Positions 1 through 41,970 of a stretch of 41,970 nt of DNA are shown here, one piece after another (position 1 is the first letter of the stretch; every line of letters starts with the position of its first letter). Made by a program: the position numbers and the translations under genes. The stretch comes from an uncultured bacterium. GTDB lineage: Bacteria > Planctomycetota > Phycisphaerae > Phycisphaerales > SM1A02. Where the stretch lies: the NCBI GenBank assembly GCA_903891095.1, contig CAITDI010000028.1, forward strand, positions 1 to 41,970, written 5' to 3'. Under the pieces are notes generated by a model that ran no database searches, was not told where the DNA came from, and saw only the letters and a program-made list of their open reading frames with translations.

Positions 1-172
1 GGTGCCTGGCACGTGCCATGAGGTGCCAGGCACCTCACGGCACGTGCCGGGCACGTCTGGGGTTTCCCCCCGCGCATCCGCTGAGCCTGGTGCACGCGGC
101 GCTTACATCGAGTGCCCGGCACGTGTCGCTGGGTGCCAGGCACCTCACGGCACGTGCCAGGCACCATTTCCA
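1..172. repeat. Palindromic GTGCCAGGCAC repeat cluster, left of the ftsK-like gene
   Basis: The segment is dense in the short palindrome GTGCC(A/T)GGCAC and relatives. A 32-bp unit, two palindromes joined by a CTCACGG spacer, occurs at 23-54 and again at 133-164 with one mismatch. More half-sites lie at 1-12 and near 115-125. The cluster may extend left of the window. A related cluster lies at 2574-2712, so the ftsK-like gene sits between the two. The pattern resembles REP/BIME-type extragenic palindromes, but no REP-associated transposase is visible here. Confidence 0.85.
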
Positions 173-360
173 GGCAGAGTGCGGTGGACATCAAAGATTG
201 TGTTGCGCGCCTCCGCGCTTCGTTCGTAGGGACTGGTGCTCGGCAGGGCAGGGCGGTGCAGACCGACCCCGCCAGGGCGGGCACGTGTGGGACGGACATC
301 CACATGAAATCGAGCCGCTCGGCCGAGCGGCAGGAAACGCCGATCAAAGGAGTGATGGCT

Positions 361-2499
361 ATGCAGGAAGGGACTCAGGCGGTGCGAGGTAGAGACGCCA
401 GCGAACTGAACGCGGTCATAGCGCGGTTGGAGAAGCTGGAACAGTTGATCCTCAAGATGCGGGATACCCAAGGGAAGATGTCGGATGCGGCCGCCGTGCG
501 GACGGCGGAGGCAGACAAGCCCTCGCAGAACGGCGCAGTTGACCCCGCCACGAGCGCTTCGGCCCGGTCGACCCGCGCCGCGCCCTCAGACCAAGCGCTA
601 CGCGCAAAGATCGCAAAGCTCCCCGTCAAGATGAACACCAAGTTGCCCGCGAAGGCCGTGAGCGACGACGACATCCCGCGCACGACGGACCACGGGGGAT
701 ATCAGTTCCCGACGCTGGAGCTCCTCGACGCGCCCGAGGGTACGTCCAGTGCGAACCTGGAGTTAGTCGTCCAGGAGCAGGCGTTCGCGCTCTCGAAAGC
801 ACTGCAGGCCTACGGCATCAAGGGCGAGATTCGCGAGATGCAGCGCGGTCCGGTGGTCACCGTGTACTCGGTCGAGCTCCAGACCGGCACGCGCGTCGCA
901 CGACTCGAGTCGATCGCCAAGGACATCGCGCGCACGCTCGTTGTGCCGAGCGTTCGAATCGTTCCGAACATCGCGGGCAGCGCCGCGGTCGGCATCGAGG
1001 TGCCAAACAAGCAGAAGGCGAAGGTGCGCCTCACGGAGCTCATGTCGGGCGGCCACGCGGCGGGCATGATGCTCCCGATGTTCATGGGCAAGGACTCGGC
1101 GGGCGAGCCGCTCGTGCTCGACCTCGCGAAGATGCCGCACATGCTGATCGCGGGCGCCGCCGGCTCCGGCAAGTCGATCTGCCTGAACGCGATCCTTGCG
1201 AGCTTCCTTTACACGAAGCGTCCCGACGAACTCAGGCTTGTGCTGATCGATTCGAAGGGCGTTGAGATGGCGCAGTTCGCGGATGTCCCGCACCTCGCGT
1301 GCCCCGTCGTGACCGAGATGGCCAAGGCCGCGGCGATCCTCGAATGGGCCGTGACGAAGATGGAGGAGCGCTACGAGCTGCTGAAGGAGGCGGGCGTCCG
1401 CGATATCCGATCGTTCAACGAGCTCGGCGAGGCCGACCTGCGCGAGCGCATGAACATCACCGACGACGTCGAATGGGCGCGCATCATGAAGAAGATGCCG
1501 TACATGGTCTTCGTGATCGACGAGCTCGCCGACGTGATCACCAGCAATTGGGAGTCCGGGCCGGCGATCGTGCGCCTCGCGCAGAAGGCGCGGGCGGTTG
1601 GAATACACGTGATCTGTGCGACGCAGCGTCCGCAAGAGCGGAACCTCGCAAGGCTCATCAAACTGAACATGCCGTGCCGCGTGGCGTTCAAGCTCAGGTC
1701 ATCAGCCGATAGCCGGATCGTGCTTCATCAAGATGGCGCGGAGCTGCTGCTCGGCGAAGGCGACATGCTGGTGGTGACGGAGAGTCAGAAGGAACCGCGG
1801 CGTTGCCAGGGCACGCTGATCGAAGATCGCGAGACGCGCGGCGTGGGGAAGTTCCTAAAGAACGTCGCGTCGCAATACTTCGAGCGGCAACAGTTCACGT
1901 CTCGCGCGGCCAGCTATAGCAGCAGCAGCGAGTGGGGAGAGCAAGAAGCGATCGACGCAAGCAACGCTCACCAGCAGGATGAGCTGTTCGACCAGGCTGT
2001 GGGGATTCTCATCGAGTCGGGCCGCGGGAGTGTCTCGCTGCTGCAGCGAAGCCTTGCGATCGGCTACGGGCGCGCGTCGCGGCTGGTGGACCTGATGGGC
2101 ATTGCGGGACTGCTTGGCGAGCACAAGGGCTCGCATGCGCGCGAGGTCGTGGTGACCATGGAAGAGTGGCAGCGCATGAAGGCGCTCCGCGTTCAGGCCG
2201 CTCCGGTGAAGAAGGGAAGGAAACCGCCCGAACACGTTCATGCCCGCCGGCAGGATGAGCTGTTCGACCAGGCGGCGGAGATCCTCATCGAGAGCGGCCG
2301 CGGAAGTGTCTCGCTGCTCCAGCGTCGCCTCGCGATCGGCTACGGCCGCGCGTCGCGGCTCGTCGACCTCATAGGCCAGGCGGGCCTCCTCGGCGAGCAC
2401 ACGGGTTCGCAGGCACGCGAGGTCGTGGTCACGATGGAGGAATGGCAGCGCATGAAGGCCATTCGCGACAAGGCCGAGCGCGAGGGCACGGTTCTCTGA
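361..2499 (+). CDS. Soluble FtsK/SpoIIIE-type DNA translocase with tandem gamma-like winged helices
   Basis: A 712-residue protein of the FtsK/SpoIIIE family, hexameric ATPases that pump double-stranded DNA. The ATG at 361 is chosen because AAAGGAG lies 8 nt upstream; ATGs at 355 and 304 are in frame but worse placed. Residues about 13-35 look coiled-coil (LEKLEQLILKM). An alpha-type domain (about 115-220) is followed by Walker A GAAGSGKS (265-272), Walker B VFVIDE (383-388) and ATQRPQ (420-425). The C-terminus carries two near-identical winged-helix modules (about 537-606 and 630-700), each starting QDELFDQA and containing GRASRLVDL. No transmembrane segment is present, so this is not a canonical divisome FtsK; a SftA-like soluble motor or a mobile-element motor are both possible. 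Palindrome clusters flank the gene. The family call is secure; the role is not. Confidence 0.9.
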   Translation: MQEGTQAVRGRDASELNAVIARLEKLEQLILKMRDTQGKMSDAAAVRTAEADKPSQNGAVDPATSASARSTRAAPSDQALRAKIAKLPVKMNTKLPAKAVSDDDIPRTTDHGGYQFPTLELLDAPEGTSSANLELVVQEQAFALSKALQAYGIKGEIREMQRGPVVTVYSVELQTGTRVARLESIAKDIARTLVVPSVRIVPNIAGSAAVGIEVPNKQKAKVRLTELMSGGHAAGMMLPMFMGKDSAGEPLVLDLAKMPHMLIAGAAGSGKSICLNAILASFLYTKRPDELRLVLIDSKGVEMAQFADVPHLACPVVTEMAKAAAILEWAVTKMEERYELLKEAGVRDIRSFNELGEADLRERMNITDDVEWARIMKKMPYMVFVIDELADVITSNWESGPAIVRLAQKARAVGIHVICATQRPQERNLARLIKLNMPCRVAFKLRSSADSRIVLHQDGAELLLGEGDMLVVTESQKEPRRCQGTLIEDRETRGVGKFLKNVASQYFERQQFTSRAASYSSSSEWGEQEAIDASNAHQQDELFDQAVGILIESGRGSVSLLQRSLAIGYGRASRLVDLMGIAGLLGEHKGSHAREVVVTMEEWQRMKALRVQAAPVKKGRKPPEHVHARRQDELFDQAAEILIESGRGSVSLLQRRLAIGYGRASRLVDLIGQAGLLGEHTGSQAREVVVTMEEWQRMKAIRDKAEREGTVL

Positions 2500-2573
2500 C
2501 GCGGAGTCGGACGAGGACGACTGAGTTGCGGAACACAGAAGCAAACCACGCGGCCCGCGCCCGTTTTCCGCCC

Positions 2574-2712
2574 GTGCACGGCACGTGCCGCGCAGTGCCA
2601 GGCACAGGACGGCATGTGCCGTGCACCTGTGGCTTGGATAAGACACGAGCGCGGCGAGGTGCCTGACACGTGCCATGCAGTGCCAGGCACAGCGTGGCAT
2701 GTGCCGTGCACC
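2574..2712. repeat. Palindromic GTGCCAGGCAC repeat cluster, right of the ftsK-like gene
   Basis: Two related blocks, 2574-2626 and 2657-2712, each contain GTGCCAGGCACA, then GGCATGTGCCGTGCAC. They are close to, but not identical with, the units at 1-172. Each half-site is an inverted repeat, so the region could fold into several hairpins. It lies between the stop of the ftsK-like gene and the promoter of the next gene, so it could also work as a terminator. Confidence 0.85.
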
Positions 2713-2758
2713 GTTTCTGAATCTGGGGTGGGCGCTGCAACTTCGCGCGGGCCATTGC

Positions 2759-2764
2759 TATAAC
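2759..2764 (+). promoter_or_regulatory. Likely extended -10 element (TGcTATAAC)
   Basis: TATAAC preceded by TGC lies 13 nt before the ATG at 2778. There is no clear Shine-Dalgarno sequence between them, so the transcript would have a very short leader. No convincing -35 box is seen. Confidence 0.5.
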
Positions 2765-2777
2765 ATCGCCTCCTCTT

Positions 2778-3359
2778 ATGGCAAAGAAATCAGCAAAGCA
2801 GAAGAAGTCGTCCGTCGCGCGCAAGCCTCGTGTTAAGTCGAAGGCCGCGGGCAAGTCCCGCACTTCGCTCGCGTCGCTCACCACCGAACAGCTTTCCGCC
2901 GAGCTCAAGCGCCGCCAGTCCGAGCTTCCCAAGCTCGAGAAGCAGGCCGCCGCGCTGCGCGGCGAACTCGCCAGCCTCGAGGCGCGCATCGCCGCGCTCT
3001 CCGGCGGCGCGGTCGTAGCGAAGCAGCCGCAGCCGAAGGGGTCTTCATCTTCCTCTTCCTCTTCCTCGTCCTCGTCCTCGACCTCGTCCTCGTCAACCAC
3101 CGCGCGCGCCCCGCGCCGCCGCCACGGCCAGCCCACGCTCGCCGAGCAGATCGTCTCCGTTCTCCAGGCGACCGGCACCGTGATGTCGCCGAGTGAGATC
3201 GGCACCGCCGTGCAGAAGCAGTTCGCGCGCGAGGTCAAGCCGAGCTTCAACGTCCAGGTGAGCAGCACGCTCCGCGCGCTGGTCGACGATGGCGCGGTCG
3301 CGCAGGTCGAGCGCGCGCAGTACGCCGCGAAGGGAGCGGCCGTTGCTTCCGCGAATTAA
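2778..3359 (+). CDS. Basic protein: Lys-rich tail, coiled coil, poly-Ser linker, C-terminal winged-helix-like domain
   Basis: A 193-residue protein not assigned to a named family. In order: a Lys/Arg-rich, histone-tail-like N-terminus (residues 1-35); a predicted coiled coil (about 36-78, AELKRRQSELPKLEKQ); a run of about 20 Ser/Thr (about 89-108) encoded by TCC/TCG/TCT triplets; and a C-terminal domain (about 115-190) with the helix pattern and VEKAQY-like final strand of a winged helix (TLAEQIVSVLQATGTVMSP). The composition suggests a nucleoid-associated or regulatory DNA-binding protein with a flexible linker; this is inference. Its stop overlaps the likely TTG start of the next gene by 17 nt, so it heads a three-gene operon. 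Confidence 0.75.
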   Translation: MAKKSAKQKKSSVARKPRVKSKAAGKSRTSLASLTTEQLSAELKRRQSELPKLEKQAAALRGELASLEARIAALSGGAVVAKQPQPKGSSSSSSSSSSSSSTSSSSTTARAPRRRHGQPTLAEQIVSVLQATGTVMSPSEIGTAVQKQFAREVKPSFNVQVSSTLRALVDDGAVAQVERAQYAAKGAAVASAN

Positions 3360-4500
3360 TGTTCATGGCGTCGCACTCGCGTGCGTCGTCCTGTCGGGCT
3401 GCGCGCGCACGACGATCGACAACGATCCCACGCTGCATCCGCCCGTTGCGAAGGGCGCGGCGCCCGCAGTCGCCGGCGAAACCGTCGTCCGCGACCTCTC
3501 GCGCTACGACTTCCTCACCGCGTATCCCAAGCGGTTCATCGAGCAGAAGGTCGCGTTCGGCGCGTCGTGCGACATGTCGGCGCGCTCGGCCGACAAGGGC
3601 GTCGAGGCCGACGCCAAGCTTCTCCGCAAGCTGTTCAACGACGCGAAGAGCCCCGAGGACTTCGCGTCGAGCCTGCAAGGCGAGTTCGAGCTCGTGCAGG
3701 TTGCGGTCAACGCGGGCGTCCCTTCCGGCGTTCTCTCGGGGAAGGACGGCATGCTCACCGGCTACGCGACCCCCGAGGTGCTGGTCCGCTCCAAGCCCGA
3801 CGAGCGCTTCCGCTTTCCGATCGTCGGCGACATCCGCAAGTCGCACCCCGAGCTGATCGACAAGCCGCGCCGCGAGCTCATCGCGTCGCCCGCCGTGCGC
3901 GAGAGCGCGATCGCGTGGGTCGACGATCCGCTCGCGTGGGCGCTCATCGAGACCAACGGCAGCGCGCGCCTCACCTTCGAGGACAGCGGCGTCGAGAAGG
4001 GCAAGTCGCGCCGCTCGATCGTGATCTCGCGCGTCGCGACCAACGGCAAGCCGTGGACGAGCATCGGCCGCTGGCTCGCCAACCGCGGGCTCGTCGACAG
4101 CTCGACGTACACCTTCGCCGACGTCGCGCGCGAGGCCGGTGCGCATCCCGACAAGACCGAGGCCGCGGCGCTCGACAACGAGCGCGTCGTGTTCTTCGCG
4201 GTCGTGAGCGAGGCTGCGTTCCCGCCGCCGATCGGCGTGTCGGGCGGGGGGCTCATGGCGGGCTACTCGTGCGCCGCGGACCAGTCGATCTATCCGGCGG
4301 GATCCGTGCTCGTCGTCGTCGAACGCGATGGCCAGGCGGGCGTGCTGCGCCCCGCGCGGTTCCTCTTCGTGCACGACGCGGGCGGCGCGATCGCGGGCCC
4401 GGGCCGCGTCGACGCCTACTTTGGCGAAGGCACCGATGCGCTGCTCAAGGCTGGCCAGGCGCGTACGCCGGTCGAGATCTTCCGCCTCCGCCGCAGGTGA
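3343..4500 (+). CDS. mltA: MltA-like membrane-bound lytic murein transglycosylase (lipoprotein)
   Basis: MltA-family enzymes cleave the MurNAc-GlcNAc bond of peptidoglycan and release 1,6-anhydro-MurNAc products. The match includes the barrel motif GMLTGYATPEV (about residues 137-147), KPWTSIGRWLANRG (about 230-243) and the C-terminal 3D domain, with IYPAGSVLVVV and VHDAGGAIAGPGRVDAYFG. The Asp of HDAGG and the Asp of VDAYFG are at the places of the conserved 3D aspartates. The TTG at 3343 is preferred because AAGGGAG lies 6 nt upstream and it gives a compact lipoprotein signal ending in lipobox LSGC (C20). An ATG at 3289 would add 18 Arg-rich residues and overlap the upstream gene by 71 nt. 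About 385 residues, near the family norm. It probably sits in the outer membrane or cell envelope. Confidence 0.85.
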   Translation: MLPRINVHGVALACVVLSGCARTTIDNDPTLHPPVAKGAAPAVAGETVVRDLSRYDFLTAYPKRFIEQKVAFGASCDMSARSADKGVEADAKLLRKLFNDAKSPEDFASSLQGEFELVQVAVNAGVPSGVLSGKDGMLTGYATPEVLVRSKPDERFRFPIVGDIRKSHPELIDKPRRELIASPAVRESAIAWVDDPLAWALIETNGSARLTFEDSGVEKGKSRRSIVISRVATNGKPWTSIGRWLANRGLVDSSTYTFADVAREAGAHPDKTEAAALDNERVVFFAVVSEAAFPPPIGVSGGGLMAGYSCAADQSIYPAGSVLVVVERDGQAGVLRPARFLFVHDAGGAIAGPGRVDAYFGEGTDALLKAGQARTPVEIFRLRRR

Positions 4501-4510
4501 TGGAGGGCGC

Positions 4511-5101
4511 ATGACGACCGGTGTTCGCAGGCAATCGCCCGTGTTTCAATCGCCCGTGTTCCTCGCCTGCGTCGCGCTCATCGTGGCCGCGCAGGCCGTG
4601 CTCTGGTGGCGCGCGTTCCGCTGGTATCCCGAGATTCCCCAGCGTTTTCCCACGCATTTCGGCGCCGACGGCAAGCCGAACGGCTGGATGGACAAGAGCT
4701 TCTTCACGTGGTTCATGCTGCCGCTGCTGTCGCTCGTGATGCTCGCGTTCTTCGGCGGCATCAGCGCGTGGCTCGGGTGGCTCGTCCGCAAGTCGCCGCA
4801 GATCGTGAACGTGCCGCGCAAGGACCTCTTCCTCAAGATGTCGGTCGAGGGCCGCATGACGATCGTCCGGCCGACGCGCGAGTTCCTCGCGTGGGTGATG
4901 GCGCTCATGATGTGGCTCTTCGCGTACATCCTCGAGGGCTCGGCGCGCGTCGCGGTGCACATCGACGACACGCTGGTCGCGTGGCCGCTGTTCATCTTCA
5001 TGGGCGGCGTGCTCGGCGTGCTGCCGTTCTACATGATCCGCACGGGCCGCATGCTCGACGATGTCGCGCGCGCGGAGGGGATCATTCCCGCGAACAAGTG
5101 A
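4511..5101 (+). CDS. DUF1648-domain membrane protein
   Basis: A 196-residue integral membrane protein. Residues about 42-60 hold the signature of DUF1648 (PF07853): IPQRFPTHFGADGKPNGW, matching the usual P-x-H-F-x-x-x-G-x-x-x-x-W pattern. Hydrophobic segments lie near residues 16-36, 67-92, 125-142 and 157-180, giving about four membrane spans. GGAGGG 5 nt upstream supports the ATG at 4511. It starts 10 nt after the mltA-like gene and is probably co-transcribed with it. The biochemical role of DUF1648 is not established, though the domain also occurs in SdpI-type immunity proteins. The last codons and stop are part of a 24-bp tandem repeat that continues downstream. Confidence 0.85.
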   Translation: MTTGVRRQSPVFQSPVFLACVALIVAAQAVLWWRAFRWYPEIPQRFPTHFGADGKPNGWMDKSFFTWFMLPLLSLVMLAFFGGISAWLGWLVRKSPQIVNVPRKDLFLKMSVEGRMTIVRPTREFLAWVMALMMWLFAYILEGSARVAVHIDDTLVAWPLFIFMGGVLGVLPFYMIRTGRMLDDVARAEGIIPANK

Positions 5102-5151
5102 GCTTGAAGCCCCGCGAAGAAGTGAGCTTGAAGCCCCGCGAAGAAGTGAGC
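5098..5151. repeat. 24-bp tandem repeat spanning a stop codon (2.25 copies)
   Basis: Units begin with GTGAGCTTGAAGCC at 5098 and 5122, and a partial unit GTGAGC at 5146; the period is exactly 24 bp. The first unit includes the TGA of the DUF1648 gene, and the preceding GCGAACAA resembles the unit's GCGAAGAA end, so the repeat probably arose from the 3' end of the gene. It fills the gap between two convergent genes. Confidence 0.95.
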
Positions 5152-5158
5152 CGCGCGC

Positions 5159-6493
5159 TCACCGATGCTTCCGCACCGCGCGCGTCGTGAGCGCGTTCGC
5201 CGCATCGGCACCCGCGCCCGTGAACCGCTCCGCCGCGGGATCCCAGTTGAGCGGCTTGCGAAGCTCGTAGCCGATGTTGCACAGCTGGCAGATCGTCGCG
5301 GTGCGGTGGCCCGTCTCGGCGGTGCAGATCGGGTCGCGCCCCTCGCGGATCGCCGCGAGGAAATCCGCGATGTGCGACGAGTTCCGCGGCAGCGCCTTCT
5401 CGTTGCCGCGCACGGGCTCGATGAACTTCGCGTCGTCGGCGGCCTTCGGGTCCTCGCCCTTGTACGAGCGGATGTGCCCGCGCGAGCACTCGATGGTGCC
5501 CTCGGTGCCGATGAACGTGCAGTCGGTCGGGCCGCCGTGGATCATCTCGACGCCGTTCGCGTAGACGAAGCGCAGGCCCGTCTTCGCGCCGTCCGCGGGC
5601 GGGATCACCGCGACCGGGCCCGACATGTCCATGCCGAGCGCCCACTGCGCGATGTCGAAGTGGTGCGCGCCCATGTCCGCGAGTCCGCCGTTGCAGTACT
5701 CGCGGTAGTTGCGCCACTTCGGGTAGTGGCCGTGCATGCCGATCGGGCAGAGCTCGTGGTTGAACGGGTGGAACGGCGCCTGCCCGAGCCAGCCGTCCCA
5801 GTCGATGTCGGCGGGGCAGGGCTCCTCGGGGAGATCGCACGGAATCGGCGACTCGCCGACGCCGATCGTGATGCGCTTGATGCGGCCGATGCGTCCGTTG
5901 CGCACGGCTTCGGCGGCGCGCACGAAGTTGTAGTCGAACTCCGAGCGCTGCTGCGAGCCGGTCTGGAAGCGGATCTGCGCCTTGCGCGCCGCGTCTGCGA
6001 TCGCGCGGCCCTCGCTGATCGTGAGCGAGAGCGGCTTCTCGCAGTAGACATGCTTGCCGGCCATCGCGGCGGCGATCGCAGGCTCGGCGTGCCAGTGGTC
6101 GGGCGTCGCGACGATCACCGCGTCGATCGCGGGGTTCGCGACGATGTCGCGCCAGCTCGCGACGACGGAGCAGACGTCCTTCTTGCGGCGCTCGTTGACG
6201 AGGCGCACGCCTTCCTTCGCGCGCGCGGCGGCGACGTCGGCGATCGAGACGATCTCGATCCCGTCGTCGTCGAGGAACCCGCCGTGGAGCTCGTGCGCGC
6301 GCTTGCCGAAGCCGATGATCGCGAGCTGCATGCGGTCGTTGGCCGCGGGCGTGCGCGTGACGGGCGCGGGCGAAGCTGCAGGCGTCGCGCGCGCAAGCGC
6401 CGGCGCCGCGCGGCCGAGCGCGGTCATGGCGACCGTCGAGACGGCAGCGGTGCGGACGAACGCGCGACGGGACGGCTCATGCGAGTGGTGCAT
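5159..6493 (-). CDS. Tat-exported Gfo/Idh/MocA-family oxidoreductase
   Basis: A 444-residue NAD(P)-dependent sugar or cyclitol oxidoreductase homologue. The N-terminus has a twin-arginine signal (SRRAFVRT, residues 8-15) and an Ala-rich hydrophobic stretch to about residue 35. A Rossmann fold follows (MQLAIIGFGKRA, 55-66). Family motifs are VIVATPDHWHAEP (127-139) and the catalytic-lysine motif EKP (152-154, CEKPLSLTISEGRAI). The C-terminal half fits the usual substrate domain (MGAHHFDIAQWALGMD). Tat export of a folded, cofactor-loaded enzyme fits planctomycete members of this family. It lies 51 nt downstream of the secreted gene at 6545-8590 on the same strand, so it may be read from the same transcript. 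The substrate is not predictable. Such enzymes can make 3-keto sugars, which matters given the DUF1080 gene at 21076. Confidence 0.9.
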   Translation of the reverse strand: MHHSHEPSRRAFVRTAAVSTVAMTALGRAAPALARATPAASPAPVTRTPAANDRMQLAIIGFGKRAHELHGGFLDDDGIEIVSIADVAAARAKEGVRLVNERRKKDVCSVVASWRDIVANPAIDAVIVATPDHWHAEPAIAAAMAGKHVYCEKPLSLTISEGRAIADAARKAQIRFQTGSQQRSEFDYNFVRAAEAVRNGRIGRIKRITIGVGESPIPCDLPEEPCPADIDWDGWLGQAPFHPFNHELCPIGMHGHYPKWRNYREYCNGGLADMGAHHFDIAQWALGMDMSGPVAVIPPADGAKTGLRFVYANGVEMIHGGPTDCTFIGTEGTIECSRGHIRSYKGEDPKAADDAKFIEPVRGNEKALPRNSSHIADFLAAIREGRDPICTAETGHRTATICQLCNIGYELRKPLNWDPAAERFTGAGADAANALTTRAVRKHR

Positions 6494-6544
6494 GGCGCGG
6501 CAGCCTCGCAGGAGCGGGGGCGGCGCGCAAGCAATCGAGCGTGA

Positions 6545-8590
6545 TTACGGCGACGACCAACTCCCGAGGACCAGCACGAGATCGCGCGGTCCCACCGTGC
6601 CGTCGCCGTCGAGGTCCTCGCGGGCGCCCGCCGTGCCCCACGCCGCGAGCAGGATCGCGAGGTCGCTCGGGCCGATCGCCCCGTTGCGGTCGAGGTCGCC
6701 AAAGCGCGCTGGATCGAGGTCGAACACATCGATCCGCGGCCGCGCGGCCGCTCCAGATGACCCGCGGTCGGACGCACCCACGATCAACTGGCCGCCCGCG
6801 AGCGCGAGCCCATCGCCGAAGGACCGCGAGGCCACGAGATCGCGCGCCAGGACATGCGCGCAGCGCCACGCGCCATCGGCGCCGCGACGGAAGACATAGG
6901 CGCGGTCGGTCTTGTCGCCGCCGACCGCGATCACATCGCCCTCCACGCTCACCGAGGCCCCGAAGTCGGTCGACGCGACCGAAAGCGCGAACGGCAGCAC
7001 GCGCTCCTCGGGCCGAAGCACGGCTTCCGGCGCGTACAGGCCATCGGCGCCGCGGCGGTAGACCACGACGCCGCCGATCCGGTGGGGTGATCCCGAATAC
7101 ATCATGCCCGAGCCCGCGACCATCACATCGCCGTCGAGCGCGAGCGATTCGCCGAAGCCTGGCACGCTGAAACCGTCGGGCGATGTGAGCTGCTGGACGA
7201 GCTCGAACGCGCCCGACTTCTGCTGTCGGTAGACGAACAGCGTCCGTCCGTCGCCGACGACGAGCACTCCGTCGCCAAGCGCGACCTGCACGCCGAACGG
7301 ATCCTCGCCATCCCGCTGGACAGACGCGATGGGCGCCCATCCCTTCGCGTCGCGTCGATAGAGCTCGGCGATGCCTTGGTACAGCGTGGGACTGATCGAC
7401 ACCTGCTTGACCGACGAGATGGCGAGCAGGTCTCCGCGCAGCGCGATGCCGCTCCCGAAGCCAGTGATCGCGCCGATGCTTCCGGGCTCCGGAACAAACT
7501 CGCGCACGAGCGGCCAGGTTCCGTCGGACGCGCGTTCGCAGACCCGAACGGCTGCATACGGGGCGCTGTTCCTGGCGACGCGCACGGCCGCCCGTTCGCC
7601 GCTGACCGCGATCCTGGCGCGGCCTATCGGCTGCGCGGTCGTCGCGACGCCGTCGATGCGGTCCTCTGCAATCCAGCGCACGACGCCGTTCGCGTCGGTC
7701 GTGCGGCGCAGCATGGCCGCAGTTCCATAGGCCGCGTATGAAGTGAGCCCGCCCACGATGGCGTAGTCGCCGTCAGCGCGGATCTCCGCGCCTATTCCGT
7801 ATCCGACGAAGAGCTCGGGCTGCGTGCAGTCGATGCGCTGCTCGAGCGCAAGCTCGCGGTCGAGGCAGTTCGCTGCGCCGTCGCCATCGCTGTCGGTGTC
7901 GGAGCTGCCGCAACCGCACTGGCCTGGCAGGATCTTGGCGGGATCATCCGGGCAGTCGTCGGCTGTTGGGCCGAGCGAGACTTCCACCGCGTGTACCTCG
8001 GCCACATACACGGGGCCGTACATCCACAACTTGAGCCGCGCGGTAAACGCGTCCTCGCGGCGCGTCACGAACTGCGCCAGGTGCACCCGTCCGCTTGCGT
8101 CGGGATAGCTCTGCGCCGGGTTCAAGGTTGCCCATGCAACGCCGGGCGTGCTTTCGCCATGGAAGGTCGGCTGTGCCGTGCCGAACTCCAGATTGGACCA
8201 GTTCGAGAAGAGGATCGATCCGGCCGCGGCGGCGCCCGCGTTTCCACCGCCAATCACATAGCTGTCGCCCGCCGACATGAGCGTCGAGCACTGGTAGGGA
8301 TTCCAGGTCCCGAGCGCGGTGCTGAGTGCGCCGCCCGTATCGAAGTCGCGGTGGTAGAACAGCGCCGAGCCGACGACGATGTTGAACTCGCTGACGAGCT
8401 GGACCCGCAGGGCTGGATTCGCGATGCGCGCGTACACGCGGTGGATCGCGACGGGCGTGCCGAGCACTTCGGTCGCGACGGACTCGACCTCGATGGTGGA
8501 GTAGTCGGCGCGTGCAGCGGGGGCGGGGGCCGAGGCGGCGAGGAGCGCGAGCATGACGAAGTTGGCGAAGCAGCACGGTTGCGTGAGCAT
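6545..8590 (-). CDS. Secreted FG-GAP-repeat protein with C-terminal type I dockerin-like domain
   Basis: A 681-residue exported protein. The ATG at 8590 gives a clean signal peptide (to about residue 27, ending PAARA); the frame stays open upstream but those residues are low-complexity shadow. Residues about 28-190 form the N-terminal domain shared with the next four upstream genes (FYHRDFDTGG, LGTWNP, GDSYVIGGG, VHLAQFV). A Cys/Asp-rich linker follows (about 213-247, LPGQCGCGSSDTDSDGDG). Residues about 255-620 carry FG-GAP-type repeats (FGSGIALRGDLLAIS, FGESLALDGDVMVAG, FGASVSVEGDVIAVGG), suggesting a beta-propeller. The last about 50 residues are a paired calcium-loop dockerin-like domain (DLDRNGAIGPSDLAILL, DLDGDGTVGPRDLVLVL). 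Likely a surface-bound or secreted binding protein; the ligand is unknown. Confidence 0.88.
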   Translation of the reverse strand: MLTQPCCFANFVMLALLAASAPAPAARADYSTIEVESVATEVLGTPVAIHRVYARIANPALRVQLVSEFNIVVGSALFYHRDFDTGGALSTALGTWNPYQCSTLMSAGDSYVIGGGNAGAAAAGSILFSNWSNLEFGTAQPTFHGESTPGVAWATLNPAQSYPDASGRVHLAQFVTRREDAFTARLKLWMYGPVYVAEVHAVEVSLGPTADDCPDDPAKILPGQCGCGSSDTDSDGDGAANCLDRELALEQRIDCTQPELFVGYGIGAEIRADGDYAIVGGLTSYAAYGTAAMLRRTTDANGVVRWIAEDRIDGVATTAQPIGRARIAVSGERAAVRVARNSAPYAAVRVCERASDGTWPLVREFVPEPGSIGAITGFGSGIALRGDLLAISSVKQVSISPTLYQGIAELYRRDAKGWAPIASVQRDGEDPFGVQVALGDGVLVVGDGRTLFVYRQQKSGAFELVQQLTSPDGFSVPGFGESLALDGDVMVAGSGMMYSGSPHRIGGVVVYRRGADGLYAPEAVLRPEERVLPFALSVASTDFGASVSVEGDVIAVGGDKTDRAYVFRRGADGAWRCAHVLARDLVASRSFGDGLALAGGQLIVGASDRGSSGAAARPRIDVFDLDPARFGDLDRNGAIGPSDLAILLAAWGTAGAREDLDGDGTVGPRDLVLVLGSWSSP

Positions 8591-8623
8591 CTTCGGGGTT
8601 CCGTGTTGGGGTGATCGAGCTTC

Positions 8624-8638
8624 CCGAGAGCGCGGGAC
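8624..8638. repeat. 15-bp sequence shared upstream of two FG-GAP genes (copy 1)
   Basis: CCGAGAGCGCGGGAC (plus strand) lies 33 nt before the start of the gene at 6545-8590 and recurs exactly at 10689-10703, upstream of the gene at 8655-10676. It could be a leftover of gene duplication or a shared regulatory site. Confidence 0.6.
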
Positions 8639-8654
8639 TCGAGGCCTCATCGCC

Positions 8655-10676
8655 TCAATCGTCGACGCCGTCGCCGTCCTTGTCGGGGTCGATGCAGTCA
8701 GGCAGGCCGTCGCCATCGCGGTCGGGATCCGCGACGCCGTCCCCGTCGCAGTCGGCAAGCGCGAGATTTTCGGCGACAAAGCTGCCGTCCGTGCGTGCGT
8801 TCCGCGGGCTGTACGCCGACACGAGCATCGGGCCGACGAACGCGATCGAGCTCGGCCGGACCGTGTAAGGGGTCGGCGTGGACTTCAACGTCGCGTGCGG
8901 GATCCACGTGCTGCCGCCGATGCGGCGGTAGACGTAGCTCTCCGCGCCATCCGCCACGCCAAACGCCAGGCGATCGCCGTCGAGGACGACATCCGCGAAG
9001 TAGTAACGGCGGCCGAGCAGCTGAGCGGTCCACTCGATTGGAACAATGCGGCCGACGTCCGCCCACAGTCCGTCCGCGCCGCGCTCGTAGAGCTCGACAC
9101 CCGAGGTCTCGAGCGGCGGCAGCGGAAGTCCCAGCGAATTGGGCACCGAAAGGCTGCCAGCCGCGACGGCGAGCGTGCGGGCGCTCATCGCGATTGAGGT
9201 ACCGAACCCGCTCGTCGTCGTGTTGCCCGTCGGATGGAGCAGCGTCTGGAGCGCACTCCAGTTGCCTCGCGCATCGCGCCGGTAGAGGTACACGGAGCCG
9301 GGATTGCCAGCGAGCGTTCCCGCCGCGCCGACGGCAAGGTCGTTGCCCCACGCCGCGATGCTCATGCCGAACCCGCGGTCGTTTTCGCCATCGGCGATCG
9401 GGTTCGTCACGTGCGCGCGCTCGGTCCAGAGTCCGTCGTTGTCGGTCTCGAGGATCGAGACGCTGCCCGTGCGCGGATACTCCGAGCGGTCGGCGGGATC
9501 CGAGACGATCACGCGACCCGCTGCGGCATCGATCCGTGTGCCGAAGCTCGAGCGCTGCGCGTTGTTCTGCCGCGGCGAGAGGATCGTCTCCTGCATGCGC
9601 CACTTCTTGAGCTTGGCGTCGAAGCGGAACACATAGACGGTACCGCGCGTGATCGTGCTGCCTGAGGTAACGCGTCGGGTGGGCGCGCCCACGAACAGCG
9701 CGTCGCCCACGAACTTGACCGCCGTGCCGAAGCCGTCGCGCCCCGCAAAGTCGGCGGGGAACTCGAGCGGCGCGGCGATCGCCTGCTCCTGCTTCCACCC
9801 GGTGCCGTCGCGCTTGAACAGCAGCACCGCGCCGCGCGCGTAGTCCGCGAGATACATCGACAGCGGCGCGCCGACGGCGATCCAGTCGCCTGCGGCGCTC
9901 ATCGATGCTCCGAAGTACACGGGATTGACCTTGTTCGCCGCAATCGGCGCGGGCATCGCGACCATGGTGGTCGCCGCATCCGCGCAGTCGTTCGTGCCGT
10001 CGAGATCGCTGTCGGTCTCAGGTTGGTCGCATCCGCACTGGCCCGGCGCGTTCTTGATCGAGTTCGGGCAGAGGTCCGGCGCGATCAGCACCGTGCCTCC
10101 CTTCGGAGCCCCTGGCGATACCAGCTGCACCTCGAAGTCCCACAGCGCCACGTCGTCGCGATTGGTCACGAACTGCGCGACCAGCACGCGCCCGAGCGCG
10201 TTCGGGCCGCCGCTGCTGGGATTGAGCGTGGTCCACGCGCAGTACGCGTTGATTCCGACCTTCATCGGAAAGTCGGCGCGGTTCAAGCCGTCAGGTCCCC
10301 AGCCCGCCGCCGCAACCGTCGGATTGCTGGAATTGACGGCGTTGCCGACGGAGACGAACGAGTCGAGCACGCCGCCCGCCATCGTGAGCGCGGGGCTCCA
10401 CGTGCCGACGGTCGTCGAGTACTCGCCGTCGGACATCAGGTCGTGATGATGGAACGTGGCGGATCCGCCGAGGAACGACGCTGACACCGTGAACACGCGG
10501 TCCGCGGGAGAGGAAACCAGTGCGTACACGCGCGTGACCCGCAGCGGAGCCCCGTTGATGTCGTCGGCGTTCGACGCCTCGGTCACGATGCCGGTGACAT
10601 CCGCGCACGCAACGGCCGAGCAGAGGAGGCTGGCGGCGAGAGCGGGGAGGGCGGCAAGGAGTGAACCTGTCTGCAT
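8655..10676 (-). CDS. Secreted FG-GAP-repeat protein ending in calcium-loop repeats
   Basis: A 673-residue exported protein, paralogous to its downstream neighbour. The ATG at 10676 gives a signal peptide (MQTGSLLAALPALAASLLC, cleavage near ACA-DVTG) with AGGA 9 nt upstream. Residues about 25-200 are the shared N-terminal domain (FHHHDLMSDGEY, GTWSPAL, LDSFVSVG, RVLVAQFVTNRDDV). A Cys/Asp linker (LCPNSIKNAPGQCGCDQPE) leads to at least five FG-GAP-type repeats (FGASMSAAGDWIAVGAP, FGTAVKFVGDALFVGAP, FGMSIAAWGNDLAVGAA). The C-terminus is DCDGDGVADPDRDGDGLPD and similar loops and then stops, with no dockerin, unlike its four relatives. The stop lies 64 nt before the next gene. Likely extracellular and calcium-dependent; the ligand is unknown. 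Confidence 0.87.
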   Translation of the reverse strand: MQTGSLLAALPALAASLLCSAVACADVTGIVTEASNADDINGAPLRVTRVYALVSSPADRVFTVSASFLGGSATFHHHDLMSDGEYSTTVGTWSPALTMAGGVLDSFVSVGNAVNSSNPTVAAAGWGPDGLNRADFPMKVGINAYCAWTTLNPSSGGPNALGRVLVAQFVTNRDDVALWDFEVQLVSPGAPKGGTVLIAPDLCPNSIKNAPGQCGCDQPETDSDLDGTNDCADAATTMVAMPAPIAANKVNPVYFGASMSAAGDWIAVGAPLSMYLADYARGAVLLFKRDGTGWKQEQAIAAPLEFPADFAGRDGFGTAVKFVGDALFVGAPTRRVTSGSTITRGTVYVFRFDAKLKKWRMQETILSPRQNNAQRSSFGTRIDAAAGRVIVSDPADRSEYPRTGSVSILETDNDGLWTERAHVTNPIADGENDRGFGMSIAAWGNDLAVGAAGTLAGNPGSVYLYRRDARGNWSALQTLLHPTGNTTTSGFGTSIAMSARTLAVAAGSLSVPNSLGLPLPPLETSGVELYERGADGLWADVGRIVPIEWTAQLLGRRYYFADVVLDGDRLAFGVADGAESYVYRRIGGSTWIPHATLKSTPTPYTVRPSSIAFVGPMLVSAYSPRNARTDGSFVAENLALADCDGDGVADPDRDGDGLPDCIDPDKDGDGVDD

Positions 10677-10688
10677 GGTGGTGTCCTG

Positions 10689-10703
10689 CCGAGAGCGCGG
10701 GAC
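10689..10703. repeat. 15-bp sequence shared upstream of two FG-GAP genes (copy 2)
   Basis: An exact copy of the 15-mer at 8624-8638, placed 12 nt before the start of the gene at 8655-10676. Confidence 0.6.
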
Positions 10704-10864
10704 ATGGAGATACGCAAAGCCAGTTCCGCGATCATCGCCGTCGCGACAAATTTGGACAAGAAAATCCAGGCGAGAGACTCCAGGCGAGAAACTCCCGCGA
10801 CTGCGACCTTCGCGATCCGTGCGCCGTGGGAATGTGCTTGGGGATCGCCCCTCGACCAAAGAAA

Positions 10865-10899
10865 CCGCCCCGCCCGGCCACAAGGACCAGACGGGGCGG
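10865..10899 (-). terminator. Probable Rho-independent terminator of the giant beta-helix gene
   Basis: CCGCCCCG (10865-10872) pairs with CGGGGCGG (10892-10899). Read on the minus strand the hairpin is followed by TTTCTTTGG. It lies about 54 nt after the stop codon at 10953, which suggests the giant gene ends its own transcript before the FG-GAP genes begin. Confidence 0.6.
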
Positions 10900-10952
10900 A
10901 AAGGGAACGAAAGGAAGCACCCGGGCGACCCGCGCCCGCTTCGCCGCGGCGA

Positions 10953-13900
10953 TCAGTGCGGATCGAAGTGCCCGAGCAGCAGCGCGAGGTCCGGCGCGCT
11001 GATCACGCCGTCTCCGTTGAGGTCGCCCGCCGGCGCGCCGACGGCGCCCCAGAAGTTGAGCAGGATGCCGAGGTCCGCGCCGTCGACATGGCCGTCGAGG
11101 TTCAGGTCGCCGCGCGCGAGCTCGCAGGAGTCGAGCTGGCCGTTGTGATTCTCGTCCGGGGTTCCCGCGGCGATCTCGTCGATGTCGCAGATGCCGTTGC
11201 CGTTGCAGTCATCGCCGAACACGTTGCCGGACTGGTCGTTGAACTGTCCGTAGATGTTCTCCGGCGTGTTGATGCAGAAGCGCGAGTAGCCAACCGCGCT
11301 GAAGCCCGTCGTCGCCGACCAAAGGCCGCCGCCGGCCGTGCCCGCCGAGTTGTGCTCGACGACGCACAGCGAGACCGAAAGTCGTCCCGTGTTGTAGAAG
11401 CCGCCGCCGGTGGTGCTCGCGTGGTTCGACGAGATGTCGCAGTTCGCGAAGCTCGCCGCGCTGTTGTCCACCGTCGCACCCGATACCGCCACGCCGCCGC
11501 CCTGCGCGGCCGAATTGCCACGGATCACGCAGTTGACGAAGTTCGGGCTGCTCGACGAGCAGGCCACACCGCCACCTGGGCCGGTCGCGGTGTTGCCTTC
11601 GATCACGCAGTCGCTGAAGTCAGGCGACGAAAGCAGCAGCCTGATGCCTGCGCCCGTGCTCGCCGATCCGTTGCGAATCGTGAAGCCTCGCATGATCACG
11701 CCATGCGGTGCGATGTTGGTCATCGACACGCAGCGTCCCGTGTGGTTGCCCTCGATGAAGGTCTCCGCCGCGCCGCTGAGCGACTCGATGGTGACCTTGC
11801 GGCCCGAGATGCTGATCGGCGACCACGTGCCCGCCGCGACCTTGATCGTCGTGCCGTTCGGAGCAGCGTTGATCGCCGCCTGGATCGACGCGAAGCCCGT
11901 TCCGCCGACGACGAACTCGCCCGCGCACTCGTCCGGACGACCGTTGCCGTTGAGGTCGGTCGACAGGCCGCTCGCGAGGTCGCAGTCGTCGGGGATGCCG
12001 TTGCCGTTGCAGTCGCTGTTGGTGCCCGATGCGATCTCGCAGTTGTCGGGGACGCCGTTGTGATTGCAGTCGGACTCGATGCCGTTGGCGATGTCGCAGG
12101 AATCGGGGATGCCGTTGTGGTTGCAGTCACCGACCGCGCCGGATGCGATCTCGCACGCGTCGATCGCGCCGTTGCCGTTGCAGTCGGCCGCGATCGCGGT
12201 GAGCGCCAGCGAGTGCGCGCCGCCTGCCGCAATCGATCCGATCGCACGAAGGCCATGCGGCACGTCCGTCTGACCGAACGCATCCCAGCCCCAGCCCACC
12301 ACGGTGCCGTCCGACTTGAGCGCAAGCGTGTGCTGGCCCGAGCCGGCTGCGATCTGGACGACCCCGTTCAGACCTGCGGGAACCGCAAGCTGACCGAAGA
12401 GGTTGGAGCCCCAGCAGAGGACGGTTCCGTTGGCACGCAGCGCGACCGTGTGGTAGCAGCCCGCGGCGATGTCGGTCACTGCTCCGACGTTCGCCGGGAC
12501 ATTGCACTGGTTGAAGTTGTTGAGACCCCAGCACAGCACCGAGCCGTTGGCGCGCAGCGCCACCGAGTGCGCTCCGCCGAGTGCGAGCCTCGTCGCCGGG
12601 CCAATCGTCGACGGCACAGTGCACTGACCTTCGTTGTTGCGACCCCAGAGCACGATGCTGCCATCGGTGTGGAGCACGCCGCTGTGGTTGGCGCCGGCCG
12701 CAAGCCGCAGCACGTTGCCGTTGGCGGCGGTGGGCACATTGGTCTGGCCGAAGGCGTTGGCGCCCCAGCCGACCACCTGTCCGTTGGTGCGCAACGCGAG
12801 GTTGTGGGTGCAGCCCGCCGCGATCTGGATGACCGAGTTCAGTCCGGCCGGAATCGTGACTTGGCCGAACGAGTCCGCGCCCCACACCGCGAGCGTGCCG
12901 TTGGCGCGCAGCGCGAGCGAGTGATCGCAGCCCGCCGAGATCGCGGCGATGTTGCCGAGGTTCGACGGGATGATCGTCTGCCCGCGCGAGCCGTCGCCCC
13001 AGGCGAAGGTCTCGCCGCGGAGCTGGCACGAATCGGGAATGCCGTCGCCGTTGCAGTCGGTTTCGGCGCCCGACGAGATGTCGTCTGCGTCGCAGATGCC
13101 GTTGCCGTTGCAGTCCTGGCTGAAGATGTTGTCTCCGTCGTCGGTGTACTCGCCCGAGATGTTCTCCGGCGTGTTGCGGCAGAGCCGCGTGCGCACCAGG
13201 TCGAACGACCCGCTGCCGCCGACGATCGCAAGACCGCCGCCGACTGCTGCGCTGTTGGCCTCGATGTCGCAGCTGTCGAACAGGACGCTCAGGACGCCCG
13301 TCGAATCCCACGCCACGGCGCCGCCCGAGTCGGTCGCCGAGTTGTGCGTCATCGTGCAGTTCATGAGCGCGCCTTCGGAGCCTGCGAGATGGACCGCGCC
13401 GCCGATGGGCGCCGCGTTGGCATCCATCGTGCAACCACGGATCTGCCAGCCGCCACCGAGCGAGAACTCAATGGCGCCGCCATCCAGCGTCGCGCTGTTG
13501 GAACGGAACGTGCAGTTCTGGATCAGCGATGTCGTGTCGAATCCGAAGATCGCGCCGCCGCGGTCCGCGTGGTTCGATTCGAACACGCAGTCGAGCACCG
13601 CCATCGCGGGCACCGAGATGATCGAGATCGCGCCGCCGACGCGGGCGCCTTCGAAGAGGTGCCCCGTGGTGCCGCTTCGGAAGGTGAATCCCTGGATCAC
13701 GCCGCCGCCGCCGCCAACGCCGTTGGATTCGATCGTGACGATCGAGTCCGGGAGCGTCTGAGATGCTCCGCTGCCGTCGAGGATCGTCACCGCTGCGCCG
13801 CCGATCGAGCGCATGCTCACGCCGTTGTTGGGCATGTGGATGAATCCGCGATGCGTGCCCGGTCCGACGAGGACCGTCGCGCCCTTGGGTGCTGCGTTCA

Positions 13901-16900
13901 TGGCCGCCTGGATGGTTCCGTAGCCCGAGCCGCCGACGACGAGCTCGCCGCTGCACTCGTCCAGTCGACCGTTGCCGTCGAGGTCGGTGGAGGTGCCGAG
14001 CGCGAGGTCGCAGCTGTCGGGCCGCGCGTTGCCATTGCAGTCGGTCGCGTAGCCGCTGGCGATATCGCAAGAGTCGGGGATCCCGTTGCCGTTGCAGTCG
14101 GCCGAGCCGCCCGATGCGATGTCGCAGCTGTCAGGCAGGCCGTTGCCGTTGCAGTCGAGCGCGACGCCGCTGTCGATCTCGCAGCGGTCGACGATGCCGT
14201 TCGAGTTGCAGTCCGAAGGCCCGTGGCTGCGCACCAGCGTGTGGGTTCCACCGGCGGAAATCTCGACGATGCCCACGGCCGTCGCGGGCACGTTGGTCTG
14301 GCCGAAGTTGTTCCAGCCCCAGGAAACGAGGGTTCCGTTCGAGCGGAGCGCCACCGTGTGCTGGCCCGATCCGGCGGCGATCTGAACGACATTGCTCAGG
14401 CCCGCGGGCACATCAAGCTGGCCGAAGATGTTCGAGCCCCAGCAGGTGACCGTGCCGTTGGTGCGCAGGCCGACCGAGTGGTAGCAGCCCGCGGCGATCT
14501 CCTTGAGCGTGCCCACGTTGCCCGGAACCGTGCACTGACCGAAGTTGTTGAGACCCCAGCAGCGGACGGTGCCGTCTGTGCGGAGCGCCATCGAATGCGC
14601 GCCGCCGAGCGCGATGCGCGCGACGGTGCCGACGTTGCTCGGCACGTTGCACTCGCCGCTGAGATTGCGGCCCCACATCACCATCGTGCCGTCGTTGCGG
14701 AGCACGCCCGTGTGGTTCGCGCCCGCGGCGACCTGCGCCACGCCCGTGAGTCCGGCCGGGACGTCGCACTGGTTGTAGGCGTTGTAGCCCCAGCAGCGGA
14801 CGGTGCCATCGCTGCGCAGCGCGATGTTGTGGTCGCAGCCGGCCGCGATCGCGTTCACCGCGTTGAGTCCGCTCGGGATGGTGATCTGGCCGAAGCTGTT
14901 CGAGCCCCAGCCCACCATGGTGTGGTCCGCCTTCAGCGCCAGCGAGTGGCTGCAGCCAGCGGCGATGTGCCACACATCTCCGATCGAAGAAGGAATCGAC
15001 GACTGCCCGTTGGTGTTGTCGCCCCACGAACGCATGTCGCCGATCAGCTGGCACGAGTCGGGCAGGCCGTTGTGGTCGCAGTCCGCTTCGGCACCGCTGG
15101 CGATTTCGTCTGCGTCGCAGACGCCGTTGCCGTTGCAGTCCTGGCTGAGGATGTTGTCGCCGATGTCCGCATACACCGTCGCGAGGTTCGTCGGCGTATT
15201 GAGGCAGAAGCGCGAGTGCGAGAGCGCGAGCTCAAGCTGGCCGTCGAGGCGGGTGAACGCCGCGTCCGACGCAGTGTTGTTCTCGAAGGTGCAGCCGTTC
15301 ACGATCAGGTTGACGCCGCCGAGCGCGCTCCATGCGATCGCGCCGCCCTTGCCGCCGGCGCTGTTGCCGGTGAAGTCGCTGTCGCGCAGCGAGACCGCAG
15401 CCGTGACCGCGCCCGCAGGCTGCACGATCTGCATCGCGCCGCCGTTGCCGACAGCGCTGTTGTTGGTGAGCAGGTTGTTGCGGAACGTCCACTTGCCGCC
15501 GAAGCCGAGCTCGACCGCGCCGGCTTCCACCGCAGCGGTGTTGTGGTCGAACAGGCAGTTCTCGATCGTGCCCGAGGAGGCGTAGCCGCAGAGCGCGCCG
15601 CCCACGTTCGAGTGGTTGTTGAGGAACTTGCAGTTGCGGACATCGGCCGCGACGCCGTTGAGGAAGATCGCGCCGCCCATGCGGGTCCCGTACGCGTCCG
15701 CGCCGATCTGACCGTCACGGAAGGTGAAGCCATCGATTGTCGTGCCGTTGGCCGCGCTGCCCGTGACCGAGATGATCGCCGTGCCGAGTCCTGCGCCCGA
15801 GATGATGGTCGTGTTCGGACCGGCGATCGAGACCAGGTGCACCGATTTGGATCCGATGTCGAACGGACCCGCGTAGTTGCCCGGCGCGATGTGGATCGTC
15901 GCGCCGTTGGGAGCCGCGTTGAGCGCAGCCTGGATGTTGGCAAAGCCGCTGCCGCCGACGATGTACTCGCCGCTGCAGTCGTCCAGCACGCCGTTGCCGT
16001 CGAGGTCGGTCGAGCTTCCGCTCGAGAGATCGCAGCTGTCGAGCCTGCCGTTCTGGTTGCAGTCGGTGCCGATGCCCGACGCGACATCGCACGAGTCGAT
16101 GCGGCCGTTGCCGTTGCAGTCGAACGCCACGCCGGTGCCGAGCTCGCAGCTGTCGAGCAGGCCATTGTTGTTGCAGTCGCTCGTCGCGGGCATGCCGTTG
16201 TAGTCGAGGGTGAGGCGGATGCCGCCGCCCGCGCACTGCGTCGGGCTGACGGTGCCGGATGCGGTGATGTTGACCGTGAGGCGGCCATCCGCGACCAGCG
16301 CGTTGAATGCGGCGAGCGTGAAGCTCTTGACCGCGACGTCCGGCGTGGCCGGGCAGTCGCTGCCGTCGTTCACGAAGAAGAGTTCCTGCGCGCTGCCGTC
16401 GAACGAGACGCCGATGAACTCGTTGGGCTGATCGAGGTCGGAGATCGCCTCGATCTTGATCGTCGGGCTGCCCGTGTAGGCGCGCGGCAGGTTGGTGAAC
16501 GAGTAGGTCGCGGGGTAACCGTTGCCGAACGGCGCCAAGTACTGCGTGACCGTGTGCACCACGACCGCGCCTTCGCACACATCGGGCACCGAGTCGCCGT
16601 CGCAGTCGAGCAGGGCACCCGACGCGATCTCGCAGACGTCGCCGATGCCGTTGGTGTTGCAGTCAGCCTGGGTGGGGTTGGCGATGGTGGGGCAGTTGTC
16701 GCCGTTCACGAGCGCATAGCCCGCGGGCTGCGTGCACTGGGTGAGCGTTCCGTTGGCGGCAACGCCGCGGCCGTCGCCGTCGGTGTCGCGGTACCAGATC
16801 GTGTTCGGGTTGAGCGCTGCGTTGTTGTCGTTGCAGTCGGTGTTCGAGCGCACGTACCCCGCGGGCTGGTTGCACTGCGTCAGCGTCGGGCCAACCGACG

Positions 16901-17765
16901 AGCCGAAGCCGTCGCCATCGCCGTCGCGGTACCACACCGTGTTCGGATTGATCGACGCGTCGTTGTCGTTGCAGTCGCTGTTGGTCGACACGTAGCCCGT
17001 GACGGGCGTACAGCTCACGACCGTGCCAGAGCTCGGCGCGCCGAATCCGTCGCCGTCGAGGTCGCGGTACAGCGTAGGGCAGCCTCCGCCGAGCCCCAAC
17101 GTAAATGATCCAGTACCAAACTGCACCGCGGAACCCGCGACGCCGTTGTTGTAGCCGACCTCGAGGTGGTAGGTGCGAGCGACCGAGTCGTTGGCCGAGA
17201 GCACGAACTGAGCGACGCGGACGTCGGTCGTCGGGACGCCTGGGGAGTTGCCGACGCGACCCTGGAGGGTCGGGGGCGACGAGTTGAACCAGCCAAGGAT
17301 GTCGTTGTTCGGCAGGTCGGGGCGGTTCCAACCAGCGGCGGTGGTGTTGCCGCCGGTGTTCCACGACGGGTCAGCCGTGGTCGCGTTGGTCGCAGCAGCC
17401 TGGCCACCGATGGTCAGGTACGAGTCGTACGGACGGTTGAGAGTGGCCGAGCCCGTGAGCGTGGGGCTCCAGGAGCCGCCCGACTGGGTGAGCACGCCGC
17501 TGCTGCCGGAGTCGTTGTCCTTGTGCCAGAAGCCGCTGAGCGCGCCAGCGCCGGAGCTCGAGCTAAGGTTGAAGCAGTTGAGGAGCGTGTCGGTCGCGCC
17601 GTTGAAGCGCGCTACGACGGTGTAGACAGTCAGATTCTGGCCGCTGTTCGTAACGTTCGTCGAAGTGACGAAAAAGCCCACGAACGCCCCACTCGCCGCC
17701 CCCGCGCACATACCGGCGCTCAGGGCTGCGATACCGAACTGCTTAAACATGGAACCGATCTGCAT
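10953..17765 (-). CDS. Giant secreted modular protein: MopE motifs, three beta-helices, two RCC1-like propellers, dockerin
   Basis: A 2270-residue exported protein. The ATG at 17765 gives a signal peptide to about residue 27 (cleavage near ASGA), with an AAAGAAG-type Shine-Dalgarno upstream. Approximate domains: shared N-terminal domain (28-225; FWHKDNDSG, RPYDSYLTIGG, WNRPDLPNND); three MopE-type motifs (PF11617, 228-382; YRDGDGDGFG, PAGYVRSNTDCND); a beta-sandwich-like region (400-525); then DCNGNG linkers, right-handed beta-helix and RCC1-like repeats in the order helix 596-870, RCC1 910-1182, helix 1273-1540, RCC1 1583-1859, helix 1949-2176; last, a dockerin-like pair (2218-2270; DLNLDGHVDGADLGILL). 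Each RCC1 block has seven WGxNxFGQ-type units, enough for a seven-bladed propeller. The beta-helix modules recur every 674 and 676 residues. Likely a surface or extracellular adhesin or polymer-binding protein; no catalytic motif is recognised. Confidence 0.9.
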   Translation of the reverse strand: MQIGSMFKQFGIAALSAGMCAGAASGAFVGFFVTSTNVTNSGQNLTVYTVVARFNGATDTLLNCFNLSSSSGAGALSGFWHKDNDSGSSGVLTQSGGSWSPTLTGSATLNRPYDSYLTIGGQAAATNATTADPSWNTGGNTTAAGWNRPDLPNNDILGWFNSSPPTLQGRVGNSPGVPTTDVRVAQFVLSANDSVARTYHLEVGYNNGVAGSAVQFGTGSFTLGLGGGCPTLYRDLDGDGFGAPSSGTVVSCTPVTGYVSTNSDCNDNDASINPNTVWYRDGDGDGFGSSVGPTLTQCNQPAGYVRSNTDCNDNNAALNPNTIWYRDTDGDGRGVAANGTLTQCTQPAGYALVNGDNCPTIANPTQADCNTNGIGDVCEIASGALLDCDGDSVPDVCEGAVVVHTVTQYLAPFGNGYPATYSFTNLPRAYTGSPTIKIEAISDLDQPNEFIGVSFDGSAQELFFVNDGSDCPATPDVAVKSFTLAAFNALVADGRLTVNITASGTVSPTQCAGGGIRLTLDYNGMPATSDCNNNGLLDSCELGTGVAFDCNGNGRIDSCDVASGIGTDCNQNGRLDSCDLSSGSSTDLDGNGVLDDCSGEYIVGGSGFANIQAALNAAPNGATIHIAPGNYAGPFDIGSKSVHLVSIAGPNTTIISGAGLGTAIISVTGSAANGTTIDGFTFRDGQIGADAYGTRMGGAIFLNGVAADVRNCKFLNNHSNVGGALCGYASSGTIENCLFDHNTAAVEAGAVELGFGGKWTFRNNLLTNNSAVGNGGAMQIVQPAGAVTAAVSLRDSDFTGNSAGGKGGAIAWSALGGVNLIVNGCTFENNTASDAAFTRLDGQLELALSHSRFCLNTPTNLATVYADIGDNILSQDCNGNGVCDADEIASGAEADCDHNGLPDSCQLIGDMRSWGDNTNGQSSIPSSIGDVWHIAAGCSHSLALKADHTMVGWGSNSFGQITIPSGLNAVNAIAAGCDHNIALRSDGTVRCWGYNAYNQCDVPAGLTGVAQVAAGANHTGVLRNDGTMVMWGRNLSGECNVPSNVGTVARIALGGAHSMALRTDGTVRCWGLNNFGQCTVPGNVGTLKEIAAGCYHSVGLRTNGTVTCWGSNIFGQLDVPAGLSNVVQIAAGSGQHTVALRSNGTLVSWGWNNFGQTNVPATAVGIVEISAGGTHTLVRSHGPSDCNSNGIVDRCEIDSGVALDCNGNGLPDSCDIASGGSADCNGNGIPDSCDIASGYATDCNGNARPDSCDLALGTSTDLDGNGRLDECSGELVVGGSGYGTIQAAMNAAPKGATVLVGPGTHRGFIHMPNNGVSMRSIGGAAVTILDGSGASQTLPDSIVTIESNGVGGGGGVIQGFTFRSGTTGHLFEGARVGGAISIISVPAMAVLDCVFESNHADRGGAIFGFDTTSLIQNCTFRSNSATLDGGAIEFSLGGGWQIRGCTMDANAAPIGGAVHLAGSEGALMNCTMTHNSATDSGGAVAWDSTGVLSVLFDSCDIEANSAAVGGGLAIVGGSGSFDLVRTRLCRNTPENISGEYTDDGDNIFSQDCNGNGICDADDISSGAETDCNGDGIPDSCQLRGETFAWGDGSRGQTIIPSNLGNIAAISAGCDHSLALRANGTLAVWGADSFGQVTIPAGLNSVIQIAAGCTHNLALRTNGQVVGWGANAFGQTNVPTAANGNVLRLAAGANHSGVLHTDGSIVLWGRNNEGQCTVPSTIGPATRLALGGAHSVALRANGSVLCWGLNNFNQCNVPANVGAVTDIAAGCYHTVALRANGTVLCWGSNLFGQLAVPAGLNGVVQIAAGSGQHTLALKSDGTVVGWGWDAFGQTDVPHGLRAIGSIAAGGAHSLALTAIAADCNGNGAIDACEIASGAVGDCNHNGIPDSCDIANGIESDCNHNGVPDNCEIASGTNSDCNGNGIPDDCDLASGLSTDLNGNGRPDECAGEFVVGGTGFASIQAAINAAPNGTTIKVAAGTWSPISISGRKVTIESLSGAAETFIEGNHTGRCVSMTNIAPHGVIMRGFTIRNGSASTGAGIRLLLSSPDFSDCVIEGNTATGPGGGVACSSSSPNFVNCVIRGNSAAQGGGVAVSGATVDNSAASFANCDISSNHASTTGGGFYNTGRLSVSLCVVEHNSAGTAGGGLWSATTGFSAVGYSRFCINTPENIYGQFNDQSGNVFGDDCNGNGICDIDEIAAGTPDENHNGQLDSCELARGDLNLDGHVDGADLGILLNFWGAVGAPAGDLNGDGVISAPDLALLLGHFDPH

Positions 17766-17860
17766 GTCGTGCTTCTTTCTCTGGCGCGCAGGCCGTTGCC
17801 TTCGCTGTTTCAAATGCCAACTGCACACACTTCGAAATCAATAGCGGTTTGCCGATCGCG

Positions 17861-19441
17861 TTACGGGAAGCTGCCCCAATGGCCCAAGAGCAACGCGAAG
17901 TCCGCGCCGTTCACCAAGCCATCGCGGTTCAGGTCTCCGATGATCGGGCTGGCGGAACTCGTGCCCCAGACGTTCAGCAGCAGCGGAACGTCCGACGAGT
18001 TCACGATGCCATCGAGGTTGAGGTCGCCGCGCGCGTACTCGCACACATCGCCGACCGTGTTGTAGTTGCTGTCCGCCTGATCGGCGTTGGCGATGCTGGG
18101 GCAGTTGTCGCCATTGATGCCCGAATAGCCCGTCGGCTGCGTGCACTGCCGCACGATGCCGTCCGCGGCAACGCCGCGTCCGTCGCCGTCGGCGTCTCGG
18201 TACCACGGGGTGTTCGGGTTGACCAAGGCGTTGCCGTCGTTGCAGTCGGTGGCCGACAGCACGTATCCGACGGGCTGTGCGCACTGCGTGATCGTCGCGC
18301 CGGTCGCAGCTCCGTAGCCGTCTCCGTCGGCGTCGCGGTGCCAGACCGTCGCCGGATTGATCGCGGCGTCGCCATCGTTGCAGTCGGTGTTCGAAAGCGC
18401 GAAGCCCGTTGGCTGCGTGCACTGCGTCGTCGTGCCGTTCACGCTCGATCCGTAGCCGTCGCCGTCGACGTCGCGGTACCAAACGGTGTTCGGGCTGATC
18501 GCGGGATTGCCGTCGTTGCAGTCGGTGTTGAGGCGCGAGTAGCCCGAGGGCTGGGTGCACTGGGTGATCGTCGCACCGCTCGTGCTGGCGCCGAAGCCAT
18601 CGCCGTCGATGTCGCGGAACCAGACCGTGTTCGGATTGATCGCAGCGTCGCTGTCGTTGCAGTCCAAGTTGTTGAGCACGTAGCCAGGGACTGCGCTGCA
18701 ATTGACGATGGCCAGGTTCGGATTTGGGTTGCCAAAGCCATCCCCGTCGCTGTCGAGGTAGAGCGTGGGGCAGGAGGGGCTTAGCGTGAAGCTGCTGACG
18801 GCCGTCTGCACGTTGCCGTACGCCCCGTTGGTGTAGATCACGTGCATGCGGAAGGTGCGGACCGTGTTGTCGCCGGTCGAGACCACGAACTGGCCGATGC
18901 GGATGTCGGTCGAAGGCAACCCGGGCGAACTCCCCTGGCCAACGGCTCCGTTGTTCGGGTAGTAGCCAATGAAGGTGTTGTTCGGCAGGTCAGGACGGTT
19001 CCAGCTCCGCGCATCGGCGTTGCCGCCGCTCGTCCACTCCGAGTCCGGCGAGATCGAGACGCTCGCGCTCGCCTCGGGACCGATCGTGAGATACGAGTCA
19101 AACGCGCGGTTGGCCGTGCTGCCGGTGCTGGCGGGGTCCCAGGTTCCGGAGCCTTGGGTGATGCCGCCGCCCGTGACGTTGTCGCGGTGGAAGAATCCGG
19201 TGAGCGCTGCATCTCCGCTGAGCGAGCGGAAATTGTCGCAATTCAGGATCGCATCGGTCGAACCATTGAAACGAGCGGCAACGGTATAGACGCGGAAAAA
19301 GCTCGTGTTGTAGCCGTCGGAAATCGAAACCACGTTGGATGTCACGACAAATGTCGTGAACGTCGCGCACGCCGAATACGTAGCCGCCGCCGCCAACGCC
19401 ACACCCGCCACGCACCGGTTCATCAAGCTCCAAGACGCCAT
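17861..19441 (-). CDS. Secreted protein with MopE-type metal-binding motifs and dockerin-like C-terminus
   Basis: A 526-residue exported protein. The start at 19441 has CGGAG 8 nt upstream and gives a signal peptide ending near YSACA. Residues about 27-215 are the shared N-terminal domain (FFHRDNVTGGG, GTWDPASTGS, FDSYLTIG, WNRPDLPNN, SPGLPSTDIRIGQFV). Five MopE-type repeats (PF11617, about 224-440) follow, each with D-x-D-G-D-G, a Cys, P-x-G-Y and DCND, then a thrombospondin-3-like NGDNCPSIANADQADSN. The C-terminal about 58 residues are a dockerin-like pair (DLNLDGIVNSSDVPLLLNVW and DLNRDGLVNGADFALLLGHW). It is essentially the N-terminal third of the giant neighbour plus its C-terminus, without beta-helix or RCC1 parts. 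Metal binding is likely; the function is unknown. Confidence 0.88.
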   Translation of the reverse strand: MASWSLMNRCVAGVALAAAATYSACATFTTFVVTSNVVSISDGYNTSFFRVYTVAARFNGSTDAILNCDNFRSLSGDAALTGFFHRDNVTGGGITQGSGTWDPASTGSTANRAFDSYLTIGPEASASVSISPDSEWTSGGNADARSWNRPDLPNNTFIGYYPNNGAVGQGSSPGLPSTDIRIGQFVVSTGDNTVRTFRMHVIYTNGAYGNVQTAVSSFTLSPSCPTLYLDSDGDGFGNPNPNLAIVNCSAVPGYVLNNLDCNDSDAAINPNTVWFRDIDGDGFGASTSGATITQCTQPSGYSRLNTDCNDGNPAISPNTVWYRDVDGDGYGSSVNGTTTQCTQPTGFALSNTDCNDGDAAINPATVWHRDADGDGYGAATGATITQCAQPVGYVLSATDCNDGNALVNPNTPWYRDADGDGRGVAADGIVRQCTQPTGYSGINGDNCPSIANADQADSNYNTVGDVCEYARGDLNLDGIVNSSDVPLLLNVWGTSSASPIIGDLNRDGLVNGADFALLLGHWGSFP

Positions 19442-19742
19442 GCTGATCTCCGTTCACAGCACGCTGTGCGGATAGCAGCAAACGCACGCGTTCCGCGCGT
19501 GCGCTCTCTCGCCATCAACAAAGCGTGACGTAGCACACCTCTGACATGCACGCGCCAGACGGACGCGTTCGCCGTGGATTATGCGCGAAACACCATGATG
19601 TCCCGCACGGAATTCTTGAAAAAAGAAGCATCCGCGTCGACACGAAGTGCGACGAGAAATCCAACGGTGCATGTAATTGCCAACGAACAAACACGTTGTG
19701 TCCGCGATCGCGTGATGAATTTCTTTGCGTGGTGGTCGCGGC
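19442..19742. other. AT-richer intergenic region with possible distal promoter
   Basis: About 300 bp between two minus-strand exported genes, clearly less GC-rich than its surroundings (for example GAATTCTTGAAAAAAGAAGC near 19611-19630). On the minus strand GGGACA and CATAAT (19578-19583) are spaced 15 nt apart, a weak promoter candidate giving a leader of roughly 130 nt before 19441. A 10-bp palindrome CGCGATCGCG lies at 19703-19712. I see no gene in it. Confidence 0.35.
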
Positions 19743-20936
19743 TTATCGCCGCTGAGCCGCGTTCTCAAACAGCAGCGTCAGATCCCTCACGCCCACGATC
19801 CCATCGCCGTTGAGATCGCCGATCGGCGAGCTCACCTCGCACCAGAACAGCATCAGGATCTCCGCGTCGCGCGCATCGATCGTGCCGTCGAGGTTCAGGT
19901 CGCCGCGCGCAAACTCGCAGGCATCGCCCACGCCGTCGCCGTTACTGTCGGCTTGATCGCGGTTTGCGATGCGCCCGCAGTTGTCGCTGCCGTCGCGCAG
20001 GTAGCCCGCGGGCTGCGTGCATGAAGTCCGCGTGCCCTCGCTGGCCGCGCCGAGTCCGTCGCGGTCGAGGTCGCGGTACCACTTGGTCTCCGGAGTCAGC
20101 GTCGCGTCGTGGTCGTCGCAGTCGAAGTTGTTGGCCACGAAACCCGCGGGAATCGGCCAAGCCGTGCTCACGCCCGACGCCGCCGCGCCGAACCCGTCGC
20201 CGTCGAGATCGCGGTAGCTCTCGTGCTCGCCCGCCGCGATCAGCGTGAACTTCGCCTCGCGCGAGCGGGTCTTGCCGCTTGCGGTGCGGTAGGTGACCTC
20301 GGCGCGAAACGCGTAGTCGGGATGCACGGGCGACAGCACGAACTGCGCGATCAGCACCTCGTCGAGCGCCATGCCCGGCGAGCCGCCGACGTGTCCCTGC
20401 TGGTTGGGAGGCGCGGCGTTGAACCACCCGAGCGAGCCGTTGCCGGGGAGATCGGGCCGGTTCCAGCCACGCTTGTCCGCGCCCGCGCCGAACGACCACG
20501 ACGGATCGCCGATGGTCGCGTTGCGCGGATCCGCCGCGCCGCCGATGGTCACGAACGAGTCGTACGGGCGATTCGCCTTGGCCGAGCCGGTGATCGCGGG
20601 GTTCCACGAGCCCGTCGTCTGCGAGAGCTCGCCGGGCGCGTCGTCGTTGACGTTGTCCTTGTGCCAGAACACCGCGACACTCGCAGGATCCAGCACCGCA
20701 AAGTTGCTCACGTTGATCAGCGAGTCGTCGGGATCGTCGAAATGCGCAGCCACGCGATACACCGCGAGGGTCTGCTCGCCGATCGTCACCGGTACTGCAT
20801 GCACGATGAAGTCGACGAAGTCCGCGCGCGCGAGCTGCGCTGCGCAGGCGACCGCGATGATTCCCGCGCTGCACGCGTGGAACTCGGAACGATTGCGTGC
20901 GTGCTTGCCGAAGTGATGCATGGACTTCATGAACAT
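19743..20936 (-). CDS. Secreted protein with MopE-type motifs and dockerin-like C-terminus
   Basis: A 397-residue exported protein. ATGs at 20936, 20930 and 20921 are all possible; none has a Shine-Dalgarno. The first is kept because a -10-like CATACT lies 11 nt upstream. The signal peptide is long (to about residue 40, cleavage near LARA-DFVDF). The shared N-terminal domain follows (FWHKDNVNDDAPGE, GSWNPAITGS, RPYDSFVTIGG, WNRPDLPGN, SPGMALDEVLIAQFV). Two MopE-type motifs (YRDLDGDGFGAAAS, YRDLDRDGLGAASE), a DNCGRIANRDQADSNGDG calcium loop and a dockerin-like pair (about 345-397) complete it. It is the most upstream member of the five-gene exported block and is divergent from the DUF1080 gene at 21076. 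Confidence 0.87.
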   Translation of the reverse strand: MFMKSMHHFGKHARNRSEFHACSAGIIAVACAAQLARADFVDFIVHAVPVTIGEQTLAVYRVAAHFDDPDDSLINVSNFAVLDPASVAVFWHKDNVNDDAPGELSQTTGSWNPAITGSAKANRPYDSFVTIGGAADPRNATIGDPSWSFGAGADKRGWNRPDLPGNGSLGWFNAAPPNQQGHVGGSPGMALDEVLIAQFVLSPVHPDYAFRAEVTYRTASGKTRSREAKFTLIAAGEHESYRDLDGDGFGAAASGVSTAWPIPAGFVANNFDCDDHDATLTPETKWYRDLDRDGLGAASEGTRTSCTQPAGYLRDGSDNCGRIANRDQADSNGDGVGDACEFARGDLNLDGTIDARDAEILMLFWCEVSSPIGDLNGDGIVGVRDLTLLFENAAQRR

Positions 20937-20947
20937 GGAGGTAGGGG

Positions 20948-20953
20948 AGTATG
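20948..20953 (-). promoter_or_regulatory. Weak -10-like element (CATACT)
   Basis: Read on the minus strand, CATACT lies 11 nt before the ATG at 20936. It departs from TAnnnT only in the first base. No -35 and no Shine-Dalgarno are seen. Confidence 0.3.
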
Positions 20954-21075
20954 CCTTGCTCCACTGCGATTTCACAGCGGCGCGCCGCGGGATTTGCAAA
21001 TCACCCCGCGCTCGCCTGCGACAGCGACGCCGCCGTCCGCTTGACGGCTGCACGCATTGCGGTTGCGATGCGCGG

Positions 21076-22191
21076 ATGCAGATTCGCCCCGGCATCGTCG
21101 CTCTCGTCGCGCTCGCGTCTCTCGTGTCTGGTTGCGCGCAGGCGCCGAAGGCAGGCGCGCCCGCGCCCGAGTCCGCGCCTGCGCCCGTCGCGCCCGCGCC
21201 GAAATCCGCTGGCCCCGCGCCGCTCTTCACCGCGATCCCGTACGAAACCTGGAAGATCCTCGGCGGCCACGCCACGTTCGAGCTCGCGCAGACCGCCGAT
21301 GGCACGGTCCTCACCGGCCGCGGTCCGCTGCAGATCAACGGATTCCTCACGAGCCCGCGCGCGATCGGCGACTTCCGCCTCGCGGTCGACGTCAAGCTCG
21401 GCTCGCGGCAGTCCCCGCTCGGCGAGAAGATGAACTCGGGCATCCAGATCCGCTCGCAGGAAATGGCCGGCACCGTCGGCGGCCTTCAGGTCGAGATCGA
21501 TCCCACCAAGCGCGCGTGGTCGGGCGGCATCTACGACGAGCGCGGCCGCGACTGGCTCGCGCCGCTCAAGGACAGCACGCCCGAGGCCGAGGCCGCCCGC
21601 GCGGCGTTCAGGCTCGGCGAGTGGAACCGCTACGAGATCGATTGCATCGGCCCGCGCATCCGCACCAAGGTCAACGGCGTGCCGTGCGCGGTGTGGTACG
21701 ACGGAATCGTGTCGGGCCTGGTCGCATTCCAGGTGCACAACGGCGCGGCGTGCGAGGTCGCGTTCCGCAACCCGATGTTCGAGGAGCTCGGCGCGCACTC
21801 GTGGCGCGCGATGCCCGACGCCGCGGGACCGTCGAGCGGCGAGCGCTGCGCGTGGTCGCACCCGATCGCCGCCGAGATGCGCGGCGTGCGCATGCGCGTC
21901 AACCGCACGGGCCATGTCGTGATCCTCGCGGCCGACGGAACGCGCCTCGCCGACGTGCCGTTCGCGCCCGCAGCGGTCGCGAAGAACGCCGACGGCTCGA
22001 CCAAGGCCGCGCCCGCCGACGCCGCGTCCGCGTGGCGCAAGCTCGAGCTCGTGTGGATCGACGGCGCAGGCAGCGTGCTTCTCGACGGCGCGCGTGTCGC
22101 GACGCTGGCGCTTCCGCAGCAGCCCACGCACATCCGCGTGCTCGGCGAAGCGTGCGAGACGAAGGATTCGGAAGTCCTCCAGCGCGACTGA
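21076..22191 (+). CDS. DUF1080 (3-keto-disaccharide hydrolase type) lipoprotein
   Basis: A 371-residue protein. The start at 21076 gives a short lipoprotein signal with lipobox LVSGC (Cys about residue 21), then an Ala/Pro-rich linker (APAPESAPAPVAPAP). Residues about 50-240 match the jelly-roll DUF1080 domain (PF06439): YETWKILGGHATFEL, DFRLAVDVKL, MNSGIQIRSQ, GGLQVEIDPTK, SGGIYDERGRDWL, WNRYEIDCIGPRIRTKVNG. A further beta-rich region continues to the end. Members of PF06439 hydrolyse 3-keto-glycosides or bind glycans; planctomycetes often carry many. Being a lipoprotein, it would act in the periplasm or on the outer surface. It is divergent from the exported block and may cooperate with the Tat-exported oxidoreductase at 5159; that link is inference. 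Confidence 0.85.
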   Translation: MQIRPGIVALVALASLVSGCAQAPKAGAPAPESAPAPVAPAPKSAGPAPLFTAIPYETWKILGGHATFELAQTADGTVLTGRGPLQINGFLTSPRAIGDFRLAVDVKLGSRQSPLGEKMNSGIQIRSQEMAGTVGGLQVEIDPTKRAWSGGIYDERGRDWLAPLKDSTPEAEAARAAFRLGEWNRYEIDCIGPRIRTKVNGVPCAVWYDGIVSGLVAFQVHNGAACEVAFRNPMFEELGAHSWRAMPDAAGPSSGERCAWSHPIAAEMRGVRMRVNRTGHVVILAADGTRLADVPFAPAAVAKNADGSTKAAPADAASAWRKLELVWIDGAGSVLLDGARVATLALPQQPTHIRVLGEACETKDSEVLQRD

Positions 22192-22438
22192 ACGCGCGTG
22201 CTGCATGACCGGTGGATGAATCGTGGAAGACGCGCGCCCTCGCCGCGCGCGGTCGTCGTTGACAGGTGGTCCACGCTCGATTTCGCATGAATCTTCGCGG
22301 CAGCGCGCGATCTCCTCGGGAGAGCGTCGCGTCGCGTGCAGCGCGCGCATTCGCCCTGACACTTCGCGCCGCGCGTGGCGGTTGTCCGCCGCGCAAGCAC
22401 GTGCATGCATGCAGTCAGCGAAGCGAACGGAGCCCACG
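22192..22438. other. Intergenic region upstream of the HTH-like gene
   Basis: About 247 bp. TTGACA occurs at 22259-22264, but no convincing -10 stands at the right distance (the nearest AT-rich stretch is CATGAAT, about 21 nt on). I see no gene or clear hairpin. Confidence 0.3.
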
Positions 22439-23812
22439 ATGAGCAACGGCGATCTCAGGAAGCAGCGCATCGAGCGCATGGCCAAACTCGCACGCGTCTA
22501 CCGCGGCTGGAGCGCATCGCAGCTCTGCGACGCACTCGGTCGCGAGCCGTCGCGCGTCGCGCCGTCGAGCGGCAATCCCAAGCTCGATCTCGTCGCGCGC
22601 CTCGCCGAGGCGCTCGACTGGGAACTCGGCCACGTCGCCGAATCGGTGTGGGAGGAGCGCTGCGTGGGCGACGGCGACGCGCCGGCTTCGCGCGCACGCG
22701 GGTTCGCCGCGCTCGACGCCGAGGCGCAGGAGCTCCACCGCGGCGGCGCGTTCCGCGCGATGGAGCGCGTCGGCCTCGCGATGCGCCACATCGCCCGCAC
22801 CGGCCGCGAGCGCGCGATCGCCGCGAATCGCCTGGCCGGCGCATACGACGGATTCGGCCGCTACGCACGCGTGCTCGACTGCGTGCGCGAGGGCCTCGCC
22901 GAGCGCAACATCGGCGCCGACATCCGCACGATGCTCACCGTCAACCTCGCCAACGCCAACTACACGCTGTGGAATCTGCATGAAGCCCGCGCGATCAGCG
23001 ATGCGATCCTCGAGAACATCGCGGCGGGCGCGCGCGATGACGTGCACGCAGCCGCTGCGCCGCGCGCGCGGATCGAGCGCGTCGCCGAGGCGTTCGGCCA
23101 CGCGCTGCGCGGCCACTCGCGGCGCAGGCTGATCGCGACCGCCGACTCGCAACGCGAGAGCGAGGCGCTGGCGATCCTCGCGGCGCACGATCTCCGCGTC
23201 GCCGCGGGGCTCTACGCGAATCTCTTCGACGACTTTGGCGACGCGCAGTACGCGGGCCTCGCCGAGACTGCGCGCGGCGGCGAACTCGAGGCGCGCGTGG
23301 CCGCCGGCGAGATCGCCGCCGAGGACGCGCTCGAGCAGGTCCTCGAGCGGATCGACCGCGTGGTCGATCTCGGCGAGGGCGGTCTCGGCGAGGGCGACGG
23401 CCTAGCGGGTGATTCGCCCGTCATCGACAGGCCCGTCATCGAAAGCCCTCTCATCGAAAGTTGCGGCTGGTGGAGCGTCTTCGGAGCCAACATCGCCATG
23501 CGCGCGGGCGACGCGGATGCAGCGCAGTTCGCGGAGCGCAGCGGACTCGAGCAAGCCCTTGCGATCTGCACCAACAAAGCAGCCGACATCGCCGAACATC
23601 TCGACCACTGGCCGATGCGCGAGCGTGCGTTCACGCTCGAGTGGTTCCGCCGGCAGACCATCGGCCGCTTCGATCCCGCCGAATGCGCGGCGTGGACGCT
23701 CGACAGCGACGATGTGCGCGTGCTCGTGGGCACGATGGGGCGATTCCCGCTGTTTCGCGCGACGGGCTGGGCGATCCTCGATCGCGCCGTCATTGCCGCC
23801 AGCGGCGCGTGA
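22439..23812 (+). CDS. Putative HTH-domain regulatory protein with helical repeat body
   Basis: A 457-residue cytoplasmic protein that I do not recognise as a named family. The ATG at 22439 is preceded by GGAG and fits the start of a helical domain. Residues about 8-65 (MAKLARVYRGWSASQLCDAL, KLDLVARLAEALDWELGHV) look like an XRE-type helix-turn-helix that reads a growth or nutritional state. The rest is alpha-helical with TPR-like spacing (ERAIAANRLAGAYDGFGRY; NLANANYTLWNLHEARAI). A short Asp/Pro repeat occurs near residues 325-340 (SPVIDRPVIESPLIES). No signal peptide. It lies 28 nt before a cation-efflux gene, so control of that gene or of the ABC transporter beyond is possible but unproven. 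Confidence 0.7.
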   Translation: MSNGDLRKQRIERMAKLARVYRGWSASQLCDALGREPSRVAPSSGNPKLDLVARLAEALDWELGHVAESVWEERCVGDGDAPASRARGFAALDAEAQELHRGGAFRAMERVGLAMRHIARTGRERAIAANRLAGAYDGFGRYARVLDCVREGLAERNIGADIRTMLTVNLANANYTLWNLHEARAISDAILENIAAGARDDVHAAAAPRARIERVAEAFGHALRGHSRRRLIATADSQRESEALAILAAHDLRVAAGLYANLFDDFGDAQYAGLAETARGGELEARVAAGEIAAEDALEQVLERIDRVVDLGEGGLGEGDGLAGDSPVIDRPVIESPLIESCGWWSVFGANIAMRAGDADAAQFAERSGLEQALAICTNKAADIAEHLDHWPMRERAFTLEWFRRQTIGRFDPAECAAWTLDSDDVRVLVGTMGRFPLFRATGWAILDRAVIAASGA

Positions 23813-23827
23813 ATCGCGCATGAACGC

Positions 23828-23833
23828 TACCTT
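23828..23833 (+). promoter_or_regulatory. TAnnnT -10-like element (TACCTT)
   Basis: GCTACCTT ends 6 nt before the ATG at 23840, the distance expected if transcription starts at the start codon. There is no Shine-Dalgarno in the 27-nt intergenic gap. Confidence 0.45.
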
Positions 23834-23839
23834 GCCCCC

Positions 23840-24787
23840 ATGGTGACCCGAGCACCCGACCCCACCAACGCGCAACGCGCGAAGACCGCCGCCCGATGGG
23901 CGATCGTCGTCGGCGTGGTCGGCTTCGGGCTCAAGCTCTGCGGCTGGCTGCTCACGGGTTCCGACGCGGTCTTCTCCGACGCGCTCGAGAGCATCGTGAA
24001 CATCATCGCGTCGATCGGCGCGTTCCTCGCGCTGCGCTACGCCGAGCAGCCGCCCGACGAGGAGCATCCCTACGGCCACGGCCCGATCGAATTCGTGAGC
24101 GCGCTCGCCGAGGGCGTGCTCGTCGCGGTCGCGGGCATGGTCGTGCTCACGCACTGCGCCGAGACGATCTACCACGGCAAGATCACCGTCGAGAAGCTCG
24201 ACCTCGGCGTGGCGTTCGTGCTCGCGAGCGCGGTCCTCAACGGCATCGCGGGTTTCGCGCTGCTGCGGATCGGCCGCGCGACCGGTTCCGCCGCGCTCGA
24301 GGGCGACGGCAAGCACCTGCTGTCGGACCTCTGGACCACGCTCGCGGTGCTGCTCGGACTCGTCGCGGTCTGGATCACGGGCAAGGGCTGGATCGACACC
24401 GCCGTCGCGGTCGGTGTCGGCGTGCTGCTCCTGGTCGTCGGCTCGCGGCTCGCGTTCTCCGGGCTTTCGTCGATCCTGGGGCAGCAGGATCCCGAGGATC
24501 ATCGCCGCATCGTGCGAATCCTCGACGCGCATCGCACGAGCAGCGATCCGCGCATCTGCTCCTACGCGTCGGTGCGACACCGCCACCAGGGGCGCGCGCA
24601 CTTCATCGACATGCATCTGCGCGTGCCGCGCACGATGACGGTGGTGGAATCGCACGACGTCGCGTCGGCCATCGAGCGCGAGGTGCTCGAGGCCGTCGGC
24701 GAAGGCACGGCAACCGCGCACATGGAGCCGTGCGGCGACGCCGCGTGCGCGAACTGCGCCAAGTACTCCGGGCGAACCCCGGCATGA
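23840..24787 (+). CDS. Cation diffusion facilitator (CDF) family metal transporter
   Basis: A 315-residue CDF antiporter, normally exporting Zn2+, Fe2+, Co2+ or Mn2+ from the cytoplasm in exchange for protons. Six membrane spans are visible between residues about 20 and 210. Family sites: SDALES in TM2 (46-51), HPYGHGPIEF in the TM2-TM3 loop (76-85) and DGKHLLSD in TM5 (156-163). The C-terminal cytoplasmic domain (about 220-300) includes HFIDMHLRVPRTMTVVESHD, typical of the regulatory dimer domain. The tail adds three Cys (EPCGDAACANCAKY) as a possible extra metal site. Its stop overlaps the start of the next gene in ATGA. Metal specificity cannot be read from the sequence alone. Confidence 0.93.
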   Translation: MVTRAPDPTNAQRAKTAARWAIVVGVVGFGLKLCGWLLTGSDAVFSDALESIVNIIASIGAFLALRYAEQPPDEEHPYGHGPIEFVSALAEGVLVAVAGMVVLTHCAETIYHGKITVEKLDLGVAFVLASAVLNGIAGFALLRIGRATGSAALEGDGKHLLSDLWTTLAVLLGLVAVWITGKGWIDTAVAVGVGVLLLVVGSRLAFSGLSSILGQQDPEDHRRIVRILDAHRTSSDPRICSYASVRHRHQGRAHFIDMHLRVPRTMTVVESHDVASAIEREVLEAVGEGTATAHMEPCGDAACANCAKYSGRTPA

Positions 24788-26394
24788 CGGCGCGCGCTCG
24801 GATCGCGATCCTCGCATGCATTGCGGCGCTCGCGTGCGCGTGCGGCATCGCGCGCGCCGCCGACGAACCGCCTGTGCTGCGCTGGGGCGCGGATCCCTCC
24901 GGCGGCGCGCCGTTCGCGTTCTTCGATCCCGACGACCCTGACCATGTGATCGGCTTCGAGGTCGACATCATGGACGAGCTCGCGCGGCGCCTCGGCCGGA
25001 AACCCGAGCTCGTGCGCGCCGACTGGCTCGCGCTCGTCGACGCGCTGCAGGCAGGCCGCTGCGACGTGATCATGAACGGCTTCGAGATCACCGCCGAACG
25101 CGCGGAGGTCGCGCGCTTCAGCGTGCCGTACTTTCGGTTTGCGCAGCAGATCGTGGTGCGCAAGGCCGACGCTGCGCCTACGCAGTCGCGCGTGCACGGC
25201 CTCGCCGATCTCGCGGGCAAGCGCGTCGCGGTCCTCAACGGCTCGCAGTCGATCGAGGCGCTGAAGGCAGCGGGTTTCGCCGACGACGCGATCATGCAGT
25301 ACGACGACAGCCTCGCGCCGTACACCGAGGTGCGCCTTGGCCGCGCCGACGCGGCGGTCGCCGAGTCGATCATCGCCGCGTACTACGCGTCGTCGGATCC
25401 CGAACTCGCGCTCGTGCCTGAGACCTTCGCGCCCGGCAACTACGCCGCAGTCACGCGCACCGCCGATCGCGAACTCGGCGAGTCGATCGACCGCGCGTTG
25501 CGCGAGATGCAGGCCGACGGCGCGCTCGGCGAGATCCTCGCGCGCTGGGGTTTGCTCGACGAAACGCAGGCTGAACTCGGCACCAAGCCAGGTCGCCCGC
25601 AGCAAGTGCTCGCGTCCGCTCGCGGAAAGCGCAGCGGTGGCTTCGACGCCGTGCGCGCCGTCGCGCCCGCGGTGCTCGAGGGCGCGGGAGTGACCATCGC
25701 GCTCACCGCGATCGCGATGCCGCTTGCGACGGTGGCGGGGCTCTTCCTCGCGCTCGGTCGGATCTCGCCGCGCGCATCGCTGCGACGCGCGTCGCTCGCG
25801 TACGTGTCGGTCATGCGCGGAACACCGCTGCTCGTGCAGATCTTCCTCGTGTACTTCTCGCTGCCGCCGCTCGGGCAGTGGATCTTCGCGGCAAGCCCGG
25901 GACTCGTGCAGTCCGCGCTCGCGCTCGTCGGCGGCGCGGGATTCCTCACGCTGCCGCCGCTCTTCGTCGGCGCGCTCTGCCTCGCGGCCAACTACGCGGC
26001 GTACGAAGCCGAGGTCCATCGCGCGGGAATCGAAGCCGTCCCGCGCATCCAGTGGGACGCCGCGCGCGCGCTCGGGCTCAGTCGCGCGCAGACGATCCGC
26101 CATGTGATCGTGCCGCAAGGCGTGCGCATCGCGCTGCCCGCGATCGTGAACGACCTCAACAGCCTCATCAAGGACAGCTGCCTCGTGAGCGTGATCGGCG
26201 TGACGGATCTCCTCAGCGTCTGCCTCGGCATCGGCAAGTCGCGCTTCGATGTGCCCGAGATGCTCGCGATTGCGGCCGCGCTGTATCTCGTGATCTCGAT
26301 CGCGGGCGATGTGCTCGGCGCCTGGCTCGAACGAAGGCTTCGTGCGCGCGGATTTGGCGCGGTCGAGGGGCACGCGAAGGGAGCGCATCCATGA
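24784..26394 (+). CDS. Fused substrate-binding protein and permease of a polar amino-acid ABC transporter
   Basis: A 536-residue fusion. Residues 1-25 are a signal peptide (ILACIAALACACGIARA, possibly lipidated). About 26-270 are a type 3 solute-binding protein (PF00497): GFEVDIMDEL, CDVIMNGFEITAERAEV, FSVPYFRFAQQIVV, LAGKRVAVLNGSQSIE. About 295-520 are the membrane permease of the HisM/GlnP type: SVMRGTPLLVQIFLVYFSL, then the EAA-like coupling loop (about 409-446; GIEAVPRIQWDAARALGLSR, HVIVPQGVRIALP). The fused layout puts the receptor on the extracytoplasmic side, next to the channel. The start overlaps the CDF stop (ATGA) and the stop overlaps the ATPase start (ATGA), so all three are co-translated. 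The substrate is probably an amino acid, not specified further. Confidence 0.92.
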   Translation: MTARARIAILACIAALACACGIARAADEPPVLRWGADPSGGAPFAFFDPDDPDHVIGFEVDIMDELARRLGRKPELVRADWLALVDALQAGRCDVIMNGFEITAERAEVARFSVPYFRFAQQIVVRKADAAPTQSRVHGLADLAGKRVAVLNGSQSIEALKAAGFADDAIMQYDDSLAPYTEVRLGRADAAVAESIIAAYYASSDPELALVPETFAPGNYAAVTRTADRELGESIDRALREMQADGALGEILARWGLLDETQAELGTKPGRPQQVLASARGKRSGGFDAVRAVAPAVLEGAGVTIALTAIAMPLATVAGLFLALGRISPRASLRRASLAYVSVMRGTPLLVQIFLVYFSLPPLGQWIFAASPGLVQSALALVGGAGFLTLPPLFVGALCLAANYAAYEAEVHRAGIEAVPRIQWDAARALGLSRAQTIRHVIVPQGVRIALPAIVNDLNSLIKDSCLVSVIGVTDLLSVCLGIGKSRFDVPEMLAIAAALYLVISIAGDVLGAWLERRLRARGFGAVEGHAKGAHP

Positions 26395-27023
26395 CCCGCG
26401 GCGCGAATGCACTGCGCGCATTGCTCGAGGTGCGCGGCCTGCGCGCGGCGCGCGGTGGCCGCGAGGTCTTGCGCGGCGTGAGCTTCGACGTCGCTGCGGG
26501 AGAGCGCGTCGTCGTGCTCGGCGCGAACGGCTCTGGAAAGACGACGCTGCTGCGCGCGATCGCGGGGCTCGATGCGGTGGACGGCGGCGAGGTTCGTGCG
26601 GAGGGCGTTGGCTTCGTGCTGCAGCAGGGCGCGCTGTTTCCGCATCTCTCGGTGCTGCAGAACACGCTGCTCGCGCTGCGCGTGGTGAAGGGGATGGCGA
26701 ACGACGACGCGTTGCGCGCTGCGAAGGCCGCGCTCGCGCGCGTCGCGATCGAGCGATTCGATGCGATGCCGCACGAGCTTTCGGGCGGTCAGCAGCAACG
26801 CGTCGCGATCGCGCGTGCGCTTGCGCTCGAGCCGCGCGTCCTGTTGCTCGACGAGCCGACGAGCGCGCTCGATCCCGCGGCGACGAAGGACATCGAGGAG
26901 ACGCTGCGCGCGCTGAGCGCGACGGGGATCGCGATCCTGATCGTGACGCACGACATGCCGTTCGCCGAAAGCGTCGCGACGCGCACGGTGACGCTGCGCG
27001 ACGGCGTCGTGGAAACGCGCTGA
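26391..27023 (+). CDS. ABC transporter ATP-binding protein (polar amino-acid type)
   Basis: A 210-residue ATPase that powers the fused binding-protein/permease encoded just upstream (4-nt overlap, ATGA). Motifs: Walker A GANGSGKT (44-51), Q-loop GFVLQQGALFPHLSV (about 77-91), signature LSGGQQQR (130-137), Walker B VLLLDEPTSALDP (about 150-162) and the switch His in VTHDM. It is about 30 residues shorter than most GlnQ/HisP proteins; the loss lies between Walker A and the Q-loop and at the C-terminus, while all catalytic motifs remain. It probably forms a homodimer on the cytoplasmic side. Last gene of the run; convergent with rsmE, 21 nt away. Confidence 0.93.
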   Translation: MTRGANALRALLEVRGLRAARGGREVLRGVSFDVAAGERVVVLGANGSGKTTLLRAIAGLDAVDGGEVRAEGVGFVLQQGALFPHLSVLQNTLLALRVVKGMANDDALRAAKAALARVAIERFDAMPHELSGGQQQRVAIARALALEPRVLLLDEPTSALDPAATKDIEETLRALSATGIAILIVTHDMPFAESVATRTVTLRDGVVETR

Positions 27024-27044
27024 ATTCAGGCAATTTCGCCGAAC

Positions 27045-27782
27045 TCACGCACGCAGCAGGACCGCCGCCGCGACCGCCGCCATCTCGACGCGCATCACGC
27101 ATGGTCCGAGCGACACGACCGACGCGCCGAGCGCGCGCAATGTCGCGAGCTCGCCGTCCTCGAAGCCGCCCTCAGGTCCGATGAAGACCGTGCGCGGCTG
27201 CGTCGGCGCAAGCGTGCCTCGCCACGCGGCGATGTCGACCGCATCCGACGTGTGCGCGGCCGCGATCGCCGCGCCGCGCGCGAGCTCCGCGCGCGCCACC
27301 GCCTCGAGCGCGCCGCCTGCGATCAGCTCGGGCATCCACGCGCGCTTGGCGACCTTCGTCGCCTCGGCCAGGATGCGCTGCCACCGTTCGCCGCGATCGA
27401 GCTTGTCGGCGTCGACCACGCTGCGCGCGCATTCGATCGGCACGAGCCGCGAGACGCCCGCCTGCGTGCAGAGGTCGAGCAGCGTCGACAGGCGGTCGCC
27501 CTTCGGCACCGCAAAGGCAATCGTCGTCTCCGGCGCAAGCGGGGGAGCGTCGCTGCGCTCGAGCACCTCGACCAGCATCTCGCCCGTGCGCGCGCGCTGT
27601 TCGCTGATCTGCGCGCGCGCGATGGTCCCGCGTCCGTCGAAGAGCGTGAGCATGTCGCCCGCACCGAGCCGTCGCGCGCCAAACGCGTGGCGCGCCTCGT
27701 CGCGACCAACGGGCGCGGCCTCGCCGACCATCGGCACGAAATCGACATGAAGCCAAAGCGAGGACATCGTCGGCGAGGACAT
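27045..27782 (-). CDS. rsmE: 16S rRNA (uracil-1498-N3)-methyltransferase RsmE
   Basis: A 245-residue SPOUT-fold enzyme that methylates U1498 of 16S rRNA with SAM. An N-terminal PUA-like region (HAFGARRLGAGDMLTLFDG, about 32-51) is followed by TTIAFAVPKGDRLSTLLD, a CxQAGVSRLVPIECARSVV stretch and the SAM knot signature FIGPEGGFEDGELATLRALG (about 204-223) and SLGPCVMRVEMA. The last motif usually reads LGxRILRxETA, so the Thr is replaced while the Glu is kept. The start at 27782 is preferred because TAGGCT stands 6 nt before it; an internal Met lies at residue 6. Length is normal for the family. Confidence 0.92.
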   Translation of the reverse strand: MSSPTMSSLWLHVDFVPMVGEAAPVGRDEARHAFGARRLGAGDMLTLFDGRGTIARAQISEQRARTGEMLVEVLERSDAPPLAPETTIAFAVPKGDRLSTLLDLCTQAGVSRLVPIECARSVVDADKLDRGERWQRILAEATKVAKRAWMPELIAGGALEAVARAELARGAAIAAAHTSDAVDIAAWRGTLAPTQPRTVFIGPEGGFEDGELATLRALGASVVSLGPCVMRVEMAAVAAAVLLRA

Positions 27783-27788
27783 CTCCGC

Positions 27789-27794
27789 AGCCTA
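27789..27794 (-). promoter_or_regulatory. TAnnnT -10-like element (TAGGCT)
   Basis: Read on the minus strand, TAGGCT ends 6 nt before the rsmE ATG at 27782. The bases between (GCGGAG) also contain a GGAG too close to serve well as a Shine-Dalgarno. Confidence 0.4.
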
Positions 27795-27834
27795 TCGCGA
27801 AAGCAATGCGCGTCGACAACGCCGCGCGCGATGC

Positions 27835-27904
27835 TCGCAAAGCAACGACCCGAAAGGCAACAACTCAAGAACAACGACCCAAAAGCAACAACCCAAAAAC
27901 AACA
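27835..27904 (-). repeat. Degenerate tandem repeat, GGGT(T/C)GTTG(T/C)TTT on the minus strand
   Basis: On the minus strand about five imperfect 13-16 nt units follow one another, each close to GGGTTGTTGTTTT. The stretch is strongly G/T skewed on that strand and begins directly after the hairpin at 27905-27930, so it forms a long T-rich tail behind the tRNA terminator. Confidence 0.75.
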
Positions 27905-27930
27905 ACCCTCGGCGCATGCGCACCGAGGGT
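27905..27930 (-). terminator. Probable terminator downstream of tRNA-Ala
   Basis: ACCCTCGG (27905-27912) pairs with CCGAGGGT (27923-27930) around a loop that contains GCATGC. Read on the minus strand the hairpin is followed by TGTTGTTTTTGGG. It lies about 83 nt after the 3' end of the tRNA. Confidence 0.65.
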
Positions 27931-28013
27931 CATCGATTTCGGGGTCCTGAGGCTCCGACGGGCGACGGACTCGTCACCAGAGGAAGCAGCCGCAGCTGCG
28001 ACCGCTCAGGCAA

Positions 28014-28086
28014 TGGAGCGTACCGGGATCGAACCGGTAACCTATGCCTTGCAAAGGCATCGCTCTCCCAGTTGAGCTAACGCCCC
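28014..28086 (-). tRNA. tRNA-Ala, anticodon TGC
   Basis: A 73-nt cloverleaf folds on the minus strand. The acceptor stem GGGGCGT/ACGCTCC includes one G-U pair; the D-arm stem is GCTC/GAGC; the anticodon stem ATGCC/GGCAT carries loop TTTGCAA with anticodon TGC; the T-arm is ACCGG-TTCGATC-CCGGT; the discriminator base is A. The 3' CCA is not encoded (TTG follows). The tRNA stands alone, not in an rRNA operon. Confidence 0.97.
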
Positions 28087-28098
28087 GAGAGGGTCGCG

Positions 28099-28104
28099 AG
28101 TATA
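28099..28104 (-). promoter_or_regulatory. Likely -10 element of tRNA-Ala (TATACT)
   Basis: Read on the minus strand, GCTATACT lies 12 nt before the 5' end of the mature tRNA, giving a leader of only about 5 nt. It also fits TAnnnT. No clear -35 box. Confidence 0.55.
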
Positions 28105-28157
28105 GCCGAAGCCCGCGCGCATTTCCGCACTCGATTCCGTGAACCGTCATCCATGAA

Positions 28158-28186
28158 ACAGGCTCCGTCGCAACGACGGAGCCTGT
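28158..28186 (-). terminator. 13-bp perfect hairpin after the SH3b gene
   Basis: ACAGGCTCCGTCG (28158-28170) pairs exactly with CGACGGAGCCTGT (28174-28186) over a 3-nt loop. On the minus strand it lies 30 nt after the stop at 28217 and is followed by a short TTTC tail. Probably a Rho-independent terminator with a weak T-tract. Confidence 0.7.
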
Positions 28187-28216
28187 GGTGCTTTCGGAGC
28201 GTTCGGCCTGCTCGGC

Positions 28217-29671
28217 TTACTTGTTCGAATCTTCGGTCGACGCCGGCTTCGCAGCCTCGGGCGTGACGACCTTGGTCTGGTTCTTCGCGTCAAAGACCGC
28301 GATGCTGATCGGCGTGATGATGTCGCGGCGCAGGCTCTCGTCGAACTGACGACCGCCGTTGACGCCGACGAGGAGGCCGAGCATCGACGACAGCTGGTGC
28401 GACGGATCCTCGCGGAGGTACGCGACCGTGTAGCCGCTCACCGGATCCTGGAGGCGATAGAGGCGGGGGAGGCGCTCGCCGTCGTAGACGAGCGACGCGT
28501 TGAGGATGCCGACCGCATCGTTCGCCTGGCGCGCGCGTAGCCACAGCTCGAGGTCGGTCGCCTCCTGCTTGTGGACCTGCTCGCGCGACGCGACTTCCTT
28601 GGTCTTCTCCTTGATCGAGCGGAGCTCGATGACCTGCGTCAGCTGGATCGAACGAAGGCGCGCGCTCTGGCGCGTGACCTTGGTCGCGTCGGCGTCTTCG
28701 GCGATGCCGACGAAGCCAGCGTGGAGTTCCTGCAGGTCGCCGATCGAGCACGCGTCGCGGTTGGTGGCCTGCCACTTCTTCTCGAGTTCCTCGAGCTTGG
28801 CGCGGACGACCTGCTGCGACGGATTCGGCTTGACCTCGACGGTCTTCGTGGTCGTCGTCTTGGTGGTCAGGACCTTCTTGGTCGACGTGGTCTTGGTCGC
28901 GTCGTTCGCGGGCGCGGTCTCGCCGGTCTTGAGATCAACGACGGGCGTGCCGGGCTGCGCGGGATTCGCGTTGGTCGGCTGCGTGCCTTCGATGGTCTCG
29001 GTGGTGCCGACGTTGCCGGTGTTGTTCGCGGTGTTCGTCGCGGCCGGCTTCGCGCTGTTCGCACTGGTCGAGTTCTGCTTCGGCGCGTCCTTGGCGGTGA
29101 TCGCGGAGTCCGCGATCCAACCCGAGGTCTTGCCGCTCAGCGGAACGCTGTAGAACGTGTCGCGCTCGCCCTTGATCACCTGCAGCACGCTGAGCTCGTC
29201 GCCCGCGGCGAGGAAGCCGATCGGCTTCCAGCTGCGCTCGGGGTTGAAGTCGGCGTCGCCGTTCGGCGCATTCACCTGTGCGCGGCCGCTGATCTTGATG
29301 GTCTTGCCGTCTGCGGAGAGCGTCACGGCAGGCGTGCCCTGCACGTAGCCGGTCCATCCGTCGAACGACGCGCCTTCGGTGCGCACGCGCACCCAGCCGG
29401 TCTGCTTCTCGATCACGGTCACGGTCGCGCCGCGCGAGATGAGGCCGAACGGATAGCCGCTCTCGGCGTTCGGAGCCGAGCGCACGAGCGTGTCGCTCGC
29501 GGTGACGGTTGCTTCGAAGGTCTGATTCGACTGCGGCGCCGTCGTGGTCGGCGTGGACTGCGCCGAAGCGCTCGTCTCAAGCGTGCTGAAGGCGAGCGGG
29601 GCGAAGACGAGAACGCTGGTGGAAACAGCGGTGGAGAGCGCGAGACGCGCGAATGGCAGACGGTTGCTCAT
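28217..29671 (-). CDS. Secreted protein with two bacterial SH3-like domains
   Basis: A 484-residue exported protein. The signal peptide runs to about residue 38 (cleavage near SASAQ). Residues about 52-112 are a bacterial SH3 domain (VTASDTLVRSAPNAESGYPF, VTVIEKQTGWVRVRT, FDGWTGYV). A second, more divergent one follows at about 117-192 (GFLAAGDELSVLQVIKGERD, SGWIADSAI). A Thr/Ala/Asn-rich linker (about 193-290, with TKTTSTKKVLTTKTTTTK) leads to a helical C-terminal region (VRAKLEELEKKWQATNRDAC; SIGDLQELHAGF). SH3b domains commonly bind peptidoglycan peptides, so a cell-wall-associated role is plausible; no hydrolase domain is seen. Divergent from the TolC-like gene with 118 bp between the starts. 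Confidence 0.82.
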   Translation of the reverse strand: MSNRLPFARLALSTAVSTSVLVFAPLAFSTLETSASAQSTPTTTAPQSNQTFEATVTASDTLVRSAPNAESGYPFGLISRGATVTVIEKQTGWVRVRTEGASFDGWTGYVQGTPAVTLSADGKTIKISGRAQVNAPNGDADFNPERSWKPIGFLAAGDELSVLQVIKGERDTFYSVPLSGKTSGWIADSAITAKDAPKQNSTSANSAKPAATNTANNTGNVGTTETIEGTQPTNANPAQPGTPVVDLKTGETAPANDATKTTSTKKVLTTKTTTTKTVEVKPNPSQQVVRAKLEELEKKWQATNRDACSIGDLQELHAGFVGIAEDADATKVTRQSARLRSIQLTQVIELRSIKEKTKEVASREQVHKQEATDLELWLRARQANDAVGILNASLVYDGERLPRLYRLQDPVSGYTVAYLREDPSHQLSSMLGLLVGVNGGRQFDESLRRDIITPISIAVFDAKNQTKVVTPEAAKPASTEDSNK

Positions 29672-29678
29672 GCGCGGG

Positions 29679-29684
29679 ATCGTA
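29679..29684 (-). promoter_or_regulatory. TAnnnT -10-like element (TACGAT)
   Basis: Read on the minus strand, GTTACGAT ends 7 nt before the ATG at 29671, with no Shine-Dalgarno. Confidence 0.45.
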
Positions 29685-29775
29685 ACGATTCACGTGCGCG
29701 CCGTCTGCTCGGCGGGCGTGCAAGTTCGCCGCGAAAAAGCCGCGCCGCGACAAGCCGCCGAACGGGCGGTCGAGA

Positions 29776-29781
29776 TACGAT
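29776..29781 (+). promoter_or_regulatory. TAnnnT -10-like element (TACGAT)
   Basis: GATACGAT ends 8 nt before the ATG at 29790; the bases between are CCGCCCCC, with no Shine-Dalgarno. The same hexamer serves the divergent gene at 29671. Confidence 0.45.
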
Positions 29782-29789
29782 CCGCCCCC

Positions 29790-31619
29790 ATGCGCAATCG
29801 CCCGACCGTGATCGTTCGCCGCCTCTTCATCGCCACGCTCGCGACGGCTCTGCCCGCCGCGTGCCGTTCGCCGCTCAGCGAGTCGGCGGTGGACATGGCC
29901 GGCGTCCAGCAGGAAGCCGCGATGGGCGATCGCTTCGAAGCCGCGATCAAGGAGAGCACCGAGCGCCAGGTCGCCAAGGCGCCGGCCACTCCATCCGCGC
30001 CGGTCGGCAAGTCGGAGACCGATGTCGACCGCATGCTTTCCGCGCGCCGCGACGAACTCAACGCGACCGGCCCGCAGTCCGCCTCGCTGTCGGCGGTCAC
30101 CGGCGTGGTGTCGCTCAGCACGGAAACCCCTGCGCGCGTGATGCTTTCGCTGCAGAGCGCGATCGAGGCGGCGGTCAAGAACAACCTCGATGTCCAGACC
30201 GCGCGCCTCGGCCAGTCGATCAACCAGGCCGACCTCGACCGGGCCGACGCGGCGTTCGACTGGGTCGTCGGCGCGGGCGCGGGCTTCCGCCGGGTCGACC
30301 AGCCTTCGGTCGGCATCCTCTTCCCGGGTTCGGGCGGGACGACCACCGTCATCCCGAGCGTCAGCAACCAGCGCAACTGGAACTTCGGCGGATCGCTCGG
30401 CAAGGCCACGACTTCGGGCGGCCAGTTCCAGATCTCCGCCGAGACCAATCGCCTCGACAACCTGACCGACGGCGTCTACACGCCCGATCCGGCATGGTCG
30501 AGCGCGGTCCACCTCGGGTTCACCCAGCCGCTCCTCCGCGGCTTTGGCAGCGACGTCGCGCTCTCGCAGGTCCGCCTCGCGGAGAACAACGACCGCCTCG
30601 CGATCGAGGAACTGCGCGCCCGCCTGCTCGACGTCGTCGCCCAGACCCAGCAGGGCTACTGGCAGCTGGTGTCGGCCCGCGCGCGCCTCGTCAGCGCCGA
30701 GTGGCTCGTCAAGGTCGGCGAGGAAGTGCGCGATGTCCTCGCCAAGCGCCGCGAGTTCGATACCACCGTCGCCCAGTACGCGAACGCCGTCGCCACCGTC
30801 GAGTCACGCAAGGCGCTCGTGCTCGAGGCGCGCCGCCGACTGTCCGAGGCGGGCAACGCGCTCAAGGCCGTCATCAACAGCCCCGATCTTCCGGTCGGCG
30901 GCGAGGTGGACGTCGTCCCGAGCGACGCGCCGAGCCAGGCTGATTTCTCCGCGAACCTCCGCCAGTCGCTCGACACGGCGTTCGCCAACTCGCCGCGCAT
31001 CAAGCAGGCGCTCATCGGCATCGACAGCGCCTCGATCGGCGTGACCGTCGCCGACAACGGCCGCCTGCCGCAGCTCGACCTCGCGACCGACGTGTCGTGG
31101 TTCGGCCTGCGCGACTCGTGGAGCGATTCCGCGAGCGACATCACCGACGGCGACTATGTGAACTACGCCGCCGCGCTGCAGTTCAGCCAGGCGCTCGGCA
31201 ACCGCGCCGCCGAGGCGTCGTACCTCGAGGCGCGCCTGCGCCGCTCGCAGGCCGTCGTCGCGTACGACCGCGCCGTGCAGGGCACCGTGCTCGCGGTCAA
31301 GAACGCGCTCATCGACTGCGTGTCGTTCCGCCAGCTGGTCGAGCAGAACCGCACGTTCCGTCTCGCGCAGGCGGAGAACCTGCGCGCGCTCCTCGTCGAC
31401 GAGAAGACCCTCGCCGCGCTCACGCCGGAGTTCCTGCAGCTCAAGTTCCAGCTGCAGAACGGCCTCGCGCAGGCGGAGGACCAGTACTTCGCATCGCTCG
31501 TCGGCTACCAGAGCGCGCTCGCCGCGCTCCAGCAGGCGACCGGCACGGGCCTCGAGGCGAACCGCATCGAGTTCAACCCACCGATGCCGCCGAAGGAACT
31601 CGACATCACGCGCCCGTGA
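29790..31619 (+). CDS. TolC-family outer membrane efflux protein (OEP), probable lipoprotein
   Basis: A 609-residue member of the outer membrane efflux family (PF02321), trimeric channels that take substrates from inner-membrane pumps across the periplasm. The N-terminal signal ends at a weak lipobox (LPAAC, Cys 25). About residues 115-330 and 375-595 are the two OEP repeats: LQSAIEAAVKNNLDVQTARLG, FTQPLLRGFG, VRLAENNDRLAIEELRARLL and, in the second, ANSPRIKQALIGIDSASIGV, LPQLDLATDVSWFGLRDS, VQGTVLAVKNALIDCVSFRQ. It is longer than E. coli TolC mainly by an N-terminal low-complexity linker (about 26-105). No pump or membrane-fusion gene is adjacent, so partners are unknown. Palindromic repeat elements begin 42 nt after the stop. 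Confidence 0.88.
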   Translation: MRNRPTVIVRRLFIATLATALPAACRSPLSESAVDMAGVQQEAAMGDRFEAAIKESTERQVAKAPATPSAPVGKSETDVDRMLSARRDELNATGPQSASLSAVTGVVSLSTETPARVMLSLQSAIEAAVKNNLDVQTARLGQSINQADLDRADAAFDWVVGAGAGFRRVDQPSVGILFPGSGGTTTVIPSVSNQRNWNFGGSLGKATTSGGQFQISAETNRLDNLTDGVYTPDPAWSSAVHLGFTQPLLRGFGSDVALSQVRLAENNDRLAIEELRARLLDVVAQTQQGYWQLVSARARLVSAEWLVKVGEEVRDVLAKRREFDTTVAQYANAVATVESRKALVLEARRRLSEAGNALKAVINSPDLPVGGEVDVVPSDAPSQADFSANLRQSLDTAFANSPRIKQALIGIDSASIGVTVADNGRLPQLDLATDVSWFGLRDSWSDSASDITDGDYVNYAAALQFSQALGNRAAEASYLEARLRRSQAVVAYDRAVQGTVLAVKNALIDCVSFRQLVEQNRTFRLAQAENLRALLVDEKTLAALTPEFLQLKFQLQNGLAQAEDQYFASLVGYQSALAALQQATGTGLEANRIEFNPPMPPKELDITRP

Positions 31620-31660
31620 GGTGACGTGGCGTGGCATGACATGACATGCATGACATGACG

Positions 31661-31777
31661 GGGTGCCCTTGGTCCGGCCAGTCGAGGGGTGCGGTGTGTC
31701 ACATCCACCATCACGGCCGAGACCGAGGGTGGGGGCGACACGACTCGGCCCTCGAGTCTCCTGACGCCACGTGAAAT
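31661..31777 (+). repeat. Partial copy (left arm) of the 195-bp palindromic element
   Basis: It starts GGGTGCCCTTGGTCCGGCCA and follows the full copy at 31778 almost base for base through ACCGAGGGTGGGGG. It then retains only a short centre and part of the inner right arm, and ends. The full copy begins immediately after it, so the two form a direct repeat with period 117 bp. Confidence 0.88.
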
Positions 31778-31972
31778 GGGTGCCCTTGGTCCGGCCAGTC
31801 GAGGGGTGTGGTGTGTCACGTCCACCATCACGGCCGAGACCGAGGGTGGGGGTGACTTGGCTCGAACGCCGAGTCGACTCGGCTTTCGAGAGTCCGGACG
31901 CCCACCCTCAGGCTTCGCCGCCTGAATCAAGCCAACTTCAACGCCACTCGACTCGGCGGCCTGAGGGCACCC
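31778..31972 (+). repeat. 195-bp symmetrical palindromic element, copy A
   Basis: Outer inverted ends GGGTGCCCT and AGGGCACCC; inner inverted pair GAGGGTGGG/CCCACCCTC; exact central palindrome GCCGAGTCGACTCGGC at 31868-31883, at the midpoint of the element. The two arms differ in the sequence between these pairs, so orientation can be told. It lies between the TolC-like gene and the 3' end of tsaC (convergent genes). The whole of 31620-32011 holds no gene that I can support; 31621-31660 is a short ATGAC-rich simple repeat. Confidence 0.9.
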
Positions 31973-32011
31973 CGTCGGCCAGTCGAGGGTCGCCGAACAC
32001 CAAATCCGAGC

Positions 32012-32986
32012 TCACGCCCGCTTGGCCGTCGCGCGCTTGATCCGATCATGCGCCGCGTCCCACAGGCCGCCGCGCTCGCTCGGGGTCACGATCAGGATCG
32101 TCGCCGCGCCCGACGCGTCCGCGCGCCGCAGCGTCGAATACAGAAGCTGCGCATACGCCGACGCATGCCGCGGCATCGCGAACAGCTCGTGCTCCGCGCC
32201 GACCGCCGTCCCCGCGAACGCCACCACGGCCACGCGCGACGTCTCCTGCGCGAGTCGCTCGCTGAGGCGAGCTTCATCGACCAGCTCCGACTTCGTATTT
32301 GGCGCGTAGTGCAGCGCGCTCGTGCCAGGGCTGGCGGCCTGCTGGCCGATCTCCGGCACAGCGATCGGCCCGATGATCGGCTCCATGTCCTGCGCGGTGA
32401 TCGCGCCGGGGCGCAGGATCGTCGGGCGCGAGCGCGACAGGTCGAGCACCGTCGACTCAAGGCCGACCTCGCACGGACCGCCGTCGAGGATCGGCAGTTC
32501 GGCGAACTCGCTGAACTCCTCCGCCACATGCGCCGCGCTCGTCGGCGAGAGCTTGCCCGAGCGGTTCGCGCTCGGCGCCGAGACGGGCTTTCCGAACGCC
32601 TCGATCAGCGCGCGCGCCACGGGATGCGCGGGCACGCGCACGGCCACGCTCGTGCGGCCGCCCACGCTCAGCGCGCAGATGTCCGCGCGGCGCGGCAGGA
32701 TGATCGCGAGCGGCCCTGGCCAGAACGCCTCGGCGAGCTTCTGCGCGCGCACGTCCCAACCGACCACATGCCGCTTGGCCATCGCTGCGTCGAGCACGTG
32801 CGCGATCAGCGGATTGCTCTGCGGTCGCGACTTCATCGCGTAGACCTCGGCGACCGCGGCCTCGCTCGAGGCATCGCAGCCGAGCCCGTAGACGGTCTCG
32901 GTCGGGAATGCGACCGACAGCCCACGGCGCAGCCGCTCGGCGCAGTGCGCGATCGACGCGGAATCAGGCTGAAGGATCTTCGGCAT
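32012..32986 (-). CDS. tsaC: L-threonylcarbamoyladenylate synthase (Sua5/YciO/YrdC family)
   Basis: A 324-residue enzyme that makes threonylcarbamoyl-AMP from threonine, bicarbonate and ATP for the t6A modification of ANN-decoding tRNAs. The YrdC domain (about 1-195) shows PTETVYGLG (28-36), KSRPQSNPL (52-60), FWPGPLAIILP (89-98), SAPSANRSGKLSPT (136-149), EVGLESTVLDL (173-183) and ILRPGAIT (190-197). A Sua5-type C-terminal domain follows a linker that has the form SPGTSALHYAPNT (219-231), so the protein is of the long Sua5 form. An essential housekeeping function is expected. Two inverted copies of the 195-bp element flank it (31778-31972 and 33057-33251). Confidence 0.93.
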   Translation of the reverse strand: MPKILQPDSASIAHCAERLRRGLSVAFPTETVYGLGCDASSEAAVAEVYAMKSRPQSNPLIAHVLDAAMAKRHVVGWDVRAQKLAEAFWPGPLAIILPRRADICALSVGGRTSVAVRVPAHPVARALIEAFGKPVSAPSANRSGKLSPTSAAHVAEEFSEFAELPILDGGPCEVGLESTVLDLSRSRPTILRPGAITAQDMEPIIGPIAVPEIGQQAASPGTSALHYAPNTKSELVDEARLSERLAQETSRVAVVAFAGTAVGAEHELFAMPRHASAYAQLLYSTLRRADASGAATILIVTPSERGGLWDAAHDRIKRATAKRA

Positions 32987-32992
32987 CCGCGC

Positions 32993-32998
32993 AATCTA
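32993..32998 (-). promoter_or_regulatory. TAnnnT -10-like element (TAGATT)
   Basis: Read on the minus strand, GTTAGATT ends 6 nt before the ATG at 32986, with no Shine-Dalgarno. Confidence 0.45.
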
Positions 32999-33056
32999 AC
33001 GGGGCGCGCTTCGAGCCCGTTATGGGGCAGGGTGAGGATCGACGTGGCATACCAAC

Positions 33057-33251
33057 GGGTGCCCTCAGGCCGCCGAGTCGAGTGGCGTTGAAGTTGGCTT
33101 GATTCCAGCGGCGAAGCCTGAGGGTGGGGGTGAGGACTCTCGAAAGCCGAGTCGACTCGGCGTTCGAGTCAAGTCACGCCCACCCTCGGTCTCGGCCGTG
33201 ATGGTCGGCGTGGAGTTCAACGGTCCGTGACTGGCCGGACCAAGGGCACCC
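33057..33251 (-). repeat. 195-bp symmetrical palindromic element, copy B (inverted)
   Basis: Same length, ends and central palindrome (33146-33161) as copy A, but in inverse orientation: its reverse complement aligns with 31778-31972 over nearly all positions, with the main differences in about 30 bases of the left arm. It lies just after the hutU stop. The interval 32987-33305 has no gene that I can support. Confidence 0.9.
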
Positions 33252-33305
33252 CCATGGCGGCGTTCAGGACTCTCGACAACCGAGCCGCCTCCGTCCCCGT
33301 CCCAC

Positions 33306-35039
33306 TCACATCATCGGAATCTTGACCGCCTCCGTCCGCGCGCACTGCTTGGCGAGGTCATACCCCGCGTCGACATGGCGGAACACGCCCATCATCGGAT
33401 CATTCGTCAGCACGCGCTCGATGCGCGCGGCGGCCTCGTCGCTGCCGTCGGCCACGATCACCTGGCCCGCGTGCTGCGAGAACCCGATGCCGACGCCGCC
33501 GCCGTGGTGGAAGCTCGTCCAGCTCGCGCCGCTCGCGGTATTCACCGCGAAGTTCAGGATCGCCCAATCGCTGACGGCATCCGTTCCATCAAGCATCGCC
33601 TCGGTCTCACGATTCGGACTCGCGACTGATCCGCAATCAAGATGATCGCGCCCGATCACGATCGGCGCCTTCACCTTGCCGCTGCGCACGAGCTCGTTGA
33701 ACAAGAGTCCAGCCTTGTGCCGCTCACCAAGCCCCAGCCAGCAGATGCGCGCAGGCAGACCCTGGAACGCCACGCGCTCGCCCGCCATCGTGATCCATCG
33801 CTTGAGCGACGCATCATGCGGGAACAGCTTGAGAATCGCCTCATCCGTCGTCTTGATGTCCGCGGGATCGCCCGACAGCGCCACCCAGCGGAACGGTCCG
33901 CGACCCTTGCAGAACTGCGGGCGGATGTACGCGGGCACGAATCCCGGGAACGCGAACGCGTCGGCGAACCCGTGGTCGAGCGCGCGCTGGCGGATGTTGT
34001 TGCCGTAGTCGAAGACCTTCGAGCCCTTGTGCAGCATGCCGACCATCAGGCGCACGTGCTCCTCCATCGAGGCGCACGCGAGCTCCTGGTATTCCGCGGG
34101 ATTCTGCGCGCGGAGCGCGTCGGCGCTCTCGCGCGACATGTCGGCGGGGTAGTAGCCCTCGAGCGGGTCGTGCGCGCTGGTCTGGTCGGTGAGCGTCTCG
34201 GGCACGATGCCGCGCTCGGTGAGCCGGCGCAGGAGGTCGACGATGTTGCCGAGCCAGCCGACGGAGATGCCGTTGTTGCCGCCCGCCTTCGCCTCGGCGG
34301 TGAGCGCGAGCGCGCGATCGATCGCCTGGTCGACGTCCTCGTGCATCTCGTCGAGGTACCGATCGTGGATGCGCTTCTCAAGCCGCTCGCGGCAGATGTC
34401 CGCGATCAGGCACGTTCCCTCGTTCATCGTGATCGCGAGCGGCTGCGCGCCGCCCATGCCGCCGCAGCCGCCGGTCACGTTGAGCGTGCCGCGCAGCGTG
34501 CCGCCGAAATGCTGGCGCGCGCACTCGGCGTACGTCTCGTAGGTGCCTTGCAGAATGCCTTGCGTTCCGATGTAGATCCACGAGCCCGCGGTCATCTGGC
34601 CGAACATCATCAGGCCCTTCGCGGCGAGCTCGTCGAACTTCTCCTGCGTGGCCCAGTGCGGCACGAGGTTCGAGTTCGCGATCAGGACGCGCGGCGAGTC
34701 CTTGGTCGTGCGCACGATGCCGACGGGCTTGCCGCTCTGGACGAGCAGCGTCTCGTCGGGCGCGAGCTTCTGCAGGCTGGCGATGATCGCGTCGAAGCAC
34801 GCCCAGTTGCGCGCGGCCTGGCCGCGGCCGCCGTAGACGACGAGGTTCTCCGGCCGCTCGGCGACCTCGGGGTCGAGGTTGTTCATGAGCATGCGCATCG
34901 CGGCTTCCGCGGCCCACGAGGAACAGGTGCGGACGTTGCCGCGCGGGGCGCGGATCACGCGGGCGGCGGAGCTGGTCGTCGTCGTCGTTGTCGTCGTGGT
35001 CGTCGTGGTCGGCGTCGCCGGGGTCGTCGCGGTCGTCAT
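33306..35039 (-). CDS. hutU: Urocanate hydratase (urocanase) HutU
   Basis: A 577-residue enzyme converting urocanate to imidazolonepropionate with tightly bound NAD+, the second step of histidine catabolism. Motifs: [90 protein letters not shown], the NAD-site region [13 protein letters not shown] and the C-terminal [15 protein letters not shown]. The start at 35039 puts a Thr-rich tail (12 consecutive Thr, about residues 11-22) before the first conserved part; TAGACT lies 8 nt upstream of that ATG. The stop of hutH is 23 nt upstream. The frame remains open to 35396 but that part overlaps hutH and is a shadow. hutI and hutG/hutF are not in the window. Confidence 0.96.
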
Positions 35040-35047
35040 AGTCCGCG

Positions 35048-35053
35048 AGTCTA
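35048..35053 (-). promoter_or_regulatory. TAnnnT -10-like element (TAGACT)
   Basis: Read on the minus strand, GCTAGACT lies in the 23-nt gap between hutH and hutU and ends 8 nt before the hutU ATG. It could give hutU its own leaderless transcript in addition to read-through from hutH. Confidence 0.4.
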
Positions 35054-35062
35054 GCGCCCAAA

Positions 35063-36640
35063 TCACGCCGCGCCGAACGCGCCCGACGCGATCAGCTGCT
35101 CGATCGCGCGGATATCCGGCGACGGCGCGCGGTCGGCGGTGAGCTTCGCAACCCGCGATCGCACCAGAGCGTGCGCCTTCTCGACGCCCGCGCCCGACTT
35201 GAGCGGACGATGCGCCTCGAGCGCCTCCGCCATCACCAGCAGTTCGATCGCGATCACGCTGCGCATGAGCGGCACGCATTGCATCGCCTTGAGCGCGCTG
35301 GTCGCGCCGAACGAGTTGTAGTCCTCGATGCCCGCGCTGGTCGGGATGTTGGTCACGCTCGCGGGGTTCGACAGCGTCGCGATCTCGTTCACGCACGCGG
35401 CGGCGGCGTACTGCGCGATCATCAGGCCCGAGTCGACGCCCGGATCGGTCGCGAGATACGGCTTGTGCGCGACGAACTTGTCAAAGCCCGACACCACCCA
35501 GAACGTGCGGCGCTCGGAGATCCCCGCCACGTGCGCGCACGCGATCGCGAGCATGTCGAGCGGAATCGCCAGCGGCATGCCGTGGAAGTTGCCGCCCGAG
35601 ACGATGTCGCCCTCGGCATTCCCAGCGCTCGGCGCAAACACCAGCGGGTTGTCCGTCACCGCGCCGAGCTCGCGCACGATCGCGCCTTCGACAAAGCGGA
35701 ACGCGTCGAGCGCAGCGCCGAGCACCTGCGGCGTGCAGCGCAGCGAGTAGGGGTCCTGCACGCGCGGGTCGTTCTCCGCGTGCGACGGCAGGATCGCGCT
35801 GCCCGCGAGAAGTCCGCGCAGCCGCGCCGCGACCTCGATCTGTCCAGGCTGGCGGCGGTAGTCGTGGATGCGCGCGTCGAGAAAGCGGTCGGTGGCCTTC
35901 GCCGCGTCCATCGCCATCGCCGACGCCGCGATCGCCGCGTCGAAGATCGCCGTGAAATCATGGCAAAGCAGCGCGCCGATCGCGCACATCATGTGCGTGC
36001 CGTTGAGGAGCGCGAGGCCTTCCTTCTCCTCGAGCGCGAGCGGCGCGAGGCCGAAGCTCGTGGTGACCCACGCAGCGGGCTCGACGCGGCCGTTGTGCCA
36101 CACATCGCCTTCGCCGATCAGGACGAGCGCCGCATGCGCGAGCGGCGCGAGGTCGCCCGACGCGCCCACCGAGCCGCGGCTCGGGATCGCGGGGTCGACG
36201 TGGTTGTTGATCAGCGTGACCAGGCGCTCGAGCGTCTCGACGCGCACGCCCGACGCGCCGCGCGCGAGGCTCGCCGCGAGCACGACCATGAGCGCGCGCG
36301 ACACTTCGCGCGGCAGGTGCTCGCCCACGCCCGACGCGTGCGAGCGGATGATGTTCCGCTGCAGCTCGCAGGCGCGCGAGTGCTCGATCCGCACATGCGA
36401 CAGGCTGCCGAACCCGGTGTTGAGGCCGTAGACCGCCTTGCCCGACTCGAGCGCGCGCTCGACGACGGCGCGCGACGCAGCGACGCGCGCGAGCGCATCG
36501 GACGACAGCTCGACGCGCACAGGCGCGATGAGCGAGGCACGCGCGACGCGCGCGACATCGCTCGGCGAAAGCGGCGAGCCGTCGAGGACGACGGGGCGTT
36601 GGTCGGAAGCAGTCGCGTGGCCAGTCGGGGTGCCGGTCAT
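35063..36640 (-). CDS. hutH: Histidine ammonia-lyase HutH
   Basis: A 525-residue enzyme that deaminates histidine to urocanate. The catalytic MIO prosthetic group forms from Ala160-Ser161-Gly162 in [14 protein letters not shown]. Other motifs: [16 protein letters not shown] (70-85), [15 protein letters not shown] (93-107), [57 protein letters not shown] and [10 protein letters not shown]. The length is typical. The ATG at 36640 is preceded by TATATT at 9 nt and no Shine-Dalgarno. Together with hutU it forms the start of the Hut pathway. It diverges from the membrane-protein gene at 36737 with 96 bp between. No histidine-responsive operator is recognised. Confidence 0.97.
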
Positions 36641-36649
36641 GGGTCGGGG

Positions 36650-36655
36650 AATATA
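36650..36655 (-). promoter_or_regulatory. TAnnnT -10-like element (TATATT)
   Basis: Read on the minus strand, GTATATTCC ends 9 nt before the hutH ATG at 36640. No -35 consensus at 16-18 nt upstream. Confidence 0.5.
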
Positions 36656-36724
36656 CGGAGTTCCACGGACGAGTTCGGGGTGATTGACGGGTTGCGATCG
36701 CTTGCGGCAAACAGGCGTTTCGCG

Positions 36725-36730
36725 CACACT
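36725..36730 (+). promoter_or_regulatory. Weak -10-like element (CACACT)
   Basis: CACACT ends 6 nt before the ATG at 36737. It departs from TAnnnT in the first base, but stands at the same distance as the better matches elsewhere in the window. Confidence 0.25.
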
Positions 36731-36736
36731 GCCTCG

Positions 36737-37633
36737 ATGCACGAGAACACTGGCGGTTCAGCGATTCCGTCCCACACCGACCCGAGCTCGGGCCTGAACT
36801 CGGCCGCCGCGGCGCCCGTCGATTCGCCCGTCCGTCGCATCTCCGTGCTCGTCATCGCCATCGTGCTGTCGGCGCTCGTGTTCCGCGCGACGATTCCGTT
36901 CGTGAGCAGCACGCGCGGCGTGGTCGGCCCGACCATCGCCGACGCGGGCCGTCCCGCGCTCGCGGTCGTCGCCGTCGTGATCGCGTTCGCCGTGACCGTC
37001 GCGATCTCCGCGCTGGTCGCGCGCCTCGTCAACTCCATCGTCGGCGTCTTCGCACTCGGTTGCGGCGTCGGCTACCTCGCCATGCGCTCGGGAAATGTCG
37101 CGGACTTTGCGTTCGCGCAGTCGTCGATCCGCGCGGGCGCCATCGAGCTCGTCGCGTGGACCGCGCTGGTCGCGGCAGGATGCCACTTCGTGTTCAAGGT
37201 CGGCGGCGCGCTCCCCGATGTGCCCGCGACCGGCGAGGACGACCTCGACGCGCCCGCGGGCAAGGCCGCGCGCGGATCCTGGCTGACCGTGATCGCCGGC
37301 ATCGCCGTGGCGGCCTTCGCCGCAGCGAGCATCACCAAGGGCCAGGCGATCGGCGCGGCGGTGCTCGCGGGATTCGTGACCGGCGGCCTCGGCCGCATGT
37401 TCGCGCCGCGCACGACGCCGGTCTATCTCGCGGCGGTTCCCGTCGCGGCGATGGCGCTGGTGTATCTCTTCTACGGGTTCACGGTTCCGGCGGACCTCGC
37501 CGAGAGCTTCGTCGGCGGCAGCCTGCCGCGGATCCTGCGGATCATGCCGCTCGACGCCGTCGCCGGCTCCCTTTGCGGAACCGCGCTCGGCTTCGGCTTC
37601 ATGCGCAGCTTCGCGATCCCGCAGGAAGACTGA
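36737..37633 (+). CDS. Polytopic membrane protein of unknown function
   Basis: A 298-residue integral membrane protein that I do not recognise. A polar N-terminal tail (about 1-32) precedes hydrophobic segments near 35-55, 72-98, 100-115, 130-152, 183-206, 208-222, 228-250 and 270-290, giving seven or eight predicted spans. The linker DVPATGEDDLDAPAGKAARG (about 159-178) is the only sizeable polar loop. The last segment is Gly-rich (GSLCGTALGFGFMRSFAIPQ). No catalytic or transporter motif is seen. It diverges from hutH and lies 21 nt before a PfkB-family gene that has its own -10-like element. A histidine or urocanate transporter can be imagined from the position but is not supported by sequence motifs. 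Confidence 0.75.
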   Translation: MHENTGGSAIPSHTDPSSGLNSAAAAPVDSPVRRISVLVIAIVLSALVFRATIPFVSSTRGVVGPTIADAGRPALAVVAVVIAFAVTVAISALVARLVNSIVGVFALGCGVGYLAMRSGNVADFAFAQSSIRAGAIELVAWTALVAAGCHFVFKVGGALPDVPATGEDDLDAPAGKAARGSWLTVIAGIAVAAFAAASITKGQAIGAAVLAGFVTGGLGRMFAPRTTPVYLAAVPVAAMALVYLFYGFTVPADLAESFVGGSLPRILRIMPLDAVAGSLCGTALGFGFMRSFAIPQED

Positions 37634-37638
37634 GCCGC

Positions 37639-37644
37639 TACCCT
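37639..37644 (+). promoter_or_regulatory. TAnnnT -10-like element (TACCCT)
   Basis: GCTACCCT lies in the 21-nt gap and ends 10 nt before the ATG at 37655, with no Shine-Dalgarno. Confidence 0.45.
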
Positions 37645-37654
37645 GTCCGCCCTT

Positions 37655-38599
37655 ATGACCTCGTCCTCCACTGCGCCTACGCAGAGTTCGTCGCTTCTCG
37701 TCACCGGCACCATCGGCATCGACACCGTCGAGACGCCGACCGCGCGCGCCGAGCGCGTCCTCGGCGGTAGCGCCGCGTATTTCGCCGCCGCCGCCAGCCG
37801 ACTCGCGCCCGTGCGCCTCGTCGGCGTCGTCGGCGACGATTTCCCCGCGCAGCACCGCGCGCTCCTCGAAGGGCTGAACAGCGTCGACCTCCGCGGCCTC
37901 GAGACCCGCGCGGGCGGCAAGACCTTCGCGTGGGGCGGCAAGTACCTCCTCAACATGAACGAGCGCGAGACGCTCTTCACCGAGCTCGGCGTCGTGGCCG
38001 AGGCGCCGCCGAAGGTTCCCGCGGCGTTCGCCGACAGCTCGCTCGTGTTCCTCGGCAACACGCATCCTGCCGTGCAGACGCAGCTCCTCGAGCAGATCCC
38101 GCAGCGCAAGCTCGCGGTCGCCGACACGATGGACCTCTGGATCAACGTCGCGCACGACGAGCTCGTGCACCTGCTCTCCAAGGTCGACGGCATCGTGCTC
38201 AACGACTCCGAGGCCGCGCACCTGACGGGCGTCCGCAACGCGGTCAGCGCGGGCCGCCGGATCCTCGGCTACGGCCCCAAGTTCGCCGTGGTCAAGAAGG
38301 GCGAGCACGGCGCGGTGCTCATCCATCGCGACGGCGTCGCGGTCGTGCCCGCGTTCCCCGCCGAGGAAGACATGGTCGTCGACCCGACCGGCGCCGGCGA
38401 CACGTTCGCGGGCGGCTTCATGGCGCACCTCGCGCGCACGGGCCGCACCGACTTCGAGACGCTGCAGACCGCGCTCTCGTGGGGCACCGTGATGGCGAGC
38501 TTCACCATCGGCGCGTTCTCGCTCGACGGCGTCAAGCGCGCGAGCGCTGCCGACCTCGAGGCGCGCTACAAGACGTTCGCCCGCCACGCGCGCGTCTGA
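37655..38599 (+). CDS. PfkB/ribokinase-family sugar or nucleoside kinase
   Basis: A 314-residue small-molecule kinase. The N-terminal motif VLGGSAAYFAAAASRLAP (36-52) and VGVVGDDF (56-63) match the first PfkB signature region, and DPTGAGDTFAGGF (243-255) is the second, with Asp249 as the expected catalytic base. NDSEAAHLTG (183-192) fits the usual N-x-x-E metal/phosphate motif. Typical members phosphorylate ribose, fructose derivatives, adenosine or similar alcohols; the acceptor here cannot be told. The gene is flanked by its own -10-like element and a 17-nt gap to a peptidase gene. Confidence 0.9.
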   Translation: MTSSSTAPTQSSSLLVTGTIGIDTVETPTARAERVLGGSAAYFAAAASRLAPVRLVGVVGDDFPAQHRALLEGLNSVDLRGLETRAGGKTFAWGGKYLLNMNERETLFTELGVVAEAPPKVPAAFADSSLVFLGNTHPAVQTQLLEQIPQRKLAVADTMDLWINVAHDELVHLLSKVDGIVLNDSEAAHLTGVRNAVSAGRRILGYGPKFAVVKKGEHGAVLIHRDGVAVVPAFPAEEDMVVDPTGAGDTFAGGFMAHLARTGRTDFETLQTALSWGTVMASFTIGAFSLDGVKRASAADLEARYKTFARHARV

Positions 38600-38604
38600 T
38601 TGGC

Positions 38605-38610
38605 TACGCT
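38605..38610 (+). promoter_or_regulatory. TAnnnT -10-like element (TACGCT)
   Basis: GCTACGCT lies in the 17-nt gap after the kinase gene and ends 6 nt before the ATG at 38617, with no Shine-Dalgarno. Confidence 0.45.
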
Positions 38611-38616
38611 GCGCGG

Positions 38617-40857
38617 ATGACTAGCATTTCCCGCTTTGCAGCGGCTTTTGCCGCTGTTCTCGTCGCGTCGCAGCCGGCCGTGTTCGGGCAGAACTACACG
38701 CCGATGAAGGAGATCCCCGGCAACGAGCTCATGCGCCGCATGCAGAGCGCGATGGGCGGGATCGGCGACGGCGGCACCATCGGCGACGCCAAGTGGGATG
38801 TCGCCGCGAGCCAGCTCTGGTTCAACCAGGACGGCTGGAAGACGCTCGACCTCAAGAGCGGCACGATCGCACCCGCGAACGGCGAGCCGCCTGCGACCGT
38901 CGACGCATCGCGCACGCAGCGCGGCGAGCGCGGCCGTCGCGGCGGCCCCGCGCGCGGCCGGCAGTTCACGAGCTCCGACAGCCCCGACGGCGCGTGGACC
39001 GCGGTCAGCGAGAAGGGCAATCTCTACCTCGCGCCGAAGTCGTCGACTCCCGCGGACAAGGCTGCCGCAACCGCAACCGCAAGCGCGCGCATCGCCGTCA
39101 CCAGCGACGGAACCGACGACATCAAGTACGGCCAGGCATCGTGGGTCTACGGCGAGGAACTCGACCAGACCACCGCGATGTGGTGGAGCCCCGACTCGCG
39201 CTTCATCGCGTTCTATCGCTTCGACGAGTCGAAGGTCAAGGACTTCTTCCTCATCGGCGGCTGGACCGACGTCAACACGCGCGTCATGAGCGAGGCGTAT
39301 CCCAAGCCCGGCGCGCCCAATCCGACCGCGCACATCATGGTGTACGAGGTCGCGACCAAGAAGACCGTTGAGATCGACGCGTTCAGCGAGGCCTCCGGCG
39401 CGAAGCCCGACACCGAGTACTACCTCTACAACGTGCGCTGGACGCCCGACGGCAGCGAGCTCCTCGTCTCGCGCACGCCGCGCCGTCAGGATGTGCTCGA
39501 TGTGCTCGCCGCGAATCCCGCGACCGGCAAGACGCGCATCGTCGTCGCCGAGAAGCAGGACGCCTGGCAGGACAACGCGCCCGGCATGCACTTCCTCAAG
39601 GACGGCAAGCGCTTCATCTGGGAGACGGAGAAGTCGGGCTACAAGCACTACGAGCTGCGCGACATCGACGGCTCGCTCATCAACGCGATCACCAAGGGCG
39701 AGTGGCCCGTCGACAAGATCTTCCAGATCGACGAAGAGGCGGGCGAGCTGTGGTTCACCGCGTGGAGCGGCAAGGTCGCCGTGCAGCAGCAGCTGCATGT
39801 GGCCAAGCTCGACGGAAGCTCGTGCGTGCGCGTGACGGGCGGCGACTTCCATCACAACGGATTCCGCCTGTCGCCCGACGGCGCGTACCTCGTCGCGACC
39901 GCCGAGACGATCTCGACGCCCGCCAAGACCGTCGTCTACGCGCGCGACGGCAAGCTCGTCGCGACGCTCGCCGAGGGCAGCACGAAGGGCTTCAAGACGC
40001 ACAACCTCACGCCGAGCGAGCTCTTCACCTGCAAGGCCGCCGACGGCAAGACCGATCTCTACGGCCGCATCGCGTTCCCGCCCGCGTTCGACCCGAGCAA
40101 GAAGTACCCCGTCGTCGTGAATACCTACGGCGGACCGACCGTGCGTCTCGTGACCGACAAGTTCTCCGCGGGCGATTCGCACACGGCGCTTGGTTTCATC
40201 ACGGTGACGGTCGACAACCGCGGCACGCCGAACCGCGGAAAGGCCTTTGAAACCGCTGCGTACCTCAAGCTTGGCCAGGTCGATCTCGATGACCAGGCTG
40301 CCGCGGTCACGCATCTCGCCAAGACGCGCCCGTACATCGACGGCGCGCGCGTCGGCATCACCGGCTCGAGCTACGGCGGCTACATGTCGGCGGCGGCGGT
40401 GATCCTGCGCGGCGATGCGTTCAAGTCCGCGGTCGCCGTCTCGGCGCCCACCGACTGGCGCAACTACGACTCGATCTACACCGAGCGCTACATGCGCACG
40501 CCGCAGGAAAATCCCGAGGGCTACGACGCGGGCAGCTGCGTCAAGCACGCGGGCAAGCTCACGGGCAACCTGCTGCTCCTGCACGGCATGGTCGACGACA
40601 ACGTGCACCCGAACAACGCGTTCCAGCTGATCAACGCGCTGCAGTCGATCAACAAGCCGTTCTCGATGATGTTCTTCCCGAACTCCGACCACGGCGTGGG
40701 CGGCCCCGCGGCCGAGAGCGTGACGTGGTCGTACTTCGTGAACACGCTCGCGCCGGTCGTGCCTGAGTGGGGCGCGAAGGCTGAAGCAAAGAACGACGCC
40801 AAGCCCGAGGCGAAATCCAACGGCAAGCCGCGCGAGAAGCAAGGAGCCGGCAAGTGA
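38617..40857 (+). CDS. Exported S9 (dipeptidyl-peptidase IV type) serine peptidase
   Basis: A 746-residue exported peptidase of the prolyl-oligopeptidase clan. The signal peptide runs to about residue 24 (cleavage near VFG-QNY). Residues about 50-490 form the beta-propeller of the DPP IV N-terminal type: WVYGEELDQTTAMWWSPDSR contains the Glu-rich motif that holds the substrate N-terminus in DPP IV. The alpha/beta-hydrolase domain (about 500-720) has Ser585 in GSSYGG, Asp660 in HGMVDDNVHP and His692 in SDHGVGG, the catalytic triad. It would cut dipeptides from N-termini in the periplasm or outside the cell. A Lys/Glu/Ala-rich tail (AKAEAKNDAKPEAKSNGK) ends the protein. The last codon overlaps the GTG start of murQ (GTGA). 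Confidence 0.93.
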   Translation: MTSISRFAAAFAAVLVASQPAVFGQNYTPMKEIPGNELMRRMQSAMGGIGDGGTIGDAKWDVAASQLWFNQDGWKTLDLKSGTIAPANGEPPATVDASRTQRGERGRRGGPARGRQFTSSDSPDGAWTAVSEKGNLYLAPKSSTPADKAAATATASARIAVTSDGTDDIKYGQASWVYGEELDQTTAMWWSPDSRFIAFYRFDESKVKDFFLIGGWTDVNTRVMSEAYPKPGAPNPTAHIMVYEVATKKTVEIDAFSEASGAKPDTEYYLYNVRWTPDGSELLVSRTPRRQDVLDVLAANPATGKTRIVVAEKQDAWQDNAPGMHFLKDGKRFIWETEKSGYKHYELRDIDGSLINAITKGEWPVDKIFQIDEEAGELWFTAWSGKVAVQQQLHVAKLDGSSCVRVTGGDFHHNGFRLSPDGAYLVATAETISTPAKTVVYARDGKLVATLAEGSTKGFKTHNLTPSELFTCKAADGKTDLYGRIAFPPAFDPSKKYPVVVNTYGGPTVRLVTDKFSAGDSHTALGFITVTVDNRGTPNRGKAFETAAYLKLGQVDLDDQAAAVTHLAKTRPYIDGARVGITGSSYGGYMSAAAVILRGDAFKSAVAVSAPTDWRNYDSIYTERYMRTPQENPEGYDAGSCVKHAGKLTGNLLLLHGMVDDNVHPNNAFQLINALQSINKPFSMMFFPNSDHGVGGPAAESVTWSYFVNTLAPVVPEWGAKAEAKNDAKPEAKSNGKPREKQGAGK

Positions 40858-41756
40858 TTCTTCCGCCCGATCGCTCGCATGTCGCGACGGAGCAGCGCAA
40901 CGACGAGTCGCACGCGCTCGACGCGATGCCGACCGAGGAAATCGTGCAGCTGATGGCGCGCGACCAGCATCGCGCGGTCGATGCGGTGCAGGTGGCCGCT
41001 GCGGACATCGCGCGTTTCGCCGATGCCGCCGCGCGTTCGCTCGCGATGGGCGGGCGCCTGGTCTACGCGGGCGCGGGCACCAGCGGGCGCCTCGGCGTGC
41101 TCGATGCGAGCGAGTGTCCGCCGACCTTCCGCAGCGATCCTGCGCAGGTCGTCGGCATCATCGCCGGCGGCGACGGCGCGCTCCGCAAGTCGAGCGAAGG
41201 CCGCGAGGACGAAGAGCGGGGAATCGCCGACGAATTCGCGCGCCTCGCGCTCGGGCCGCACGACTGCTTCCTCGGCATCGCCGCGGGCGGAACCACGCCG
41301 TACGTGCTCGGCGCACTGCGGCTCGCGAAGGAACGCGGCGCGACGACGGGATTCCTCACCTGCGCGCCGCACGCGGATCCTGCGTTCTGCGACCACCGCA
41401 TCGTGCTCGCGAGCGGCGCGGAGATCCTCACCGGCTCCACGCGCCTCAAGGCGGGAACCGCGACCAAGATCGCGCTCAACGCGATCACGACCGCGATGTT
41501 CGTGCGCCTCGGCAAGACCTACGGAAACCTCATGGTCGATCTCGCCGCGACGAACGACAAGCTCGTCGATCGCGCGCTGCGCATCTACCGCGAGTTCTTC
41601 CCGCACGACACGCGAGAAGCCGCGCACGCGCAGCTCGTGCTCGCCGGCGGCATGCTCAAGACCGCGCTGGTGATGCGCGCACGCAGCGAGACCCGCGAGC
41701 AAGCCGAGCAAACGCTGAAATCCTGCGGCGGAATCCTGCGCGCTGCGATCGGCTGA
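40854..41756 (+). CDS. murQ: N-acetylmuramic acid 6-phosphate etherase MurQ
   Basis: A 300-residue enzyme that cleaves the lactyl ether of MurNAc-6-phosphate, giving GlcNAc-6-phosphate and D-lactate in peptidoglycan recycling. The GTG at 40854 is chosen because AAGGAG stands 7 nt upstream, and it overlaps the peptidase stop in GTGA. Signature motifs: VYAGAGTSGRLGVLDASECP (70-89), with Glu87 at the place of the E. coli catalytic Glu83; IIAGGDGAL and EGRED (115-119), with Glu115 at the place of the second catalytic acid; GIAAGGTTPYVLGAL; GSTRLKAGTATKIALNAITT. The length is typical. No anmK or mupP-like gene is in the window, so how the substrate is made here is open. Confidence 0.96.
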   Translation: MILPPDRSHVATEQRNDESHALDAMPTEEIVQLMARDQHRAVDAVQVAAADIARFADAAARSLAMGGRLVYAGAGTSGRLGVLDASECPPTFRSDPAQVVGIIAGGDGALRKSSEGREDEERGIADEFARLALGPHDCFLGIAAGGTTPYVLGALRLAKERGATTGFLTCAPHADPAFCDHRIVLASGAEILTGSTRLKAGTATKIALNAITTAMFVRLGKTYGNLMVDLAATNDKLVDRALRIYREFFPHDTREAAHAQLVLAGGMLKTALVMRARSETREQAEQTLKSCGGILRAAIG

Positions 41757-41780
41757 CGTCAGTCCCGTGGCTGGTGCGTG

Positions 41781-41970
41781 CGAGTCGACTCCATGTTCGA
41801 GTCTCCTCACGCCCACCCTCAGGCTTCGCCGCCGATGACAGGCGAATTTCGACGGTCCCCGTCGCCGAAGTCATGGGTTGGGGACGGCCCACCCTCAGGC
41901 TTGGCCGCCGATGACAAGCGAATTTCGATCGTCCCCGTCGCCGAAATCATGGGTGCCCTCAGTCCGGCCA
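41781..41970. repeat. Variant of the palindromic element with 76-bp tandem units, at the window edge
   Basis: CGAGTCGACTC (from 41781) and CGCCCACCCTCAGGCTTCGCC match the centre and inner right arm of copies A and B. From 41812 a different unit begins CCCACCCTCAGGCTT and recurs at 41888 (period 76 bp), ending in CGCCGAA(G/A)TCATGGGT. At 41951 GGGTGCCCTCAGTCCGGCCA starts what looks like another left end, cut by the window border. The element begins about 25 nt after the murQ stop. Confidence 0.82.

What the first reader, a model, noticed from the sequence alone, without database searches (positions are those of the whole stretch)
6545..20936. A shared, apparently uncharacterised N-terminal domain links five neighbouring exported proteins
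The genes at 6545, 8655, 10953, 17861 and 19743 encode quite different C-terminal modules (FG-GAP, beta-helix/RCC1, MopE motifs), yet all begin after the signal peptide with the same roughly 170-200 residue domain. Recurrent landmarks in order: F(F/W/Y)H(R/K/H)D, GxW(N/S/D)P, (Y/F)DS(Y/F)xTIG, WNRPDLP(N/G)N (clear in three of five), SPG, and a closing (V/I)xxxQFVxxxxD. I know of no named family with this set. A constant N-terminal part with variable adhesive tails suggests surface attachment, a secretion route or polymer assembly.
Basis: partly seen in the sequence, partly recalled or inferred. Interest (0 to 1): 0.75.

Follow-up and report, generated by a model that had tools for sequence, protein, structure and literature searches.

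The report
Shared surface domain, interchangeable protein tails
Five neighbouring exported proteins of an uncultured planctomycete-type bacterium really do share one unnamed domain, which related bacteria carry on many different tails and which appears to be copied between proteins like an interchangeable part; what it binds is unknown.

Summary
All five minus-strand genes have, right after the signal peptide, the same 176-200 residue domain: one copy used as query finds the five among only 10 places in the 3.6 Mb genome, and the C/D/E-type profile matches the A/B pair at 98.7%. No Pfam or NCBIfam model covers it. AlphaFold gives a confident beta sandwich (pLDDT 91) without clear PDB relative.

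It is nearly confined to one GTDB family: 84 of 181 genomes; among 350 genomes of the order only one weak match lies outside. It occurs on single-domain proteins with a PEP-CTERM-like end, on long-tailed proteins, many with dockerin-like ends, and on one FG-GAP orthologue group.

Two further findings. The domain seems to move between tail types inside genomes: window gene C and a PEP-type gene on another contig are 91% identical in domain DNA, about 40% outside. And the array sits at a fixed chromosomal site, occupied in 11 of 13 informative genomes of the genus.

Most likely a surface-display module with alternative C-terminal anchors; its molecular function is inferred, not shown.

The parts
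7964..8509 (-). shared N-terminal domain of gene A
   Evidence: profile match; model mc265f8a9f7d4
6545..8590 (-). gene A: signal peptide, shared domain, FG-GAP_2 repeats, dockerin-like C-terminus (about 6569-6700, below Pfam cut-off); upstream in-frame ATGs at 8650 and 8716
10071..10604 (-). shared N-terminal domain of gene B
8655..10676 (-). gene B: signal peptide, shared domain, FG-GAP_2 repeats, Asp-rich end resembling TSP3 by eye; no dockerin match
17097..17690 (-). shared N-terminal domain of gene C (modelled, pLDDT 91)
10953..17765 (-). gene C (2270 aa): signal peptide, shared domain, RCC1 repeats, PMP/beta-helix-like stretches, dockerin at 10977-11111
18782..19366 (-). shared N-terminal domain of gene D
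17861..19423 (-). gene D: signal peptide, shared domain, MopE-type repeats, dockerin at 17888-18028 (start may be 19441)
20241..20825 (-). shared N-terminal domain of gene E
19743..20921 (-). gene E: signal peptide, shared domain, short Asp-rich repeats, dockerin-like end below cut-off (start may be 20930 or 20936)
10865..10899 (-). 15-pair hairpin with T-rich tail after gene C, possible terminator (the scan as a whole found no more sites than shuffles)
5159..6493 (-). conserved flank of the array: GFO/IDH/MocA oxidoreductase
22223..23812 (+). flanking ORF without Pfam match; ORFs with similar C-terminal ends lie beside the efflux gene in several relatives (by eye)
23840..24787 (+). conserved flank: cation efflux protein

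Best explanation
The domain is an Ig-like beta-sandwich surface module. The proteins carry a Sec-type signal peptide (seen in sequence, export not tested). Many are then held at the cell surface or in the matrix by one of two C-terminal devices: an exosortase-processed PEP-CTERM-like tail (single-domain copies) or a dockerin that could dock on cohesin proteins of the 'planctosome' kind (long-tailed copies); both are inferred. The domain is the constant unit and is exchanged as a cassette between these proteins by recombination inside the genome (shown as a pattern; mechanism inferred). The function I think most likely is that all copies of one genome bind a common partner, probably each other in a coat or matrix, so that long tails (propellers, beta-helices, metal-binding repeats, FGE) are displayed in the same layer (inferred).
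For: Domain right behind a hydrophobic leader in 91 of 91 testable copies (loose rule, no control). PEP-like ends on 55 of 113 rows and about 25 dockerin-like ends by a permissive pattern; strict Pfam Dockerin_1 in 15 of 48 long-tailed proteins. Exosortase: 2 matches in the own genome, 20 of 21 genomes searched. Cohesin-HYR protein with a dockerin-like end in the own genome. On the tree of 83 domains PEP and long-tailed copies need 14 changes, at least 6 forced by well-supported branches. For 7 of 24 long-tailed domains the nearest domain lies in the same genome, all 7 PEP-type; shuffled genome labels give 1.6 and 0.8 on average, maximum 7 and 4 in 1000. Window C against the PEP copy on C51: 91% DNA identity in the domain, 39% upstream, 45% downstream; 118-base identical run, reached in 4 of 20,000 shuffles.
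Against: Function and localisation untested. PEP-CTERM models miss their cut-offs. Some copies show neither end: the FG-GAP orthologue group (15), two FGE fusions, two array proteins in G013 and G014. Tail type is strongly clustered on the tree (14 changes against 26.7 shuffled), so swaps are occasional; 17 of 24 long-tailed domains have their nearest relative in another genome, and two of the seven same-genome cases are only about 50% identical. One of eight mixed pairs shows no drop at the downstream edge. Neutral gene conversion would give the same pattern without any shared partner. The genome has 73 dockerin matches but two cohesin matches, so the docking partner is uncertain.
Confidence: 0.45

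Rival explanations
1. The domain binds an external ligand (a glycan, algal or particle surface) and each tail adds a second function; there is no self-assembly. Recombination among copies is neutral.
For: Foldseek and VIA top rows include adhesin domains of the MSCRAMM and Als type. Tails such as FG-GAP, RCC1, PMP and one C-type lectin are often found in adhesive proteins (recalled).
Against: Matches are weak (no Foldseek E at 0.001 or better; VIA Z under 8) and may reflect only a common sandwich. Nothing in the sequence points to a ligand.
Confidence: 0.3
2. The domain is a cohesin-like dockerin receptor: PEP-anchored single-domain copies capture dockerin-tailed proteins, and proteins with the domain in front and a dockerin behind could chain head to tail.
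For: In the C-type model 14 of 50 listed VIA rows are cohesins, Z 4.3-5.5. The genome has 73 dockerin matches and 2 cohesin matches.
Against: Profile comparison with 10 cohesins of the genus gives 0.2% probability. No Pfam cohesin hit in 38 members. The A-type model lists 4 cohesins among 50 rows. Genomes of the order have dockerins without a match to the domain (G037-G039).
Confidence: 0.08
3. An ordinary lineage-specific exported-protein family that expanded by duplication; similarity across tail types is only common descent.
For: A tandem PEP-type pair shares flanks as well as domain (G007: 76, 92, 77%). The FG-GAP orthologue group is one clade, and tail type is clustered on the tree.
Against: Between tail types the similarity mostly stops at the domain edges, and the closest domain is in the same genome more often than shuffles give.
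Confidence: 0.15

Closest known systems
PEP-CTERM / exosortase sorted surface proteins (PF07589, TIGR02595, PF09721)
   Same: Signal peptide, domain, then a short PxPG-hydrophobic-Arg tail; exosortase genes in the genome.
   Different: Model scores stay below the cut-offs, and the same domain also occurs on proteins without this tail, many of them dockerin-ended.
'Planctosome' of Nemodlikiaceae (CL500-3), PMC6461901 (passages read)
   Same: Lake Phycisphaerae with cohesin/dockerin proteins of non-cellulosomal use; the own genome has a cohesin-HYR protein with dockerin-like end, as in the proposed adaptor. That the window's genome belongs near this group is inferred from record titles of relatives.
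   Different: The passages read describe LTD, P-domains, TSP3, HYR and peptidases, not this N-domain; an LTD anchor was not found here (one ORF tested).
Ig-like adhesin domains (MSCRAMM ClfA/ACE, Candida Als)
   Same: Generic beta-sandwich similarity and probable surface context.
   Different: No sequence relation detected; a conserved loop-rich stretch of about 100 residues; similarity within the range of unrelated sandwiches.

Membership tests
Any named domain family (Pfam, NCBIfam) | significant profile match over the N-domain | tested here: not met
   38 members: nothing better than single-member hits at E 0.034 and 0.042; five full proteins
PEP-CTERM proteins | C-terminal motif above model cut-off (single-domain relatives) | tested here: not met
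   four proteins scanned: PF07589 16.8, 18.1 and 14.2 bits against 20.7, none listed for the fourth; TIGR02595 at most 14.1 against 16
PEP-CTERM proteins | exosortase in the genome | tested here: met
   2 matches in the own genome, 20 of 21 genomes
Dockerin type I proteins | PF00404 above cut-off at the C-terminus | tested here: met
   C 23.8 and D 29.4 bits against 22.9; A 15.2 and E 17.6 fall short; B none, so met for two of five
Cohesin (for the N-domain) | cohesin profile similarity | tested here: not met
   hhalign 0.2%; no PF00963 hit in 38 members
Cohesin (for the N-domain) | cohesin jelly-roll fold | tested here: inconclusive
   Z 4.3-5.5 among many unrelated sandwiches
Planctosome | adaptor with signal peptide, cohesin, HYR, dockerin | tested here: inconclusive
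   Cohesin and HYR matched; dockerin-like end read by eye only; signal peptide not checked
Planctosome | LTD, P-domain, TSP3, cohesin anchor | tested here: inconclusive
   2011-aa ORF with a cohesin stretch gave no Pfam match at E 0.01 and is open at the contig end
Planctosome | window dockerins bind a cohesin | not testable with these tools
   needs a binding assay

The most novel reading that the evidence does not exclude
A tail-swapping display system. Single-domain PEP-type copies build a surface coat, and a fixed chromosomal site between an oxidoreductase and a cation-efflux gene holds a changing array of long-tailed proteins that enter the coat through the same domain. Recombination among copies keeps the domain matched to the coat of its own strain while the displayed tails turn over.
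Probability: 0.2. Interest if true: 0.75.

Novelty: new variant of a known kind. Interest (0 to 1): 0.5.

Why it matters
Planctomycetes encode many very large exported proteins whose display logic is poorly known (recalled). A constant domain that occurs on two kinds of C-terminal end, and that seems to move as a unit at the DNA level, gives a handle: it defines a new domain family with precise edges, links PEP-CTERM-like and dockerin proteins of one genome, and points to a chromosomal site where tails change between species.

Tried and rejected
Cohesin identity of the N-domain: suggested by the dockerin tails and by VIA rows, rejected at sequence level. Viral origin: 54 pattern matches in viral contigs, none confirmed (one scan); BFVD fold search without match at E 0.001. 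PDB by profile: four antibody-type hits at E 0.4 or worse. Close fold relative: none seen; that a family is not listed by VIA does not exclude it. Promoter and terminator scan: no promoter-like site, and terminator-like sites not above shuffles. Assembly chimera as the cause of the C/C51 similarity: unlikely, since the copies differ at 55 of 594 positions and both genes lie inside contigs, but not excluded without reads. Literature: listings only for PEP-CTERM, exosortase, dockerin, planctosome and CL500-3 terms (long lists were seen only in part); no title or abstract start described such a domain, but an unnamed domain cannot be searched by name. Two papers were opened, for passages only: PMC6461901 and PMC12078418, whose PEP-CTERM mention is in the reference list. 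Scripts that failed: and in part. The last hhalign line is mislabelled 'reversed' and repeats the forward comparison, so no reversed control was run.
Full report
Observation. The five genes lie on the minus strand between a GFO/IDH/MocA oxidoreductase (5159-6493) and a plus-strand pair ending with a cation-efflux gene (23840-24787). Each begins with a signal-peptide-like leader and then the same domain. Pairwise BLASTP links C, D and E at 38-51% identity and A with B at 35%, and links the two sets weakly (E-values from a set of five sequences). Stronger tests: domain D alone, searched over the six frames of the 3.6 Mb genome, finds ten places, all five window copies among them. A profile of 36 domains without A and B matches the A/B pair at 98.7% probability, E 3e-16, over 154 columns.

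What it is not. Neither the five proteins nor 38 domain copies have a meaningful Pfam or NCBIfam match over the domain. The 38-row profile finds nothing in PDB sequences (best E 0.4).

Fold. AlphaFold2 on 38 homologues gives the C domain a mean pLDDT of 91.3 and pTM 0.90. Six long strands (3-15, 18-29, 35-44, 156-165, 173-181, 190-197) frame a loop-rich region that holds most of the invariant residues. The A domain, with 27 rows that are mostly shared with that alignment, gives pLDDT 79.7 and the same order of strands. Foldseek has no PDB match at E 0.001 or better. VIA's best rows are Z 6.3 for C and 6.5 for A, to a BBSome beta domain, with adhesin, cohesin and other sandwiches close behind. 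By the tool's own note, Z under 8 may be only a common arrangement, so I call it an Ig-like sandwich without assigned relative.

Copies in the own genome. The profile gives 14 matches. Counted as genes these are 12: five in the window, three on C51, two on C37 (one split by a frameshift into two matches), one on C44, and one on C112, whose two matches are mirror images (1990 of 1990 compared bases identical). The C51 copies, the intact C37 copy and the C112 copy are single-domain proteins ending in PAPGA(L/V)ALLGLAGLAGRRRR-like tails. These resemble PEP-CTERM, but the four copies scanned (C51 three, C37 one) score below the PF07589 and TIGR02595 cut-offs. The genome has two exosortase matches.

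Range. With the first nine-row profile: 27 of 61 relatives, among them all 16 genomes of the own genus, own included; 4 of 294 genomes of the phylum sample, two of them of the own genus, one weak match in the order and one weak match with an internal stop in another family. With the 38-row profile: 84 of 181 genomes and 26 of 45 genera of the family; 70 of 350 of the order sample, only G058 outside the family, E 4e-5; 18 of 397 of the class sample, again only G058 outside. In the large searches only the best 8-18 candidates per genome were scored, so distant copies may be missed. The 22 named loci found by scan come from MAGs titled as planctomycetes, as uncultured bacteria, or with unlikely labels. 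Some of their contigs have the same length as contigs of the genus (32,716, 37,353 and 12,615 bases), from which I infer that the genus includes the Lake Erken and 'ZH' isolates. One scan of viral contigs gave none.

Architectures. I took 113 ORFs with the domain from fetched regions (80 regions, plus the window and L016; L011 and L080 dropped as duplicates; 17 matches, mostly short or weak, were not fetched). By end pattern: 55 PEP-like, 26 dockerin-like, 14 of an FG-GAP orthologue group, 11 cut by a contig or region end, 4 other, 2 FGE-sulfatase, 1 TSP3-like. One dockerin-like row (L122) belongs to the orthologue group by tail length and ending, so 25 and 15 is the better count. The pattern is permissive. 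Pfam on 48 of the 49 long-tailed proteins (a frameshifted piece left out): FG-GAP_3 15, Dockerin_1 15, PMP 8, W_rich_C 7, RCC1 5, FG-GAP_2 5, MopE 3, FGE 2, and single cases of P-domain, C-type lectin and TIG. The leader precedes the domain directly in 91 of 91 copies that could be tested by a loose hydrophobicity rule without control.

The domain moves between tails. A tree of 83 domains from the genus (short search, SH-aLRT only) keeps the 14 FG-GAP orthologues as one clade, but needs 14 changes between PEP-type and long-tailed copies, at least 6 on well-supported branches. The label is nevertheless clustered (shuffled mean 26.7). For 24 long-tailed domains the nearest neighbour (orthologue group left out) is in the same genome 7 times, always PEP-type; shuffles give 1.6 and 0.8 on average, maximum 7 and 4 in 1000. 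Five of the seven are 72-89% identical, two (window D, one in G005) about 50%; the other 17 have their nearest neighbour in another genome. The clearest case is window C and the first C51 gene: 91% DNA identity over the 594-base domain against 39% in the 90 bases before and 45% in the 90 after. Differences are uneven: a 118-base identical run, reached in 4 of 20,000 shuffles (which include the mismatches crowded at the domain edges), ends in such a cluster. Seven further mixed pairs, picked from the tree, have 60-81% in the domain; in six of them both flanks are lower (43-63%), in one (G005) the downstream flank is not (60 against 64%, 53 columns). Of two PEP-type pairs, one shares both flanks (76, 92, 77%) and one the downstream flank (60, 81, 82%). 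Gene conversion or another cassette-like exchange is the natural reading; which process acts is not shown.

A fixed site. The oxidoreductase was found in 12 of 16 genomes of the genus (E 1e-100) and the efflux protein in 15 of 16 (E 1e-60), and 18 regions were read. Both flanks on one contig: own genome five domain genes, G003 two, G001 and G011 one each, G005 and G007 none. One flank with a domain gene next to it: G002, G006, G009, G010, G013, G014, and G008 (fragment at a contig end). Not counted: G012 and G015 (contigs broken near the flank) and G004, where the efflux flank is present, the oxidoreductase was not found, and no domain gene lies in the 4.5 kb read beyond the flanking ORF; counted as empty it would make 11 of 14 instead of 11 of 13. 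No complete array gene seen ends in a PEP-like tail; most end dockerin-like, window B and one gene each of G013 and G014 do not. The second G003 gene (426 aa) is, as the map hides it behind an overlap. In G008, G013 and G014 the contig breaks inside the domain, as expected for a repeated sequence.

Context. The own genome has 73 dockerin matches at E 0.001 (150 of 248 candidates scored) and two cohesin matches. One cohesin protein also has an HYR domain and a dockerin-like end, like the adaptor of the hypothetical 'planctosome' of lake Phycisphaerae in PMC6461901 (passages read). The window proteins with dockerins could be cargo of such a system; the passages read do not mention this N-domain.

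Mechanism. Shown: shared domain, leader position, two kinds of C-terminal end, exchange pattern, fixed site. Inferred: export, anchoring by exosortase or cohesin, and a common partner for all copies of a genome. I judge coat or matrix co-assembly somewhat likelier than independent ligand binding, because exchange between differently anchored proteins is easy to understand if the domain must fit its siblings; neutral conversion cannot be excluded. The cohesin-like reading is attractive but fails the sequence test.

Verdict. A real, unnamed, lineage-bound domain family with a notable pattern of exchange and a conserved genomic site. It is a new variant within the known kind of modular surface proteins; function open.

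Noticed in passing
   Followed up: partly
L082 3596-4460 (own genome, C37): A single-domain paralogue is split over two overlapping frames; a frameshift, real or a sequencing error.
   Followed up: no
L078 614-2599 and 14 further loci (for example L087, L094, L141): An orthologue group joins the domain to a tail of nearly constant length (308-315 residues) with FG-GAP_3 repeats and no dockerin or PEP end seen; 14 of them form one well-supported clade.
   Followed up: partly
L085 and L092: Proteins with the domain end in an FGE-sulfatase (sulfatase-modifying factor) type sequence; Pfam finds this domain in two members, an unusual partner for a surface module.
   Followed up: no
G481:C144 and G482:C9: ORFs of 748 and 785 aa in another genus of the family each give two matches to the domain, so they may carry it twice.
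   Followed up: no
L190 2786-4375: Own-genome cohesin-HYR protein with dockerin-like end, a candidate planctosome adaptor; 8 of the 12 other genomes of the genus searched have cohesin matches.
   Followed up: partly
L191 and L192 (G005, G007): Array-free versions of the locus: both flanks on one contig with no domain gene between them.
   Followed up: partly
L055, L059, L061: Public records titled Candidatus Kuenenia stuttgartiensis and Verrucomicrobiales carry this domain; the labels are probably wrong.
   Followed up: no
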